Source: Malikia spinosa (GTDB lineage Bacteria > Pseudomonadota > Gammaproteobacteria > Burkholderiales > Burkholderiaceae_C). Taken from it: a DNA stretch of 63,942 nt. Location: assembly GCF_002980625.1 (NCBI RefSeq), contig NZ_PVLR01000046.1, positions 1-63,942 on the forward strand, read 5' to 3'. Below are positions 1 to 63,942 of this stretch, piece by piece. A model generated the notes under the pieces. That model worked only from the letters and a program-made list of their open reading frames with translations. It was not told the DNA's origin and did not search any database. How positions within the stretch are numbered: the stretch's first letter is position 1; each line of letters begins with the position of its first letter. Position numbers and translations under genes: made by a program.

Positions 1-69
1 GGCCCGGAACTCGGGTGAATGGCGCCGGCGCTGGCGTCCGGCTGGGGGATGAGTGATGTTGGTGTCCAT
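1..69 (-). CDS. IS66-family accessory protein orf1 (TnpA-like), N-terminal 23 codons
   Basis: Reading leftward from an ATG at 69 gives MDTNITHPPAGRQRRRHSPE, then F, R and A before the window ends. The basic segment GRQRRRHSPEF is typical of the start of the small helix-turn-helix orf1 protein of IS66 elements, which assists transposition. Only 23 codons are present, so this is partial because of the window edge. It is not necessarily broken in the genome. Confidence 0.6.
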   Translation of the reverse strand, partial: MDTNITHPPAGRQRRRHSPEFRA

Positions 70-96
70 GTGTCCGCGTGTAGATAAGCGGACACA
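69..96. repeat. 28-bp palindrome before the IS66 orf1 start
   Basis: TGTGTCCGC (69-77) is followed after ten bases by its exact reverse complement GCGGACACA (88-96). The palindrome touches the start codon of the element's orf1, so it could be an operator, a translation-limiting hairpin or a transposase-binding sub-terminal site. I cannot choose between these from sequence alone. Confidence 0.6.
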
Positions 97-104
97 AGCA
101 TCCT

Positions 105-530
105 TCAGGGTAAGGCTGCTTTCAAGATGGGGTTTGCCGGACGGATACGCAGCGCGTCCTTGAAAGAACGATGAACGAGTTGAAGCTCGTCGATCGAGTC
201 GAGGAAGAAGTAGGCAAGCTGCGATGAGGACGCCAACCAGTGGGTGAAACGCTCGTGCTCATCCCCGAAAAGGGTGGCGACGACGCCAGCGGATGCAACG
301 CTTTCGAGAGACAAGAAGAACGCTGGCTCGCCCCGAGCGAAGAGTTCCCTCGCCTTCGACTCGCACTCATACGTCTTACCGGCACCGGCCTCGGACACGA
401 TGAGAATGCGCTGTGACCGTAGGAGTTCGTCCCAGCTGACGCCGGATTCGTCGAAGCGTTCACCCCAGGGCAGTTCGAATGCATCGTCTTTGCTGGAGGG
501 TGTTCTCAGGGCCTTAAAAGTGCGATTCAT
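105..530 (-). pseudogene. NACHT/STAND-like P-loop ATPase, N-terminal part, interrupted by IS66
   Basis: The reading frame starts at an ATG at 530. About 127 residues look native: a Walker A motif SEAGAGKT near residues 46-53, and a hydrophobic strand ending in FLDSIDELQL near residues 108-117 that has the Walker B form of NACHT/STAND ATPases. After FKDALR the sequence turns into IS66 terminal DNA and ends thirteen codons later at 105. Related proteins are, as far as I recall, many hundreds of residues long, so most of the protein, including any sensor or effector domain, is missing here. It may resume left of the insertion sequence. Such NTPases are common in anti-phage defence loci; that role is inference. 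Confidence 0.6.
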
Positions 531-705
531 CTTGATTGAGGGCTTAGCGGCCAGCGCTTGTTCGATTTATAACTGCACCTGTCGCCGCTAGTCTGACAGC
601 GAGGGTGCTGAACCCGACCGATCCGGCGTCTCAGAGGCTCCGATCCGCTGTCTAGCTGACATTGGTTTGGCGGAGGCGAAGGGCCGCAACCGCTGCTTAG
701 CGGTC
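531..705. other. Accessory intergenic stretch
   Basis: This stretch lies between the unknown gene fragment (ending at 706) and the start of the ATPase. I see no convincing gene, terminator or RNA in it. It probably holds the ATPase promoter and ribosome-binding region, but no clear -35/-10 pair stands out. Confidence 0.4.
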
Positions 706-1018
706 TCACGAGCTATCAATGCGAAGGCTCCCATCGGGCCGGAAGCCGTCGCCGGCCTTTGTATGCGTTTTTATCAGAATTCCGAGGTACTCCCAAGCGG
801 GGTTGTCGTGATCTGGGAGTGAAAAACAGAAGGTAATTGTCAGCCATGCCTGATCACGGCCGCGCTTAGCCACCGACTCGAGCAAATCTCGGCTGTGCTG
901 CTGCAGAAAATCAGCTATGCCATACGGCATGACGGTGCCCGGCACCACCATCCAGCGCATGACCGGATGCGAGATCGTGACGCCGGAGAATGCCTGAGCC
1001 CGTCGGCTTGCCAGACGG
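706..1018 (-). pseudogene. C-terminal fragment of an unknown accessory protein
   Basis: The minus-strand frame ending at 706 reads as about 90 plausible protein residues, including WMVVPGTVMPYGIADF and WLTITFCFSLPDH. Its codons are noticeably less GC-rich than those of the neighbouring chromosome (AAA, TTT, ATA and CAT are frequent). Upstream of about base 1010 the frame runs into the tail of a lacI-type gene, so the N-terminal part has been lost at a junction that coincides with that gene's stop codon. I do not recognise the family. It has the same orientation as the ATPase fragment and may once have formed an operon with it. Confidence 0.45.
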
Positions 1019-1690
1019 CTAGACGTTCGCCGCGGTGAACAGCTCAAACGGAACCAGGGTCTGCCAGCGCTGCGGGCTGCTGCGGCTCTCGAGCGCGAGC
1101 TGCATGGCATCGCACAGCGCGCGGGCCATCGCTGGCAGGGGATGCGACAGCACGGCGGTGACGCTGCCGTCCAGCAGTGCCTGGCGCGTGATGTCGGTCA
1201 GGTCATGGCAGACGGTCACCAGCTGCGGTTGGGGGGTATCGCGCAAGGCATCGATCACGCCCTCGATGCCACCCCCTGCGACATAGATGCCCGCCAGGTC
1301 GGGGTGCTGGTGCAGCAGTTCAGTGCCGCGCTCTGCGCCAGCTGCGGGTCCTCCAGGCTGACCAGGGTCTCGAGCACATGGAACTGCGGGGCCGCCTCCC
1401 GCAGGTAGGAGCGAAAGCTGATCTCGCACTGTTCCTGGCACAGGTAGCGGTGGCTGCCCAGCAGCAGGGCGACCTTGCTGGCGGCGGGGCACAGGCGTGA
1501 CAGCAGCCAGGCCACCATGCGCCCCATCTTGCGGTTGTCGACGCCCAGCGGCCCAGGCGTGCCGCCACATGGCGCGGCGTCAGCTCGTCCAGATGCTCGA
1601 TCAGGCACTCGACGGGTGGCTCGCCCTGGCGTGCCGCGGCCGCCAGTCCGGCCGCGAACGAGCGGTAGAACGGCGTGCGCCGGCTTTGCA
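1019..1690 (-). pseudogene. LacI-family regulator remnant
   Basis: Three pieces of a LacI periplasmic-binding-protein-like domain lie in different frames. The last piece ends in LVPFELFTAANV at 1019 and contains HPDLAGIYVAGGGIEGVIDAL. It is out of frame by one base, near 1338, with a piece carrying GVDNRKMGRMVAWLL. A third piece with TPFYRSFAAGLAAAARQ joins near 1550, where I infer an internal deletion of several dozen codons. The helix-turn-helix DNA-binding domain is gone; the gene stops abruptly near 1690 against an oppositely oriented dehydrogenase fragment. It cannot make a working repressor. An intact relative lies about 4 kb to the right. Confidence 0.7.
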
Positions 1691-2561
1691 GCAGAAAGCC
1701 AAGGCCGCACTGCAAGCCGGCCTGCATGTGGTGTGCGAGAAGCCGCTGTGCTTCACGACCCAGCAGGCCGAGGAGCTGCGCGCGCTCGCGGCATGCCAGG
1801 GCCGGATCGTCGGCGTGACCTATGGCTATGCCGGCCACCAGCTGATCGAGCAGGCGCGCGAGATGATCGCGGCCGGCGAACTCGGCGAGATCCGGATCGT
1901 GCAGATGCAGTTCGCGCACGGCTTCCACAGCGCGGCGGTCGAGGCCGCCAATCCCGCCACCCAGTGGCGCGTCGATCCCAAAATGGCCGGCCCGAGCTAC
2001 GTGCTGGGCGATGTCGGCACCCACCCGCTCTACCTGTCGGAGGTGATGCTGCCGCAACTGCGGATCAAGCGCCTGCTCTGCACGCGCCAGAGCTTCGTCA
2101 AGAGCCGCGCGCCGCTGGAGGACAACGCCTTCACGCTGATGGAATACGACAACGGCGCGGTCGGCCAGGTCTGGTCCTGCGCCGTCAACGCCGGCTCGAT
2201 GCATGGCCAGAAAATCCGCGTGATCGGCGCCAAGGCCAGCCTCGAATGGTGGGACGAGCGGCCGAACCAGCTCAGCTTCGAGGTCCAGGGCCAGCCGGCG
2301 CGGATTCTCGAGCGCGGCATGGGCTATCTGCACCCGGCGGCACTGGCCGATGACCGCATCGGCGCCGGCCACCCCGAAGGCCTGTTCGAGGCCTGGTCGA
2401 ACCTCTACTACCGCTTCGCGCTGGCGATGGACGCGGCGGACCGCGGCCAGCCGGCACCGCTGCGCTACCCCGACATCGACGCCGGGGTCGAGGGCGTGCG
2501 CTGGGTCGAGCACTGCGTGCGCTCGGCCGATGCCGGCGCGGTCTGGGTCGACTACCGCTGA
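1691..2561 (+). pseudogene. Gfo/Idh/MocA oxidoreductase lacking its N-terminus
   Basis: Recognisable homology starts at KAKAALQAGLHVVCEKPL, the end of the NAD(P)-binding half, where EKP holds the conserved lysine. It then runs cleanly through the C-terminal domain (GDVGTHPLYLSEVML, SMHGQKIRVIG) to the stop. About 75-80 N-terminal residues with the dinucleotide-binding GxGxxG motif are missing. The frame is open further left, to an ATG at 1497, but that part is antisense lacI sequence and not dehydrogenase. Roughly 289 of an expected 370 or so residues remain, so it should be inactive. It was probably divergently transcribed from the neighbouring lacI before a deletion removed both 5' ends. 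Confidence 0.7.
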
Positions 2562-2563
2562 CC

Positions 2564-3355
2564 TCAGGCCGCCACTTGCTCGCGCAGCCAGCCCATGCTG
2601 TCGGCCAGCGCGACCTGCGGGTCGTCCAGCTGCTGCACCTCGGTGGCGAAGGGCTCGAAGCTGAACAGGCCCTGGTAGCCCGCGGCCTGCAAGGCGCTGA
2701 TCTGCGCCACATTGCCCAGGCGGTCGCGCGGGTCGACCAGCACGCGGTGGGCGTCGAGCATCGCGTCCACTGTCACGTCGGTGTCGGCCACGCCCGAGAT
2801 ATGGACCAGGCCGGTCCACTCGGGGTAGAACTCGGTCTCACCGGCCAGGTGATGGTGGAAGGTGTCGTGCACCAGCTTGAAGATGCCTTCACCGCCAGCG
2901 GCCTTGATGGCGGCAATCGCATCGGCCTTGCGCCGCAGCGACGACACCGGGAAGCCCAGCGGCTCGACCAGGCCCTTGATGCCGCGCGCTTCCAGGATAG
3001 GCTTGATCGCCTTCAGCGCGCTGACCACGTCGTCCAGCGCGACCGGGGTGCCGTCGTTGAGCGGGCACATCACCAGCGACTCGGCGCCGCAGGCGGCCGC
3101 GTAGTCGGCCAGCGCCTCGGTCTGGGCGCGGCGTTCGTCGTTCCAGACGTTGAACGGATAGAGCGCGTTGATCGACAGCAGCTTGACGCCAGCGGCCTCG
3201 GCCGCCGCCTTCACTTCAGCCGGCGCTACGGTGCCGACCAGGTTGGGCGTGTCGTTGCGGATCTCGACATCGGTCACGCCGAGGGCGCGCGCCATGGCAA
3301 AGAACTCGGCCGGGGATTGGCGCGGGGCCAGGATATGGCTCAGGGAAAAACGCAT
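2564..3355 (-). CDS. IolI-like TIM-barrel isomerase/epimerase
   Basis: A 263-residue protein of the xylose-isomerase-like TIM-barrel (AP_endonuc_2) family. Candidate metal ligands sit in the usual places: VEPLGFP, HDTFHHHL, HISGV and FSFEPF. IolI proteins interconvert inososes in inositol catabolism; related proteins act on other keto-sugars, so the substrate is inferred from the neighbouring inositol-type dehydrogenase. The start MRFSLSHIL is chosen because the family begins there; the frame is open for 30 more codons upstream, without family similarity. It is the last gene of a three-gene minus-strand operon, 111 bp after the dehydrogenase, and its stop lies only 2 bp from the end of the truncated dehydrogenase on the other strand. 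Confidence 0.75.
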   Translation of the reverse strand: MRFSLSHILAPRQSPAEFFAMARALGVTDVEIRNDTPNLVGTVAPAEVKAAAEAAGVKLLSINALYPFNVWNDERRAQTEALADYAAACGAESLVMCPLNDGTPVALDDVVSALKAIKPILEARGIKGLVEPLGFPVSSLRRKADAIAAIKAAGGEGIFKLVHDTFHHHLAGETEFYPEWTGLVHISGVADTDVTVDAMLDAHRVLVDPRDRLGNVAQISALQAAGYQGLFSFEPFATEVQQLDDPQVALADSMGWLREQVAA

Positions 3356-3466
3356 GGTATTGACCTGGGATGAAAGGGTTTTCGGGTGTTTGCGGGTGTT
3401 GCCGCCTGGCTGCAGGGAGATCAAGCCTCTTGCCTGCCTGGCCAAGGCGGCCTTGCATGAGGCAAC

Positions 3467-4477
3467 TTATTCGTAGAGCGCGGGGCGGGCCGGCAACTCG
3501 ATCGCCACCGCCTGGCCGGCGCTCTCCTGCGCCTGCACGCAGGCGTCCGAGGTGACTGCGGCCGCATAGCCGTCCCAGGCGCTCGGGCCGGTGGCGCCAC
3601 CCTGGGATGCAGCAGCGATGAAGTCCTGCAGCTCGACGTCGTAGCTGGCCACGAAGCGGTCCTTCCAGTCGGTCAGGATGCTGCTCTGGCGCTTGGCATC
3701 GAGCCGCAGCGCCACCGCCATCGGTTCGGGCAGGCGGGCCGTGCCGGCCTCGCCGACCACCTCGCACTGAATGTCGTAGCCGTACTGGCAGTTGACGAAG
3801 ATCTCGACGTCGATCAGCACGCCCTTCTTCGTTTCCAGCACCACCACCTGCGGGTCACGTAGCTTGCTGTGGCTGCGCGCAGCATTGCGCGGGTAGAGCA
3901 CGCGCGCCGACACATAGTCGTCGTCGAGCAGCCAGCGGAACACGTCGATCTCGTGGATCAGCGTGTCGTGGATCGCCATCGGCGTGACATAGGCCTCGGG
4001 CACGGCCGGGTTGCGGTGCGCGGCATGGACCAGGATCGGGGCGCCGGTGTGCTGCTGCACGGCCTGCCTGAGCGCCAGGTAGCCAGCGTCATAGCGGCGC
4101 ATGAAGCCGACCTGCACCAGACGCTTGCCGTGAGCCACCTCGGCCTCGACGATACGGCGTGCGCCCTCGGCCGTGGTCGCCAGCGGCTTCTCGCAGAACA
4201 CCGGCTTGCCGGCAGCGACGGCGGCCAGCACATAGGGCTCGTGGGTCGCGCCCCAGGAGGTCACCAGCACGGCGTCGACTTCAGGCGCGGCAATCAGCGC
4301 CTCGCCGGTCTCGTACAGCTTGGCGTTGGGCGCCAGATCGGCGCGCACGCTCTCGGCCGAAGCCAGGTTCACATCGGACAGCGCGACCACTTCGGCGCCG
4401 GCCAGCACCTGCTGGATGCGACGGGTGTGGTCGCGGCCGATCATGCCGGTGCCGATGACACCAATTTTCAAAGTCAT
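3467..4477 (-). CDS. iolG: Inositol 2-dehydrogenase-like Gfo/Idh oxidoreductase
   Basis: A 336-residue cytoplasmic NAD-dependent dehydrogenase. The N-terminal Rossmann half carries [12 protein letters not shown], the conserved lysine is in FCEKPLA, and the active-site histidine region reads [13 protein letters not shown]. These features fit inositol 2-dehydrogenase, which oxidises myo-inositol to scyllo-inosose. The family also takes other polyols and sugars, so the gene name is a best guess. The start at 4477 has a good AGGAG site; the frame runs further upstream without similarity. It lies 43 bp after the upstream isomerase gene and belongs to the same operon, probably under the divergent LacI regulator. 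Confidence 0.75.
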
Positions 4478-4520
4478 GGTTTGCTCCTGAATAGCTTGGG
4501 GTTGGAATGGAAGTGGGGGC

Positions 4521-5423
4521 TTATCGGGTCGGGTATTGGTCGAGGTAGCGCTGGATCTCGGTGCGCATGAAGCGGCTGGATGCCTCGGCGCGCTCCTCCC
4601 AGGCGAAGACGCAGGCTGACAGCACGCCGTCGAACTTGACGTCGGCCAGGGTCTGGAAAAACAGGTCCCAGTCGATCTCGCCCTGGCCCATGTCCAGGTG
4701 CTGATGGACCCGGATCTGGCTTGAGCCCGGCGGATTGACGATGTAGCGCAGCTGCGACGATTTCTTGTGGTTGAAGGTGTCGGCCACGCGGACATGGGCC
4801 AGCACCGGCGCGGCCTCGCGGATCATGGCCGCCATGTCGTCGCCGTAGTAGAAAGTGTGCGGCGCGATGTAGCTCAGCCTCAAGGCCTTGGAGCCGATGT
4901 TCTTGACGATGTCGACGGCCGGCTGCAGCTGCTCGACCCAGTCCTCGGGGTGCGGCTCGACCGACAGCGTCAGGCCTTCGCGCTCGAAGATCGGCAGCAG
5001 CTCGTCCATCGAGCGGAACCAGGCCGCCTCGCACAGCTCCCGGGTGTTGGCGCCGGGGCGCTCGCCGACCGAGCGCTCGGGCGAGGCGCCGCGGCCGAAC
5101 TCGCTGATCAGGGTGTCGCAGCCCATCTCGACGGCCACCTCGATCGCCTTCTTCCAGCAGCGCACCGCCCACTGGCGCTCGTCCTCGAACGGGCTGGCCC
5201 AGCGGTACATCGGCTGCAGCGTGGCCAGTCCCACGCCATGCTCGCGCAGCGCGGCCTTGAAGCCGGCCATGCGCTCCTTCGTGGCGCGCGGCATCACCCA
5301 CCAGTCGAGGAAGTCGCTGCGCGGCGACAGTTCGATCTGGTCGTAACCCAGCTCGGCCGTGGCGCGGCACAACTCGGGCAGGCTCAGGTGGCGGATCATG
5401 TACGGGTCCAGCGCTATCTTCAT
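4521..5423 (-). CDS. Sugar isomerase/epimerase-like TIM-barrel protein
   Basis: A 300-residue xylose-isomerase-like TIM barrel. It begins [12 protein letters not shown], preceded by an AGGAG site. Likely metal-binding residues lie in [19 protein letters not shown] and [13 protein letters not shown]. Proteins of this type isomerise or dehydrate keto-sugars and inososes. The context beside IolG- and IolI-like genes suggests a step of inositol or rare-sugar catabolism, but the exact reaction cannot be read from the sequence. It is the first gene of the minus-strand operon, and its start faces the LacI regulator gene across 119 bp that hold a palindromic operator. Confidence 0.7.
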
Positions 5424-5516
5424 TTCGGGTCTCCTTGTGCTTGTGCTTTTTCATGTCGCCGGTGCCAACCGGGCGACTGGAGCCAATGTAGGGGCCGACC
5501 GGCGAAAGAATGGCGA

Positions 5517-5539
5517 GATAATTGACGAAAAATCGTCAA
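5517..5539. promoter_or_regulatory. LacI-type operator and -10 box at the lacI start
   Basis: TTGACGA (5522-5528) and its exact reverse complement TCGTCAA (5533-5539) flank an AAAA spacer, making an 18-bp palindrome of the size and symmetry used by LacI-family proteins. A GATAAT -10-like box (5517-5522) overlaps its left edge. The palindrome ends 4 bp before the regulator's ATG. Binding there would block the regulator's own transcription and could also reach the divergent isomerase operon. No convincing -35 box is visible. Confidence 0.6.
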
Positions 5540-5542
5540 ATC

Positions 5543-6595
5543 ATGGTTAACCCCAACCGCCGCAAGAAAACCGCCCGCTTCGAGGAAATCGCTGCCCTGG
5601 CCGGCGTCAGCGTCTCCACCGTGGACCGCGTGCTCAACGAACGCGACACCGCATCGGTCCGGACCCGGGAAAAGGTGGTGCAGGCCGCGCGTCAGCTCGG
5701 CGTGCCGCGCCTGCTGCCCGAAACCCGTCATGGCCTGATCCACATCGACATCGTGTTGCCCGACAGCAGCACGCCCTTCTTCCAGCGTCTGAACCTGGCC
5801 TTGCAGCGCGGCGTGGCCATGCTCGACAAGCGTCTCGTGGTGCATCGGCTGTGGACACCCGAGCAGGACGAGGCCGCCCTGGTGCGCAGCATCGGGCCGC
5901 GCCGCTACCGGCGCCAGGCGCTGATCGTGGCGGCGCCCGACACGCCGGCCGTGCGCGGTGCGCTGCAGCAGGCGCGCGAACGCGGCGAGCATGTCACGAT
6001 GGTGGTGACCCGGGTCGACCAGGTGCCGCAGGCCGATTACGTCGGCATCGACAACCACGCCGCCGGGCGCACGGCGGGCTACCTGCTCGGGCGGCTGTGC
6101 CACCGCGAAGGACGGGTATTGATCCTGTCGAGCCGGCGCGACTACCTGGGCCACAGCGAGCGCAGCCGGGGCTGCCGCGAGGTGCTGGCCGAGCAGTTTC
6201 CGGCCCTGAGCTGCGACCTCGACGTGACAGAGACCCACGACGACGCCGACAAATGCTACTGGGCGGTGCAGCAGGCGCTGCAGGAAAACGGCGCGCTGGT
6301 CGGGCTCTATAACACCGGGGCCGGCTCACCCGGCATCATGGCCGCGCTGGGGCGCTTTGCGCAGGACAAGGTGTGCTGGGTCACGCACGAGATCTCGGAC
6401 GACCACCGGCAATACCTGGCGCAAGGCATGCTCGACGTCGTGATCGACCAGGACCCCGACACCCAGGCCATCCGGGCACTGCAGAATGTGGTGGCTGCGC
6501 TCGGCACGGCGCCAGCGGCCAGCCTGGCGCAACAACCCGGAGAATTCCGGCTCTACTTTGCCGAGAACATGGGACAACAGCCCTATCTGGAGTGA
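5543..6595 (+). CDS. LacI-family transcriptional regulator
   Basis: A 350-residue repressor-type regulator. The N-terminal helix-turn-helix reads FEEIAALAGVSVSTVDRVLN, with the hinge and ligand-binding domain after it (HIDIVLPDSSTPFFQRL, VGIDNHAAGRTAGYLLG). The ligand-binding half resembles those sensing sugars or polyols. I chose the ATG at 5543. A TTG seven codons upstream is possible but lies inside the palindromic operator. It is divergent from the isomerase/IolG operon, which it probably controls. It is an intact relative of the lacI remnant at the left of this cluster, and is followed on the same strand by an RpiR regulator. Confidence 0.85.
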   Translation: MVNPNRRKKTARFEEIAALAGVSVSTVDRVLNERDTASVRTREKVVQAARQLGVPRLLPETRHGLIHIDIVLPDSSTPFFQRLNLALQRGVAMLDKRLVVHRLWTPEQDEAALVRSIGPRRYRRQALIVAAPDTPAVRGALQQARERGEHVTMVVTRVDQVPQADYVGIDNHAAGRTAGYLLGRLCHREGRVLILSSRRDYLGHSERSRGCREVLAEQFPALSCDLDVTETHDDADKCYWAVQQALQENGALVGLYNTGAGSPGIMAALGRFAQDKVCWVTHEISDDHRQYLAQGMLDVVIDQDPDTQAIRALQNVVAALGTAPAASLAQQPGEFRLYFAENMGQQPYLE

Positions 6596-6649
6596 ACCGC
6601 CAGGCAGCCCCGAGCGCATGAAACCGGTGTTGCGGGAATGCCCGAATAA

Positions 6650-6700
6650 GAAAGAACTATATTTTCATTCACAATATGCAAAGAAATATATTTCTATAAA
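6650..6700. promoter_or_regulatory. AT-rich control region before the RpiR gene
   Basis: A sharply AT-rich patch in otherwise GC-rich DNA. It holds the perfect 14-bp palindrome AGAAATATATTTCT (6682-6695), directly followed by a TATAAA -10-like box (6695-6700). This suggests a regulated promoter for the RpiR gene, whose ATG is 77 bp further on. Its resemblance in composition to the palindrome downstream of the same gene fits autoregulation, but the two sequences are not identical. Confidence 0.5.
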
Positions 6701-6776
6701 GGCAACTCAAAACCCGCATGAGCCCAATGATGGGTGCAAGGCCGGGGCGCGGCCGGTCTCCATTTGAAAGACGAAC

Positions 6777-7649
6777 ATGGCAGCGACAACAGACAGCAAC
6801 AACAGTGTAGACCAGTTCATTGCACGCATCACGGCGCAATACGAGCAGCTCAGCAAGCAGCTCAAGGTGATTGCCAAGTACGTGGAACAGCACCGTGACC
6901 ATATCGGACTCGAAGGCATCCAGCAGGTGGCGGCCCAGTGCCAGGTCCAGCCCTCGGCCGTGGTGCGCTTTGCCAAGCATTTCGGTTTCTCGGGCTTTTC
7001 CGAGATGCAGGCCATCTTCCGCGCCGGGCTGACGCGCCAGCTCGCGCCCAGTCGCAACTACCGGACCCGCATCCGCGATGTCATCGATTCGGGCTCGGGC
7101 AGCCTGTCGAGCGTCGAGATCGCGCGCGAATTCCTGGCCGGCAGCCAGGCCGGCATGCATGAACTCGATGCCAACCTCGACGAACAAGCTTTCAAGCAGG
7201 CGGTGGACATGCTGCGCGAGACCGACTGCATCTGGATCGCGGCATCCAGGCGCTCCTTCCCGGTGGCAGTCTATCTGGACTACGCGCTGCAGCACACCGA
7301 CAAGCGGGTCGGCCTGATGTCCGGCCTGGGCAGCATGCACCTGGGACAGATGCGCTCGGTACGCCCGGGCGACGTGATGATCGCGATCTCCTTCGCGCCC
7401 TATGCCGAGGAAACGCGCGCTGCGGTGGATCTGGCAGTCGAACGCGGCGCCCGACTGATCGCCATCACCGACAGCCGCATGAGCCCGCTGGTCAAGATGG
7501 CAGAGGCCGCTCTGCTGGTGCAGGACAACTCCACCTTCGGCTTTCGTGCCCTCACCAGCACCATGGGCCTGGCACAAAGCCTGTTCATCGCGCTGGCCTA
7601 CGCGCTGGAGCTGCCCTACCGGCCTACCTCGCCGAAGGTCGGCAACTGA
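6777..7649 (+). CDS. RpiR-family regulator with SIS domain (IolR-like)
   Basis: A 290-residue cytoplasmic regulator. An N-terminal helix-turn-helix (about residues 10-85; LEGIQQVAAQCQVQPSAVVRFAKHFGF) is followed by a sugar-isomerase (SIS) phosphosugar-binding domain from about residue 130 (DCIWIAASRRSFPVA; RPGDVMIAISFAPYAEE). RpiR proteins sense sugar phosphates; in several proteobacteria the inositol regulator IolR belongs to this family, which fits the IolG-like genes on both sides. The length is normal. The start ATG is the first in frame after the AT-rich control region. An inverted repeat downstream is a likely binding site for this protein. Confidence 0.85.
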   Translation: MAATTDSNNSVDQFIARITAQYEQLSKQLKVIAKYVEQHRDHIGLEGIQQVAAQCQVQPSAVVRFAKHFGFSGFSEMQAIFRAGLTRQLAPSRNYRTRIRDVIDSGSGSLSSVEIAREFLAGSQAGMHELDANLDEQAFKQAVDMLRETDCIWIAASRRSFPVAVYLDYALQHTDKRVGLMSGLGSMHLGQMRSVRPGDVMIAISFAPYAEETRAAVDLAVERGARLIAITDSRMSPLVKMAEAALLVQDNSTFGFRALTSTMGLAQSLFIALAYALELPYRPTSPKVGN

Positions 7650-7684
7650 GCCCGAGGAATAGAAACACGCTTTTTCATGGAAAA

Positions 7685-7729
7685 TATTTTGGAAAAATCT
7701 TTCCAAAATAGCGGAAAACTTCTTATAGT
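7685..7729 (+). promoter_or_regulatory. Inverted-repeat operator and promoter of the dehydrogenase pair
   Basis: TATTTTGGAA (7685-7694) and TTCCAAAATA (7701-7710) form a perfect 10-bp inverted repeat with a 6-bp spacer. The right arm contains TTCCAA (7701-7706), 17 bp upstream of TATAGT (7724-7729), a reasonable -35/-10 pair for the next dehydrogenase gene. A regulator bound to the repeat would cover the -35 box. The RpiR gene ends 35 bp upstream and is the obvious candidate regulator. Additional GGAAAA elements flank the repeat. Confidence 0.65.
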
Positions 7730-7784
7730 TCCTGGGACGCGCAGCGCGCGCCAGATTCGATCCCAGGAGACATAAGGAACCCTC

Positions 7785-8780
7785 ATGAAAAACGTCGCCG
7801 TCTTCGGTGCGGGCCGCATTGGCCGCATCCACGCCTCCAACCTCGCCGCCCTGCCCGGCGTTCGCCTGCAGTATGTCTGTGACGCGGTGCCCAGCGCCGC
7901 GGCCGAACTGGCACAGCAGCTCGGCGCCCAGGTCGCCGAGCTCGACCAGGTGTTCGCCGATCCGGGCGTGGATGCGGTCGCGATCTGCTCGCCCACCAGC
8001 ACCCACAGCGACCTGATCGCCAGGGCGGCGGCCGCCGGCAAGCATATCTTCTGCGAGAAGCCGGTCGACCTGTCGGTGCCGCGCGCCGAGGCGGTGGCGC
8101 GCGCCGTCGCCGAGGCCGGGGTGGCCTGCATGATCGGCTTCCAGCGCCGCTTCGACCCGACCTTCAACGAGGCACGCCGCCGCCTCGACGCCGGCGAGAT
8201 CGGCCGCCCCGAGATGCTCGTGATCACGAGTCGCGACCCCGGCGCGCCGCCGGTCGACTACCTCAAGGCCTCGGGCGGCATCTTCCGCGACATGCTGATC
8301 CACGACCTCGACGTGTTCCGCTGGATCCTGTGCGCCGACGGCGACGAAGCGGCCTGGCTCAGCGCGACCGCCTCGGTGCTGACCGATCCAGCCGTGGCCG
8401 AAGCCGGCGACTGGGACAGCACCGCCGTGACGATCAAGACCCGCCTGGGCCGTCTCTGCCAGATCAACACCAGCCGCCGCGCCGCCTACGGCTACGACCA
8501 GCGCTTCGAGCTGCTCGGCTCCGACGGCATGCTGCAATGCGGCAACCAGACCCCGAGCCAGGTGCTGCAATGGGACGCGCGCGGCGTGCGGGCCGACAAG
8601 CCCGAGCCCTTCTTCCTGCAGCGCTATGCCGCCGCCTACCGGCTCGAGATCGAGCATTTCTTCGACTGCCTGCAGTCGGGCCAGCCGTTCAAGACCACGG
8701 TCGAGGACGGCGTCAAGGCCCAGCAGCTGGCTGATGCCGCCACCCTGAGTGCGCAAAGCGGCCAGCCGGTGCAGTTCTGA
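7785..8780 (+). CDS. iolG: Inositol 2-dehydrogenase-like Gfo/Idh oxidoreductase
   Basis: A 331-residue NAD-dependent dehydrogenase. It shows the dinucleotide-binding motif VFGAGRIGRIH at the N-terminus, the catalytic-lysine motif FCEKPVD near residue 92, and the active-site stretch GGIFRDMLIHDLDVFRWI typical of inositol dehydrogenases. It is a paralogue of the 336-residue enzyme in the left operon, not a copy of it. A Shine-Dalgarno-like AAGGA lies 7 bp before the ATG, and the promoter carries an apparent RpiR-type operator. A second dehydrogenase gene follows 77 bp downstream, probably in the same transcript. The true substrate could be another inositol isomer or polyol. Confidence 0.8.
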   Translation: MKNVAVFGAGRIGRIHASNLAALPGVRLQYVCDAVPSAAAELAQQLGAQVAELDQVFADPGVDAVAICSPTSTHSDLIARAAAAGKHIFCEKPVDLSVPRAEAVARAVAEAGVACMIGFQRRFDPTFNEARRRLDAGEIGRPEMLVITSRDPGAPPVDYLKASGGIFRDMLIHDLDVFRWILCADGDEAAWLSATASVLTDPAVAEAGDWDSTAVTIKTRLGRLCQINTSRRAAYGYDQRFELLGSDGMLQCGNQTPSQVLQWDARGVRADKPEPFFLQRYAAAYRLEIEHFFDCLQSGQPFKTTVEDGVKAQQLADAATLSAQSGQPVQF

Positions 8781-8857
8781 GCGCTGGCGCCTGATGGCAA
8801 TCGGAGCGCGGGCGAAGGCGCCGCAGCTCCCCAGTCGAAAACAACAGGAGACAAGAC

Positions 8858-9892
8858 ATGAAACAGGAAAACACCGCCCCGCTGCGCGTGGGCATCGCCG
8901 GCCTGGGCCGGCTCGGCAAGCGCCACGCCGAGCAACTGGCGCGCCACACCCCGGGCGCGCGGCTGGTTGCGGCCTGCAGCCCGGTGGCCGAGGAGCTCGA
9001 CTGGGCGCGTGAGACGCTTGGCGTGCCGCGCCTCTATGCCGACTATGCCGAGCTGCTGGCCGACCCCGAAATCGATGCCGTGGTGCTGGTCACGCCGACC
9101 ACGCTGCATGCCGACCAGACCAGCGCGGCGCTGCGTGCCGGCAAGCATGTCTTCGTCGAAAAGCCGCTCTCGCTCGACGTCGCGACCTGCGAGGCGGTCG
9201 AGGCCGTGGCGCGCGACTATCCCGATCAGGTCGCCATGGTCGGCTTCGTGCGCCGCTTCGACCCCAGCTACGCGCGTGCCAAGGCCGCGATCGACGCCGG
9301 CCAGCTCGGCCGACCGTTCCTGGTGCGCTCGCAGACCTGTGACCAGAACGATCCGGCCGGCTTCTTCGTGCGCTTCGCGCCGAGCTCGGGCGGCATCTTC
9401 ATGGACTGCAGCGTGCATGACATCGACCTGGCGCGCTGGATGCTCGGCAACCCGAAGGCGGTGCGCGCCTTCGCCAGCGGCACGATCGCGCTGCACCCGG
9501 GCCTGACCGACTGCGGCGATGTCGACAACGGGCTGGCCATCGTCGAGTTCGAGGGCGGACAGCGCGCGATGTTCTACGCCAGCCGCACCCTGCCCCATGG
9601 TCACGAGACCACGACCGAAGTCATCGGCACCACCGGCACGGTGCAGATCGGCTTTGGTGCGCACGCCGACCGCACCGAGTTCCGCAACGCGGCCGGTGTG
9701 CAGCACACCGCGCTGCCGGACTTCTTCGCCCGCTTCGAGGACGCCTTCCGACTCGAAATGGAAGCCTTCGTCGCGGCCTGCCGCGGCGAGATCGCGCCGC
9801 CGCTGACGCTGTCGGACGCGACCGAGGCGACCCGGATCGGCCAGGCCATTACCGAGTCGCTGCGCAGCGGCCTGCCAGTCGCGATAGCCTGA
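8858..9892 (+). CDS. Gfo/Idh/MocA family oxidoreductase
   Basis: A 344-residue NAD(P)-dependent dehydrogenase with GIAGLGRLGKRHAEQL near the N-terminus, the lysine motif FVEKPLS near residue 105, and SSGGIFMDCSVHDIDLARWML in the C-terminal domain. It is related to but distinct from the preceding enzyme. An AGGAG site precedes the ATG. Two or more Gfo/Idh enzymes in one cluster commonly handle different stereoisomers of inositol, or an oxidation/reduction pair that epimerises them; which applies here is unknown. A hexanucleotide repeat tract begins at its stop codon. Confidence 0.75.
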   Translation: MKQENTAPLRVGIAGLGRLGKRHAEQLARHTPGARLVAACSPVAEELDWARETLGVPRLYADYAELLADPEIDAVVLVTPTTLHADQTSAALRAGKHVFVEKPLSLDVATCEAVEAVARDYPDQVAMVGFVRRFDPSYARAKAAIDAGQLGRPFLVRSQTCDQNDPAGFFVRFAPSSGGIFMDCSVHDIDLARWMLGNPKAVRAFASGTIALHPGLTDCGDVDNGLAIVEFEGGQRAMFYASRTLPHGHETTTEVIGTTGTVQIGFGAHADRTEFRNAAGVQHTALPDFFARFEDAFRLEMEAFVAACRGEIAPPLTLSDATEATRIGQAITESLRSGLPVAIA

Positions 9893-9959
9893 AGCTGAAG
9901 CTGAAGCCGTGACTGTGACTGTGACTGTGACTGTGACTGTGACTGTGACTGTGACTGTG
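9890..9959. repeat. Two adjacent hexanucleotide tandem repeats
   Basis: Three copies of TGAAGC (9890-9907), the first including the dehydrogenase stop codon, are followed at once by eight perfect copies of GTGACT (9909-9956) and a partial ninth. Such tracts change copy number by replication slippage. The tract lies between two convergent genes, so it is unlikely to act as a phase-variable promoter. Confidence 0.9.
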
Positions 9960-9996
9960 GCCGAGCCTGCTCCGCACAGGCCAGCCCAGGTCCGTG

Positions 9997-10230
9997 CTAC
10001 TCGCGCAGCGCCAGGCTGAGCCGGTCGATCACCTCGGCCCAGTCGGCATCATCGGCCAGCAGCTGGCGCAGCAGCTCGGCCTGCGAAGCGGTCCAGAACG
10101 GGGCCTCCTCAAGCTTGGCATCAGGCGCCAGCGGCCCCTGCTCGCGCAGGAAGGCCGCGATGCTGAACGGGTCGCTGGGCAGGCCGAGCTGGTCGAACAG
10201 TTCGGTAAAGCGGTGAAAGAAGGCTTCCAT
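9997..10230 (-). CDS. DUF2789 family protein
   Basis: A 77-residue small protein matching the pattern of the DUF2789 family: HRFTELFDQLGLPSD near the start, APFWTASQAELLRQ in the middle and a final DADWAEVIDRLSLALRE. Function is not known. I chose the start MEAFFHRF; 22 more codons are open upstream but do not resemble the family. It lies convergent to the dehydrogenase and downstream of phaB on the same strand, separated from phaB by a strong terminator, so it probably has its own promoter. Confidence 0.75.
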   Translation of the reverse strand: MEAFFHRFTELFDQLGLPSDPFSIAAFLREQGPLAPDAKLEEAPFWTASQAELLRQLLADDADWAEVIDRLSLALRE

Positions 10231-10330
10231 GGGCAGACTCCCGGGACAGAGTTGAGCAGATGGGACTAGCTTGCAGCAAATCGCGCACGCCGGCAAGGGC
10301 CGCGCCCCGGCTTGAGCCAGCAGCGCCCAG

Positions 10331-10379
10331 CATGAAAAAACCCGCGCCAGCGAATAAAGCCGGAGCGGGTTTTTTCATG
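10331..10379. terminator. Rho-independent terminator after phaB
   Basis: A 15-bp perfect inverted repeat: CATGAAAAAACCCGC (10331-10345) and GCGGGTTTTTTCATG (10365-10379), with a 19-base loop. The A-run on one side and T-run on the other make it able to work in both directions. It ends the phaCAB transcript on the minus strand. Confidence 0.85.
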
Positions 10380-10423
10380 ACCGGAAATGACGCCCTGACA
10401 GGCGTCTTCCCCAGTGCAGGGCA

Positions 10424-11161
10424 TCAGCCCATGTGCAGGCCGCCGTTGACCGAGAAGTCGGCACCGGTCGAGTAGCCGCCGTCTTCGCTGGCCAGCCAGG
10501 CGACGATGGAAGCGATCTCGCTCGGCTTGCCCAGGCGCTTGACCGGCACGGTGGCGACGATCTTCTCGAGCACGTCCGGACGGATGGCGTTGACCATGTC
10601 GGTGCCGATGTAGCCCGGGCTCACGGTGTTGACGGTCACGCCCTTGGTCGCCATTTCCTGCGCCAGCGCCATCGAGAAACCATGCATGCCGGCCTTGGCA
10701 GCCGAGTAGTTGGTCTGGCCGGCCTGGCCCTTGTTGCCGTTGACCGACGAGATCTGGATGATGCGGCCCCAGCCCTTTTCGACCATGTCCGGCACGACCT
10801 GCTTGGTCACGTTGAACATCGAGTTCAGGTTGGTGTCGATGACGGCGTCCCAGTCCTCGCGGGTCATCTTCAGGAACATGCGGTCCTTGGTGATGCCGGC
10901 GTTGTTGACCAGCACGTCGATCGGGCCGTGCTCGGCCTTGGCCTTGGCGAAGGCTTCGACGGTCGAATCCCAGCTGCTGACGTCGCCGGCCGAAGCGTAG
11001 AAGGTGAAGCCCAGCGCGGCTTGCTCGTCGAGCCACTTGGTGAAGTCACGGGTCGGACCGCAGCCGGCGATGACCTTGAAGCCTTCCTGATGCAGGCGCT
11101 GGCAGATAGCCGTTCCGATGCCACCCATGCCACCGGTCACGTAAGCGATTTTTTGAGTCAT
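10424..11161 (-). CDS. phaB: Acetoacetyl-CoA reductase
   Basis: A 245-residue short-chain dehydrogenase that reduces acetoacetyl-CoA to (R)-3-hydroxybutyryl-CoA with NADPH, the second step of polyhydroxybutyrate synthesis. It shows the cofactor motif TGGMGGIGTAI at residues 8-18, NNAGITKD, the catalytic serine region IQISSVNGNKGQAGQ, and the catalytic YSAAKAG. The family-typical start MTQKIAYVTGG has a GAGGAG site; a start 14 codons earlier is unlikely. It is the last gene of the phaC-phaA-phaB operon, 99 bp after phaA, and is followed by a strong terminator. Confidence 0.95.
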   Translation of the reverse strand: MTQKIAYVTGGMGGIGTAICQRLHQEGFKVIAGCGPTRDFTKWLDEQAALGFTFYASAGDVSSWDSTVEAFAKAKAEHGPIDVLVNNAGITKDRMFLKMTREDWDAVIDTNLNSMFNVTKQVVPDMVEKGWGRIIQISSVNGNKGQAGQTNYSAAKAGMHGFSMALAQEMATKGVTVNTVSPGYIGTDMVNAIRPDVLEKIVATVPVKRLGKPSEIASIVAWLASEDGGYSTGADFSVNGGLHMG

Positions 11162-11260
11162 GTCGTTCTCCTCGTTTGTTGGTTTAAGTCGTCTGGAAAT
11201 CATCCCGGCCGCCGGAAGGCCCGGCGGTCAGGAATTGGGGAAACTCTGGGAAACAGTAGA

Positions 11261-12442
11261 TCAGCGCTCGACAGCCAGCGCCACGCCCATGCCGCCACCG
11301 ATGCACAGTGCGGCCAGGCCCTTCTTGGCGTCACGGCGCTGCATTTCGTGCAGCAGCGAGACCAGGATGCGGCAACCAGACGCGCCGATCGGGTGACCCA
11401 GCGCGATCGCGCCGCCGTTGACGTTGACCTTGGCCAGGTCGGTGCCCAGCTCCTGGTTGACGGCGCAGGCCTGGGCTGCGAAGGCTTCGTTGAGTTCGAA
11501 CAGGTCGACGTCACCCACGCTCCAGCCGGCGCGCTCGAGCGCCTTCTTCGATGCCGAGACCGGGCCCATGCCCATGATCGCCGGGTCCAGACCGGTGGTG
11601 CCGAAGCTCTTGAGCGTGGCCAGCGGGGTCAGGCCCAGGGCAGCAGCCTTGCTGGCCTTCATGACCATCACGGCGGCGGCGCCGTCGTTGATGCCCGAAG
11701 CGTTGCCGGCGGTCACGCTACCGGCCTTGTCGAAGGCGGGCTTGAGGGCGGCCAGCACGTCGGCGCTGGTCTTCTTGTTGATGAACTCGTCAGCGGCGAA
11801 GACGACCGGGTCGCCCTTGCGCTGCGGGATCACGACCGGCACGATCTCGTCGACGAACTTGCCGGCTTCCTGCGCGGCAGCCGCCTTTTGCTGGCTGGCC
11901 AGGGCCAGCGCATCCTGCATCTCGCGCGTGATGTTGAATTCCTTGGCGACGTTCTCGGCCGTGATACCCATGTGGTACTTGGCGTAGGCGTCGGTCAGGC
12001 CGTCGTTGATCATGGTGTCGACCAGCTTCCAGTCGCCCATGCGCTGGCCGTCACGGCTGCCCGGCAGCACATGGCCGCTGGCGCTCATGTTTTCCTGGCC
12101 GCCGGCGATCACGATCTCGCTGTCGCCCCAGGCCACGGCCTGCGCGGCCAGCATGACGGCCTTCAGGCCCGAGCCGCAGACGGCGTTGATGGTCAGCGCC
12201 GGGGTTTCCTTGGCGATGCCGGCCTTCATCATGGCCTGACGCGCCGGGTTCTGGCCAGCGCCAGCTGCCAGCACCTGGCCCATGATCACTTCGCCGATCT
12301 GGTCGGCAGCGACGCCGGTGCGCTCGAGCAGCGCCTTGATCACGGTCGCGCCCAGCTCGGGGGCGGACACCTTGGCCAGGCTGCCGCCAAACTTGCCGAC
12401 GGCGGTGCGCACAGCGGCGACGATGACGATGTTGTCTTGCAT
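11261..12442 (-). CDS. phaA: Acetyl-CoA acetyltransferase (beta-ketothiolase)
   Basis: A 393-residue thiolase that condenses two acetyl-CoA to acetoacetyl-CoA, the first step of polyhydroxybutyrate synthesis. The nucleophilic cysteine is C89 in [11 protein letters not shown]. The C-terminal active site has [12 protein letters not shown] with the conserved histidine and second cysteine, and NEAFAAQA is also present. It could also serve in ketone or short-chain fatty-acid metabolism (bktB-like), but its place between phaC and phaB makes phaA the best name. Confidence 0.93.
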
Positions 12443-12504
12443 GGGTAGCTCCTCTTTATTGACTAACGGATAACAGGGGGAATGCGGAAAACTGGCTCAG
12501 CGCT

Positions 12505-14280
12505 TCAGGCCTTGGCCTTGACATAGCGGCCAGGCGCCGGCTCGATCGACTTGTACTTGCGGCTGCCGTAGGACTTGGGCGCGGCGATTTCCGCGCCGGC
12601 CTGGCTCTTGAGCCACTGGGCCCAGTCGCCCCACCAGCTGCCCTTGTGCTCGGTCGAGGCGGCGATCCAGTCCTCGGCGTTGGCCGGGAATTCGGTGTCG
12701 GAGCCGATCCAGTGGCTGCGCTTGCCCTTGCTGGCGGGGTTGATCACGCCGGCGATATGGCCCGAGGCGCCCATCACGAAACGCTTGGGACCCGTCAGGT
12801 GCTGGGTCGAGGCATAGGCGGCGCCGATCGGCACAATATGGTCCTCGCGCGAACCGTAGAGGTAGACCGGAATGTCAACCTTGGACAGATCGACCGGCTG
12901 ACCGCAGACCGTGACCGAACCGGGCTTGACCAGGCGGTTTTCCAGGTAGGTGTTGCGCAGGTACCAGGCGTAATAGGGGCCGGGCAGGTTGGTGCTGTCG
13001 CCGTTCCAGTACAGCAGGTCGAACGGCGGCGGGGTCTCGCCCTTGAGGTAGTTGCCCACCACATAGTTCCAGACCAGGTCGTTCGGACGCAGGAAGCTGA
13101 AGGTGGTCGCCAGGTCGCGACCCGGCAGCAGGCCGCCCTGGGCGAACTGCAGCTCGCGCAACTTGACCATGGCCTCATCGATGAAGATGTCGATGATGCC
13201 GGTGTCGCGGAAGTCGAGCATCGTGGTCAGGAAGGTCGCGCTGTTGACCGGCTTCTCGCCACGCGCGGCCAGCACGGCCAGCGCCGTGCCCAGCATGGTG
13301 CCGCCGACGCAAAAGCCCAGCGTGTTGATGGTCTCGGCGCCCGTGATCTCGCGCGTGACGCTGATGGCCTTGATGACCGCTTGCTCGATGTAGTCGTCCC
13401 AGGTCTGCTTGGCGCAGGACTGGTCGGGGTTGCGCCAGCTCACGACGAAGGTGCGCATGCCCTGCTCGACGCAGTAGCGGATCAGCGAGTTCTCGGGCTG
13501 CAGGTCCAGGATGTAGTACTTGTTGATCGAAGGCGGCACGAACAGCATCGGGCGCGCATGCACCTTGGCCGTCAGCGGCTTGTATTCGAGCAGCTGGAAG
13601 AACTCGTTCTCGAACACCACTGCGCCTTCGCTGGTGGCGACGTTGTGGCCGACTTCGAACGCGCTCTCGTCGGTCATCGAGACATGGCCCTGCTGCATGT
13701 CTTTGAGCAGGTTCTGGATGCCCTTGGCAATGCTCTCGCCCTTGGTATCGATCGCCTTTTGCTGTGCATCGGCGTTGAGCGCCAGGAAGTTGCTCGGCGC
13801 GCTGGCGTCGATCCACTGCTGGACCGCAAAATTGACGCGGGCCTTGGTCTTGGCGTCGGCATCAACCGCCTCGGCCATCGCCATCAGCGTGCGCGCATTG
13901 AGCAGGTACATCGCGGCATTGAAGGCGGCCATCGGATTGCTGCCCCAGGCTTCGCCGGCAAAGCGACGGTCCTTGGGCAACTTGATTTCAAGGCCCTGGT
14001 TCCAGATCTGAGCCAATTCGTGCAAGTAGGACTGCTGGATTTCGGCCAGCTTGGCCTGGTCGAGCTTGACCGGCACTTCGGTCTGGCCGGCGATCTTGCT
14101 GAACAGTTCGGAAAGCTTGGAGGCAGTGGGCATTTGCGGCAGACCGTTAAACTGGGGCATGGCTACACCGAACACCGGTGCGACTGCGGCTTGGCTGGAC
14201 TGCAACATGCGGGACCACTGCTGCAAGGCAGCCTGCTGGAAATCCTGGGAGCTTGCGAGCCAGGGGTTGCTTGAAATCAT
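12505..14280 (-). CDS. phaC: Class I poly(3-hydroxyalkanoate) synthase
   Basis: A 591-residue polyester synthase that polymerises 3-hydroxyacyl-CoA at the granule surface. An N-terminal domain of about 200 residues precedes an alpha/beta-hydrolase fold. The nucleophilic cysteine lies in the lipase-like box GFCVGG near residue 320, a candidate catalytic aspartate in YGSREDHIVP, and the histidine in GASGHIAGVINP. Length and lack of a separate PhaE/PhaR partner fit class I. The start MISSNPWLA has a strong AGGAGG site; an in-frame start 14 codons earlier is less likely. It is the first gene of the operon, and its upstream AT-rich region is shared with a divergent small membrane protein gene. Confidence 0.95.
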   Translation of the reverse strand: MISSNPWLASSQDFQQAALQQWSRMLQSSQAAVAPVFGVAMPQFNGLPQMPTASKLSELFSKIAGQTEVPVKLDQAKLAEIQQSYLHELAQIWNQGLEIKLPKDRRFAGEAWGSNPMAAFNAAMYLLNARTLMAMAEAVDADAKTKARVNFAVQQWIDASAPSNFLALNADAQQKAIDTKGESIAKGIQNLLKDMQQGHVSMTDESAFEVGHNVATSEGAVVFENEFFQLLEYKPLTAKVHARPMLFVPPSINKYYILDLQPENSLIRYCVEQGMRTFVVSWRNPDQSCAKQTWDDYIEQAVIKAISVTREITGAETINTLGFCVGGTMLGTALAVLAARGEKPVNSATFLTTMLDFRDTGIIDIFIDEAMVKLRELQFAQGGLLPGRDLATTFSFLRPNDLVWNYVVGNYLKGETPPPFDLLYWNGDSTNLPGPYYAWYLRNTYLENRLVKPGSVTVCGQPVDLSKVDIPVYLYGSREDHIVPIGAAYASTQHLTGPKRFVMGASGHIAGVINPASKGKRSHWIGSDTEFPANAEDWIAASTEHKGSWWGDWAQWLKSQAGAEIAAPKSYGSRKYKSIEPAPGRYVKAKA

Positions 14281-14406
14281 ATAAATGCCTCCTATTTGTA
14301 TTAGATTGTTGCTTTGCAGCAATTAGCTCAGTAACCTGGGTCAAACTAGGTATGGCTACTAGCATATCTCATTTATCCAGCCTCTTTCATTTCAGTTCTG
14401 AATCAT

Positions 14407-14676
14407 ATGTATATCATGGCAATTGGCTGGGGCTACGTCGCACTGATGATGGCACTGGCAGAAGCGACTAACGCAAATGGCTCCATCCTAGGAGCCATGC
14501 TGACATTTGTTTGTTACGGTTTGATGCCAGTCGGGTTACTGCTCTATGTCCTGGGGCGTCCGGCGCGCCGGCGCCGGCGCGAGCAGCAGGCCGCCTCAGT
14601 CGAGCCAGATGCTGGCGGCCATGCGCCCGGTGCTGCCGAGCCTGGCAGCGTCGCGCCGGTGAGAAAAGAACCGTGA
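14407..14676 (+). CDS. Small conserved membrane protein
   Basis: An 89-residue protein with two predicted membrane helices (about residues 2-18 and 26-48), then an arginine-rich stretch RPARRRRR and a disordered tail. Similar small proteins beside pgeF or pha genes occur in Burkholderiales as far as I recall; the function is unknown. The start could be the ATG at 14407 or another three codons later. It is divergent from phaC, with 126 bp between. Its last 81 bp overlap the 3' end of the convergent pgeF gene, so one of the two tails may be an extension. Confidence 0.6.
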   Translation: MYIMAIGWGYVALMMALAEATNANGSILGAMLTFVCYGLMPVGLLLYVLGRPARRRRREQQAASVEPDAGGHAPGAAEPGSVAPVRKEP

Positions 14677-15531
14677 GGACTGGGTCACGCTGCACCAGCC
14701 GAGGCTGCCATCGTTGCCCGCGATCTGGCTGATACCCAAGCCGGCCAGCCGCAGCCGGGCCAGGCGCGGCAGGTCGGCCAGCCATTTGCCGCCCTGGGCT
14801 GACGGCCTCCCCTGTCCGCTCTGCCCGCCTGAAATCGGCAGCGGCTTGAAGGCGCTTGCCGCCGCCGGGTCGGACTCGGTGTAGGCGCGCATCACCTCGG
14901 CGCCGACCTCGAACGCCTGCGGGCCGATGCAGGGACCGAGCCAGACGCGCAGGCCCGCGCGCTGCGAGTCCGTGCGCGCCGCCGGCCACTGCTCGCACAG
15001 GGCTTCGAGCACGCCGCGTCCGCCCACGCCGAGCAGGCCGCGCCAGCCGGCATGCACGGCCGCCACGCTGGCGCCATCAGCCGCGCAGAGCAACAGCGGC
15101 AGGCAGTCGGCGACCATGACGGTGCAGGCAAGGCCGGGCTGGGCGGTCCAGCAGGCGTCGGCCTCCAGGCCGTCGGGGCTGTCGGGCTGAAGTTCGAGCA
15201 CCTCGACCCCATGGACCTGGCGCAGGAAGACCGGACGCGTGCCCAGGCGCTGGTGCAGCAAGGCGCGGTTGCCGGCGACCGCCTGCGGACAGTCGCCGAC
15301 ATGGTCGCCCAGGTTCCAGTCGTCAAACGGCGCTTTCGACAGGCCGCCACGGCGGCTGGTGAAAGCTGCGTGCACGCCAGCGGGCCAGTCGCCTGCGTCC
15401 AGCAAACCGGCTGCAGCGCTATCGGCTGTGCCGTTGGACTGCGGAGACTGCGGGTTGGCGCTGGCTGCGCCAGGGTGATCGGGGCCTGGGGCAGGCGGTG
15501 CGGACGGGGAAGTCTCGGGCGTGGCGGACAT
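14596..15531 (-). CDS. pgeF: Peptidoglycan editing factor / laccase-domain purine nucleoside enzyme
   Basis: A 311-residue protein of the Cu-oxidase_4 (YfiH/PgeF) family. Characteristic stretches are FTSRRGGLS, LRQVHGVEV, MVADCLPLLLC, VAAVHAGWRGLLGG-like AAVHAGWRG, and WLGPCIGPQAFEVG, with the conserved H, C and H metal-site residues. Family members act as purine nucleoside phosphorylases/deaminases or as peptidoglycan editing factors. The first 45 or so residues are proline/serine-rich and probably disordered. I chose MSATPE as start; an ATG 20 codons upstream is possible but would lie only 9 bp from the divergent NUDIX start. The 3' end overlaps the small membrane protein gene on the other strand. 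Confidence 0.85.
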   Translation of the reverse strand: MSATPETSPSAPPAPGPDHPGAASANPQSPQSNGTADSAAAGLLDAGDWPAGVHAAFTSRRGGLSKAPFDDWNLGDHVGDCPQAVAGNRALLHQRLGTRPVFLRQVHGVEVLELQPDSPDGLEADACWTAQPGLACTVMVADCLPLLLCAADGASVAAVHAGWRGLLGVGGRGVLEALCEQWPAARTDSQRAGLRVWLGPCIGPQAFEVGAEVMRAYTESDPAAASAFKPLPISGGQSGQGRPSAQGGKWLADLPRLARLRLAGLGISQIAGNDGSLGWCSVTQSSRFFSHRRDAARLGSTGRMAASIWLD

Positions 15532-15600
15532 GGCGGGCGCAGCAGGGCTGAAGTGAAGGATGATCCGATTGTGCGAGAATGATCTGATCATTTTTCTTCG

Positions 15601-16158
15601 ATGCTACGGGTGAACTTCTCGCACACCATTCATTTCTGCCGCCAGTGCGGCACAGCGGTCGAGCAGCGTGTGCCGGACGATGGCGACACCAGGCTGCGCG
15701 CGATCTGCCCGGCCTGCGGCACCATCCATTACCAGAATCCGCTCAACGTGGTCGGTACCGTGCCCTACCTGGGCGACCGGGTGCTGCTGTGCAAGCGCAA
15801 CATCGAGCCGCGCCGTGGTTTCTGGACCCTGCCGGCCGGCTTCATGGAGCTCGGCGAATCGACCGCCGAGGGCGCGCTGCGTGAAACCCAGGAGGAAGCC
15901 GGCGCCGAGATCGAACTCGAAGGACTGTTCACGCTGCTCAATGTGGCCCGCGTGAGCCAGGTCCACATGTACTACCGCGCACGACTGCTGAGCGAGCGCT
16001 TCGACCCCGGTCACGAGACCATGGAGGCGCGGCTGTTCCAGCAGCACGAGATCCCCTGGGAGGAGATCGCGTTTCGCACCGTCAAGGAGACGCTGGAACG
16101 CTTCTTCGCCGACCAGCAGCGCGGCAGCTTCGGCTTCTACGCCGGCGACATCAACTGA
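15601..16158 (+). CDS. NUDIX hydrolase with N-terminal zinc ribbon
   Basis: A 185-residue protein. Two CxxC pairs (FCRQCG and CPACG) form an N-terminal zinc ribbon as in NADH pyrophosphatase-like NUDIX enzymes. The NUDIX box GFMELGESTAEGALRETQEE (about residues 80-99), continuing AGAE, is complete. It probably cleaves a nucleotide-diphosphate-linked substrate such as NADH or ADP-ribose; the substrate cannot be told. The ATG used immediately follows the pgeF upstream region. The last 8 bp overlap the 3' end of the convergent zipA gene. Confidence 0.88.
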   Translation: MLRVNFSHTIHFCRQCGTAVEQRVPDDGDTRLRAICPACGTIHYQNPLNVVGTVPYLGDRVLLCKRNIEPRRGFWTLPAGFMELGESTAEGALRETQEEAGAEIELEGLFTLLNVARVSQVHMYYRARLLSERFDPGHETMEARLFQQHEIPWEEIAFRTVKETLERFFADQQRGSFGFYAGDIN

Positions 16159-17218
16159 ACAGCCGCCGCGCCAGCGGCGAGCCCGCCGCGAGGTCGCGGC
16201 TGTCGAGCTGGTCGTACAGCGCCTCAAGCTCGGTGCCGACCTGATCGAGCACCTGGGCATCCAGCGGCACGCCGCGCTCGTCGGTCAAGCGCCCTTCCAT
16301 CACGGTTTCGAGCGTCTGGGCGGCTTCGCGCAACCTGGCATAGGGGTTTTCCGAGCGCAGGCTCTTGGAGACATCGAACAGCAGGTCGAACTCGAGCAAG
16401 GCGCTCTGGTTCGGGTCCTCGGCCAGCGCGGCACGGATCTCGAACTGCAGCACCGCCAGCGGACCCGAGGCGGTGTCCTGCGCCGGCAGCACCATGCGGC
16501 CCGGAATCGCGCCGGGCAGAAAGCCGGCCCGCTCGGCCTGCTGCACGATGTAGCCAGGACTCCAGGCCGCGCGCGTGGCGCGGATCTTGAACGACATCTG
16601 CGCGTCATGCTCGCTGGCGAACTGGTCGAGCTCGCGCGCACGCGCCACCTCGGCCATCATGTCGGGGAAGTCGACATGGGCCGCGAGCTGATCGGCCAGC
16701 AGCTGGGTCTTGTTGACGAACTCGGAGAACTCGATCTCGTTGAGCGCGCCGGCACGGTTGGCCAGCTGCACGCCCGCCTGCAGGCTCTGGTACTGACGTC
16801 CCGGGCGCGGCAGCTCCCAGCTGGCGCTGTCGGAGTGATAGGCCTCGACCGCAAACGGCTTGCTGCCGATGCGGCGCGAACGCGGCATGGCGGCCAGCAC
16901 GGCTTCGCCCGCGACCGGGTGGTCGGGCACCAGCGTGACCAGCACGTCGATCAGCGGATCGAGCTGGCTGCGCGCAACCAGGCTGGTCCCGGCCTGGCCC
17001 TGCGGCACCAGGGTCTCGAAATCGTCCATCGAGGGCTCGACCCGGCCCTGCTGCGGCAGCGGGTCGTGGAACGGCGCGCCGTCAAGCCCCGGCTCGAGCT
17101 CGGGCCCGCCCTGGGAGCGCAGCGGCAGATTGCGCTGGGTGGACCAGCGGTTGTAGAGCAGCACGGCCAGCACGACCGCACCCCCTATTGCCGCCAAACC
17201 GATTTGTAGATTCGTCAT
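16151..17218 (-). CDS. zipA: Cell division protein ZipA-like
   Basis: A 355-residue inner-membrane protein. One N-terminal membrane helix (about residues 4-22, NLQIGLAAIGGAVVLAVLLY) is followed by a proline- and charge-rich linker and a C-terminal domain of about 150 residues like the FtsZ-binding domain of ZipA (GRMVLPAQDTASGPLAVLQF). ZipA tethers FtsZ to the membrane at the division site. The start is 2 bp after the stop of smc, so the two are co-transcribed, an order common in beta-proteobacteria. ligA, which often follows zipA there, is absent; a convergent NUDIX gene takes its place. Confidence 0.82.
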   Translation of the reverse strand: MTNLQIGLAAIGGAVVLAVLLYNRWSTQRNLPLRSQGGPELEPGLDGAPFHDPLPQQGRVEPSMDDFETLVPQGQAGTSLVARSQLDPLIDVLVTLVPDHPVAGEAVLAAMPRSRRIGSKPFAVEAYHSDSASWELPRPGRQYQSLQAGVQLANRAGALNEIEFSEFVNKTQLLADQLAAHVDFPDMMAEVARARELDQFASEHDAQMSFKIRATRAAWSPGYIVQQAERAGFLPGAIPGRMVLPAQDTASGPLAVLQFEIRAALAEDPNQSALLEFDLLFDVSKSLRSENPYARLREAAQTLETVMEGRLTDERGVPLDAQVLDQVGTELEALYDQLDSRDLAAGSPLARRLFS

Positions 17219-17220
17219 AT

Positions 17221-20200
17221 TCAGGCAGTTTCCATCATTCCGGCGGCGGTTTCCATGTCGACCGCCACGATGCGCGAGACGCCTTGCTCCTGCATCGTCA
17301 CGCCTATCAGTTGTCGGGCCATCTCCATCGCGATCTTGTTGTGGCTGATGAAGAGGAATTGGGTTTCGCTGCTCATGCGCGACACCAGCTTGGCGTAGCG
17401 CTCGGTATTGGCGTCGTCGAGCGGGGCATCGACCTCATCGAGCAGGCAGAACGGCGCCGGATTGAGCTGGAAGATCGCAAACACCAGCGCGATCGCAGTC
17501 AGCGCCTTCTCGCCGCCCGAGAGCAGGTGGATGGTCTGGTTCTTCTTGCCCGGCGGCTGCGCCATGACCTGCACGCCAGCATCGAGGATCTCGTCGCCGG
17601 TCATGATCAGGCGGGCCTGGCCGCCGCCGAACAGGTCGGGGAACATGCGGCTGAAATGCTGGTTGACGGTCTCGAAAGTGCTGCCGAGCAATTCGCGCGT
17701 CTCGCCGTCGATCTTCTTGATCGCGTCCTCGAGCGTCTGCATCGCCTCGTTGAGGTCGGCCGACTGCGAATCGAGGAAGGTCTTGCGCTCGCGCGCGCTG
17801 CTGAGCTCGTCGAGCGCAGCCAGGTTGACCGCGCCCAGCGAGGTGATCTCGCGCTGGCCGCGGTCGATCTCGGCCTGCAGCCCGTGCAGTTTGACGCCAT
17901 CGGCTTCGATGCCAATAGCCAGTGCCTCGAGGTCGGCACCGGCCTCGCGCAGGGACTGGCTGTGCTGCTCGAGGCCGAGCTGGGCCGCCTGCTCCTTGAG
18001 CTGGAATTCGGTGATGCGCGCGCGCAGCGGGTCGAGCGAGCGCTCGTGCTGCTGGCGCTGCTCGTCGCTGGCGCGCAGGCGGGCCGTCAGCTCGTCGTAC
18101 TGGCTGCGCTGGGCCGCCAGCGCCTGCTCGCGCTGCAGCCGGCGCTCGATGGCGTCCTGCAGTCCGCCCTGCGCGGCGGCATCGGACAGGCGGGCCAGCT
18201 CGTCGCGGGCGCGCTGCAGCTCGTCGGCCAGCGCGCGGCTTTGCTGAGCCGCGGTCTCGATCGCGCGCTGCAACTCGGAGCGGCGCGCCTGCAAGCTGCG
18301 CTCGGAAAACTGGGCTTCCTGCGCCTGGCGCTCAAGCGCGCGCAACTGCTCGCGCGCCTGCGCCAGCCGGCGCTCGGCGTCGATCGCGCCGTCCTCGAGC
18401 TGCAGGTGGCGTTCCTGGCTGTCGGCCAGCTGCAGGTCGAGTTCCTCGAAGCGGGCTTCAGCCATCAGGCTGCGCTCCTGCAGCGCCTCGAGCTGGGCGT
18501 CGAGCTCGGCCAGGTCGTCGGCAATCTGCTCGCGCCGCGCCCGGGCCTGCTCGGCCTGCTGCGCCAGCCGCAGCAGCTCGACCTCTTGCTCGTGGGCGCG
18601 CGCCTGCGCGTCCTGCGCCTCGCGCCGGCCCTGGCCCAGGCGCTGGGTGGCATCGGCGTAGGCGGATTCGGCGCGGGTCAGCGCCAGGCGCGACTGCTCC
18701 AGCAGCAGGGTCTGGGCGCGCCACTGCCGGTCGAGGTTCTCGATCTCCTGCGCGCGCGCCAGCAGGCCGGCCTGCTCGCTGTCGGGCGCGTAGAAGGCGA
18801 CATGATGGCTGCCGACGCTGTGGCCGACCGGAGTCCAGATGCCCTGCCCCGGCGCCAGCTGATCACGCGCCGCCAGCGCCGAATCGAGCGCCTCGGCGCT
18901 CCAGCAACCGGCCAGCCACTCGGACAGCAGGGCCTGCAGACCGGCGTCATGCAGGCGCAGTCGCTGGGCCAGCGGTATCAGATTGCTGTGGCCTTTCAAT
19001 TGCGTAAGTGACATGTTATCGGGCAAGCTGAAGAAGGCCAGCTTGGCCGGTGGCGCATCCGCGGCAAAGGCCTGCAGCTGGTCGAGCCGCGAGACCTCGA
19101 GCGCGCCCATGCGCTCGCGCAGCGCCGACTCGACCGCGACCTCCCAGCCCGGCTCGACCTGCAGCCGGCTCCACAGGCCCTGCAGGCCGTCGAGTCCGTG
19201 CCGGGCCAGCCAGGGACTGAGCTTGCCGTCGGTCTTGAGCTTGTCCTGCAAGGCGCGCAGCGCCTCGAGCCGGGCCGACAGGTCGGTTTCCCACTTGCCT
19301 TCGCGGTTGACATCGGACTGGGCCTCGCGCCGGGCCTGCTCGAGCCGGGGCTGCAGCTCCTGCAGCTCGTCGAGCCGGGCCGCGGCCAGCTCGCGCTGCT
19401 CCTGGCTCGCTTCGAGCTGCTCGCGCAACTGATCGAGACGGCTCTCGTCGGGCGCGGCCAGCGCCTGCTGGTCGGCCGCCAGCCGCTCGCGGCGCTGGCG
19501 CAACTGGCGCTGCTGCTCGGCAATGCCGCGCTGCTCGGCCGCCAGCACCTGGATCGCCTGCTGCACCTGGGTCACCGACGCGCGCTGCTGCTGGACCTGA
19601 CCCTGGGCCCGGCGCAGGCTGTCCTCGAGCGCAGGCAGCAGCTCGGCCTGCTCCTCGCACTGGGCGGCCAGGATCTCGGCCTGCTCGGCGGCCGATTCGT
19701 TCTGCTCGGCCAGGCGCTCGAGTTCCTGCTCGGCATCCTGCTGGCGCTGCTGCCATTGCGCGATCTGCTCCTTGAGCTGGTCCAGGCGCTGCAGCACGCG
19801 GCTGCGGCCCTCGACCACGTAGCGGATCTCGGCCTCGAGCTTGGCGACCTCGGCGCCGGCCTCGTAGAGACCGGCCTGGGCCTGGTTCAGCAGGTCGCCG
19901 GCGTCGTAATGGGCCTGGCGGACCGCTTCCAGCTCGGCCTCGGTGCGGCGCAGCTCGGCCATGCGGCCCTCAAGCAAGTTGAGCGCCTGCAGGCCCTCGG
20001 CGCGCACCAGTGCGAGCTCGACCTCGGCGTCGCGCCGCTTGAGCCACCAGAGCTGCTGCTGGCGCAGCGTGACCTGGGACTGGAGCTGGTGGTAGCGACT
20101 CGCGACCTCGGCCTGCTTCTCGAGCTTGTCGAGGTTGGCGTTGAGCTCGCGCAGGATGTCCTCGACCCGCAGCAGGTTCTCGCGCGTGTCGCTCAGGCGG

Positions 20201-20745
20201 TTCGAGGTCTCGCGCCGGCGCTCCTTGTACTTCGAGACGCCGGCAGCCTCCTCGAGGAACAGGCGCAGCTCCTCGGGCCGGCTCTCGATGATGCGGCTGA
20301 TCGTGCCCTGGCCGATGATGGCGTAGGCGCGCGGGCCCAGGCCGGTGCCCAGGAACACGTCCTGCACGTCGCGCCGTCGCACCGCCTGGTTGTTGATGTA
20401 GTAGCTGCTGCTGCCGTCACGCGTCAGCACGCGCTTGACCGCGATCTCGGCGTATTGCGCCCACTGGCCGCCGGCGCGGTGGTCGGCGTTGTCGAACACC
20501 AGCTCGACGCTGGCGCGGCTGGCGGGCTTGCGCTGGGTGGTGCCGTTGAAGATCACGTCCTGCATCGACTCGCCGCGCAGCTCGCTGGCCTTGGACTCGC
20601 CCAGCACCCAGCGCACGGCATCCATGATGTTGGACTTGCCGCAGCCATTGGGCCCCACCACGCCCACGAGCTGGCCGGGCAGGCTGAAAGTGGTCGGTTC
20701 GGCGAAGGACTTGAAGCCGGAGAGCTTGATGGTATGGAGGCGCAC
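17221..20745 (-). CDS. smc: Chromosome segregation protein SMC
   Basis: A 1174-residue ATPase that organises and compacts the chromosome together with ScpA/ScpB. Walker A is GPNGCGKSNIMDAVRWVLGE near residue 32; two long coiled coils flank a hinge near residues 500-640; the C-terminal head has the signature LLSGGEKALTAIALVFAIF and the Walker B/D-loop LLDEVDAPLDDANTERY. Length and architecture are normal. Near residues 577-590 in the hinge, a short AT-rich patch of rare codons holds a 14-bp sequence repeated elsewhere in the window. zipA follows immediately. Confidence 0.96.
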   Translation of the reverse strand: MRLHTIKLSGFKSFAEPTTFSLPGQLVGVVGPNGCGKSNIMDAVRWVLGESKASELRGESMQDVIFNGTTQRKPASRASVELVFDNADHRAGGQWAQYAEIAVKRVLTRDGSSSYYINNQAVRRRDVQDVFLGTGLGPRAYAIIGQGTISRIIESRPEELRLFLEEAAGVSKYKERRRETSNRLSDTRENLLRVEDILRELNANLDKLEKQAEVASRYHQLQSQVTLRQQQLWWLKRRDAEVELALVRAEGLQALNLLEGRMAELRRTEAELEAVRQAHYDAGDLLNQAQAGLYEAGAEVAKLEAEIRYVVEGRSRVLQRLDQLKEQIAQWQQRQQDAEQELERLAEQNESAAEQAEILAAQCEEQAELLPALEDSLRRAQGQVQQQRASVTQVQQAIQVLAAEQRGIAEQQRQLRQRRERLAADQQALAAPDESRLDQLREQLEASQEQRELAAARLDELQELQPRLEQARREAQSDVNREGKWETDLSARLEALRALQDKLKTDGKLSPWLARHGLDGLQGLWSRLQVEPGWEVAVESALRERMGALEVSRLDQLQAFAADAPPAKLAFFSLPDNMSLTQLKGHSNLIPLAQRLRLHDAGLQALLSEWLAGCWSAEALDSALAARDQLAPGQGIWTPVGHSVGSHHVAFYAPDSEQAGLLARAQEIENLDRQWRAQTLLLEQSRLALTRAESAYADATQRLGQGRREAQDAQARAHEQEVELLRLAQQAEQARARREQIADDLAELDAQLEALQERSLMAEARFEELDLQLADSQERHLQLEDGAIDAERRLAQAREQLRALERQAQEAQFSERSLQARRSELQRAIETAAQQSRALADELQRARDELARLSDAAAQGGLQDAIERRLQREQALAAQRSQYDELTARLRASDEQRQQHERSLDPLRARITEFQLKEQAAQLGLEQHSQSLREAGADLEALAIGIEADGVKLHGLQAEIDRGQREITSLGAVNLAALDELSSARERKTFLDSQSADLNEAMQTLEDAIKKIDGETRELLGSTFETVNQHFSRMFPDLFGGGQARLIMTGDEILDAGVQVMAQPPGKKNQTIHLLSGGEKALTAIALVFAIFQLNPAPFCLLDEVDAPLDDANTERYAKLVSRMSSETQFLFISHNKIAMEMARQLIGVTMQEQGVSRIVAVDMETAAGMMETA
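19000..19013 (+). repeat. TTGCGTAAGTGACA motif, copy 1 (inside smc)
   Basis: The 14 bases lie inside the SMC hinge coding region, in codons for S-L-T-Q spelled TCA CTT ACG CAA, followed by TTG AAA. These are rare choices next to the strongly GC-ending codons around. The identical 14-mer occurs in cbiB and its first ten bases in cobU. Function unknown. Confidence 0.7.
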
Positions 20746-20878
20746 GGAAACCAGGCAGGGGAAAACCCTGGATTATCCCGCAAGGGATGCGGCGGTGCAG
20801 CAGAACCTGCGCCCTGCCCTGGCCCTTGGTAACGCCCATGGACCCGGCCGTGTGCAGGATCGCCCGGATGCCCAGGCC

Positions 20879-20917
20879 AAAAAAAGCCGGCTGGCCCCCA
20901 TTCAGACGCCAGCCGGC
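20879..20917 (-). terminator. Rho-independent terminator after ppsA
   Basis: GCCGGCTGG (20886-20894) pairs with CCAGCCGGC (20909-20917). On the minus strand the stem is followed by a run of seven T residues (the A-run at 20879-20885 of the given strand). It lies 52 bp after the ppsA stop and before the smc start region, so it ends the ppsA transcript. Confidence 0.8.
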
Positions 20918-20969
20918 CCTGTTGCCGGTTCGAACCGGGCCCGCAGCGGGCCCGGAACCAGGACAGTGA

Positions 20970-23360
<2,391 letters not shown>

Positions 23361-23540
23361 GGGAAAACTCCACTAAGTTGAAAAAATCGGTTCCCGGCTG
23401 GCGCGCTGACCTGTTGTTGTGCTGTTGTGCGGTCGCGGCGCAGCATCGCTGTGCAATTCGGGATAATCAGAAACATTGTAGGGGCCGCGCGGGCTGCGCG
23501 CCGTCCGTTTCACGACAATCGAACCGAGAGTAAGTACCAG

Positions 23541-24362
23541 ATGCCGCATCGCACCGCTTTCTTCATCTCCGACGGCACCGGCATCACGGCCGAGACCTTC
23601 GCCAATGCGATCCTGGCCCAGTTCGAGATCAAGCCGCACCGCATCCGCCTGCCCTTCGTCGACAGCGTGGACAAGGCGCACCAGGCGGTGCACCAGATCA
23701 ACCACAGCGCCAAGGTCGACGGCAGCCGGCCGCTGGTGTTCACGACCGTGGTCAACATGGAAGTGCTCGCGGTGCTCAAGTCCGAGTGCAAGGGCATGCT
23801 GATCGACATGTTCGGCACCTTCATCGCGCCGCTGGAGGCCGAGCTCGGCATCAAGTCGAACCACCGGGTCGGGCGCTTCTCGGATGTGACGCGGACCCAG
23901 GCCTACCACGACCGGATCGAGGCGATCAACTTCACGCTCGCGCATGACGACGGCCAGACCCATGTCGATTTGGCGAATTCGGACCTGATCCTGATCGGGG
24001 TCAGCCGCAGCGGCAAGACGCCGACCTCGCTCTACCTGGCGATGCAGTTCGGGCTCAAGGTCTCGAACTACCCGCTGATCCCGGAGGACTTCGAGCGCCG
24101 CCAGCTGCCACCGGCGCTGGTGCCGTTCAAGAAAAAGCTGTTCGGCCTGACGATACAGGCCGAACGCCTGAGCGAGATCCGCCACGAGCGCAAGGCCAAC
24201 TCGCGCTATGCCAGCCTGGTCAACTGCCGCTACGAGGTCAGCGAGGCCGAGGCCATGATGCGCCGCGCCGGCGTGCGCTGGCTGTCGACCACCAGCAAGT
24301 CGATCGAGGAGATCTCGACCATCATCCTGCAGGAGATCAAGCCCGAGCGGCTCGACTACTGA
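23541..24362 (+). CDS. ppsR: PEP synthase regulatory protein (kinase/pyrophosphorylase)
   Basis: A 273-residue DUF299-family bifunctional enzyme: ADP-dependent threonine kinase and phosphate-dependent pyrophosphorylase acting on PEP synthase. It begins MPHRTAFFISDGTGITAET and has the P-loop GVSRSGKTPTSLYLA near residue 153. An upstream in-frame start 38 codons earlier is rejected because the family begins at MPHRT. It is divergent from its target gene ppsA, a conserved arrangement; the 180 bp between them must hold both promoters. It ends 13 bp from the convergent unknown gene. Confidence 0.93.
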   Translation: MPHRTAFFISDGTGITAETFANAILAQFEIKPHRIRLPFVDSVDKAHQAVHQINHSAKVDGSRPLVFTTVVNMEVLAVLKSECKGMLIDMFGTFIAPLEAELGIKSNHRVGRFSDVTRTQAYHDRIEAINFTLAHDDGQTHVDLANSDLILIGVSRSGKTPTSLYLAMQFGLKVSNYPLIPEDFERRQLPPALVPFKKKLFGLTIQAERLSEIRHERKANSRYASLVNCRYEVSEAEAMMRRAGVRWLSTTSKSIEEISTIILQEIKPERLDY

Positions 24363-24375
24363 CGGTCAGGCGGCC

Positions 24376-25266
24376 TCAGTAATAGCAGTTCGCCAGGCGG
24401 GCGCGCGAAGTCTCGACCACCGGCTGGTAGGCCGCCCCCAGCGTGGACAGTCGCTGGATCGAGGCCAGCACCAGTTGCTGGTTCGCCGATGCGCCCGGTG
24501 CGGGTGGGTGGATCGACAGCAACTGCACGCCGGACTTGAGGCGGTTGGCGTCGAGCCTGGCCTTGATCCGGTTGACCGCGTCGGTATACAGGGCGTCCTT
24601 CTTCATCCATTCATCGATGTCGATCTTGCCGTTGGCGAGGTCATCGGTGAGGGCGGCCTGGATCGTCTTCATGTCGATGAAGTTCTTGGCATCGATGACC
24701 GCCGCACCGAAGCTGGCCTCGGACTTGACATCGTCGATGCTCTGCATGAAGCGGTAATAGACGGCGGTCGTGGTGACGGCCTCGCTGCCGAAAGTGTCGA
24801 CGTCCTTGATGTTGATGGACGAGGCGTACAGGAAGGCAAAAAGGCCGGGCGACAGGCGGTTCATCGAGAACGACAGGCTGGCCGACGCGGTCGATGAGGA
24901 CTTGGCGGCCTCGGCGACCGTGTTGACGACATCGGTGTAGGTCTTGATCGCCTCCGGGCTCATGGCCGGCTTCTTGGCCAGCGGATCTTGCGCCGCGGCG
25001 ATGGCAGCCAATGACTTGGTCACGACGGCGGCGATCTTGTCGAGGCTGAACTCGCTGCTGTACTCGGTCTTGATGTCGGAATTGTAGGAAAGCTCGCGGG
25101 CGTCCGTCACGCCGGCGTCCTTCAGGTGGCCCTCGATCTCGGCATAGAAGCGGGCCTTGTTGTCCGCCTCCTGGGCCAGGATCATTGTCTGCAGCTTGTC
25201 GATCTGGTTCTTCGCCGCCACGGTCTTGTCGGCGACGCTCTGAACCGATCCTGAATTGCATGCCAT
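24376..25266 (-). CDS. Uncharacterised 296-residue helical protein
   Basis: I do not recognise this protein. It begins MACNSGSVQSV after an AGGGAG site; an upstream start six codons earlier is less likely. It has no clear signal peptide. The sequence looks mostly alpha-helical and alanine-rich, with one moderately hydrophobic middle segment (LSPGLFAFLYASSIN, near residues 145-160) between amphipathic helices. It ends in an unusual cysteine-containing tail NCYY. A long helix, hydrophobic segment, long helix layout recalls alpha-helical pore-forming proteins in outline only. It is convergent with ppsR and separated by 155 bp from the next minus-strand gene upstream, so it is probably monocistronic. 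Confidence 0.6.
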   Translation of the reverse strand: MACNSGSVQSVADKTVAAKNQIDKLQTMILAQEADNKARFYAEIEGHLKDAGVTDARELSYNSDIKTEYSSEFSLDKIAAVVTKSLAAIAAAQDPLAKKPAMSPEAIKTYTDVVNTVAEAAKSSSTASASLSFSMNRLSPGLFAFLYASSINIKDVDTFGSEAVTTTAVYYRFMQSIDDVKSEASFGAAVIDAKNFIDMKTIQAALTDDLANGKIDIDEWMKKDALYTDAVNRIKARLDANRLKSGVQLLSIHPPAPGASANQQLVLASIQRLSTLGAAYQPVVETSRARLANCYY

Positions 25267-25421
25267 GTTTTTCTCCCTGTTCATGTGGTTTTGCGCTGCT
25301 GATACTGCAGCGGCCTGCAGCTCAAGTCAAGCGAGCCCCACGGGCCGATCGAAGCCAGATTGAAGCCGCATTGAAGCCACATGGGGGGCAGCGGGCTGCC
25401 GCAACGGGCGCTCAGTAACGC

Positions 25422-27659
25422 TCAGTACTTGAGCCGCGCGTAATAGGTCTGCTGGGCGGCCGCGCGCGCCTGGCCCAGGGTGTGGATGCCCTTTTCGGCC
25501 AGCAGCGGGATCAGGCGCAGGAAGATCTCGGCCGTGACCAGCGCATCGCCCAGGGCGTTGTGGCGGCCCTGGACAGCCAGGTTGAAGCGCTGCGCGATGG
25601 CCTCGATCCGGTGCGACTGCTGGCTCGGGTGCACCAGAGCCGACAGCAGCAGGGTGTCGAGCACGGGCTGGTCGAAGCGGATGCCGGTGCCCGCCTCGAG
25701 CAGCTGCAAAAAGCGCAGGTCGAACGCCGCGTTATGCCCGACCAGCACCGTGTCGCGCGCAAAGGCGTGAAAGGCCGGCAGCACCCGCTCGATGGTCGGC
25801 TGGCCCCGGACCATGTCCTGCTGGATGCCGTGGATCGGGATGCCGGCGGGCGGAATCATGCACTGCGGATCGACCAGCTGGTCGAAGGTTTCCTGGCGCA
25901 GCAGCTTGCCGTTGACGATGCGGGCGGCACCGATCTGCAGGATCTGGTCGCCGCCGGCCGGATTGAGCCCGGTGGTCTCGGTGTCGAAGACGGTGTAGAC
26001 CAGGTCGAGCAGCGGGCGGTCGTCAAGCGCACTGGCCTGCTCCGAGCGGCTGAACAGGTCGAAGTCGTAGAACTCGGGCCGGCCCACCGCCTCGGCGGCC
26101 GCAGCCTCGGGCAAGACGGCAGCCTGCCGGGGTGCGACGCCTGGCAGCAGGAAGCGGAAGAAGGACAGGTGGCTGGCACGGTCACGCTCGAACCAGAGCG
26201 CGCCGCCATGGCGCTCGACCACGTCGCGCACCGAAAAAGAATAGGACTCCTGGCCGATGCGCACCGGGTCGAGCTCCCAGCCCATGACGGTCTCGGTGCT
26301 GATCGCGGGACCGGTCCACATCAGGTCGAGATGAACCCGCGCCGAACCGGTCGGCGCTGGCTGCAGCCGCAGCTGGATGAAGCGGACCGAGAGCTCGTCC
26401 TGCAGCCTGGCTGCCAGGTAGACCAGGACCTGCAGCAGGCTGAAGCTCTCGATGCGCAGCCAGGCGGCGGGGTCGACCTCGGCCTCGCGCGCCGACAGGC
26501 CGGCCTGCTGCTCGATGCGGCGCAGCGCGGCGGTGACGAAATCGCTGCCGAGCATGTCCTCCATCGGCCAGCGGCTGGACAGGCGCTCGGAGGCCTCGCT
26601 GACCAGCGGCTTGAGCCGCTCGCCCATGGCCTGGGCCTCGTCGCGCACCACGCGCAGGAAGCGCTCACGCATGGCCGGCTCGAGGTCGGGGAAGTCGAGC
26701 ATCTCGAGCGCGGCCTGGATGCTGGCCAGCGAGGCCCGGCTGCCCTCGGTCAGGGTCTGCAGCGCGCGGTCGCGCTCGGCCTGCTGTTCGTAGTCGGGCA
26801 TCACGTCGTCGAGCATCAGCACATAGCCCGCGATGTCCTGCTCGGCAGCGCTGCCGGCGGCCGGACGCACCGGCGCGAGCTGGACCCGCAGCAGCTGGCC
26901 GGCGGGCGTGAGCGTGACGAACTGGGCCGAGGGCTGGGGCGCGCCGCGGCGCATGCGCTGGCGCACGTTCTCGAGCGCGTGCTCGACCAGCTGGCGGTCG
27001 AACAGGGCGTGGATCGAGCGCCCCAGGCCGAGCAGGCCGCTGTCGGCCACCGTCTGGCCGGGCTGGCCCGGTTGCCCCGGCTGACCCGGTGCAGTGGCCT
27101 GGCCGGCTGGCGCGAGGTCGCGAAACTGGGCCCGCGCGCGCTGGTTGTAGAGCAGGATGCGGCCGTCGAGGTTGCAGACCACCACGCTCTGGGTCAGCTC
27201 GGCCATCAGCGCGGCCAGGCGCGATTTCTCCTCCTCGATGCGCTGGGCGGCGGCCTGGACCTTGCTGTCCATCTCGTGGCGCAGGGTCTCGCGCTGCTCG
27301 ACCAGCTGGTTGAACAGCCGGGCCAGGGCGCGCGTCTCGGGGTTGCCGGCAGGCGCGAGCTCGCGCACCACGTCGGTACGCAGCAGGATCTGCGCTTCCT
27401 CGGCCAGCCGCACCGAGGGCGTGACCCAGAAGTCGAACCAGCGCTTGAGGCCGTAGGCGATCGCGGCGATGCCACCGGCCCAGGTCAGGCCGACCAGCGC
27501 CAGGTGCGGGCCGACCAGCTCGAAGGCAGCCGCGCGCTGGGCTGGCTCCAGGGTCGCGGCCACCAGCGCAAAGGTCAGCGCCAGCCAGGCGATCGAGGTC
27601 AGCGCCGCGATGGCCAGCATCAGCCACAGGCGCCGGTCGGTGCGCCCGGGCCGGTTCAT
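25422..27659 (-). CDS. Membrane pseudo-histidine kinase fused to a DEDDh 3'-5' exonuclease
   Basis: A 745-residue fusion. Two membrane helices (about 11-35 and 48-70) are followed by a HAMP-like and coiled-coil stretch, a PAS-like domain (about 150-290; VVVCNLDGRILLYNQRA) and a degenerate histidine-kinase core. Where HELRTPL-type sequence is expected it reads TEGSRASLASIQ, so the phospho-acceptor histidine is absent. The C-terminal 180 residues are an intact proofreading-type exonuclease: FDTETTG (Exo I), GHNAAFDLRFL (Exo II) and HNALGDALVTA (Exo III). The C-terminal domain should hydrolyse 3' ends of DNA or RNA; what the membrane sensor does to it is unknown. The start overlaps the stop of the receiver gene, and a GQP-rich repeat lies in the PAS region. 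Confidence 0.8.
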   Translation of the reverse strand: MNRPGRTDRRLWLMLAIAALTSIAWLALTFALVAATLEPAQRAAAFELVGPHLALVGLTWAGGIAAIAYGLKRWFDFWVTPSVRLAEEAQILLRTDVVRELAPAGNPETRALARLFNQLVEQRETLRHEMDSKVQAAAQRIEEEKSRLAALMAELTQSVVVCNLDGRILLYNQRARAQFRDLAPAGQATAPGQPGQPGQPGQTVADSGLLGLGRSIHALFDRQLVEHALENVRQRMRRGAPQPSAQFVTLTPAGQLLRVQLAPVRPAAGSAAEQDIAGYVLMLDDVMPDYEQQAERDRALQTLTEGSRASLASIQAALEMLDFPDLEPAMRERFLRVVRDEAQAMGERLKPLVSEASERLSSRWPMEDMLGSDFVTAALRRIEQQAGLSAREAEVDPAAWLRIESFSLLQVLVYLAARLQDELSVRFIQLRLQPAPTGSARVHLDLMWTGPAISTETVMGWELDPVRIGQESYSFSVRDVVERHGGALWFERDRASHLSFFRFLLPGVAPRQAAVLPEAAAAEAVGRPEFYDFDLFSRSEQASALDDRPLLDLVYTVFDTETTGLNPAGGDQILQIGAARIVNGKLLRQETFDQLVDPQCMIPPAGIPIHGIQQDMVRGQPTIERVLPAFHAFARDTVLVGHNAAFDLRFLQLLEAGTGIRFDQPVLDTLLLSALVHPSQQSHRIEAIAQRFNLAVQGRHNALGDALVTAEIFLRLIPLLAEKGIHTLGQARAAAQQTYYARLKY

Positions 27660-28030
27660 GGCTGCGCCCCGAGCAGGCTGCGCACCTTGTCGACCAGCTC
27701 GCGGGTCGAGAACGGCTTGGTCATGTAGTCATTCGCGCCGAGCGCCAGGCCCTTGGCCATGTCGGTGTCGCGGCCCTTGGCCGTCAGCATCAGGATCCGG
27801 ATGCCGGCGAGCTCGTCGTGCTCGCGCACAGCCTGGCAGACATCGAAGCCGGTCTTGATCGGCATCATGACGTCGAGCAGGACCAGGTCGGGGCGCTGCT
27901 GCAAGATGGTGTCGAGCGCCTGCTGGCCGTCGCGCGCGACCAGCACGCGGTAGCCCTCGCGCTGCATCAGGAATTCGAGCGAGAGCAGGATGTTGGGCTC
28001 GTCGTCGGCGATCAGTATCGTGGCGCTCAT
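27656..28030 (-). CDS. Receiver-only response regulator
   Basis: A 124-residue stand-alone receiver domain. The acidic pocket is IADDEPN, the phosphorylation site D53 lies in LLDVMMP, and the conserved lysine is in YMTKPFS. There is no DNA-binding or enzymatic output domain. Its start overlaps the stop of the transporter-kinase gene and its stop overlaps the start of the exonuclease fusion, both by an ATGA. It should therefore be made together with both and receive phosphate from the upstream kinase. The related CrbS/CrbR and MxtR/ErdR systems use a response regulator with a LuxR-type output, which this protein lacks. Confidence 0.92.
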   Translation of the reverse strand: MSATILIADDEPNILLSLEFLMQREGYRVLVARDGQQALDTILQQRPDLVLLDVMMPIKTGFDVCQAVREHDELAGIRILMLTAKGRDTDMAKGLALGANDYMTKPFSTRELVDKVRSLLGAQP

Positions 28031-30819
28031 GCGCGGTCTCCATTCTTGTCGTTATCGGGGGCGCCCAGCGGCAGCCAGAAGCTGAAGCAGGCGCCCTGCC
28101 CCGGCTGCGAACGCAGCTCGATCTGGCCGCCGAAATGCTCGATGATCTGGCGGCTGATCGGCAGGCCGAGGCCGGTGCCCTGCGGGCGCTGACTCGCGTC
28201 GCCGCCCTGGCGGAACTTCTCGAACACCAGCGCCTGCTGCTCGGGCGCTACCCCGGGTCCATTGTCCTGCACTTCGACCTGGACGCGGTCGCGCTGCAGC
28301 GCAAGACCGATCCGGATCTGGCCGCTGCCGGCGGGCACGAACTTGGCCGCGTTCGAGAGCAGGTTGATCATGACCTGGGTCAGGCGGTCGGGGTCGGCAC
28401 GCAAGATCACCGGCGACTCGGGCAGATCGAGGGTAAGCAAGGCACCGCGCTCGCGCAGCAGCTCGGCGACGGTATCGGCGCTGCGGCGGATCAGGGCCAC
28501 GAGGTCGAGCTCGGCATGCTGCCATTCGGCGTGGCCGGACTCGATCTTGGCCATGTCGAGCACCTGGTTGACGAGCCGGCCCAGGCGCTCGGTCTCGGCG
28601 ACGATGATGGCCAGGAAGTTCTGCCGCTGCTCCAGGCGCATGGCGGGCGCACCGCCGGCTTCGGCGCGCGCGTCGTCGAGCATCAGCTCGGCCAGGGCGC
28701 GGATCGAGGTCAGCGGGGTGCGCAGCTCATGGGTGACCGAGGACATGAAGTCGTCTTTCAGCCGGTCCAGGCTCTTGAGCTGCTCGTTGGCTGCGCGCAG
28801 CTCGGCGCTGGCGCGTTCGAGCGAGAGCGACTTCTGCTCCAGCTCGCGCGAGTGCAGCAGCAGGCGCTTGGCCTCCTCGACCATCGCGAGCACGTCTTCC
28901 AGCGCCAGCGCCTCCTCCTCGACCACCGAGGCCACCATGACCCGGGCCGAGGCGCTGCCGATCGCGCCGGTCAGCTGGGTCTCGACGAAATGGACCAGCT
29001 CGGCATCGGCCTGCAAGGGCTGCAGGCGGTCGACAAGATCCAGGCGGCTCAGGTCCGAACGCCCATGCTCGCGCGCGTAACGCTCGAACAGCTCGCGCGC
29101 CCGCTCAGGCCCGAGAAAACGCTCGGCCAGCGCCAGCAAGCTGGCGACGCTGGCCTGGCCGCGCCAGAACACCGGCTGCAGCTGGCTGCTGCGCTCGAAC
29201 ACGTCGACGAACAGCAGGGCCTGGCTGGCCTCGGCCACCGAGGGGCTGCGCCAGAGCGAGACACCGACATAAAGGCCGACGTTGCCCAGCAGGCTCCAGA
29301 ACAAGGCATGGGTCAGCGGGTCGAAGCCGCCCAGGCCCAGCAGCGCTTCGGGCCGCAGCCAGTCCAGGCCCCAGGGGCCGACGCGCAGGAAGTCGTCGGC
29401 CATCCAGCCCGACTTGGCCAGCGAGGGCAGCATCAGCGTGTAGCACCAGAGCGCGAAACCGGCCAGCAGGCCGGCCAGCGCACCGTGCCGGGTGGCGCCG
29501 CGCCAGTACATGCCGCCCAGCATGGCCGGCGCGAACTGGGCGACGGCGGCAAAGCTGATCAGGCCGATGCTGACCAGCGCATAGGCCTCGCCGGCCAGGC
29601 GGAAATAGCAGTAGCCCAGCAGCATCACGGCCAGGATCGCGAGCCGGCGCGTATTGAGGATCACGCGCGTCAGGTCGTGGCGGCCCTCGGACCAGCGGCG
29701 CGTGCGCAGCAGCACCGGCACCACCAGGTCGTTGCAGACCATGGTCGAGACCGCGATGGTCTCGACGATCACCATGCCGGTAGCGGCCGACAGGCCACCG
29801 ACAAAGGCCAGCAGCGCCAGCGCCGGTTGGCCCTGGCTCAGCGGCAGCGAGAGCACGAAGCTCTCGGGGTCGGCCTGGCCGGGGCCGAAATGCAGCAGCC
29901 CGCCGAGCGCGATCGGCAGCACGAACAGGTTGATCAACAGCAGGTAGAGCGGAAAGACCCAGGCCGCGCGCCGCAGGTGGCGCTCGTCGACGTTCTCGAC
30001 CACCATGAGCTGGAACTGGCGCGGCAGCAGCAGCACCGACAGCATGGCCAGCAAGGTCAGCGCGAACCATTGCGGATGGGCAAAGGCCATGCCCTGGCCC
30101 GGCGCGAACAGGCTGGCGAGTTCGGGCTGGACCGCCGCGCGCGCGAAGATGTCGCCGACGCCGTCGAACAGGCCCCAGCAGACATAGGCGCCGACCGCCA
30201 GAAAGGCCAGCAGCTTGACCACCGACTCGAAGGCGACCGCCGCCACCAGGCCCTCGTGGCGCTCGCTGCTGTCGAGGTGGCGCGCGCCGAACATCATCGT
30301 GAAGCCGGCCAGCGCCAGCGCGAGGTAGACCGTGCTCTCCTGCCACCAGGCGCGCTCGCGCGCCAGCGCCGCGGGCACGGCGGTCAGGACATCGAAGGCG
30401 ACCGAGATGCCCTTGAGCTGCAGCGCGATATAGGGCACGATGCCGACCACCGTGATCAGCGTGACCAGACCGGCCAGCAGCGGGCTCTTGCCGTAGCGGC
30501 TCGAGATGAAGTCGGCGATCGAGGTGATGCGGTAGCGCTGGGCGATGCGCAGCATCTTGCGCAGCACCAGCCAGGCCAGCACCATCGCCAGCATCGGCCC
30601 CAGGTAGATCGGCAGGAACCAGACGCCCGAGCTGGCGGCCCGGCCCACGCTGCCGAAATAGGTCCAGGCGCTGCAGTAGACCGCCAGCGACAGCGCATAG
30701 ACCCAGGAGCTGGCAATGATCGAGCGCCCGGCTGCCGCACGCCGGTCGCCGTAAGCCGCGACCGCGAACAGGGTCAGCAGATAGGCCAGCGAGACGGCGA
30801 CGACCAGCAGCGGCGACAT
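28027..30819 (-). CDS. Solute-symporter-fused sensor histidine kinase (CrbS/MxtR-like)
   Basis: A 930-residue inner-membrane protein. The first ~490 residues are an SLC5-type sodium/solute symporter module with about 13 helices (CSAWTYFGSVGRAASSG is typical). A linker resembling the STAC domain and a coiled coil follow. The kinase core has the phospho-acceptor histidine in THELRTPLTS near residue 697 and the ATPase motifs NLLSNAAKF, DNGPGV and GTGLGLPIS. Proteins of this type couple sensing of acetate or other small carboxylates to gene control, for example acs regulation by CrbS. I chose the start MSPLLVV; the frame is open far upstream but reads as antisense of other genes. It is the first gene of the coupled trio. 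Confidence 0.9.
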   Translation of the reverse strand: MSPLLVVAVSLAYLLTLFAVAAYGDRRAAAGRSIIASSWVYALSLAVYCSAWTYFGSVGRAASSGVWFLPIYLGPMLAMVLAWLVLRKMLRIAQRYRITSIADFISSRYGKSPLLAGLVTLITVVGIVPYIALQLKGISVAFDVLTAVPAALARERAWWQESTVYLALALAGFTMMFGARHLDSSERHEGLVAAVAFESVVKLLAFLAVGAYVCWGLFDGVGDIFARAAVQPELASLFAPGQGMAFAHPQWFALTLLAMLSVLLLPRQFQLMVVENVDERHLRRAAWVFPLYLLLINLFVLPIALGGLLHFGPGQADPESFVLSLPLSQGQPALALLAFVGGLSAATGMVIVETIAVSTMVCNDLVVPVLLRTRRWSEGRHDLTRVILNTRRLAILAVMLLGYCYFRLAGEAYALVSIGLISFAAVAQFAPAMLGGMYWRGATRHGALAGLLAGFALWCYTLMLPSLAKSGWMADDFLRVGPWGLDWLRPEALLGLGGFDPLTHALFWSLLGNVGLYVGVSLWRSPSVAEASQALLFVDVFERSSQLQPVFWRGQASVASLLALAERFLGPERARELFERYAREHGRSDLSRLDLVDRLQPLQADAELVHFVETQLTGAIGSASARVMVASVVEEEALALEDVLAMVEEAKRLLLHSRELEQKSLSLERASAELRAANEQLKSLDRLKDDFMSSVTHELRTPLTSIRALAELMLDDARAEAGGAPAMRLEQRQNFLAIIVAETERLGRLVNQVLDMAKIESGHAEWQHAELDLVALIRRSADTVAELLRERGALLTLDLPESPVILRADPDRLTQVMINLLSNAAKFVPAGSGQIRIGLALQRDRVQVEVQDNGPGVAPEQQALVFEKFRQGGDASQRPQGTGLGLPISRQIIEHFGGQIELRSQPGQGACFSFWLPLGAPDNDKNGDRA

Positions 30820-30845
30820 GGCGTTGGAATACCGGGGCAACGGAC

Positions 30846-31043
30846 TCAGTCCGGCTGCCGCTCCATCAGACAGGCCAGCGCGGCGATCAGCAGGCCCCAG
30901 AGCGCGAACAGCGCGAGCGGAAACAGCGGCAGACCCCAGAGCAGCGTGTCGCGGTTCCAGAGCGCGATCAGCGGATAGTTGAGCAGCAGGCAGCCAGCAG
31001 CGAACAGCGCCAGCAGGCGTTGCGATTCCAGTCTTGGCTTCAT
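30846..31043 (-). CDS. Small two-helix membrane protein next to the sensor kinase
   Basis: A 65-residue protein with two predicted membrane helices (about residues 10-28 and 34-58) and a charged N-terminus MKPRLESQR. It lies 26 bp upstream of the transporter-kinase gene on the same strand, so it is probably co-transcribed and may assist or stabilise the membrane sensor. I recall similar small genes at this position in related bacteria; no function is known. The divergent cNMP/CBS gene starts 157 bp away, so this intergenic region should hold the promoters of both operons. Confidence 0.65.
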   Translation of the reverse strand: MKPRLESQRLLALFAAGCLLLNYPLIALWNRDTLLWGLPLFPLALFALWGLLIAALACLMERQPD

Positions 31044-31200
31044 GCTCAGTCTCCACGCGGGATACGCACCCGCCGCATCGATGTCCAGACTGCCATTGTG
31101 ACCCGGCAGCGCTTACCCGGCACTGACTTCCTGCACGGCCTGCCAGCGCGGCCGGTCCGGGTGCAAAATGGCAACAGCCTGACTGCCGCGCCGATTCCAG

Positions 31201-33024
31201 ATGCCCAACGCCTTCAACTTCTCCGCCTCCCCGTTCGACTGCCTGACGCTCGAGGAGCGCCAGTTGGTGCGCCAGAGCGTCAATGTGGGCTACTACCCCG
31301 CAGGCGCGGTGCTGCTGGCACCGCACATACCGCCGACCCATCTGTTCATCCTGATCAAGGGCCATGTCGTGCAGTGGGACGGCGAGGAGCGGGTATCGAC
31401 CTACGGGCCCGATGACTGCTTCGACGGCCGCGCGCTGCTGGCGGGCAAGGTCAGCGACCGCTTCGTCGCCGCCGAGGAGGTGGTGGCCTACGAACTCAGA
31501 CAGCAGGCGGTGACCGAGCTGATCGCCTCCAACGCTGGCTTCGGTGCGCTGCTGTTTTCCGACCTCGGCCAGCGCCTGAGCGCGCTGTCGCAGCGCCAGG
31601 ACCAGCATCAGCTCCATGCGCTGACATTGGCGCGGGTGGACGAGGCCTATCTGCGGCCCGCGCGCGAGGTCGATGCCGGCACCGACATCGTCTCGGTCGC
31701 GCGCATCCTGCAGACAGAACGGACCCACAACGTGCTGGTGCGCGATGCGCGCAGCGAGCCGCCCCGGCTCGGCATCTTCACCGTGGCCAAGCTGGCGCAG
31801 GCGATCCTGGACGGGCGCCCGCTCGACCAGCTGCCAGTCGGCGAGCTGGCCGACTACCCGCTGCTGACGGTGCAGCGCTCGGACCAGATCGGCGACGCGA
31901 TGACGCTGATGCTGAGTCACCGCGCGCACCGGGTGGTGGTGCTCGACGGGCAGCGCATCGTCGGCGTGCTCGAGTCGCTCGACCTGTTCAGCTTCCTGTC
32001 CAACCACTCGCACCTGATCAGCGCCCAGATCGAGCAGGCCCAGGCGCTCGACGCGCTGAGCCAGGCCGCCGCGCAGATCACGCGCATGATCGCGCTGATG
32101 CAGCGCAGCGGCATGCGGGTGGCCTTGATCGCCAAGCTGGTGCAGCAGCTCAACGCCCAGCTGTTCGAGCGCGCCTGGCAGCTGGTCGCACCAGCCGAGC
32201 TGGTGGCCAACAGCTGCCTGTTCGTGATGGGCAGCGAGGGGCGTGGCGAGCAGCTGCTCAAGACCGACCAGGACAACGGCCTGATCCTGCGCGACGGCTA
32301 CATGCCCCCGGCCGACCTCGACGCGATCTGCGCGCGCTTCTCGCAGGCGCTGGCCGATTTCGGCTACCCCGAATGCCCGGGCCGGATCATGGTCAGCAAC
32401 CCGGACTGGCGCGCGCCGCTGGCCGAGTTCTCGCGTCAGCTGCGCGAATGGCTGATCCTGCCCGACCCCGACAGCCTGATGAAGCTGGCGATCTTCATGG
32501 ATGCACATGCGGTCTGCGGTGATGCCGGCCTGCTGCGCCAGGCGCGCGAGGCGGTGCTGGCGCTGGCGCCCGACAACCAGGCGGTGCTGGCGCGCTTTGC
32601 CTCGGCGATCACGGCCTTTGGCGAAAGCCAGGGCTGGTGGAACAAGCTGTTCTCGCTCGGCGAGGCCGACAGCGGGCTGGACCTCAAGAAGGAAGGCATC
32701 TTCCCGCTGGTGCATGGCGTGCGCAGCCTGGCGCTGGCGCGGCAACTGACCGAGACCGGTACCGTCGCGCGCATCGCGGCGCTGGTCGCAGACGGCGCGC
32801 TCGACGCGACCATGGGCGCCGAGCTGACCGACAGCCTGAGCTTCTTCATGGGCCTCAAGCTCAAGGCCGGACTGGCCGAGATCGACACCGGGCGCACGGT
32901 CACGGGACGGATCGACCCGGCCCAGCTCAGCCCGCTCGAGCGCGACCTGCTGAAGGACACGCTGGCCGCCGTCAAGCGCTTCAAGGCGCTGCTGCGCCAG
33001 CGCTTTCACCTGGATGCGATGTGA
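31201..33024 (+). CDS. cNMP-binding-like / CBS / DUF294 nucleotidyltransferase-like protein
   Basis: A 607-residue cytoplasmic protein. The order is a cyclic-nucleotide-binding-like domain (about 15-130; YYPAGAVLLAP), a CBS pair (about 150-280) and a DUF294 domain resembling the uridylyltransferase nucleotidyltransferase fold, with GSEGRGEQLLKTDQDNGLI near residues 345-363, then a DUF294 C-terminal helical domain. Such proteins are thought to act as nucleotide-sensing regulators like GlnD, but no substrate is established. They are regularly found beside acetate permease or sensor-kinase genes, which is the case here. The downstream exonuclease-like gene starts inside its stop codon (GTGATG). 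Confidence 0.85.
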   Translation: MPNAFNFSASPFDCLTLEERQLVRQSVNVGYYPAGAVLLAPHIPPTHLFILIKGHVVQWDGEERVSTYGPDDCFDGRALLAGKVSDRFVAAEEVVAYELRQQAVTELIASNAGFGALLFSDLGQRLSALSQRQDQHQLHALTLARVDEAYLRPAREVDAGTDIVSVARILQTERTHNVLVRDARSEPPRLGIFTVAKLAQAILDGRPLDQLPVGELADYPLLTVQRSDQIGDAMTLMLSHRAHRVVVLDGQRIVGVLESLDLFSFLSNHSHLISAQIEQAQALDALSQAAAQITRMIALMQRSGMRVALIAKLVQQLNAQLFERAWQLVAPAELVANSCLFVMGSEGRGEQLLKTDQDNGLILRDGYMPPADLDAICARFSQALADFGYPECPGRIMVSNPDWRAPLAEFSRQLREWLILPDPDSLMKLAIFMDAHAVCGDAGLLRQAREAVLALAPDNQAVLARFASAITAFGESQGWWNKLFSLGEADSGLDLKKEGIFPLVHGVRSLALARQLTETGTVARIAALVADGALDATMGAELTDSLSFFMGLKLKAGLAEIDTGRTVTGRIDPAQLSPLERDLLKDTLAAVKRFKALLRQRFHLDAM

Positions 33025-33680
33025 TGGAGCCGCCGCTGATTCCCGGCCGCTGGGCCCAGGCGATCCGGCGCGAATGGCGCCTGCGCCAGCTCAAGGACCC
33101 GGCCTACGCTTTCCTGTTCGAGCCCGCCCCGGCTGACGAATGGGTGTCGCTGGCCTGCGCGACCAGCGGGCATGACCTGGCGCGCGACCAGATCCTGTCG
33201 GTCTGCGCCCTGCGCGTCAGCGGCCAACGGGTGCTGGCCAGCGAGCGGCTCGAGCTGCTGCTGAAACCAACGCGCCCGGTGCCGCCCGAGGCGCTGCGCA
33301 CGCACCGGCTGCGCGAGCAGGAGCTGGCGCAGGGACTGGAAGCCAAGGAAGCGATGCAGCGGCTGCTGCGCTTCATCGGCAGCCGGCCGCTGCTGGGCTA
33401 CTACCTCGAATTCGACCTCGCGCTGCTCGAGCAGCTGATCCGGCCGCTGATCGGGGTCGGGCTGCCGCAACCGGCGGTCGAGGTGTCGGCGCTCTACCAC
33501 GAGTGGCAGTTCCGCCAGCTGCCGCCCTACCAGCAGCAGGGCGACGCCGCGATCGACCTGCGCTATGCCTCGATGCTCGAGCAGCTGGGGCTGCCGGTGC
33601 GCGAGGCGCCCGATCCGCTCGACCGCGCGGTACTGACGGCGCTGGCCTTCATCAAGTTGCGCCAGCTGCAGGTCGGCTGA
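33024..33680 (+). CDS. Exonuclease-fold protein with a damaged catalytic site
   Basis: A 218-residue protein with the DnaQ-like DEDDh exonuclease fold. In active relatives the first motif reads like LDCETTG; here it is LACATSG, so both metal-binding acidic residues are alanine (GCC for GAC, GCG for GAG). The second motif is LLGYYLEFDLALL, keeping its aspartate. The third, DPLDRAVLTAL, keeps an aspartate but not the usual histidine. It is therefore probably not a nuclease, but might still bind a nucleotide or nucleic-acid end. It is translationally coupled to the cNMP/CBS/DUF294 gene. I recall homologues with intact motifs in this gene pair, but could not check. Confidence 0.75.
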   Translation: MEPPLIPGRWAQAIRREWRLRQLKDPAYAFLFEPAPADEWVSLACATSGHDLARDQILSVCALRVSGQRVLASERLELLLKPTRPVPPEALRTHRLREQELAQGLEAKEAMQRLLRFIGSRPLLGYYLEFDLALLEQLIRPLIGVGLPQPAVEVSALYHEWQFRQLPPYQQQGDAAIDLRYASMLEQLGLPVREAPDPLDRAVLTALAFIKLRQLQVG

Positions 33681-33721
33681 AGGCTGGCCGCTGTCACGAC
33701 CCCAGGCGTGACCACATGAAA

Positions 33722-33744
33722 AAACCGGGCACGAAGCCCGGTTT
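33722..33744. terminator. Bidirectional terminator between the DUF294 operon and actP
   Basis: AAACCGGGC (33722-33730) pairs with GCCCGGTTT (33736-33744) around a 5-base loop. An A-rich run precedes and a TTTCTT run follows, so it can end both the convergent actP transcript and the exonuclease-like gene's transcript. Confidence 0.8.
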
Positions 33745-33783
33745 CTTGTGGCGCCGGGATCGCTCCCGGACGATGTTGGCAGA

Positions 33784-35514
33784 TCAGTGACCCGATGCGC
33801 CCGAGGCACCCAGGCCGGTCTCGGAGCGGACCTTCTGCACCGCGTAGGCGGCGCGCTCGTTGGCGGCGTCCTTGCTGCGGTCGAGGATCGAGAACAGCCA
33901 GATGCCGACGAAGCCGATGGTCATCGAGAACAGAGCCGGCGAGCTGTACGGGAACCAGGCCGAGCCCTTGGGGTTGCCGAGCGTGGCTTCCCAGACCGAG
34001 GGCGAGACCACGGTCAGGGCGACCGAGGAGAACAGGCCCAGGAAGCCGCCGATCACGGCGCCCTTGGTGGTGCAATCCTTCCACAGCACGCTCATGAAGA
34101 GCACCGGGAAGTTGGCCGAAGCCGCGATCGCGAAGGCCAGCGACACCATGAAGGCGATGTTCTGCTTCTCGAAGGCAATGCCCAGGGTCACAGCCAGCAC
34201 GCCGAGTGCCAGGGTGGTGATGCGCGAGACCTTGAGCTCGGAAGCGCTGTCGGCCTTGCCCTTCTTGAACACGGTGGCGTAGAGGTCGTGCGAGACAGCG
34301 GAGGCACCCGACAGGGTCAGGCCAGCCACCACGGCCAGGATGGTCGCGAAGGCCACGGCCGAGATGAAGCCGTAGAACACGTTGCCGCCGACGCTCTTGG
34401 CGACCAGCACGGCTGCCATGTTGGCGGTACCGGCACCACCCAGGATGATGCCCTTGGCGACGTCAGCCATCTCGGGGTTGGTCAGCACCAGGGTGATGGC
34501 ACCGAAACCGATGATGAAGATCAGGATGTAGAAGTAGCCGATCCAGGTGGTGGCCCAGAACACCGACTTGCGGGCTTCCTTGGCGTCCGGCACGGTGAAG
34601 AAGCGCATCAGGATATGCGGCAGACCGGCGGTACCGAACATCAGCGCCATGCCGAAGCTGATGGCGGAGATCGGGTCCTTGATGAAGCCGCCCGGGCCCA
34701 TGATGGACAGGCCAGCAGCAGCAGCCTCTTCCGGCGTCTTGCCCGTGTTGGCAGCAATCGCGGTCTTGACTTCAACGCCCTTGGCGAACAGCGCCTCGAA
34801 CGAGAAACCGTACTGCGACATCACCATGAAGGCCATGAAGGTCACGCCCGACAGCAGCAGCACAGCCTTGATGATCTGCACCCAGGTGGTGGCAGTCATG
34901 CCGCCGAACAGCACATAGATCATCATCAGCGCGCCGACGATCACCACCGCCATCCAGTACTCGAGGCCGAACAGCAGCTTGATCAGCTGGCCGGCACCCA
35001 CCATCTGGGCGATCAGGTAGAAGGCGACCACGACCAGCGTGCCCGAGGCCGCAAAGGCGCGGATCGGAGTCTGCTTGAAGCGGTAGCCGGCCACGTCGGC
35101 GAAGGTGAACTTGCCGAGGTTGCGCAGGCGCTCGGCCATCAGGAAGGTGATGACGGGCCAGCCGACCAGGAAGCCGATCGAGTAGATCAGGCCGTCATAG
35201 CCGTTGGCCATCACGGCGGCGGAAATACCCAGGAAGGAAGCAGCCGACATGTAGTCGCCCGCGATCGCCAGGCCGTTCTGGAAGCCGGTGATGCCGCCAC
35301 CGCCGGTGTAGAAGTCGGCAGCCGACTTGGTCTTGGACGCCGCCCATTTGGTGATGTAGAGCGTGCCGCAGACGAACAGGCCGAACATCGCGATGGCGGT
35401 CCAGTTGGTCGCCTGCTTGGCCGACTCGCCGACGTCACCGCCGGCGGCGTGGGCCGCGCCGGCGGCCGCGAGGACCAGCAGCGCGCCCAGGAATGCGCTA
35501 AGGTTTTTCTTCAT
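33784..35514 (-). CDS. actP: Cation/acetate symporter
   Basis: A 576-residue SLC5-family permease with a cleavable-looking N-terminal signal ([19 protein letters not shown]) and about 13 further helices. Characteristic stretches include [29 protein letters not shown] and [15 protein letters not shown]. It takes up acetate, and in E. coli also glycolate, with a cation. Its start overlaps the stop of the preceding DUF485 gene by an ATGA, the usual yjcH-actP arrangement. The neighbouring sensor kinase carries a symporter-like domain of the same superfamily, so sensing and uptake of the same class of substrate is a sensible inference. Confidence 0.93.
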
Positions 35515-35819
35515 TTTGCGGCGTCCTTCAGGATTTCCTTGGTCAGCTCGTCGAACTCGCCGTTGGCGCGACGGACGTAGATGCCGGTGATCACGATCGT
35601 GAACACGATCACGGCCATGCCGATCGGAACGCCGACCGTGGTCACACCTGCACCCAGGGGCTGGGCCAGGAAGGGTTTGTTGAAGGCGATCAGCGCGATG
35701 TAGCCGTAGTACACGACCAGCATCAGGATGGACAGCAACACGCCGAAGCTGTTGCGCTTGGACTGAAGTTCCTGGTATTTGGGATTTTTCAGGATCTTGT
35801 CGACTACCGGATCACTCAT
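35511..35819 (-). CDS. yjcH: DUF485 membrane protein (YjcH)
   Basis: A 102-residue inner-membrane protein of the DUF485 family. It begins [21 protein letters not shown]-like (the first twenty residues), then has two membrane helices, about 28-50 and 60-82. YjcH-type proteins are nearly always encoded just before acetate permease ActP and are assumed to help it, though the mechanism is unknown. It overlaps actP by 4 bp. The 125 bp upstream contain a near-CRP-like palindrome. Confidence 0.9.
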
Positions 35820-35858
35820 GGATGTCTCCTCTCATGGTGTGGATGGGGCGAAGCATTT

Positions 35859-35877
35859 CATGTGAAGGATTCACATG
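35859..35877. promoter_or_regulatory. Palindrome upstream of yjcH-actP
   Basis: CATGTGAA (35859-35866) and TTCACATG (35870-35877) form an 8-bp inverted repeat with a 3-bp spacer. It also reads as TGTGA-N5-TCACA, one base shorter in the spacer than a classical CRP site. It lies 40 bp before the yjcH start codon, so it may be an operator near the promoter. The binding protein is unknown. Confidence 0.5.
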
Positions 35878-35944
35878 TGTCCCATTCTCAGGTCGGGTCT
35901 GACGGTCTGCTTACGAAGCCTGTCAACCAGGCCAGCTTCGGGGG

Positions 35945-36580
35945 TTAACCCTGAAAGGAATAACCCTTGCCTGCTCCATACGGGAGCGGCCAGTCCAGGC
36001 AATGCCAGCCACCAAACGCGGGGGCCTGGGCCGGCCAGTCAGTCGCCAGCGGGCGGGCGTCGGGTCGCGCGTGCAGCAGGCTGGCGGCACGGATCACGCC
36101 GGCATGGGTGAACCAGACCAGATCCTGGCTGGCTGGATATTGTTTTTCTGTGGATGGCTGAATCAGGCCTGCATCGTGCAGCGCCTGCCCGACCCGCGCC
36201 AGCAGTTCGGCCACGCTTTCGCGCCCGCCAAAGCGGTGCGAGTGGAAATTGTCAGTCCAGGCATCGAATTCGGCCCGATCGATGGCGTCCCAGCGGCTGA
36301 GCTCGAAGCGGCCGAAGTCCATCTCGTTGAGGCGAGGGTCGCAGAGCGGCAGCGCGAGCTCGGGCCGCCGCGCCTGCAGCGCGCGTGCGAGCTGCTGGGC
36401 GCGCTGCAAGCCGGACATCACCAGGGTGGCGCCGGCGGGCAGCACCGCAGCCAGCTCGCGGGCCGCGCGTTCGGTATCGGCTGCGTCGGCCGGCATGTCG
36501 CTGGCGCCGTAGCAAAGGCCAGGCTCGACCAGCGGGCGGGCATGTCGCACCAGCCAGAGCCGGCGCATGCCGCTGCTCAT
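35945..36580 (-). CDS. cobC: Alpha-ribazole phosphatase-like histidine phosphatase
   Basis: A 211-residue histidine-phosphatase (phosphoglycerate-mutase-like) protein. The catalytic histidine is in WLVRHARP near the N-terminus, a second conserved histidine is in WFTHAGVIRA, and NEMDFGRFEL is the usual conserved segment. In the cobalamin context the likely job is to remove the 5'-phosphate from alpha-ribazole phosphate or adenosylcobalamin phosphate, the last step of nucleotide-loop assembly. Its start overlaps the cobS stop by an ATGA. It is the last gene of the long cobalamin cluster. Confidence 0.85.
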   Translation of the reverse strand: MSSGMRRLWLVRHARPLVEPGLCYGASDMPADAADTERAARELAAVLPAGATLVMSGLQRAQQLARALQARRPELALPLCDPRLNEMDFGRFELSRWDAIDRAEFDAWTDNFHSHRFGGRESVAELLARVGQALHDAGLIQPSTEKQYPASQDLVWFTHAGVIRAASLLHARPDARPLATDWPAQAPAFGGWHCLDWPLPYGAGKGYSFQG

Positions 36581-37407
36581 GCAGCAGCCCCAGCGCCGGA
36601 TGCCAGGGCCAGGCCGAGGTAGAAGGCGATTTCGCCGACCTGTTGGGTGGCACCGAGTCCGTCGCCCGTGAAGCCCTGCAGCCGGCGCTTGAGCAGGCGC
36701 CGCATCCAGAGCGCGGCCAGGGCCGTAGCCAGCAGGGCGGCAGCCCAGGCCGGATCGGCCCGCCAGCCGACCAGCAGCGCCATCACCAGGGCCCACCAGA
36801 GTGTTCCGGTGAGCAATGCCGAGAGGCTGATCGCATCGGCCAGCGGCTTGGACTTGGAGCGCGGCGTGTCGCCGACATGGGGCAGGGTTGCGATCACGAA
36901 CAGCGGCGCCAGCCTGGAGCTCACATGGGCGCCGAACAGCGCCGCGACGGCCAGCGCGCCATCGAGCTGGGCCAGCGTCGCGAGCAACGCGGCCTTGAGG
37001 CCGAAGGCCAGCACCAGCGCCACCGAGCCGAAAGAGCCGATGCGCGAGTCCTTCATGATCTCGAGCGCGCGCTCGCGGTCGTAGCTGCCGCCCAGGCCAT
37101 CGGCAAGATCGGCCAGGCCATCTTCGTGGAAGGCGCCGGTCAGCCAGACCGTCCAGACCGTGCTGGCGAAGGCCGCGACCCAGGGTGCGGCTGGCACCGA
37201 GGGCAAGGCCCACAGCAGCAGGCCGAACAGCGCGGCTGCCAACGCGCCGATCAGGGCACCGATAGCCGGCATATGGGCGGCGCTGGCACGCAGCATGGCC
37301 GGGCTGTAGCCGACCCAGGCTGCCAGCCGGCCCGTGACCGGAATCCGGGTGAAGAACTGCAGCGCCAGCAGCCAGTGGCGCACGAACAACAGCAGGCGCT
37401 GCGTCAT
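36577..37407 (-). CDS. cobS: Adenosylcobinamide-GDP ribazoletransferase (cobalamin synthase)
   Basis: A 276-residue integral membrane enzyme that joins adenosylcobinamide-GDP with alpha-ribazole (phosphate) to give adenosylcobalamin (phosphate). It shows FFTRIPV near the start and the conserved acidic motif GAFHEDGLADLADGLGG, with several hydrophobic helices. I placed the start at MTQRLLLFV; the frame is open much further upstream without similarity. It lies 11 bp after cobT and overlaps cobC. Confidence 0.92.
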   Translation of the reverse strand: MTQRLLLFVRHWLLALQFFTRIPVTGRLAAWVGYSPAMLRASAAHMPAIGALIGALAAALFGLLLWALPSVPAAPWVAAFASTVWTVWLTGAFHEDGLADLADGLGGSYDRERALEIMKDSRIGSFGSVALVLAFGLKAALLATLAQLDGALAVAALFGAHVSSRLAPLFVIATLPHVGDTPRSKSKPLADAISLSALLTGTLWWALVMALLVGWRADPAWAAALLATALAALWMRRLLKRRLQGFTGDGLGATQQVGEIAFYLGLALASGAGAAA

Positions 37408-37418
37408 GACCGGCCCTG

Positions 37419-38465
37419 TCAGGCCGCGCCGTCCCGGGTCGAGACCCCGGCCGACTCGAAGCTGGCCATCTCGCGCAGGATGGCGCAGGCCGACGGCAGC
37501 AGCGGCCAGGCCAGCGCAGCGCCCGAGCCCTCGCCCAGGCGCAGCCCGAGGTCGAGCAACGGCCGGGCTTCCAGCTGGGCCAGCATCAGGCTGTGGCCGC
37601 GCTCGCCCGAACGGTGCGCGAACACGCAGCGCTGCAGCACGGCCGGCACCAGGCGCGAGGCGACCAGCACCGCCGCGCAGGTGATGAAGCCATCGACCAG
37701 GATCACACGCCGCTCGGCGGCTGCCTGCAGCACGGCACCGACCATGGTCGCGATCTCGAAGCCGCCCATCGCGGCCAGCACGTCCAGCGGCTCGGTCACG
37801 CCTTCGTGGCGCAGCAGCACCTCGCGCAGCACATCGGTCTTGCGCGCGATGCCGGGCTGGTCCAGGCCGGTGCCGGCGCCGGTGCAGTCGGCGATGTCCA
37901 GGCCGCCCAGGCGGGCCAGGATCAGCGAGGCCGGCGAGGTGTTGCCGATGCCCATCTCGCCCAGCAGCAGCACGTTGCCCGGCAGGCCCTCGACCAGCTC
38001 GATGCCATGCATGAGCGCCTGCTCGCATTGTTCGCGGCTCATGGCCGGCTCGGTCGAGCAGTCGGCGGTGCCGTAGCCGACCTTACGGATCTGCAGTCCC
38101 GGACGCGGCGCGAAGTCGTGTGCGACGCCGCAATCGACCACGGTCATGCCGATGCCATGCTGGCGCGCCAGCACGGTGACGGCGGCACCGCCGGCCAGGA
38201 AGTTCTCGACCATCTGCCAGGTCACGTCGCTCGGGTAGGCCGAGACGCCACGCCGGGTCAGGCCATGGTCGCCCGCAAACACCACCATCTGCGGCGCGCG
38301 CAGCTCGGGCGAGTCGCTGCCCAGGATCAGACCCAGGCGCAGCGCCAGCGCCTCGATCGCGCCGAGAGAACCGACCGGCTTGGTCTTGTGGTCAAGCTGG
38401 CGCTGCAGCGATTGGGCCAGCGCCTCGTCGTGCAGGCTGTCGATCCGGGGCAAGGTGAAAGTCAT
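37419..38465 (-). CDS. cobT: Nicotinate-nucleotide-dimethylbenzimidazole phosphoribosyltransferase
   Basis: A 348-residue cytoplasmic enzyme that activates the lower-ligand base by making alpha-ribazole phosphate from nicotinate mononucleotide and dimethylbenzimidazole. Landmarks are FAGDHGLTRRGVSAYP, MGIGNTSPAS, and LGEGSGAALAWPL, whose glutamate is the catalytic base in characterised CobT. The start MTFTLPRID has an AGGA site. The upstream gap to cobQ, 64 bp, is one of the few breaks in this tightly packed cluster and contains a repeat-like sequence. Its partner base would come from BluB in the same cluster. Confidence 0.94.
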   Translation of the reverse strand: MTFTLPRIDSLHDEALAQSLQRQLDHKTKPVGSLGAIEALALRLGLILGSDSPELRAPQMVVFAGDHGLTRRGVSAYPSDVTWQMVENFLAGGAAVTVLARQHGIGMTVVDCGVAHDFAPRPGLQIRKVGYGTADCSTEPAMSREQCEQALMHGIELVEGLPGNVLLLGEMGIGNTSPASLILARLGGLDIADCTGAGTGLDQPGIARKTDVLREVLLRHEGVTEPLDVLAAMGGFEIATMVGAVLQAAAERRVILVDGFITCAAVLVASRLVPAVLQRCVFAHRSGERGHSLMLAQLEARPLLDLGLRLGEGSGAALAWPLLPSACAILREMASFESAGVSTRDGAA

Positions 38466-38478
38466 GTCGATTCCTATA

Positions 38479-38501
38479 TTGGGGTCAGAGACCAATTTTT
38501 T
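38479..38501. repeat. Solitary REP-like sequence between cobQ and cobT
   Basis: The sequence TTGGGGTCAGAGACCAATTT followed by more T residues (38479-38501) resembles short elements that I associate with ends of REP-type or IS200/IS605-like mobile repeats. No transposase gene is nearby. It is followed by a short CAGG tandem repeat (38512-38528). The assignment rests on memory and is tentative. Confidence 0.35.
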
Positions 38502-38529
38502 CGGGCCGCTGCAGGCAGGCAGGCAGGCT

Positions 38530-40014
38530 TCAGGCGATCAGCGCATCAAGCAAGCCGGGGGCAATATGCTGTTCAAGATAGTCCGCCAGGCCGTCGAACA
38601 CGCAGTCGAGCGTCGGGGCCGAGGCGCCGAACAGCGCCTGCAGCACGGCCGGGTCCTCGAACAGACCATGCAGATAGCAGCCCAGCACATTGCCGCGCTC
38701 GTTCTGCCAGGCCAGGCCGGGCAGCACCTCGCGCGCGATGTCGCCGGCGGCGGCCATGGCCGGGTGCTGCGCGGTCTGGCCATGGTGGATCTCGTAGCCC
38801 TGCACCGCCACCCCCGACAGGGCCGACCAGGCACCGACCAGATCACCGAAGCCGGCCTGGGTACGCTGGACGGTCTTGTCGGGATCGAACTGGGTCACCA
38901 GCGGCAGCAGGCCCAGTCCGGGCGCGTTGCCGTCGACGCCATGGGTATCGATCAAGGCCTCGCCGAGCATCTGCAGGCCGCCGCAGATGCCCAGCACCGC
39001 TCCGCCCTGCCCCGCATGGTCGGTAATCGCGCGGTCCAGCCCCTGCTCGCGCAGCCAGGCCAGGTCGGAACTGGTGTGCTTGGAGCCCGGCAGCACGATC
39101 CAGTCGGCGCCAGCCAACTCGGCCGGACTGCGCGCCCAGACCAGGCGCAGGCCCGGAATGTTCTTCAGGGGCTGGAACTCGTCGAGGTTGCTCAGACGCG
39201 GATAGGCCACCACAGCGACCGTGCGCGTGACCGCGCCCTGGCTGCGGCTGCGGTCGTCGAACACGCCGTCCTCCTCGGGCAGGCCATGCTGCCACCACAT
39301 CGGCAAGGTGGCGACGGTCGGCACCCCGGTCAACTGCTCGAGCTGCTCGGGCGCGGGAGCCAGCAGCGTCGCATCACCACGGAACTTGTTGAGCACGAAG
39401 CCGTCGATACGCGCGCGGTCAGCCTCAGGCAACAGGGCCCAGGTGCCGTAGAGATGGGCAAAGGCGCCGCCCCGGTCGATGTCGGTCACCAGCAGGCAGC
39501 GTGCATCGGCCGCGCGCGCCACGCGCAGGTTGACGATGTCGCTGGCCATCAGGTTGATCTCGGCCGGCGAGCCCGCGCCCTCGATCACGACCACGTCGTA
39601 CTCGGCGCGCAGGTCGTCGAGCGCCTGCGCGATGCGAGGCCAGACCTTTTCCGAGCGGCCACGCCATGGCATGGTGCTGAGTTCGGCATCGACCTGGCCC
39701 AGCATGACGACCTGGCTGCGGGTATCAGCCTCGGGCTTGAGCAGCAGCGGGTTCATGCGCACATCGGGCTCGGCGCGGGCGGCAAGCGCCTGGAAATATT
39801 GCGCCGAGCCGATCTCGCCCGAGCCGCCGGGCGAAGCCACGACGCGCGCGTTGTTGCTCATGTTCTGCGCCTTGAACGGCGCAACCTTGAGGCCCTGGCG
39901 CGCGTAATGGCGGCACAGCGCAGTGGCGAGCCAGCTCTTGCCGGCACCGCTCGAGGTGCCAAGCACCATCACGCATTTGGCCCGCTGGGGGCCGGAATTG
40001 GCTTGAAGATTCAT
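38530..40014 (-). CDS. cobQ: Cobyric acid synthase
   Basis: A 494-residue glutamine-dependent amidotransferase that amidates four side chains of adenosylcobyrinic acid a,c-diamide. The N-terminal P-loop-like half has MVLGTSSGAGKSWLATALCR and FKAQNMSNNARV. The C-terminal class I glutaminase-like half carries the cysteine in GICGGLQMLG and conserved YEIHHG and YLHGLFE. Length is normal. Its start overlaps the stop of the aminotransferase-like cobD by 4 bp. Confidence 0.95.
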   Translation of the reverse strand: MNLQANSGPQRAKCVMVLGTSSGAGKSWLATALCRHYARQGLKVAPFKAQNMSNNARVVASPGGSGEIGSAQYFQALAARAEPDVRMNPLLLKPEADTRSQVVMLGQVDAELSTMPWRGRSEKVWPRIAQALDDLRAEYDVVVIEGAGSPAEINLMASDIVNLRVARAADARCLLVTDIDRGGAFAHLYGTWALLPEADRARIDGFVLNKFRGDATLLAPAPEQLEQLTGVPTVATLPMWWQHGLPEEDGVFDDRSRSQGAVTRTVAVVAYPRLSNLDEFQPLKNIPGLRLVWARSPAELAGADWIVLPGSKHTSSDLAWLREQGLDRAITDHAGQGGAVLGICGGLQMLGEALIDTHGVDGNAPGLGLLPLVTQFDPDKTVQRTQAGFGDLVGAWSALSGVAVQGYEIHHGQTAQHPAMAAAGDIAREVLPGLAWQNERGNVLGCYLHGLFEDPAVLQALFGASAPTLDCVFDGLADYLEQHIAPGLLDALIA

Positions 40015-41105
40015 GTCAGGTGGCGAATGGAGGTCCAGGCCTGCGCGAGCGCGTCCTGCGCTTCGGGCGCCAAGACGCCCAGGCGTACGCAGCCGGGCAG
40101 GCCGAAGGAGGTCGCGTCGCGCAGCTTGACGCCGCGTGCGCGTAGCTGGGCCAGATCGGCCCCGAGGCCGGAGCTGCCGGAGCGCTCAGGGCGAGCGCCA
40201 AAGTAGTTGGCGTCACTGGGACGGGTCTGCCAACCCAGTGTATGACAGAGGTCGAGCTGTCGGCTTTTCCAGCCGCGCAGGGTTTCGAGGCTGGCGGCCA
40301 GCCAGTCCTGGGCTGCCGGCTGAGTCCAGGCCTGCAGCATCGCGACACCATGGGCCCCAACCGGCCAGGAAGGCGCGAGCGCCTGCAGGGCCAAGACCTG
40401 CTCGCCAGCGTCGCGCGGCGCGATCGCATAGGCGGCGCGCACCCCCGTCAGCCCCAGCGCCTTGTTCGGCGTCCAGAGCTGCCAGACCCGGTCCAGCCCG
40501 TCGGCGTCCAGCGCCAGCCGGCCCGCCAGACGCAGCGGACGGTAGGCGCAGTCGAGCACCAGCATCTGTTCGGGGCGCAAGCCCTGGACCTGCTGGGCCA
40601 GGCGCTCATGCGGCTGACCGAGCGGACTCGAGGGGTCGCAGGCCCAGAGCAGATCCGCCTCGGAGGGGTCGGTCACGGCCTGCAAGTCCCAGGCGCGGGC
40701 GGCCTCGGCGTAATCGCCATAGTGAAAAGGCGGCAGATGGACCGCAGCCGGCCGCTGCCAGCGCAACGGCAAGGCCGATGCCGATGCCGATGCCGATGCC
40801 GATGCCGATGCCAGGATCGAGGATTGCATCGACCTTGTCATACGGGCCGCCAGCGCGCTGATGCGGAAGATGAATTCGCTCGCGCTGCCGGCCAGCACGA
40901 TGCGTTCGGGTGCCACCTGATGCCAGTCAGCCAGGCAGGCGCGCAGCGCCTGATAGTCCGGATCGGGATAGCGAGTCGGGTCGGCCGCCTGCACCGCCGC
41001 CAGCGCGGCCGGACAGGGTCCGCAGGCATTGCTGTTGGTCGAGAAATCGAAGCGCGGCACGCCGAAGGCATCGGGGCCGCCGTGCAGACGGGCGGATTCA
41101 GCCAT
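40011..41105 (-). CDS. cobD: Threonine-phosphate decarboxylase-like PLP enzyme
   Basis: A 364-residue aminotransferase-fold enzyme, called CobD in Salmonella and CobC in Pseudomonas. It makes (R)-1-amino-2-propanol phosphate from threonine phosphate for the nucleotide-loop linker. It has FDFSTNSNACGP near the start and the PLP-lysine region WTPNKALGLTGVRAAYA. The start MAESARLHGG is supported by a GGAGG site 5 bp upstream; a start 14 codons earlier is less likely. An alanine-serine repeat (about residues 98-110) is encoded by a hexanucleotide tandem repeat, so its length may vary between strains. It overlaps cbiB by 8 bp and cobQ by 4 bp. Confidence 0.88.
   Translation of the reverse strand: MAESARLHGGPDAFGVPRFDFSTNSNACGPCPAALAAVQAADPTRYPDPDYQALRACLADWHQVAPERIVLAGSASEFIFRISALAARMTRSMQSSILASASASASASASALPLRWQRPAAVHLPPFHYGDYAEAARAWDLQAVTDPSEADLLWACDPSSPLGQPHERLAQQVQGLRPEQMLVLDCAYRPLRLAGRLALDADGLDRVWQLWTPNKALGLTGVRAAYAIAPRDAGEQVLALQALAPSWPVGAHGVAMLQAWTQPAAQDWLAASLETLRGWKSRQLDLCHTLGWQTRPSDANYFGARPERSGSSGLGADLAQLRARGVKLRDATSFGLPGCVRLGVLAPEAQDALAQAWTSIRHLT
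40774..40812. repeat. In-frame hexanucleotide tandem repeat within cobD
   Basis: Six perfect GCCGAT units (40774-40809) plus a partial one encode an Ala-Ser repeat on the minus strand. Gain or loss of units keeps the reading frame. The tract lies in a loop region between conserved blocks of the enzyme. Confidence 0.9.
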
Positions 41106-42213
41106 GCCCGCCTCCGCTGGCTGGCCACAGGCCTGACAGCCACGCATCAGGCAGATCAGGCAGCCAAATTTGCGTAAGTGACAAGACTAGCGTGCCGAAC
41201 ACGATCAGGCCAAGCGCATGCCCTGCCAGCGCGCAGGCCCGTACGGTATCGAGTGGCCCGGGCGCCCGGCCCGTAGCGTTGAGCGTGTAGACCTCGGGCT
41301 TGCCGAGCCGGATGCCGAGCGCGAGCGCCAGCGCCCCCATCGGCCAGCCGCCGTTGGGCGAAGGCGTCAGGACTGCCTCGCGCCGCAAGCGCAATGGCGA
41401 CAAGCCGCCCGCCGCCAACGCCAGCAGCAGCGCGCTCAGGCGCGCCGGCAACCAGGACAGCCAATCGTCGGCATGGGCCGCCCATTTGCCAGCCCATTCC
41501 CAGTGCCGCCCGCCGCGCTCGCCGCGGTAGCCCCACATCGCATCGGCCGTGTTGGCAAAACGGTAGAGCGCGGCACCCGGCAGGCCCGCCACGGCAAACC
41601 AGAACAGCGGCGCGATGACCGAATCGTTCAGGTTCTCGGCCAGCGACTCGAGCGCGGTCTCGCGCACCTGCGACTCGCTCAAGGCGGAGGTGTCGCGGCT
41701 GCAGAGCCAGGACAGGCGCTCGCGGCCCTGCGCCAGCGAAACCGACAGCGCCGCCTCGACCGCCTGCACCTCGCTCTTGAGCATGGCCCAGGCCAGCAGC
41801 GGTTTCAGCAGCAGTCCGAGGCCGAGCACCGCCACCCAGACGGGCAGTCGCAGCAGCAGGGATTGCAGGCCAGCAGTCGCCGCCAGCACCACAACAGCAC
41901 CCGCACACCAGGCCAACGCACCGCGAACGAAGGCCACGTAGTCAGGGATTTCGACTGGGCTGATGGCCTGACTGGTACTCTGGCTTTGGCCATTGCTCTG
42001 GCGATCAGCCTGGCTGGCAGACGAATCAGCGGCTTGATCCGACGAACGCACACTGACCAGCGGCGCAATCCGCTGCCCCACCCAACCCAGGTAGTTCCCG
42101 ATCCAGACCACCGGATGCCAGCGCAGCGGCGGCTCGCCGAGCCAGCGGTCGATCGCCAGCGCCAGCAGCAGGGCCGGCGCCAGGATCATCAAGTCAAACT
42201 CACCGACCCTCAT
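41098..42213 (-). CDS. cbiB: Adenosylcobinamide-phosphate synthase
   Basis: A 371-residue inner-membrane enzyme that attaches aminopropanol (phosphate) to adenosylcobyric acid. Landmarks are DRWLGEPPLRWHPVVWIGNY, RETALESLAENLNDSVIAPLFW and FANTADAMWGY. Between the first helices is an unusual ~35-residue polar, serine/glutamine-rich insertion (about residues 57-90, AADSSASQADRQSNGQSQS). Near its C-terminus an AT-rich patch of rare codons carries the 14-bp repeat also found in smc. Start and stop overlap bluB and cobD. Confidence 0.92.
   Translation of the reverse strand: MRVGEFDLMILAPALLLALAIDRWLGEPPLRWHPVVWIGNYLGWVGQRIAPLVSVRSSDQAADSSASQADRQSNGQSQSTSQAISPVEIPDYVAFVRGALAWCAGAVVVLAATAGLQSLLLRLPVWVAVLGLGLLLKPLLAWAMLKSEVQAVEAALSVSLAQGRERLSWLCSRDTSALSESQVRETALESLAENLNDSVIAPLFWFAVAGLPGAALYRFANTADAMWGYRGERGGRHWEWAGKWAAHADDWLSWLPARLSALLLALAAGGLSPLRLRREAVLTPSPNGGWPMGALALALGIRLGKPEVYTLNATGRAPGPLDTVRACALAGHALGLIVFGTLVLSLTQIWLPDLPDAWLSGLWPASGGGHG
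41170..41183 (+). repeat. TTGCGTAAGTGACA motif, copy 2 (inside cbiB)
   Basis: Identical 14-mer to the copy in smc. On the coding strand it reads TCA CTT ACG CAA (S-L-T-Q), flanked by CTA, TTG and ATT codons, all rare in this GC-rich DNA. Confidence 0.7.
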
Positions 42214-43043
42214 GCGGGTAGGCCCTGATCGCCCAGAGTGGCGGCGTCCTGCAGCGCAACAACGGACGGATCGAACGAATCTCTCGGTTCAAACAGCGCG
42301 CTCGGCTGGCCCCAGCCCTCGTCGAACACCAGTTCGCTCAAGGGCTGACGGCTGGCCCAGCGCTGCTGCTGCAGCATCGGCTCGGCATAGAACTCGTGCA
42401 CCGGACCCAGGCAGAGCAAGGCGATCGGCTCGGCGCCTGGTGGCAGGCCCAGCAGCGCCGCCACCTCGGCCGGGTCGAACAGCGAGACCCAGCCCATGCC
42501 CAGCCCCTCGGCGCGCGCGGCCAGCCACAGGTTCTGGATCGCGCAGCTGGCCGAGGCCAGGTCCATCTGTGGCAGCGTGCGGCGGCCAAAGACATGCTGC
42601 TCGCGCCCGTCGGCCAGGCAGACTGCCAGCAGCTCGGCGGCGTCGAGCAGGCCTTCGACCTTGAGCCGCATGAACTCATCGGCACGCTGGCCCAGCGCGC
42701 GCGCGGTCTCGATCCGCTCGCGCTCGACCGCCTGCTGCAGCTGCTCGCGCAGCGCCCGGTCCTGCACCCGGATGAAGCGCCAGGGCTGCATGAAGCCGAC
42801 GCTGGGCGCCTGGTGCGCGGCCGTCAGCAGGCGGCGCAGCGTCGCGGGCTCGACCGATCCGCCGGCGAAATGGCGCATGTCGCGCCGCTCGAAGATCGCG
42901 CGGTAGACGGCCGCGCGCGCCTCGGGCGCGAAAGCCTGCTCGGGCAAGGCCGCAGCGGCATCAGTCGCATCAGCGACAGCGGCATCTGCAACCCCGGCGG
43001 CAGCAGCGCCAGCACCAACAGCGGGCGATGGGAGCTTCCTCAT
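42210..43043 (-). CDS. bluB: 5,6-dimethylbenzimidazole synthase
   Basis: A 277-residue flavin-destroying enzyme of the nitroreductase fold that makes the cobalamin lower ligand from reduced FMN and oxygen. The core starts near residue 45 (IFERRDMRHF) with PSVGFMQPWRFI and ARAEGLGMGWVSLFDP. The first ~40 residues are an alanine-rich low-complexity extension. I use the ATG at 43043; a TTG one codon earlier is also possible. It overlaps cbiB by 4 bp and starts 6 bp after cobO. Its presence implies aerobic synthesis of dimethylbenzimidazole. Confidence 0.92.
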   Translation of the reverse strand: MRKLPSPAVGAGAAAAGVADAAVADATDAAAALPEQAFAPEARAAVYRAIFERRDMRHFAGGSVEPATLRRLLTAAHQAPSVGFMQPWRFIRVQDRALREQLQQAVERERIETARALGQRADEFMRLKVEGLLDAAELLAVCLADGREQHVFGRRTLPQMDLASASCAIQNLWLAARAEGLGMGWVSLFDPAEVAALLGLPPGAEPIALLCLGPVHEFYAEPMLQQQRWASRQPLSELVFDEGWGQPSALFEPRDSFDPSVVALQDAATLGDQGLPA

Positions 43044-43049
43044 CAAGTA

Positions 43050-43619
43050 TCAGTCCTCGATGCCGCGCTGGGCCGGAATGCCAGCCTGGAAGGCATGCTT
43101 GACCATCTTCATCTCGGTCACGGTATCGGCCAGCGCGACGATCTCCTCCGGGCAACGGCGGCCGGTCAGGCAGACATGGACCTGGCTGGGCCGGCTGCTC
43201 AAGGTGTCGAGCACGTCCTGCAGCGGCAGCCAGCCGTAGATCAGCGGATAGGTGATCTCGTCGAGCACGACCAGGAAGAATTCACCCGACAGGATCGCGG
43301 CCTTGGCCTTTTGCCAGCCGTCGCGCGCGAGCTGGGCCGAGCGCTCGAGGTCCTGGCTCTTCCAGCTGAAGCCGTCGCCCAGGCCTTCGATCGGAATGCC
43401 GAGCTGCTCGAACATGCGGTGCTCGCCAAAGCGTGCCGACGGCACCTTCATGAACTGGAAGATCCGGACCGGCTTGCCGCGCCCGTGCGCGCGCAGCGCC
43501 AGGCCGAAGGCGGCCGTGCTCTTGCCCTTGCCGTCGCCGGTGTTGACGATGACCAGACCGCGGCGCTCGCCTTCGGCCTTCTCGTAGGGTTTTTCGGTCG
43601 GGGGGGTTTCGATCTGCAT
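43050..43619 (-). CDS. cobO: Corrinoid adenosyltransferase
   Basis: A 189-residue CobA/CobO/BtuR-type enzyme that transfers the adenosyl group of ATP to the cobalt of reduced corrinoids. The P-loop is [19 protein letters not shown] near residues 26-44, and [13 protein letters not shown] and [14 protein letters not shown] are family segments. Length is normal. It sits between btuD (27 bp upstream) and bluB. It serves both salvaged corrinoids and de novo intermediates. Confidence 0.94.
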
Positions 43620-43646
43620 CTTGTCAGTCCTGTTGGTGAGTCTTGT

Positions 43647-44423
43647 TCATGTGACCGAGGTGACCGGCAACGCCACCCACTGCCCGGCCAGGGCGTGGAT
43701 CGCGATCCGGTGCTCAAAAACCTGTTCCAGCGCGCGTTGCGTCGCAACCTCATGGCAGGCGCCGTGGTGGGCAATCCGGCCCTGGCGCATCACGACCAGC
43801 TCATCGGCATGCAGCGCGATCGAGATCTCGTGCAGCACGCTGACCACGCTGCGGCCGGCCGCGACCAGCTCGCGCACCAGCAACAGCCAGTCGGCCTGGT
43901 GCGGCGGGTCGAGGTTGGCCAGCGGCTCATCCATCAGCAGCACCTGGGCCTCGACCGCCAGCGCCCGCGCCAGCAGCACGCGCTGGCGCTCGCCGCCCGA
44001 CAGTTCGCCCAGCGCGCGCTCGCGCCAGTCCCAGGCCTGGGTCTGGCGCAGCGCCCGCTCGACCGCCGCCAGGTCGGCCGGACTGGCCGGCGCCAGCCAG
44101 GACTGATGCGGCAGCCGACCCAGCATCGCGACGTCATGGACCGTCAGATCATCGGCGGCCGACTGGTTCTGGCCCAGCCAGGACAGCGCACGCGCGCGCT
44201 GCTGGCGCGGCCAGTCATGCAGCTCGCGCCCGAGCAGCTCGACTTGGCCGCTGCAGGGCAACAGGCCGGCAATCGCGCGCAGCAGGGTCGACTTGCCGGC
44301 GCCGTTGGGGCCGACGACGGCGGTCCAGCAGCCGGCGCGCAGTTCGAGGTCGATCTGGTGCAGGATGGGAGTCCCGCCCAGGCTCGCGCCCAGGCCGCGC
44401 ACCACGTAGGCGGGCGCGCTCAC
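43647..44423 (-). CDS. btuD: Vitamin B12 ABC transporter ATP-binding protein
   Basis: A 258-residue ABC ATPase: Walker A GPNGAGKSTLLRA near residue 38, signature LSGGERQRVLLARALA, Walker B VLLMDEPLANLD and the switch histidine in VLHEIS. It energises import of corrinoids through BtuC. I chose a GTG start at 44423 that overlaps the btuC stop (GTGA). The frame is open upstream but without similarity. Iron-siderophore importers look alike; the B12 cluster decides the assignment. Confidence 0.9.
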   Translation of the reverse strand: MSAPAYVVRGLGASLGGTPILHQIDLELRAGCWTAVVGPNGAGKSTLLRAIAGLLPCSGQVELLGRELHDWPRQQRARALSWLGQNQSAADDLTVHDVAMLGRLPHQSWLAPASPADLAAVERALRQTQAWDWRERALGELSGGERQRVLLARALAVEAQVLLMDEPLANLDPPHQADWLLLVRELVAAGRSVVSVLHEISIALHADELVVMRQGRIAHHGACHEVATQRALEQVFEHRIAIHALAGQWVALPVTSVT

Positions 44424-45502
44424 AGCAGGCCTCCGGCATGGAGTCCGCTGCTGCGGCGATGCATCAGCCACAGCAGATAGCCGCCGCCCAGCGCGGCCGT
44501 GACGACGCCGACCGGCAACTCCTGCGGCGCAATGACCCAGCGCGCCAGCAGGTCGGCGCTGGCCAGCAGCACGCCACCCATCAGGCTGGCCAGCCACATC
44601 AGCTGCCGATGCGGCACCTTGAGCACGGCGCGCACCAGATGCGGCGCCGCCAGGCCGACGAAGGCGATCAGCCCGGTCTGCGCGACCGCGGTGCCGGTAG
44701 CCAGCGCCAGCACCGCGACCAGCGCTGCGCGCAGCGGCGCCAGCGGCAGACCCAGCGTCTGCGCCGTCGCCTCGCCCAGGCTCAGGCCGTCGAGCACGCG
44801 CGCCAGCGCCGCCGCAAGCGCCATGCACAGGCACCAGCAGGCGAACATCAGGCCCCAGGAGGTCCAGCCGACAAAGCTGGTCGTGCCCAGCATGAAGGCC
44901 TGCATCGCCTGCAGCGAATCGGGCGAGAACAGCAGCACCAGCGAGGTCATCGCGCCCAGCACCACGCCGACGATGACGCCGGCCAGCAGCAGGCGCAGCG
45001 TATGACCGACGCCGCGCGCCAGCGCCAGCGTCAGCAGCACGGCCAGCACCGCGCCGGCAAAGGCCGCGCCGGTCAGTCCGAGCCGGACCCAGACGCTGCC
45101 CGACAGCATGCTGAAAGTTGCGCCGTTCATCATGCTGCCACCACCGACCATGCCAGCGCCGCCACCGACGGCGGCCAGCGCGATCGCCACCCCGAGCGAG
45201 GCGCCCGAGGCACTGCCCAGCAGATAGGGGTCGGCCAGCGGATTGCGGAACAAGCCCTGCGCCAGCGCGCCCGCCAGTCCCAGCAGGCTGCCGGCGGCCC
45301 AGGCGCCCAGGGTGCGCGGCAGCCGGATTTCCCAGACGATCTGCAGCGCCATCGCGCGCTCGGCCGGATCGGCGCTGGCATCGAGCAGCGGGCGCAGCAG
45401 GTTCTCGAAGCCGGCGCTGCCGATGCAGGTACCCAGGGCGGCCAGCAGCAGCCCGAGCAGCAGCAGACCCCAGCCCAGCAGCGCCGCCTGGCGCAACCTC
45501 AT
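44420..45502 (-). CDS. btuC: Vitamin B12 ABC transporter permease
   Basis: A 360-residue FecCD/BtuC-type permease with about ten membrane helices. Family landmarks are IRLPRTLGAWAAGSLLGLAG, GLFRNPLADPYLLGSASGAS and GLIAFVGLAAPHLVR. It forms the inner-membrane channel for corrinoid import. It overlaps btuF upstream and btuD downstream by 4 bp each, so the three transporter subunits are translationally coupled. Confidence 0.93.
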   Translation of the reverse strand: MRLRQAALLGWGLLLLGLLLAALGTCIGSAGFENLLRPLLDASADPAERAMALQIVWEIRLPRTLGAWAAGSLLGLAGALAQGLFRNPLADPYLLGSASGASLGVAIALAAVGGGAGMVGGGSMMNGATFSMLSGSVWVRLGLTGAAFAGAVLAVLLTLALARGVGHTLRLLLAGVIVGVVLGAMTSLVLLFSPDSLQAMQAFMLGTTSFVGWTSWGLMFACWCLCMALAAALARVLDGLSLGEATAQTLGLPLAPLRAALVAVLALATGTAVAQTGLIAFVGLAAPHLVRAVLKVPHRQLMWLASLMGGVLLASADLLARWVIAPQELPVGVVTAALGGGYLLWLMHRRSSGLHAGGLL

Positions 45503-46431
45503 GCCTTGCCCCCGGCAGTCCTGGCCAATGCCTTGGCCGGTGACGGCTCGGCCTTGGCCGCGCCGGGTGCCTTTTCGGCCAGGCAACGCGCCATCAGGCG
45601 CGCGCCATCGGCCATGCGCGGCCCCGGGCGCACCAGCACATCCGACTCGGCGACCGGGAAGATGCAGACCCGACCCTCGCGCACGGCCCGGATGCCCTGC
45701 CAGCCCGGGCGCTGCAGCAGGCCCTCGGCATTGCGCTCGCCGATCATGATCACGTCCGGATTGGCGCGCACGATGTACTCGGGATTGAGCTTGGGAAAAG
45801 GCCCGAGGCTGGCCGGCAGGATGTTCCTGGCACCGAGCCGGGCCAGGGTTTCGCCGATGAAGCTGCCCTCGCCTGCGCCATAGGGGCCACGGTTGACCTC
45901 GAAATAGACCCGCACCTGGTGCACGCTGGGCGGCAACGATTGCGCGGCGGCCGAAACGCCGGCATCGATCTGGCGCCAGATCTTCTGCGCGTCGCTCACG
46001 CCCAGCACCTGACCGACCTTGCCCAGCACGCGCTGCACATCGGCATGGGTCTTGGGTTCGAGTGCCAGCACCGGAATGCCCAAGGCGACCAGCCGCTCGG
46101 CCGCGCGCGAGGAAGTCGCAGCCAGCACCAGGTCGGGCCGCAGCGCGACGATGGCCTCGATATTGGGGTCGAGTCCGCCGCCGACGCGCGGCAACTGCCT
46201 GATGCTCTCGGGCCAGGTCGAATAGCGGTCGACACCGACCAGGCGCTGGCATTGGTCGAGCTGGCAGACCATCTCGGTCAGCGAAGGCAGCAGGCTGACG
46301 ATGCGCTGCGGCGTCCTGGCCAGCGTGACCGGACGGCCGCGGTCGTCGGGCAAGGTCAAGGTCAAGGCCCAGGCCGAAGCCGAGGCCCACAGGGAGCAGC
46401 CCGCCAGCAGCAGGATCAGCCAACGCTTCAT
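45499..46431 (-). CDS. btuF: Vitamin B12 ABC transporter substrate-binding protein
   Basis: A 310-residue periplasmic binding protein of the helical-backbone type. A signal peptide (MKRWLILLLAGCSLWASASA) is followed by PQRIVSLLPSLTEMV, VGVDRYSTWPESI and YIVRANPDVIMIGE. It delivers corrinoids to BtuCD. The last ~25 residues are a basic alanine/proline-rich tail not typical of the family. It overlaps cobU and btuC by 4 bp each. Confidence 0.9.
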   Translation of the reverse strand: MKRWLILLLAGCSLWASASAWALTLTLPDDRGRPVTLARTPQRIVSLLPSLTEMVCQLDQCQRLVGVDRYSTWPESIRQLPRVGGGLDPNIEAIVALRPDLVLAATSSRAAERLVALGIPVLALEPKTHADVQRVLGKVGQVLGVSDAQKIWRQIDAGVSAAAQSLPPSVHQVRVYFEVNRGPYGAGEGSFIGETLARLGARNILPASLGPFPKLNPEYIVRANPDVIMIGERNAEGLLQRPGWQGIRAVREGRVCIFPVAESDVLVRPGPRMADGARLMARCLAEKAPGAAKAEPSPAKALARTAGGKA

Positions 46432-47000
46432 GCTTCGTCCTTCAGGGTCAGCGGCAGCCCGGCAGCCATCAGCGTGGCGCGCGTGCAGCTGGCGGCCACC
46501 GCCTGGTTCAGCCGGCCCAGCATGTCGACGAAGGCGCGCACCTCGCGCCCGAGCGGGATCACACCCAGGCCGATCTCGTTACCGACAAGCACCACCGGGC
46601 CAGGAGCGGCCACAATTGATTGCGTAAGTTTCACAATTGAACGTTCGAGGACATCGGCCGGCAAGCCCTTGCCCTCGGCCGGCATCATCAGGTTGGTCAG
46701 CCACAGTGTCAGGCAGTCGACCACCAGCAGATGGTCGGGACGGCTGTGCGCGGCCAGGCATTCGGGCAGGCGCAGCGCCTCCTCCAGCGTGGCCAGGCCC
46801 GGCACCCGCTCAGCGCGGTCGGACTGGTGGCGCTCGATGCGCGCGCGCATCTCGTCGTCCCAGGGCTGTCCGGTCGCGATCAGCGTCGCGCGGTGCCCAG
46901 GCGCAGCCCGCAGCCAGGCGCGCGCCAGCAGCTCGGCCCGGCGCGACTTGCCGCTTTTCTGTCCGCCCAGGATCAGCTCGCTGCGCGCGACATTCAGCAC
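46428..47000 (-). CDS. cobU: Adenosylcobinamide kinase / guanylyltransferase
   Basis: A 190-residue bifunctional enzyme that phosphorylates adenosylcobinamide and transfers GMP to it. The P-loop is LILGGQKSGKSRRAE near residues 9-23. The guanylylated histidine lies in RIERHQSDR, followed by VVDCLTLWLTNLM. I use the GTG at 47000, which has a GGAGG site and overlaps the cobB stop by 7 bp. The codons for SIVKLTQSIV are an AT-rich patch containing the TTGCGTAAGT repeat. Confidence 0.9.
   Translation of the reverse strand: MLNVARSELILGGQKSGKSRRAELLARAWLRAAPGHRATLIATGQPWDDEMRARIERHQSDRAERVPGLATLEEALRLPECLAAHSRPDHLLVVDCLTLWLTNLMMPAEGKGLPADVLERSIVKLTQSIVAAPGPVVLVGNEIGLGVIPLGREVRAFVDMLGRLNQAVAASCTRATLMAAGLPLTLKDEA
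46620..46629 (+). repeat. TTGCGTAAGT motif, copy 3 (inside cobU)
   Basis: The ten bases match the first ten of the 14-mer in smc and cbiB. On the coding strand they fall in AAA CTT ACG CAA (K-L-T-Q), flanked on both sides by the direct repeat CACAATTGA (46611-46619 and 46632-46640). The patch is clearly AT-rich. Confidence 0.65.
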
Positions 47001-48343
47001 GAAGCCTCCTGCGCCAGGAACAGGCTCGCCGCCGCCTCGGGGCTGGACGGGAACCAGGGGTGGAAATAGCTGGCCTGGATAGCACCCAGGCGGTAGACCG
47101 ACTCGCCCTTGTCGGGTGCCGGCGCAGTGGCGGGACGCGCGGTGCGCGCGACCACCGCGACCTCGGACGCCGCCGTCGAATAGTGAAAAGTGTGGCCACG
47201 CAAGGTGCCGGCCGGCAGCTCGAGCTGCTGCGGCCCCAGCGCTGCCAAGCGCTGCTGCAGCGTGACGCGTCCCGGCAGCAGACCCCACATCGGATGCGCG
47301 ATGCCCTGCTGGTCGACGATGGTGTCGAACAAGGCCATCATGCCGCCGCATTCGGCCCAGACCGGCTTGCCAGCCGCGACATGGGCGCGCAAGCTATCAC
47401 GCAGGCCGGCGTTGGCGCCCAGGCGCTCGGCATGCAGTTCAGGGTAGCCGCCCGGCAGCCAGACCGCGTCGCACGGCGGCAGCGCGGCATCATTCAACGG
47501 CGAGAACCAGACCAGCTCGGCGCCGAGCTCGCGCAAGGTATCGAGATTGGCCTGGTAGATGAAGCAGAACGCCGCGTCGCGCGCGACCGCGATCCGCTGC
47601 CCAGCCAGCAAGGGCGGCACCGGATCGTGCGCAGGGGCCGCCGTGAAATCGACCGCCCAGCGCTGCAGCGCGGCCGCATCCATCTGGCCCAGTGGCGTCG
47701 CCGCCAGCGCATCGGCCGCAGCATCGAGCCGCTCCATGGCATCCTCGAGCTCGGTCGCCACCGTCAGGCCCAGGTGGCGCTCGGGCAGGGTCAGCGCCGG
47801 GTTGCGCAGCAGCGCGCCAAGCCAGTGCTCGGGCGCCACACCCTGCTCCAGCATCTTGCCATGGCCCGCGCTGGCGACCCGGTTGGCCAGCGCGCCGGCC
47901 CAGGGCAGGCCGGGCCGGTAATGCTGCAGACCGAAGGCCAGCGCCGCGAAAGTGCCGGCCATGGCCGAGGCGTCGATCACTGCGAGCACCGGCAGACCAA
48001 AGCGCTGCGCCAGGTCGGCCGCGCTCGGGTTGCCGTCGAACAGGCCCATCACGCCCTCGACGATGATCAGATCGGCGTCCTGCGCTGCCGCCTGCAACCG
48101 GGCCCGCACATCGGCCTCGCCCGTCATCCAGAGGTCGATCTGGTAGACGGGATGGCCGCTGGCGAGCTGGTGCCAGAACGGGTCGAGAAAGTCCGGGCCG
48201 CACTTGAAGACCCGCACCCGCCGCCCCTGGCGCGCATGCAGGCGCGCCAGCGCCGAGGTGATGGTGGTCTTGCCCTGGCCGGAGGCCGGGGCCGCGACCA
48301 GGATGGCAGGACAGCGAACGGCGGCTGACGCGGTATCGATCAT
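46994..48343 (-). CDS. cobB: Cobyrinic acid a,c-diamide synthase
   Basis: A 449-residue glutamine amidotransferase (CobB/CbiA) that amidates the a and c side chains of (hydrogeno)cobyrinic acid. The N-terminal half has APASGQGKTTITSALARLH and CGPDFLDPFWH. The glutaminase domain carries the cysteine in WAECGGMMAL and the histidine in RGHTFHYS. It starts 18 bp after btuB and overlaps cobU. Together with CobQ it implies use of early corrin intermediates, although no ring-forming genes are in the window. Confidence 0.94.
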   Translation of the reverse strand: MIDTASAAVRCPAILVAAPASGQGKTTITSALARLHARQGRRVRVFKCGPDFLDPFWHQLASGHPVYQIDLWMTGEADVRARLQAAAQDADLIIVEGVMGLFDGNPSAADLAQRFGLPVLAVIDASAMAGTFAALAFGLQHYRPGLPWAGALANRVASAGHGKMLEQGVAPEHWLGALLRNPALTLPERHLGLTVATELEDAMERLDAAADALAATPLGQMDAAALQRWAVDFTAAPAHDPVPPLLAGQRIAVARDAAFCFIYQANLDTLRELGAELVWFSPLNDAALPPCDAVWLPGGYPELHAERLGANAGLRDSLRAHVAAGKPVWAECGGMMALFDTIVDQQGIAHPMWGLLPGRVTLQQRLAALGPQQLELPAGTLRGHTFHYSTAASEVAVVARTARPATAPAPDKGESVYRLGAIQASYFHPWFPSSPEAAASLFLAQEASC

Positions 48344-48361
48344 TTCAACAGGCTTTCAGGC

Positions 48362-50185
48362 TCACTGCGGCGACCATTTCAGGCCCAGATAGAACAGGCG
48401 ACCCGGCGTGTAGTAGCCGTTGGCCAATTGATAGTCCTTGTCGGCCAGGTTGTCGACCCGCGCCTGCAGCGTGACATGAGGCGCCACTTCGGTGCTGGCG
48501 TGCAGGTTCAACAAGCCGTAGCCACCCAGTGCGGTCTTGTTGTCCTTGTCGTCGTAGCGCTGGCCCGACAGCTGCAGCTCGGCACCGAGCTGCCAGCGGG
48601 CCACTCGCGTGTCGGCCGCCAGCGTGGCGTGCCGGCGCGAACGGCGTGCCAGCAGCTTGCCGCTGTCGAGATCGCGCGGATTCTGCAGGTCGAGCGAGGC
48701 GCTCAGATTGAAGCCAGCCAGCGAACGGGCGCCCGACAGCGTCAGGCCCTCGAGCCGGGCCCGCTTGGTATTGCCATAGCAGCCAGGGTACTTGCCACTG
48801 CCGTTGATGCAGCTGCCCGGTCCGCTGACATAGTTGATCAGGTCGTCGATCTGGTTGCGATAGAGCACGATACCGAAGCGGGTCGACTGCAGCGCATAGT
48901 TCAGGCCGAGCTCGAAGTTGCGCGCGGTCTCGGGACGCAGACTCGGATCACCGTAGATGCTGAAGCGCTGGAACAGGGTCGGCGCGCGGAAGGCGTTGCC
49001 GGCCGACACGCTGGCGCGCCAGTTCGGCGCGAAGGCATAGGCATAGGACGCGCTGCCGGTGTCCTGGCCACCGAATTCGCTGTCATCGTCATGGCGCAGG
49101 TTGAGCTGCAGCGTATGTGCCTGGTGCCGCAAGCCGTAGCCCAGCGCCAGCGCATCCTGGGAACGATCGGTCAGGACCGGCGTGGTGCTGGCGTTGTTGA
49201 GCCTATCCTCGCGCCGCTCGAGCGCGGCCGTCAGCAACTGGCCACCGATGCGGTATTCGTTCTGCCACAGGTAACTGCGCACCTGGGTATCGGTCAGGTA
49301 GGGCGAAGGCTGGGTCTCGTAGCGATCCTTGCCCTCGCTGAAACCGATCCGGGTCGAATAGGCCTCGCTCCACTGCGACTGCCAGTTCATCCCAAGGCTC
49401 TGCAGATGATGCAGATTGTGGTCGTCAGTGGTATTGCTGGCGTCATAGCGCGAGTCAGACCAGCTGTCGAGCAAGTTGGCCTCGATGCGCTGCTCGGGCG
49501 ACAGCTGCAGGCCCAGGCGCGCATTGGCCGAGCGGTTCAGATAGCCGTCGCGGTCGGGATTGCTGGCGGCCTTGGCATTGAAACCCTTGCTGGTTTCGCG
49601 CGTCAGGCCGAAGGAATAGTCAAAGCCCTGCTGCGCGCCGCTGAAACCGGCATCGAGCTTGGCGGTGCGATCACTGCCCAGGCCCAGCCCCAGATAGGGC
49701 GTGAAAGCGCCCTCGCCCTTGCGGGTGAAGATCTGCACCACGCCCGCGATCGCGTCCGAGCCATAGATCGCGCCCGCCGGCCCGCGCAGGACCTCGATGC
49801 GGTCGATCTGCGCCAGCGGGATCGCTTCCCAGGGTGCGCCACCGGTGGACTGGGAATCGATCCGCACGCCGTCGAGGTAGACCGCGGTAAAGCGCGTATC
49901 CGCCCCGCGCAGGAAGACGCTGGTGGTGCCGCCAATGCCGCCATTGCGCGAGATCTCGATGCCCGGCACGCGTGCCAGCACATCGGCCAGGCCGGTAGCG
50001 CCGCTGCGCTCGATCGCCTCGCGGTCGATCAGGCTGACATCGGCCACGACATCGGTCAGCGGCTGGGCGACTCGCATCGCAGTCACCACCACATCCTTGA
50101 GTGACTGCTGAGCCAGCACAGGGAATGCGGCGGCCAGCGCCAGGTTGAGCACGGCCAGACGTGCAGGAAAACTGCTGAATTTCAT
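48362..50185 (-). CDS. btuB: TonB-dependent vitamin B12 outer-membrane receptor
   Basis: A 607-residue outer-membrane receptor. A signal peptide (MKFSSFPARLAVLNLALAAA) is followed by a TonB box-like stretch (KDVVVTA), the plug domain (IDREAIERSGATGLADVLAR, GAIYGSDAIAGVVQIFTRKG) and a 22-strand-type barrel ending in a terminal strand LFYLGLKW. It imports corrinoids using TonB energy. It is the first gene of the long cobalamin cluster and lies directly downstream of a cobalamin riboswitch. Confidence 0.93.
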   Translation of the reverse strand: MKFSSFPARLAVLNLALAAAFPVLAQQSLKDVVVTAMRVAQPLTDVVADVSLIDREAIERSGATGLADVLARVPGIEISRNGGIGGTTSVFLRGADTRFTAVYLDGVRIDSQSTGGAPWEAIPLAQIDRIEVLRGPAGAIYGSDAIAGVVQIFTRKGEGAFTPYLGLGLGSDRTAKLDAGFSGAQQGFDYSFGLTRETSKGFNAKAASNPDRDGYLNRSANARLGLQLSPEQRIEANLLDSWSDSRYDASNTTDDHNLHHLQSLGMNWQSQWSEAYSTRIGFSEGKDRYETQPSPYLTDTQVRSYLWQNEYRIGGQLLTAALERREDRLNNASTTPVLTDRSQDALALGYGLRHQAHTLQLNLRHDDDSEFGGQDTGSASYAYAFAPNWRASVSAGNAFRAPTLFQRFSIYGDPSLRPETARNFELGLNYALQSTRFGIVLYRNQIDDLINYVSGPGSCINGSGKYPGCYGNTKRARLEGLTLSGARSLAGFNLSASLDLQNPRDLDSGKLLARRSRRHATLAADTRVARWQLGAELQLSGQRYDDKDNKTALGGYGLLNLHASTEVAPHVTLQARVDNLADKDYQLANGYYTPGRLFYLGLKWSPQ

Positions 50186-50265
50186 GAAATGGAACGAGAA
50201 CGAATGCCCTCACCGCCTTCCCCGACGGTGCATGAGCGTCACAGCCGCGCCTGAGCGCGGCCACT

Positions 50266-50462
50266 TCGTTGGCCGGTATCCGGGCTGGCGGAGACAACCT
50301 TCATCGCCTTCCCAGGCGCCTGCGGCGCCCAGTGGCTGGGAGATGAAAGCGGAGCCAGAATGGCTCGTCCGCTTACCGTTGCGGGGGCAGCGCTGGTTAG
50401 GACCGGGCCTCAAGCGGCCAACTCCCTCCAGCTTCCCGTTGAACTGCCGCACATGAACTGCG
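50266..50462 (-). promoter_or_regulatory. Cobalamin riboswitch
   Basis: Read on the minus strand, the leader contains the conserved blocks of the B12 aptamer in order: AACGGGAAGC, GCTGCCCCCGCAACGGTAAG, the B12 box AGCCACTGGGCGCC, GGGAAGGCGATG and AGCCCGGATACCGGCC. It ends about 80 bases before the btuB start. Between aptamer and btuB a 7-bp hairpin (GCCGCGC 50244-50250 with GCGCGGC 50255-50261) may be part of the expression platform. Binding of adenosylcobalamin would lower expression of btuB and, by read-through, of the genes after it. Confidence 0.93.
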
Positions 50463-50523
50463 CAGCGAGCACCAACAAACAACATTCTACCCAGCCTGCA
50501 CGCGCCGGACCTAAAATCAGCCC

Positions 50524-50736
50524 ATGTCCTCTCAGACCCAGATAGACCAGATCGCAGACCGCGTCGAGCGCCTGCTGCTGCGCCATGCCGAGCTGCAGCT
50601 GCGCAATCGCGAGCTCGAACAAGAACTCCAGCAACTCGCACAGGAGCGTGACGCGCTGCACCAGCGCCTGCAGCTCGCCACTGTGCGACTGGACGCCCTG
50701 CTTGAGCAACTGCCGCTTCCCGTGGGAGACGAATGA
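50524..50736 (+). CDS. Small coiled-coil protein upstream of zapA (ZapB-like)
   Basis: A 70-residue, almost wholly coiled-coil protein (ADRVERLLLRHAELQLRNRE then more heptads), as usually encoded before zapA in beta-proteobacteria. It may be a ZapB-like division factor; ZapB binds ZapA and stabilises the FtsZ ring. Its stop overlaps the zapA start (ATGA), so the two are translationally coupled. It is divergent from the btuB riboswitch leader. Confidence 0.75.
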   Translation: MSSQTQIDQIADRVERLLLRHAELQLRNRELEQELQQLAQERDALHQRLQLATVRLDALLEQLPLPVGDE

Positions 50737-51038
50737 TGAACCAGCGCTACGCCAGCCAGAAGCTTGAAGTCCAGATCATGGGGCAAAGCTACACCCTCTC
50801 CTGCCCCGAAGGCGGAGCTGCCGCGCTGCAAGACGCGGTCGACAAGGTCGACGCCACCATGTGCGCCATCCGCGACGCCGGCCGCATCAAGTCACGCGAC
50901 CGCATCGCGGTGCTGGCCTGCCTCAACATCGCGCACGAGCTGGGCCGTGACCAGGCCGAGGCCAGCCACCAGCAGCGCCTGGGCGGCCTGATCGACCGGC
51001 TCGACCAGGCCCTGGCCAGCAACGACAGCCCGGACTGA
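50733..51038 (+). CDS. zapA: Cell division protein ZapA
   Basis: A 101-residue ZapA-family protein that cross-links FtsZ protofilaments. The N-terminal beta part (LEVQIMGQSYTLSCPEG) is followed by a helix with RDRIAVLACLNIAHEL and a C-terminal coiled-coil segment. Two consecutive ATG codons could start it. It overlaps the upstream coiled-coil gene by 4 bp and is followed by the 6S RNA gene, a conserved order in proteobacteria. Confidence 0.9.
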   Translation: MMNQRYASQKLEVQIMGQSYTLSCPEGGAAALQDAVDKVDATMCAIRDAGRIKSRDRIAVLACLNIAHELGRDQAEASHQQRLGGLIDRLDQALASNDSPD

Positions 51039-51092
51039 ACGGCCAACTGGAAACCGGCGCGACGGCAGCAACTTTTGCCCTTACAATGGGGC

Positions 51093-51266
51093 TGTCTGCT
51101 GCCATGGTCGGGCTTTATATTTCCTTGAACCAATGCTCCATGAGCCCGGGCTTGGTACATTGCGTAACTGGTGTGAGCATCTCGCGTCAGATGAACCCGA
51201 AGTTGCGTTGCCCTCGCCCCCCTGAACCCCACCGTTCAGGATGACGGTCCGGCTTGGCAGCAGACA
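51093..51266 (+). ncRNA. ssrS: 6S RNA
   Basis: About 174 bases starting 6 bp after a TACAAT -10 box (51082-51087). The two ends pair perfectly over 11 bp: TGTCTGCTGCC (51093-51103) with GGCAGCAGACA (51256-51266), closing one long irregular hairpin, as in 6S RNA. The position right after zapA and the length are typical. 6S RNA mimics an open promoter and binds sigma-70 RNA polymerase in stationary phase. The gene ygfA, which often follows in other proteobacteria, is not here. The exact ends are inferred from the stem. Confidence 0.85.
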
Positions 51267-51564
51267 CCCTAGACACTCTCATCGCGGCCTTTGCGCCTGT
51301 CGGTTCGAGCCCCCGACCCACCCTCTCCATCTTCCAGTCGTCAGTCATTCATGACAGCGTGCTGGCTTTGCCGTGGCTGAACCCCTTTTGCGGGCCTGCC
51401 ACCCTGGCGCGGCAAGCCATCCAAGCGCCTGCGCCAGGGTAAAAAATCCCGGATTTGCCCCGGGTCGGCTAGGAAAAGCCCTGCTTTGCGTTTAGCATTC
51501 CACCACTCGCCAGCAGCCCTGCTGCCTGCGAAAACAGAATTCAACCTTCACAAGGATTTGCTAT
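51267..51564. other. Intergenic region with an unexplained hairpin
   Basis: No convincing gene lies between 6S RNA and the SWIB gene. A perfect 10-bp inverted repeat, ACCCTGGCGC (51401-51410) and GCGCCAGGGT (51431-51440), surrounds a 20-base loop. The bases after it on the given strand are A-rich, so it is not a standard terminator for the 6S transcript; read on the other strand, the T-run precedes the stem. It may be a small structured RNA, a processing site or a protein-binding element. The SWIB promoter should lie in the last 100 bp. Confidence 0.4.
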
Positions 51565-51870
51565 ATGGCAACTGCAAAGAAAGCCCCCACCCAGACAGCT
51601 GTTGCTGCGCCCGCCGCCAAGCGCACCCCGAACGCCGCCTTCATGAAAGCCATGAAGCCCAGCGCCGCGCTCGCAGCCATCGTGGGTGCTGCCGCCCTGC
51701 CGCGCACCGAAGTCACCAAGAAGGTCTGGGAATACATCAAGAAGCACGACCTGCAAGACAGCGCCAACCGTCGCAACATCAATGCCGACGACAAGCTGCA
51801 GCCGATCTTCAAGAAGCCCCAGGTCTCGATGTTCGAGATGACCAAGCTGATCAACGAGCACCTGTCCTGA
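51565..51870 (+). CDS. SWIB/MDM2 domain protein
   Basis: A 101-residue protein with an alanine/lysine-rich basic N-terminal tail (about 25 residues) and a SWIB domain: LPRTEVTKKVWEYIKKHDLQ, then NRRNINADDKLQPIF and a final helical segment ending INEHLS. Such proteins are common in Burkholderiales and chlamydiae; they are thought to bind DNA or chromatin-like proteins, but the bacterial role is unproven. An AAGGA site precedes the ATG, and a strong terminator follows. Confidence 0.88.
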   Translation: MATAKKAPTQTAVAAPAAKRTPNAAFMKAMKPSAALAAIVGAAALPRTEVTKKVWEYIKKHDLQDSANRRNINADDKLQPIFKKPQVSMFEMTKLINEHLS

Positions 51871-51890
51871 TCCGCTCGCGATTCGCCTGA

Positions 51891-51920
51891 GAAAAAACCG
51901 ACTCTTGAGTCGGTTTTTTC
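51891..51920. terminator. Rho-independent terminator after the SWIB gene
   Basis: GAAAAAACCGACTC (51891-51904) pairs with GAGTCGGTTTTTTC (51907-51920), followed by TTG. The stem is strong, and the A-run and T-run make it usable from both strands, so it also ends the convergent MFS gene's transcript. Confidence 0.9.
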
Positions 51921-51958
51921 TTGCCTGTCACGGCGCTCAACGACAGCCCTGATCCGGC

Positions 51959-53218
51959 TCAGGCCCGCGCCACCGTGCGCCGGCCCACCCCCAGCGCCAC
52001 CAGCACCGCGAGCAGCAGCACCAGGCCGGCGCCCGCCAGGGTGGCCTGGTAGTGGCCACGGTCCATCAGGGTGCCGAACAGCAATGGCGACAGGGCCAGG
52101 CCGGCATCCAGACCCGAATAGACGGTGCCGTAGATACGGCCGGTCGCACCGGCCGGGGTCGCGCGCTTGATCATCATGTCGCGGCTCGGCCCGCCAATGC
52201 CGACCGCGACCCCGGTCGCGGCCAAGGCCACCATGGTGCCGGTCGTGCCCAGCCAGCCGCTGGCGCACAACAGCAGCAGCAACGCCCCGCCACTCATGCA
52301 GAGCGCCACGACCTGCTCGCTGCGCCTGGCCCGGGCCGCGACAAAGCCGCCGGCCAGCATGCCGGCCGCACCGCACAACATATAGGCTGTCAGCGTCAGC
52401 GAGGCCGCCTGCAGGCTGACGCCATGCAGCGCACGCAGGATCGAGACCGAGAAGGTATGCACCACGGCCAGGGTCATGGTGGTCAGCAGGAAGAAGGCAA
52501 AGCACCACCAGACCACGGGCAGGCGCAGGAAATCGAATTCCCCCTCGGCAGCTGGTGCGCCCGCTCCGCCCTGAGCGCCCTGGCGGCCCGCAGCGACCGG
52601 CCTGGGTGCGGCCGCGACCGTGGCCAGGTGCTGGCGTTGCCAGACCAGCAGCGCCAGCACCAGCGCGTACAGCAGCAAGGCGCCCAGACAGGCCAGGCGC
52701 CAGTTGCTTGAGGCCGCGACCCCGACCAGGAAGGCCGTGCTGAGCGCCCAGCCCAGGTTACCCGACAGCCCATGCACGCTGTAGGCATGGCCGAGCCGCG
52801 GCGCCGAGACGCGCTGGTTCAGGATCGAGAAATCGACCGGATGAAACGGCGCATTGCCCAGGCCTGCGAGCAGCGCCGACAGCATCAGCCCGGCATAGCC
52901 CTGCGCCAGCGCGGCCGACAGGGCCGCGCCCATGAACAGCAGGATCGAGCCAAACAGCACCGGGCGCGCACCGGTCCGATCGACGACAAAGCCCGACAGG
53001 GCCTGGCCCAGGCCCGAGACGGTGAAGAACAGCGTCATCAGCCCGCCGAGCTCGGAAAACGACAGGCCGAAGTCGCGCTGCAGGAAGGGAAACAGGCCCG
53101 GCAGCAGCAGGTGAGAGAAATGCGACATCGCGTGAGCGAGCCCGACCAGTGCCATGACGGTCGCGTCGGCGCGCCAGATCAGCGCCTCAGGGGCGGCGGA
53201 TTGAAGGGGGTGACTCAT
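51959..53218 (-). CDS. MFS transporter
   Basis: A 419-residue major-facilitator membrane protein with 12 predicted helices and a central cytoplasmic loop rich in alanine and glycine (about residues 205-225). The signature-like segment between helices 2 and 3 reads GFVVDRTGARPVLF. Related transporters belong to the fosmidomycin-resistance-like or sugar-efflux branch, but the substrate cannot be told. I used MSHPLQS as start; an in-frame start 28 codons upstream overlaps the divergent dehydrogenase promoter. It faces the dehydrogenase gene across 76 bp. Confidence 0.8.
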   Translation of the reverse strand: MSHPLQSAAPEALIWRADATVMALVGLAHAMSHFSHLLLPGLFPFLQRDFGLSFSELGGLMTLFFTVSGLGQALSGFVVDRTGARPVLFGSILLFMGAALSAALAQGYAGLMLSALLAGLGNAPFHPVDFSILNQRVSAPRLGHAYSVHGLSGNLGWALSTAFLVGVAASSNWRLACLGALLLYALVLALLVWQRQHLATVAAAPRPVAAGRQGAQGGAGAPAAEGEFDFLRLPVVWWCFAFFLLTTMTLAVVHTFSVSILRALHGVSLQAASLTLTAYMLCGAAGMLAGGFVAARARRSEQVVALCMSGGALLLLLCASGWLGTTGTMVALAATGVAVGIGGPSRDMMIKRATPAGATGRIYGTVYSGLDAGLALSPLLFGTLMDRGHYQATLAGAGLVLLLAVLVALGVGRRTVARA

Positions 53219-53294
53219 GCCGACGATATTAAGTGATGACAGCACGGCCGGATTGGCGGTCATGACAGGCCGATCTGCCGGCACAATATCGGCT

Positions 53295-54302
53295 ATGAAC
53301 ATCGTGATTTTGGACGACTACCAGGATGCAGTGCGCAAGCTGCAATGCGCCAGCAAGCTGGAGCCCCATACCGTCAAGGTGTTCACCAACACCGTCAAGG
53401 GGGTGGGACAGCTCGCGGTGCGCCTGCGCGACGCCGACATCCTGGTGCTGATCCGGGACCGCACGCCGATCAACCGCCAGCTGGTCGAGAAGCTGCCACG
53501 CCTGAAGCTGATCGCGCAGACCGGGCGCGTCGGCAACCACATCGACCTGGCGGCCTGCACCGAGCATGGCGTGGCGGTCGCCGAGGGCCTGGGTTCGCCG
53601 ATCGCACCGGCCGAGCTGACCTGGGCCCTGATCCTGGCCGCGATGCGCCGCATCCCGCAATATGTGGCCAACCTCAAGCATGGCGCCTGGCAGCAGTCAG
53701 GGCTCAGGTCCTCGTCGATGCCGAGCAATTTCGGACTCGGGCAGGTGCTGGCCGGCAAGACGCTCGGGATCTGGAGCTATGGCCGCATCGGCCGCATCGT
53801 GGCGGGCTACGGCCGCGCCTTCGGCATGAGGGTGCTGGTCTGGGGCAGCGAGCCGACGCGCCAGCATGCCCGGGCCGACGGCTACGAGACCGCCGACTCC
53901 AAGGCCCAGTTCTTCGCCACCTGCGATGTGCTGAGCCTGCATCTGCGCCTGGGCGAGCAGACCCAGGGCGGCATCTCGCTCGAGGACCTGTCACTCATGA
54001 AGCCGACCGCGCTGCTGGTCAACACCTCGCGCGCCGAACTGCTGCAGCCCGATGCGCTGGTCGCAGCGCTCAACCGCGGCCGGCCCGGCATGGCGGCGGT
54101 CGATGTCTTCGAGTCCGAGCCGATCCTGCAGGGCCACGCACTGCTGCGGCTCGAGAACTGCGTCTGCACGCCGCATATCGGCTATGTCGAGCGCGACAGC
54201 TACGAAACCTATTTCAACGCCGCCTTCGACAATGTCGTCAATTTCCTCAACGGCCAGCCGAGCCAGATCGTCAACCCTGGCGCGCTGCCGCTGCGGCGCT
54301 GA
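53295..54302 (+). CDS. D-isomer-specific 2-hydroxyacid dehydrogenase
   Basis: A 335-residue NAD(P)-dependent dehydrogenase. The nucleotide-binding motif is GKTLGIWSYGRIGRIV near residue 153. The catalytic triad is arginine in NTSRAELL, glutamate in VDVFESEP and histidine in TPHIGYV. Members include phosphoglycerate and glyoxylate/hydroxypyruvate dehydrogenases; the specific substrate is unknown. MNIVILDDYQ is the natural start; 26 upstream in-frame codons belong to the promoter region shared with the divergent MFS gene. It is convergent with the secretion ATPase gene. Confidence 0.88.
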   Translation: MNIVILDDYQDAVRKLQCASKLEPHTVKVFTNTVKGVGQLAVRLRDADILVLIRDRTPINRQLVEKLPRLKLIAQTGRVGNHIDLAACTEHGVAVAEGLGSPIAPAELTWALILAAMRRIPQYVANLKHGAWQQSGLRSSSMPSNFGLGQVLAGKTLGIWSYGRIGRIVAGYGRAFGMRVLVWGSEPTRQHARADGYETADSKAQFFATCDVLSLHLRLGEQTQGGISLEDLSLMKPTALLVNTSRAELLQPDALVAALNRGRPGMAAVDVFESEPILQGHALLRLENCVCTPHIGYVERDSYETYFNAAFDNVVNFLNGQPSQIVNPGALPLRR

Positions 54303-54331
54303 TCCGGATCAGGTGGCGCGGCGCGACCGGC

Positions 54332-56374
54332 TCAGTCGTTGGTCGAAGCCCTGACCTCGGCCAGCGAGGTCTGGCCGGCCAGCACCTTCTCGATGCCATC
54401 CTGGCGCAGCGAGCGCATGCCCTCGCTCAAGGCCAGCGCCAGGATCTCGGCCGGCCGCGCGCGCTTTTGCACCAGCTGGCGCACGGCTGGCGTCGCCGCC
54501 AGCAGCTCGTGCAAGGCCATGCGACCCATGTAGCCGGTGTTGCCGCAGTGGTCGCAGCCGGGGGCCTGAAAATCCTGCAGCATGCCGCCCTTGGCATGGC
54601 GTTGCCGCCATTGCTCGTGCAGGGCCTGGGTGTCGCGCAGCGCGTGGCCCGGAGGCAAGGCGCGCTGGTAGTCATCGGTGATTTCGCGCAGGCGCGGCGC
54701 CAGCATCGGACGCGACTGCTTGCAGCTGGCGCACAGCTTGCGTACCAGGCGCTGGGCCAGGATGCCTTGCAGTGAATCGGCAAACGAGAAACTGTCGACC
54801 CCGAGGTCGTTCAGGCGCACGATGGTGTCGGCGGCGGAGTTGGTGTGCAAGGTCGACAGCACCAGGTGGCCGGTCAGCGAGGCCTCGATCGCCATTTCGG
54901 CCGTTTCCGGATCGCGGATCTCGCCGACCATGATCACGTCCGGATCGGCGCGCAGCAAGGAGCGCAGCGCGGCGGCAAAGGTCCAGCCGATGCGCGGATT
55001 GACCTGGATCTGACGCAGGCCATGCTGGGTGATCTCGACCGGGTCCTCGGCGGTCCAGATCTTGCGGTTCGGTCGGTTCAGCCGCTGCAGCACCGAGTGC
55101 AAGGTGGTGGTCTTGCCCGAACCGGTCGGCCCGACGCAGAGAAACAGGCCGTTGGGGCGCTCGACCACCTGCTGCAGCAGCTCGAGCTTGTCGGGCGCCA
55201 GCTCGAGTGCCTCCAGCGGCACCACCCTGAAGGCGGTCAGCAGACGCATCACGATGTCCTCTAGCCCGTGCGCGGTCGGAATCGTGGCCACGCGCAGCTC
55301 CAGCGGCAGGCCGCCGTATTTCGCGAAGGCGATCTTGCCATCCTGGGGCTTGCGGCGCTCCGAGATGTCGAGGTCGGACATGATCTTGATGCGGGCGGTC
55401 AGCGCGTTGCGGTAGCTCGGCGGCAGTTCGAGGTAGGGACGCAGCTCGCCATCGATGCGAAAGCGGATCGACACCTTCTCGCGCCCGGGATAGGGCTCGA
55501 TGTGGATGTCGGAGGCGCGCTGGTGATAGGCCTCGGAGATCATCGAGTTGATCAGCCGCACCAGGGTGTTGTCCGACTGCTCGAGCGGTTGCTCCTCCTG
55601 CTCGGGCTTGGCGTCGCCGCCATTGAGCTCTGCCGCAAGCATCCAGGCATCCTGCTCGGAGGACGCCACGGCGGCGGCGGCCAGCGCCTCGCGCTCGACA
55701 CGGGGCGCTGGCTCCTGCAGCGCCAGGTTGTCGGCCATGCCGATGCCGCGATAGGCTTTGGCGATCTGGGCCGTGAGGTCGACGCTGGTCGTGACCACCG
55801 GCCTGACCTTGCGCTGGCTGGTGAACTCGAGTTCTTCCAGGATGCGGAACTGCAGCGGATCGGTCATCGCCACCACCAGAGTCGACTGCCACTCCATCAG
55901 CGGCAGCACGCGCAACCGGACCGCGGTGGTGGCCGGTACCCGGCGCAGCGCGGCGGCATCGATCGGGAACAGCTTGAGGTCGACGAAGGGGTAACCCATC
56001 TTGGTCACCAGCGCCAGCTGCAGATCGGCGGTCGTGACCAGCTTCATGTCGAGCAGGATCTGGCCCAGCGGCACGCCACGGGTCAGGGACTGGCGATGCA
56101 GGGCTTCGGACAACTGCTCGGGCGTGATCTTGGCCAGCGCCAGCAGGGCTTCGCCGATCGGCATCGGCTTGAGCCTGAGCTGCCACTCGAGCGCGGCGCG
56201 CAGATCCTCGCAGGTCGCCCGGACCGCATTGACCAGGCTGACGGGTACGGTATCAGGCGGCAAGCTGTCTCCCAAGCCGGGCAGTGCCGATGGTGAAACG
56301 GTCGATAGGTCCGGACGCTCGGGACGGCTCAACAGGCTTGGCATCATGGTGCAAGCAAGCGCCAGCGACGGCAC
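54332..56374 (-). CDS. GspE/PilB-family secretion or pilus ATPase
   Basis: A 680-residue hexameric ATPase of type II secretion or type IV pili. Two N-terminal GspE-N/MshEN-like regions (about 35-215; PIGEALLALAKITPEQLSEAL) precede the motor domain. Walker A is GPTGSGKTTTL near residue 418; the Asp and His boxes are ASDIHIEPYPG and LHTNSAADTIVRL, with RADPDVIMVGEIRDPETAE between. A zinc-binding tetracysteine (CASC and CDHC) follows. It starts with a GTG that directly follows the upstream stop; ATGs at 56347 and 56344 are alternatives. No other pilus or secretion gene is adjacent, so its partners must be elsewhere. Confidence 0.85.
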   Translation of the reverse strand: MPSLALACTMMPSLLSRPERPDLSTVSPSALPGLGDSLPPDTVPVSLVNAVRATCEDLRAALEWQLRLKPMPIGEALLALAKITPEQLSEALHRQSLTRGVPLGQILLDMKLVTTADLQLALVTKMGYPFVDLKLFPIDAAALRRVPATTAVRLRVLPLMEWQSTLVVAMTDPLQFRILEELEFTSQRKVRPVVTTSVDLTAQIAKAYRGIGMADNLALQEPAPRVEREALAAAAVASSEQDAWMLAAELNGGDAKPEQEEQPLEQSDNTLVRLINSMISEAYHQRASDIHIEPYPGREKVSIRFRIDGELRPYLELPPSYRNALTARIKIMSDLDISERRKPQDGKIAFAKYGGLPLELRVATIPTAHGLEDIVMRLLTAFRVVPLEALELAPDKLELLQQVVERPNGLFLCVGPTGSGKTTTLHSVLQRLNRPNRKIWTAEDPVEITQHGLRQIQVNPRIGWTFAAALRSLLRADPDVIMVGEIRDPETAEMAIEASLTGHLVLSTLHTNSAADTIVRLNDLGVDSFSFADSLQGILAQRLVRKLCASCKQSRPMLAPRLREITDDYQRALPPGHALRDTQALHEQWRQRHAKGGMLQDFQAPGCDHCGNTGYMGRMALHELLAATPAVRQLVQKRARPAEILALALSEGMRSLRQDGIEKVLAGQTSLAEVRASTND

Positions 56375-56596
56375 TTAAAGATGGATGAACCATTGAATCA
56401 CGTTTTTGGCAATGAAGCCCAGCATGCCGAAGGACAGCACGAGAAACAGCACGAAGGTGCCGAACTTGCCAGCCTTGGATTCGCGCGCCAGGTTGAGCAC
56501 GATGAACAGCATGAAGAGGATGAAGGCGCCAACCCCGAAGGTCAGGCCGAATTCGGCGATCTGGTCCTCGGTCAGGCCAAACAATGAATTCTCCAT
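56375..56596 (-). CDS. DUF2788 small membrane protein
   Basis: A 73-residue protein with two membrane helices (about 18-38 and 46-66). The segments GLTEDQIAEFGLTFGVGAF and ESKAGKFGTFVLFLVL fit the DUF2788 family, which is of unknown function. The stop is immediately followed by the ATPase GTG start, and the start is 2 bp from the upstream membrane protein's stop. The three genes form one operon. Confidence 0.8.
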   Translation of the reverse strand: MENSLFGLTEDQIAEFGLTFGVGAFILFMLFIVLNLARESKAGKFGTFVLFLVLSFGMLGFIAKNVIQWFIHL

Positions 56597-56598
56597 CG

Positions 56599-57384
56599 TC
56601 AGCGCCCCCCGACAGCGGAGGCGGCGGATGCCGATGCACTGAGGTCGCGGTAGGCATGCCAGCTCGCATGCGCGAGCAGCGGCACCACGACCAGCAGACC
56701 GAGCAGGAAGCTCAGCAGCCCGACCAGCACCAGGCAGGCGATCAGGCTGGCCCAGAAGGCCAGCACCAGCGGATGATCAGCCACTGCGCGCCAGCTCGCG
56801 CGCACGGCATTCATCGGCAAGCAGTCACGGTCGATCAGCATCGGCAGGGTCAGGACGCTGGAGGCAAAGATCGGCGCCGCCAGCAAGCCGCCGAGCAGCA
56901 CCCAGAATTCGAACAGCAAGGGCGACTCCGACAGCACGACATGGCGCAGGAAATCGACCACGGTATTGATCGGCGCTGGCGCGAGCAGGACCATCAGGCT
57001 GGCCGAAGTCAGGACCCAGGCGGTGCCGGCCAGGCACAACAGCAGGCCAAAGCCGACCAGGCGCGAGTCACGACCGCGCCAGAGCGCGACCAGCTCGGCC
57101 AGGCTCATGAGCCGATCGCGCTCGAGCTCGCGGCTGACCGCATACAGGCCAGTGGCCAGCACTGGCGCGACCAGCAGGAAGCCGGAGAAAGCCCCTACCA
57201 GCAGCCAGAACTGCTGATCGGCCACCGCATAGAGCAAGGCGCCGAACAGGGTGACGCACAGGCCATGGAGCAGGCCCGGCAAGGGATGGCGCACGAAGTC
57301 GCGCCAGCCCCGGATCAGCCAGAGCAAGGGAGAGGCCAGTGTCACGCGGGACACTGGTGACACGCGGGCAAGCTTGTCGTTCAT
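56599..57384 (-). CDS. BPSS1780-type (DUF2189-like) membrane protein
   Basis: A 261-residue inner-membrane protein with about six helices. The pattern WLIRGWRDFVRHPLPGLLHG near the N-terminus and the repeated hydrophobic hairpins match the BPSS1780/DUF2189 family in Burkholderiales. The function is unknown. The last residues are a serine/alanine-rich tail. It is the first gene of the operon with DUF2788 and the GspE/PilB-type ATPase; whether the three act together is unknown. Confidence 0.78.
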   Translation of the reverse strand: MNDKLARVSPVSRVTLASPLLWLIRGWRDFVRHPLPGLLHGLCVTLFGALLYAVADQQFWLLVGAFSGFLLVAPVLATGLYAVSRELERDRLMSLAELVALWRGRDSRLVGFGLLLCLAGTAWVLTSASLMVLLAPAPINTVVDFLRHVVLSESPLLFEFWVLLGGLLAAPIFASSVLTLPMLIDRDCLPMNAVRASWRAVADHPLVLAFWASLIACLVLVGLLSFLLGLLVVVPLLAHASWHAYRDLSASASAASAVGGR

Positions 57385-57421
57385 CGAATGATTTATTGTG
57401 AGGGTGACAGGCCCGATTGGA

Positions 57422-59092
57422 TCACAGCCCCGAGGCCTGGACCAGACTGCGGGTATATGGCATGCGAGGAGCCCGCAACACGGACAAGGCCTCGCCCTGC
57501 TCCACCACCCGGCCCGCGCGCAGCACCGTGATCTGGTGCGCCATGGCCCAGACCACCGCCATGTCGTGGGTGATCAGCAGATAGCTCAGGCCGCGCTCGC
57601 GCTGCAGCCGCAGCAGCAGCGCGATCACCTGCTGCTGCACCGTGACGTCGAGCGCGCTGGTCGGCTCGTCAAGCACGATCAGCTGCGGCTCGATGACCAG
57701 CGCGCGCGCGATCGCGATGCGTTGGCGCTGGCCGCCCGAGAACTCGTGCGGGTAGCGCTGCAGCCAGGCCTGCTGCTCAGCCGGCGCCAGCCCGGCCAGC
57801 AGGCCGACCTCGCGCAGGGCGGCCAGCACGCGGACCAGGCGCTCGGCGCGCGACAGGCCCGGCTCATGCACCTGCAGGCCCTCGGCGACGATCTGCTCCA
57901 GCGTCAGGCGCGGCGACAGCGAGGCATAGGGGTCCTGGAACACGACCTGCACCCGGCGGCGCAGCCGACGCTGCTCGGGCCGCGCCAGATCGAGCCAGTC
58001 CTGGCCCAGCACGCGCAAGCGGCCCTGGTGCGGCAGCAGGCCCAGCGCCGCCAGCGCCAGCGTGGTCTTGCCCGAGCCCGATTCGCCGACGACGCCCAGG
58101 GTCTGGCCGGCCGGCAGCCGCAGGTCCACCCCCTCGAGCGCGAGCTGGCGGCCACGCCGGAACCAGCCGCGCCAGCCGGGCAGCGCCACCGGATAGGACA
58201 CCTGCAGCGCTTCAGCCTCCAGGCAGGCTGGGTGATCCGGACGGGTCGCTGGGTCGGCTGGCGCCAGCTCGCGCCGCGGCAGGCTGTTCAGCAGGGTCCG
58301 GGTATAGGGCTGAGTCGGCGCGGCAAAGACCGCCGCGACCGCACCCTGCTCGACCACCAGGCCGTCCTTCATGACCAGCACCCGGTCGGCAAAATGCCGC
58401 ACCAGATTCAGGTCATGGGTAATGATCAGCACCGCCAACCCCAGGCGCAGCCGCATTTCATCGAGCAAGGCCAGCATCTGCAGCCGCAAGCTGGCGTCGA
58501 GCGCGGTGGTCGGCTCATCGGCCACCAGCAGCCGCGGCTCGCTGGCCAGCGCCATCGCGATCAGCGCGCGCTGGCGTTGGCCGCCGCTGAGCTGGTGCGG
58601 GTAGGCACGCGCCTGGGCCAGCGGGTCGGGCAGGCCGACCGATGCCAGCAATTCCAGCACCCGCGCACGCGCCGACGCGCCCGCCAGCCCCCGGTGCAGC
58701 TGCAGCACCTCGGCGATCTGCTGGCCCAGGGTCAGCAGCGGGTTGAGCGCGCTCATCGGCTCCTGGAACACATAGGCGACCGCGCTGCCGCGCAGCAGGC
58801 GCAGCTCGGGCTCGGCCAGCGTCAGCAGCTCGCGCCCCTGCAACCGGACCGAACCCGACAGGCGGGCCTGCGGCAGCAAGCGCAGCAGGCTCAGCGCCGA
58901 GACCGTCTTGCCCGATCCCGACTCGCCGACGATGGCCAGCTTCTCACCCGGCGCCAGGCTGAAATCGATGCCATGCACCACCTCGCGCCCGCCCAGGCTG
59001 ACGCGCAGGCCCCGCACCTCGAGCAGGGGTGGCTGCGCTGCCAGCTCGGCATCCGCTGTCAGCGCTTGATCCTTCATGGCAGGGGCATTCAT
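57422..59092 (-). CDS. yejF: Peptide ABC transporter, duplicated ATP-binding protein
   Basis: A 556-residue protein made of two fused oligopeptide-type ABC ATPase domains. The first has Walker A GESGSGKTVSALSLLRLL near residue 56 and LSGGQRQRALIAMALA; the second has GESGSGKTTLALAALGLL near residue 340 and FSGGQRQRIAIARAL. Walker B segments LLVADEPTTALD and LIVLDEPTSALD are intact. It energises the importer formed with YejB and YejE. Its start overlaps the yejE stop by 4 bp. Homologues import microcin C and peptides. Confidence 0.9.
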   Translation of the reverse strand: MNAPAMKDQALTADAELAAQPPLLEVRGLRVSLGGREVVHGIDFSLAPGEKLAIVGESGSGKTVSALSLLRLLPQARLSGSVRLQGRELLTLAEPELRLLRGSAVAYVFQEPMSALNPLLTLGQQIAEVLQLHRGLAGASARARVLELLASVGLPDPLAQARAYPHQLSGGQRQRALIAMALASEPRLLVADEPTTALDASLRLQMLALLDEMRLRLGLAVLIITHDLNLVRHFADRVLVMKDGLVVEQGAVAAVFAAPTQPYTRTLLNSLPRRELAPADPATRPDHPACLEAEALQVSYPVALPGWRGWFRRGRQLALEGVDLRLPAGQTLGVVGESGSGKTTLALAALGLLPHQGRLRVLGQDWLDLARPEQRRLRRRVQVVFQDPYASLSPRLTLEQIVAEGLQVHEPGLSRAERLVRVLAALREVGLLAGLAPAEQQAWLQRYPHEFSGGQRQRIAIARALVIEPQLIVLDEPTSALDVTVQQQVIALLLRLQRERGLSYLLITHDMAVVWAMAHQITVLRAGRVVEQGEALSVLRAPRMPYTRSLVQASGL

Positions 59093-60153
59093 GGCCGGGC
59101 CTGGCGCGGATCGAGCGCGTCGCGCAAGGCGTCGCCCATGAAGGTCAGCAGCAGCAGCGTGGTCACGAGCAGCGCGAAGGTCGACAGCGTGATCCACCAG
59201 GCATCGAGGTTGGCCTTGCCCTGGGCCAGCAGCTCGCCGAGCGAAGGCGTGCCGGGCGGCACCCCCAGGCCCAGGAAGTCGAGCGAGGTCAGCGCCAGGA
59301 TGGCCGCGCTCATGCGAAACGGCAGGAAGGTCACGACCGGGGTCAGGCTGTTGGGCAGCAGATGGCGCCAGATCAGCTGCCAGGGCCCGAGCCCGAGCGC
59401 ACGCGCCGCGCGCACATAGTCGAGCTGGCGGTTGCGCAGGAACTCGGCCCGCACATAGTCGCTCAGGCCCATCCAGCCAAACAGGCTCAGCAGCAACAGC
59501 AGCAGCCCCACGCTGGGCTCGAACAGCGCCGAGAAGATGATCAGCAGGTAGAGCTCGGGCAACGCGCTCCAGACCTCGATCAGCCGCTGCAGCAGCAGAT
59601 CGGTGCCGCCGCCGAAATAGCCCTGGATCGCCCCGGCGGCCAGCCCCAGCAGCACGCCGGAGGCGGTCAGCGCGAGCGCGAACAGCACCGAGAGCCGAAA
59701 GCCGTACAACAGGCGCGCGAACAGGTCGCGGCCGCGGTCGTCGGTGCCAAGCCAGTTGTCGGCCGAAGGCGGCGCCGGATGGGGTTCGCGCGCGAAATAG
59801 TTGATCGTGGCATGGTGATAACGGTTCGGCGCCTGCAGCACCCAGTTGCCTGGCTGTTCGAGCTGACGCTCGATGAAGGGGTCGAGGTAGTCGGTCGGGG
59901 TCGCGAAATCGCCGCCGAAGGTGGTCTCGGGCAGATCCTGCAACACCGGCACATACCACTGGCCCTGATAGCGCAGCAGCAGCGGCCGGTCGTTCGAGAT
60001 CAGCTCGGCGCCCAGGCTCAGCACGAACAGCAGAGAAAACAGCCACAGGCTGAACCAGCCCAGGCGGTGGGCACGAAAACGGCGCCAGGCCAGGCGCCAG
60101 GGTCCGGCCGGCGCAGCGCTATCGGCAGCCACTTGATCAGTCGAACTTGACAC
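59089..60153 (-). CDS. yejE: Peptide ABC transporter permease
   Basis: A 354-residue inner-membrane permease of the OppC/YejE type. One N-terminal helix precedes a long periplasmic loop and five more helices. LGTDDRGRDLFARLLYGFR is the typical motif, and ARALGLGPWQLIWRHLLPN is the coupling segment for the ATPase. It uses a GTG start and overlaps the yejB stop by 17 bp. Confidence 0.9.
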   Translation of the reverse strand: MSSSTDQVAADSAAPAGPWRLAWRRFRAHRLGWFSLWLFSLLFVLSLGAELISNDRPLLLRYQGQWYVPVLQDLPETTFGGDFATPTDYLDPFIERQLEQPGNWVLQAPNRYHHATINYFAREPHPAPPSADNWLGTDDRGRDLFARLLYGFRLSVLFALALTASGVLLGLAAGAIQGYFGGGTDLLLQRLIEVWSALPELYLLIIFSALFEPSVGLLLLLLSLFGWMGLSDYVRAEFLRNRQLDYVRAARALGLGPWQLIWRHLLPNSLTPVVTFLPFRMSAAILALTSLDFLGLGVPPGTPSLGELLAQGKANLDAWWITLSTFALLVTTLLLLTFMGDALRDALDPRQARP

Positions 60154-61171
60154 GCGGGTCCACCCACAGATAGCACAGGTCGCTCACGAGCTTGGTCAGC
60201 AGACCGATCAGCGTGAACAGATAGAGCGTGCCGAGCACGACCGGATAGTCGCGCCGCATCACGCTCTCGTAGCTCAGCAACCCGAGGCCGTCGAGCGAGA
60301 ACAGGGTCTCGATCAGCAGCGAGCCGGTGAAGAAGGCGCCGACGAAGGCGGCCGGAAAGCCGGTCACGATCGGGATCAGCGCATTGCGCAGCACATGGCG
60401 GACCAGCAGCTGGCGCTCGCTCAGACCCTTGGCGCGCGCGGTCAGCACATACTGCTTACCGATCTCGTCGAGCATCGCGTTGCGCGTCAGCAGGGTCGTG
60501 ACCGCGAAGGCGCCCAGCACGCTGGCCGTCACCGGCAGCGCGATATGCCACAGGTAGTCCATCACCTTGGCGCCCCAGCTCAGGGTTTCCCAGTTCGACG
60601 AGGTCAGCCCGCGCAGCGGAAACCACTGCAGCTGACCGCCGAACACCACCAGCAGCAGCACGCCGAGCACGAAGCCGGGAATCGCATAGCCGGCCAGCAC
60701 CAGGATCGAAGTCACGGTATCGAAGCGGCTGCCGGCGCGCACCGCTTTGGCAATGCCCAGCGGCACCGAGACCGAGTAGGTCAACAGGAAGGTCCAGAGC
60801 CCGAGGCTGATCGACACCGGCAGCTTGGAGCGCACCAGGGTCCAGACATCCTGCTGGTGATAGAAGCTCTGACCCAGGTCGAAGCGCACGAACTGGCCCA
60901 GCATGCGCACGAAACGCTCGGGCGCCGGCTGGTCGAAGCCGTAGAAGCGCTCGATCTCGGCGATGCGCTCGGCGTCCACGCCCTGGCGCCCGCGGTAACC
61001 GGCGCCCGCCACGGCCGCGCCTTCGCCGCCGCTGTCGCGCCCCTGCAACTGGGCGACCATCTGCTCGACCGGGCCGCCCGGCACGAACTGGATCACGACG
61101 AAGGTCAGCAGCAGCACGCCCAACAGGGTCGGCACCATCAGCAGCAAGCGCTTGAGCAGGTAATGCAACAT
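60137..61171 (-). CDS. yejB: Peptide ABC transporter permease
   Basis: A 344-residue OppB/YejB-type permease. It begins MLHYLLKRLLLMVPTLLGVL and has VIQFVPGGPVEQMV and the coupling segment ARAKGLSERQLLVRHVLRNA. A glycine-rich periplasmic insertion (about residues 42-65) is present, as in YejB proteins. It starts 20 bp after yejA. The upstream frame is open but is antisense or out-of-frame yejA sequence. Confidence 0.9.
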   Translation of the reverse strand: MLHYLLKRLLLMVPTLLGVLLLTFVVIQFVPGGPVEQMVAQLQGRDSGGEGAAVAGAGYRGRQGVDAERIAEIERFYGFDQPAPERFVRMLGQFVRFDLGQSFYHQQDVWTLVRSKLPVSISLGLWTFLLTYSVSVPLGIAKAVRAGSRFDTVTSILVLAGYAIPGFVLGVLLLVVFGGQLQWFPLRGLTSSNWETLSWGAKVMDYLWHIALPVTASVLGAFAVTTLLTRNAMLDEIGKQYVLTARAKGLSERQLLVRHVLRNALIPIVTGFPAAFVGAFFTGSLLIETLFSLDGLGLLSYESVMRRDYPVVLGTLYLFTLIGLLTKLVSDLCYLWVDPRVKFD

Positions 61172-61191
61172 GTCGAATCCCAACCGGCGGT

Positions 61192-63039
61192 TCAGCGCCC
61201 GACCCGGTTGGCCGGACTGGCCCACCAGGTCGACAGCACCCAGGCCTCGGGCTGATAGTAGCGCGGCAACTGACGCGGACGCTCGAAGCGGCCGGCGCGC
61301 CAGGCGATCCGGTGCACGCTGCCATACCAATGCGGTACTGCATAGTGGCCGTGACGCAGCACGCGGTCGAGCGCGCGCAATGCCGCGACCAGCTCGGGGC
61401 GCCGGCGCGCGGCCACGGCGCGCTCGATCAGCGCATTGACCACCGGGTCGCGCACCCCCATCAGGTTGGCCGAGCCCTCGATGGCGGCCGCGCGCGAACC
61501 AAAGCGCTCGAGCAATTCGGCGCCGGGCGCCTCGCTGCCGACGATCCGGCTGCTGATGAGCTCGAAGTCGAAGCTGTCGAGGCGCTTTTGCAGCAACGCG
61601 AAATCGACCACCTTGTGTTTGGCCGAGATGCCCAGCTTCTCGAGGTTCTTGGCCAGGGGCGTGAAGACCCGCCCGAGCGCGCCGCTGTTGTCGATGAACT
61701 CGATCGTGAACGGCTCGCCGCGCGGGTTGCGCAAGGCGCCGTCGCGATAGGTCCAGCCGGCTTGCGCCAGCAGCTCGCGCGCGCGCCGCAGGTGGTCGCG
61801 CAGCATCTGGCCCGAGTCCGGGTCCAGGCTGGTGACGGGCGGCAGCGGCACCGGCTGCTCGAACACGGCCGCCGGCAACCGGCTGCGCCAGGGCGCGAGC
61901 AACGCGAGCTCGTCGGCGCCGGGCAGGCCACGGGCCTCGAAGTCGCTGGCGACGAAATAGCCGCGCACCCGGGTGTAGGCGTTGAAGAACAGCTGGCGGT
62001 TCATCCACTCGAAGTCCAGCGCCAGGCCGATCGCCTCGCGCACGCGCGGGTCGCTGAATTTCGCCAGCCGGCTGTTGAACAGGAAGCCCTGGAAGTCACC
62101 CGCGTTGCCGTGCGCGAGCTCCTCCTTGACCAGCAGCCCGCGCTCGAAGGCGCGGCCCTGGTAGGCCTTGGCCCATTCGCGCGCGATGAAGGCCTGGATG
62201 TAGTCGAACTCGCCGGCCTTGAAAGCTTCGAGCTGGGCCGTGCTGTCCTGGTAGAGCCGGTAGGTGATGCGGTCGAAGTTGTACATGCCGCGGCGCACAT
62301 TGAGGTCAGCCGCCCACCAGTTCGGATCGCGCCGGTAGCTGACATCGCGCCCGAAGCCCCGGCCCTCGACCCGGTACGGGCCAGAACCGATCGGCGGCTC
62401 GGCCACGATCCGATCCAGCGGCTGACGCTGTCCGCCCACCAGGCCCCATTGGCGGCTGAACACCGGCAGGCTGCCCGCGATCAGCGGCAGCTCGGCGCTG
62501 GCGCGCACGAAATCGAAGCGCAACAGGCGCTCGCCCAGCACGGTGGCGCGCCGGACATCGACGAAATAGCTGCGGAACTGCGGCGCGGCCTGCGGGCCGG
62601 TCAAGCTGTCGAAGGAATGCTTGACATCGGCGGCCAGCACCGGCTCGCCATTGTGAAAGCGCGCCTTCGGGTTGAGCCTGAAGGTCGCCGACAGGCCGTC
62701 GGCCGCCACGCTGACATCGTCGGCCAGCAGGCCGTAGCCGGTGTTGGGCTCGTCGAGCGAGCCGGTCAGCAGGGTTTCGAGCAGCAGCGCATTGAGGCCG
62801 GGCGGCGCGCTGCCCTTGAGCGTGAAGGGGTTGAACTTGTCGAACTGGCTGGCGCGCGTGGGCGGCACCAGCGCGATCTCGCCGCCCTTGGGCGCCTGCG
62901 GATCAACGTAATCGAAATGGGCAAAGCCGGCCGGGTACTTGAGCTCGCCAAACTGGGCCCAGCCAGGTGCCGCCTGCACCGGCATGAGGGCGCTCAGGAG
63001 CAAACTCGACAGCCCCAGCCGCAAGAGGGGTAAACGCAT
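61192..63039 (-). CDS. yejA: Peptide ABC transporter substrate-binding protein
   Basis: A 615-residue periplasmic extracellular-solute-binding protein (family 5). A signal peptide (MRLPLLRLGLSSLLLSALMP, cleaved near VQAAPG) is followed by FGELKYPAGFAHFDYVDP, typical of YejA, and KARFHNGEPVLAADVKHSFD. It delivers oligopeptides to YejBEF. I chose MRLPLL as start because the signal peptide begins there; an upstream frame of 29 codons overlaps the fabI start region. It is the first gene of yejABEF and lies 37 bp from the divergent fabI. Confidence 0.9.
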   Translation of the reverse strand: MRLPLLRLGLSSLLLSALMPVQAAPGWAQFGELKYPAGFAHFDYVDPQAPKGGEIALVPPTRASQFDKFNPFTLKGSAPPGLNALLLETLLTGSLDEPNTGYGLLADDVSVAADGLSATFRLNPKARFHNGEPVLAADVKHSFDSLTGPQAAPQFRSYFVDVRRATVLGERLLRFDFVRASAELPLIAGSLPVFSRQWGLVGGQRQPLDRIVAEPPIGSGPYRVEGRGFGRDVSYRRDPNWWAADLNVRRGMYNFDRITYRLYQDSTAQLEAFKAGEFDYIQAFIAREWAKAYQGRAFERGLLVKEELAHGNAGDFQGFLFNSRLAKFSDPRVREAIGLALDFEWMNRQLFFNAYTRVRGYFVASDFEARGLPGADELALLAPWRSRLPAAVFEQPVPLPPVTSLDPDSGQMLRDHLRRARELLAQAGWTYRDGALRNPRGEPFTIEFIDNSGALGRVFTPLAKNLEKLGISAKHKVVDFALLQKRLDSFDFELISSRIVGSEAPGAELLERFGSRAAAIEGSANLMGVRDPVVNALIERAVAARRRPELVAALRALDRVLRHGHYAVPHWYGSVHRIAWRAGRFERPRQLPRYYQPEAWVLSTWWASPANRVGR

Positions 63040-63076
63040 GCGACAATTCTGCCCAAGATTTTCTGGAGATTGACTC

Positions 63077-63886
63077 ATGGGTTTTCTCGCTGGCAAGAAA
63101 TTGCTGATTACGGGCTTGTTGTCCAACCGTTCGATTGCCTATGGCGTCGCCAAGGCTTGTCACGCGCAAGGCGCAGAGCTGGCCTTCAGCTACGTCGGTG
63201 AGCGTTTCAAGGACCGCATCAGCGAGTTCGCGGCCGAATTCGACTCCACGCTGGTGTTCGATTGCGACGTCGGCAGCGACGAGCAGATCGAGCAGATGTT
63301 CAAGGACCTGTCGGTCCACTGGCCGACTTTCGACGGCTTCGTGCACAGCATCGGCTTTGCGCCGCGCGAGGCGATCTCGGGTGACTTCCTCGAAGGCCTA
63401 AGCCGCGAGGCATTCAAGATCGCGCACGACATCAGCGCCTACAGCTTCCCGGGCATGGCCAAGGCCGCCAAGCCCTACCTGAACGACAAGGCCGCGCTGC
63501 TGACCCTGACCTACCTGGGCGCGGTGCGTACCATCCCGCACTACAACACCATGGGTCTGGCCAAGGCCAGCCTGGAAGCCAGCGTGCGCTACCTGGCCGA
63601 GGCCCTGGGCACCCTGCCCGACGGCCGCAGCATCCGCGTCAACGGCATCAGCGCCGGCCCGATCAAGACCCTGGCCGCCAGCGGCATCAAGGACTTCGGC
63701 AAGCTGCTGGGCATGGGTGCGGCCGCCGCACCGCTGCGCCGCAACGTCACGATCGACGAGGTCGGCAACGTCGCCGCCTTCATGCTGTCCGACCTGGCCT
63801 CGGGCATGACCGCCGAGATCTCTTACGTCGACTGCGGCTTCAGCTCGACCGCCGGCGTCAGCCGCGACAGCGCGCAGATCGTCTGA
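63077..63886 (+). CDS. fabI: Enoyl-[acyl-carrier-protein] reductase (NADH)
   Basis: A 269-residue SDR-fold enzyme catalysing the last reduction in each fatty-acid elongation cycle. It begins [20 protein letters not shown], with the FabI-type cofactor segment. The active site is [20 protein letters not shown], holding both tyrosines and the lysine (Y-x6-K). The [13 protein letters not shown] loop is the substrate-binding segment that triclosan-type inhibitors also contact. A TGGAG site precedes the ATG. It is divergent from the yej operon. Confidence 0.95.
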
Positions 63887-63942
63887 TCGGCATGCGCGCT
63901 GCGACGGTCGCAAGGCCGTCCCGGTCGCATCCCGCAAAAAAA

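What the first reader, a model, noticed from the sequence alone, without database searches (positions are those of the whole stretch)
25422..30819. Coupled trio: transporter-kinase, output-less receiver, and membrane pseudo-kinase fused to an intact exonuclease
Three genes overlap by ATGA. The kinase (H near 697) and the receiver (D53) look active, but the receiver has no output domain. The third protein carries two membrane helices, HAMP/PAS-like regions and a kinase-like core that lacks the phospho-acceptor histidine, ending in a DEDDh exonuclease with all motifs intact. The layout suggests that a carboxylate or nutrient signal controls a membrane-tethered nuclease or a nucleotide-degrading activity. 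Two-component control of a 3'-5' exonuclease is not something I know to be described. The upstream kinase belongs to the CrbS/MxtR type.
Basis: partly seen in the sequence, partly recalled or inferred. Interest (0 to 1): 0.78.

Follow-up and report, generated by a model that had tools for sequence, protein, structure and literature searches.

The report
Transporter-kinase circuit controlling membrane-tethered exonuclease
Many proteobacteria carry a three-gene circuit in which a carboxylate-transporter-like kinase and a lone receiver protein appear to control a membrane-anchored dead kinase fused to an intact DNA/RNA-chewing enzyme, which would be a new kind of output for bacterial two-component signalling.

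Summary
Three ATGA-overlapping genes encode an SLC5-type histidine kinase (H697), an output-less receiver (D53) and a 745-aa fusion: two hydrophobic segments, a PAS-like region, a histidine-kinase core that lost its phospho-acceptor (Glu305) and ATP-site residues, and an intact DEDDh exonuclease. The layout is widespread: of 121 distinct fusion loci with enough upstream sequence (mostly beta/gamma, some alpha/delta), 85 have kinase and receiver adjacent. In 150 family genomes fusion (35) and kinase (34) co-occur in 31; 7.9 expected. Only the pseudo-kinase's DHp segment drifts faster where the receiver is absent; an Arg matching the one that docks DivK~P in the pseudo-kinase DivL is kept in 90 of 90 receiver-linked rows. 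Best reading: carboxylate signal, kinase, receiver~P, DivL-like docking, control of the exonuclease. The exonuclease looks like the partner of a DUF294 nucleotidyltransferase: live exonucleases never exceed DUF294 copies in 72 hand-picked genomes. The claim that such control is undescribed is partly wrong: MxtR/ErdR controls an exonuclease gene's transcription in P. putida. The kinase is not CrbS/MxtR by architecture. Activity, substrate and docking are untested; phylogeny-corrected support is weak.

The parts
25422..27659 (-). Fusion protein (P0001, 745 aa): 2 hydrophobic segments (10-38, 53-71), PAS-like (about 148-292), pseudo-DHp (about 293-360; Glu305 in place of His, Arg308 kept), pseudo-CA (about 361-512), conserved RPEFYDFDLF linker, DEDDh exonuclease (557-713); inner borders approximate
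25521..25991 (-). DEDDh exonuclease domain, catalytic D559, E561, D647, H700, D705 intact
27656..28030 (-). Stand-alone receiver (P0002, 124 aa), phospho-acceptor D53, no output domain
28027..30819 (-). SLC5-type histidine kinase (P0003, 930 aa), H697, N-box and G-boxes intact, no PAS, no C-terminal receiver
30846..31043 (-). Small protein (65 aa), no Pfam match, recurrently just upstream of the kinase in relatives
31201..33024 (+). cNMP-binding/CBS/DUF294 nucleotidyltransferase (P0004); GS...DQD motif present
33021..33680 (+). Stand-alone PRK09145-type exonuclease homologue (P0005), catalytic residues lost: D,E,D,H,D read A,A,D,P,R
33784..35514 (-). ActP cation/acetate symporter
35511..35819 (-). 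DUF485 protein beside ActP
20970..24362 (.). Metabolic context: phosphoenolpyruvate synthase (20970-23360, -) and its regulator PpsR (23529-24362, +)

Best explanation
The trio is a two-component relay whose output is an enzyme. The SLC5-domain kinase responds to a monocarboxylate (acetate or pyruvate; inferred from neighbours) and phosphorylates the lone receiver. The receiver~P docks on the DHp-like bundle of the membrane-anchored fusion, which can no longer be a kinase, as DivK~P docks on the pseudo-kinase DivL. Docking shifts the PAS/DHp/CA rod and so turns the fused DEDDh exonuclease up or down. The exonuclease works with or against a DUF294 nucleotidyltransferase, as the working stand-in for the PRK09145-type stand-alone exonuclease of the acetate/pyruvate genes. 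Shown by sequence: the genes, intact and lost residues, conserved linkage, co-occurrence. Supported statistically but not proven: receiver-dependent constraint on the DHp segment, pairing of exonuclease with DUF294. Inferred: phosphotransfer, docking, sign of regulation, signal. Unknown: substrate (RNA, DNA or a nucleotidylated protein).
For: Linkage: of 121 distinct loci with at least 1.3 kb upstream, 92 have the receiver and 85 kinase and receiver (the script missed three truncated trios, L142, L143, L180). Found without using the exonuclease: an N-terminal profile hits 20 of 300 genomes of the order, and 17 of 17 full-length relatives carry DEDDh intact. Co-occurrence: fusion 35, kinase 34, both 31 of 150 genomes (7.9 expected). 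Pseudo-kinase. Docking: at 70-80% exonuclease identity, DHp identity is 0.49 between trio pairs and 0.27 between pairs without receiver, TM/HAMP 0.35 and 0.35; the regression effect of lacking a receiver is seen in DHp alone (-0.102 +- 0.036). Arg308 (H+3) is kept in 90 of 90 receiver-linked rows and 18 of 26 without; DivL Arg553, also at H+3, is needed for DivK~P binding (PMC4211667, section 10 read). Loci without local receiver but with kept DHp: 10 of 11 genomes hold a trio-type kinase elsewhere; of 10 distinct beta/gamma genomes with drifted or deleted DHp, none does. DUF294: live exonucleases never exceed DUF294 copies in 72 of 72 genomes; of 13 genomes with both exonuclease genes, 7 of 7 with two DUF294 keep both intact, 6 of 6 with one have one dead.
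Against: The phylogeny-aware test has only 3 supported independent pairs (2.0-2.6 concordant, 0-0.1 discordant on average) and cannot reach significance. Exceptions: L060 keeps a moderate DHp without kinase; L098 and L091 have a trio-type kinase yet drifted DHp; L075 and L076 count as kept against their nearest trio relative (0.69) but score only 0.41 against the trio consensus, like some drifted ones. Fourteen of 32 genomes searched have a fusion but no trio-type kinase (some are incomplete MAGs), so the exonuclease has some receiver-independent role or other inputs. The two losses behind the DUF294 rule are two evolutionary events, the 72 genomes were hand-picked and the rule was framed on part of them; 15 of 72 have more DUF294 than live exonucleases. 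One of the seven both-intact genomes (G668) has its second DUF294 only as a broken piece at a contig end, and one counted stand-alone copy (G359) has a stop in the match. pp_0353 deletion in P. putida gave a pyruvate, not an acetate, phenotype (PMC9927547), so the signal is uncertain.
Confidence: 0.56

Rival explanations
1. The receiver works elsewhere (phosphate sink, or partner of another protein) and the fusion senses its own signal through its membrane/PAS part; the three genes are only co-expressed.
For: Fusions exist in genomes without a trio-type kinase (14 of 32 searched) and still keep DEDDh; PAS is more conserved than DHp.
Against: Only the DHp segment relaxes when the receiver is missing; Arg308 is invariant only with a receiver; REC-FUS distances correlate 0.84; ATGA-type coupling of receiver and fusion in 55 of 89 trios (the script picks the start nearest to that overlap, so this is an upper figure).
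Confidence: 0.22
2. The fusion is a pseudo-kinase that regulates the SLC5 kinase (heterodimer or receiver sequestration); the exonuclease acts independently of the phosphorelay.
For: Pseudo-kinases that tune other signalling proteins are known (DivL; a ChrS pseudo-kinase, PMC9491836, seen in a search listing only); kinase and fusion cores are homologous.
Against: Fusion of every full-length copy to an intact nuclease (17 of 17) is unexplained by a purely regulatory role.
Confidence: 0.12
3. The exonuclease is a housekeeping DnaQ-like proofreading or repair enzyme that happens to be membrane tethered.
For: Closest solved domain by profile is a PolC exonuclease (2p1j, 8.9e-49).
Against: The genome has its own DnaQ (322.8 bits, cut-off 196); the fusion is below the equivalog cut-offs for epsilon and PolC; it occurs in 93 of 399 family genomes, linked to DUF294 and carboxylate-type symporters.
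Confidence: 0.06
4. The exonuclease domain is inert and structural.
For: The other exonuclease homologue P0005 is an open pseudo-enzyme gene (dN/dS 0.11-0.58).
Against: All five catalytic residues intact wherever the domain is complete (94 of 94 non-gap rows, partly ascertained by motif; 17 of 17, not so ascertained); dN/dS 0.04-0.23.
Confidence: 0.04

Closest known systems
DivK-DivL (Caulobacter) pseudo-histidine-kinase docking
   Same: Stand-alone receiver; PAS plus histidine-kinase core with non-His acceptor and kept H+3 Arg; profile match to DivL 4q20 (E 4.5e-4)
   Different: Acceptor position is Glu/Asp, not Tyr; ATP-site motifs gone; output is a covalently fused exonuclease, not another kinase; the partner kinase is an SLC5 transporter-kinase in the same operon
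CrbS/CrbR (MxtR/ErdR) acetate two-component system
   Same: SLC5-domain kinase; neighbours resemble its regulon (ActP, DUF485, cNMP/CBS/nucleotidyltransferase protein, RNase_T exonuclease); that resemblance rests on domain content and gene order in the papers, not on an alignment
   Different: No PAS, no hybrid receiver domain, partner is an output-less receiver rather than a LuxR-type activator; would act on an enzyme rather than on transcription
CbrA (transceptor kinase)
   Same: SLC5 domain aligns with PDB chain 10ed, 'histidine kinase' (3.6e-78), which I take to be CbrA from a 2026 preprint seen in a listing
   Different: No PAS here; CbrB is a transcription activator (literature)
PP_0353-type 3'-5' exonuclease with cNMP/CBS/nucleotidyltransferase protein PP_0354
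   Same: RNase_T exonuclease in an operon with the presumed DUF294 protein; controlled by an SLC5-kinase system (transcriptionally, PMC9927547)
   Different: Stand-alone, not fused; the corresponding PRK09145-type gene in the window's genus has lost its catalytic residues while the fusion is intact
PolC / DnaQ-type DEDDh exonucleases
   Same: Family and catalytic residues
   Different: Fused to a membrane pseudo-kinase; not the replicative subunit

Membership tests
CrbS/MxtR hybrid kinases | N-terminal SLC5/SSF domain | tested here: met
   SSF 2e-8; 10ed 3.6e-78 over residues 6-469
CrbS/MxtR hybrid kinases | 13 transmembrane helices | tested here: inconclusive
   hydropathy finds 9 segments at a strict threshold, some possibly merged
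CrbS/MxtR hybrid kinases | STAC domain between SLC5 and kinase | not tested
   no STAC model was used; about 110 residues lie there
CrbS/MxtR hybrid kinases | PAS domain and C-terminal receiver (hybrid) | tested here: not met
   Pfam finds SSF, HisKA, HATPase_c and a weak HATPase_c_2 only
CrbS/MxtR hybrid kinases | LuxR-family response regulator partner | tested here: not met
   adjacent partner is receiver only, 124 aa
Active histidine kinases (the fusion) | phospho-acceptor His, N-box Asn, G-boxes | tested here: not met
   Glu305; N-box and G-box letters lost
DivL-type pseudo-histidine kinases | histidine-kinase core with non-His acceptor | tested here: met
DivL-type pseudo-histidine kinases | kept receiver-docking Arg at H+3 | tested here: met
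   Arg308 in 90 of 90 receiver-linked non-gap rows; role of DivL Arg553 from PMC4211667; correspondence by H+3 position, not by alignment to DivL
DivL-type pseudo-histidine kinases | binds a phosphorylated stand-alone receiver | not testable with these tools
   needs binding assay
DEDDh exonucleases (RNase_T) | family score and five catalytic residues | tested here: met
   115.6 bits vs 24; D559 E561 D647 H700 D705
DEDDh exonucleases (RNase_T) | 3'-5' exonuclease activity | not testable with these tools
   needs biochemistry
DNA polymerase III epsilon / PolC | score over the curated equivalog cut-off; sole epsilon of the genome | tested here: not met
   94.6 vs 196 and 138.5 vs 873 bits (it does pass the broad subfamily domain model TIGR00573); separate DnaQ
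PRK09145 exonuclease (P0005) | score over cut-off | tested here: met
   223.4 vs 189 bits
PRK09145 exonuclease (P0005) | catalytic DEDHD | tested here: not met
   AADPR in the window and in congeners G001-G004; DEDHD in every other copy that I aligned in those calls

The most novel reading that the evidence does not exclude
The DUF294 protein writes a nucleotide onto a target (a protein such as the carboxylate symporter, or an RNA end) and the DEDDh exonuclease erases it: a nucleotidylation cycle with a transporter-kinase and receiver controlling the eraser through a pseudo-kinase. A DEDDh enzyme releases 5'-NMP from an R-O-P bond, so de-nucleotidylation is chemically possible (inference from known chemistry, recalled). 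The never-more-live-exonucleases-than-DUF294 pattern and the dead duplicate in the window's genus are what such a writer-eraser pair would leave.
Probability: 0.22. Interest if true: 0.9.

Novelty: new variant of a known kind. Interest (0 to 1): 0.72.

Why it matters
Two-component outputs are mostly transcription factors, c-di-GMP enzymes or protein-binding domains. A receiver that controls a nuclease fused to a retired kinase would add a nucleic-acid-degrading (or de-nucleotidylating) output and show how DivL-type pseudo-kinases become effectors. It would also give a handle on the puzzling nucleotidyltransferase/exonuclease pair of the acetate/pyruvate regulon, of which the exonuclease gene matters for P. 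putida growth on pyruvate for reasons its authors call unclear (PMC9927547).

Tried and rejected
Plain mutual exclusion of fusion and stand-alone exonuclease: in 150 genomes 3 overlaps against 6.1 expected and none seen with both intact (P 0.0011), but the 399-genome sample, which includes those 150, gave 13 overlaps against 18.6 expected, 7 with both intact. Rejected; replaced by the DUF294-count rule, which was framed after seeing those seven.

Exonuclease-only derivative in G021: the upstream part is a run of X/N, so no evidence. G019's fusion exonuclease is a frameshifted remnant, not a functional truncation.

My first mapping of the acceptor (an Arg replacing His) was wrong; the profile alignment puts Glu305 on His697.

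Catalytic conservation in the first scan is biased, as its search patterns were exonuclease motifs; hence the N-terminal-only profile.

Duplicates: nine loci were dropped; one search found five more near-identical pairs, and its counts replace those. One search was not rerun without them.

Phylogeny-corrected test lacked power. In it, genomes with only hybrid-type partial matches (L095, L100, L101, L047, L053) were scored as having no trio-type kinase. Two papers of DUF294/HEPN context (PMC3710099, passages) gave nothing decisive.
Full report
What is there. The kinase (28027-30819) has SSF, HisKA and HATPase_c domains and H697; the receiver (27656-28030) is 124 aa with D53 and nothing after it; the fusion (25422-27659) has two hydrophobic segments, a PAS-like stretch, a kinase-like core and an RNase_T exonuclease with D559, E561, D647, H700 and D705. 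For the single sequence Pfam sees neither HAMP nor HATPase in the fusion and PAS only below threshold; a profile of 66 sequences matches a histidine kinase of known structure over profile positions 249-494 (4i5s 6.7e-19) and PolC exonuclease over the C-terminal part (2p1j 8.9e-49). Against the neighbouring kinase's own core (hhalign E 1.8e-17) Glu305 takes the place of His697, Arg308 that of Arg700, and the N-box and G-box residues have no counterpart. By sequence the fusion is a full pseudo-kinase.

Neighbourhood. Around the trio lie a DUF294 nucleotidyltransferase with cNMP-binding and CBS domains (31201-33024), a stand-alone PRK09145-type exonuclease homologue (33021-33680), ActP (33784-35514) and DUF485, and phosphoenolpyruvate synthase with its regulator PpsR (20970-24362). 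In P. fluorescens a DUF485 protein, ActP and Pflu5625, a cAMP-binding/CBS/nucleotidyltransferase protein, belong to the CrbS/R regulon (PMC5715377, passages read). In P. putida ErdR binds the promoter of pp_0354 (CBS protein), which forms an operon with pp_0353 (RNase_T); pp_0353 deletion impaired growth on pyruvate, as did actP-I deletion (PMC9927547, passages and sections 7-8 read). That P0004 and P0005 correspond to PP_0354 and PP_0353 is my inference from domains and gene order; I had no sequence of those proteins to align.

Distribution. A scan of genome contigs gave the best 80 loci, in Burkholderiales, Rhodocyclales, other Gammaproteobacteria including Colwellia, and Deltaproteobacteria (capped at 80; its search patterns were exonuclease motifs). 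Paracoccus plasmids carry DUF294, small protein, kinase, receiver and fusion in a row. Pooling loci from several searches and removing duplicates (nine, five more pairs) leaves 132 distinct fusion loci; of 121 with at least 1.3 kb upstream, 92 have the receiver and 85 also the kinase, and three more trios (L142, L143, L180) were missed by the script because their fusion is truncated. Marivivens and P. yeei have a receiver and the fusion but no local SLC5 kinase. In a search with the N-terminal part alone, 20 of 300 genomes of the order are positive at 21 places, the window's own included; of the 20 other places fetched, 14 have the trio and all 17 full-length copies have DEDDh intact; L141, L142 and L143 are cut or broken. 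In 150 genomes of the window's family, fusion and kinase occur in 35 and 34 and together in 31; kinase without fusion hit: G021 (an N-interrupted fusion elsewhere), G386, G404; fusion without kinase: G006, G327, G342, G349. Pairwise distances of the three proteins correlate (REC-FUS 0.84, HK-FUS 0.74; 89 trios).

Does the receiver touch the pseudo-kinase? Three sequence tests agree, none phylogenetically decisive. First, at 70-80% exonuclease identity the DHp-like segment is 49% identical between trio members but 27% between members without a receiver, while TM/HAMP (35% and 35%) does not differ and PAS (66/57) and CA (52/45) differ less (85 trio and 26 receiver-less loci). A regression on nearest trio relatives finds the effect in DHp only (-0.102 +- 0.036, t -2.8), and none in TM/HAMP, PAS, CA or linker. 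Second, Arg308 is kept in 90 of 90 non-gap rows with a receiver and 18 of 26 without. It sits at H+3; in DivL Arg553 (acceptor position Tyr550) is required for DivK~P binding (PMC4211667, outline and section 10 read). Third, for 11 receiver-less loci with a DHp at least 45% identical to the nearest trio, 10 genomes contain a trio-type kinase elsewhere, in 7 of the 10 beside a receiver and a second fusion (L060 is the exception); for 10 distinct beta/gamma genomes with a drifted or deleted DHp none does. Against the trio consensus two of the ten kept ones (L075, L076) score only 0.41, no better than some drifted ones. Among deltaproteobacteria L098 has the kinase yet a drifted DHp, and L095, L100, L101 have only other SLC5 kinases; L091 has receiver and kinase with DHp at 0.28. 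A tree-based test has only three supported independent pairs and cannot decide; on average 2.0-2.6 are concordant and 0-0.1 discordant, and the control segments show no trend.

What the exonuclease is for. The fusion scores below the equivalog cut-offs of epsilon and PolC and the genome has its own DnaQ. The stand-alone homologue P0005 has lost catalytic residues (AADPR) in the window and in G001-G004, the five members of the genus examined, whereas every other copy that I aligned reads DEDHD. The dead gene stays open, with dN/dS 0.11-0.58 against 0.04-0.23 for the fusion's exonuclease. Conversely G019 has an intact stand-alone copy and a frameshifted fusion exonuclease. I first read this as mutual exclusion, but in 399 genomes 13 hold both genes (18.6 expected) and seven have both intact. 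Those seven each show two DUF294 matches (one of G668's is a broken piece at a contig end); the six with one DUF294 have one dead exonuclease, and congener G614 of G019 has two DUF294 and both live. Over 72 hand-picked genomes live exonucleases never exceed DUF294 matches; the numbers are equal in 57 and DUF294 is in excess in 15; of 18 genomes with neither exonuclease 14 lack DUF294. The GS...DQD motif is found in 89 of 91 DUF294 homologues beside the fusion. This points to a functional pair of nucleotidyltransferase and exonuclease; the losses are two independent events, and the rule was framed on part of these data.

Mechanism. I propose signal, SLC5 kinase, receiver~P, DivL-like docking to the fusion, change of exonuclease activity next to the membrane, acting with or against DUF294. 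Phosphotransfer, docking and direction are inferred; the substrate is open (mRNA, as the authors speculate for PP_0353; DNA; or a nucleotidylated protein, since Pflu5625 is predicted to nucleotidylate proteins, PMC5715377).

Novelty. Ten searches of the paper library and term searches inside PMC5715377, PMC5436829, PMC9100948 and PMC7918813 showed no kinase-nuclease fusion or receiver-controlled exonuclease. The STAC founding paper (Korycinski 2015) was not read. Subscription journals are mostly absent, so absence from print is not proven. Parts are known, the assembly is not, to my knowledge: a new variant of a known kind. Compared with the draft, counts were corrected for duplicates and the confidence lowered slightly for that and for L075/L076.

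Noticed in passing
window 33021-33680: Catalytically dead but open PRK09145-type exonuclease gene overlapping DUF294; same residue losses in the five genus members examined, possibly kept as a pseudo-enzyme subunit.
   Followed up: yes
L244 and L245 (genomes of L073 Competibacter, L077 Contendobacter): A further fusion copy lies upstream of the SLC5 kinase, an order different from the usual kinase-receiver-fusion; no receiver was detected between them.
   Followed up: no
L020, L022: Symporter (DUF4212- or DUF485-linked), DUF294, receiver and a diverged fusion without local SLC5 kinase; which kinase feeds the receiver is unknown.
   Followed up: partly
window 11261-24362: PEP synthase and PpsR beside the trio, and a thiolase and PhaC further off, suggest a pyruvate/acetate assimilation and storage region.
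   Followed up: partly
window 24376-25284: 302-aa ORF just downstream of the fusion with no Pfam or NCBIfam match at the thresholds used.
   Followed up: no
window 30846-31043: 65-aa protein recurrently preceding the SLC5 kinase in relatives; no Pfam match.
   Followed up: partly
L098 about position 305 of the fusion: One deltaproteobacterial fusion has a His at the acceptor column, but without the H+3 Arg; probably chance.
   Followed up: no
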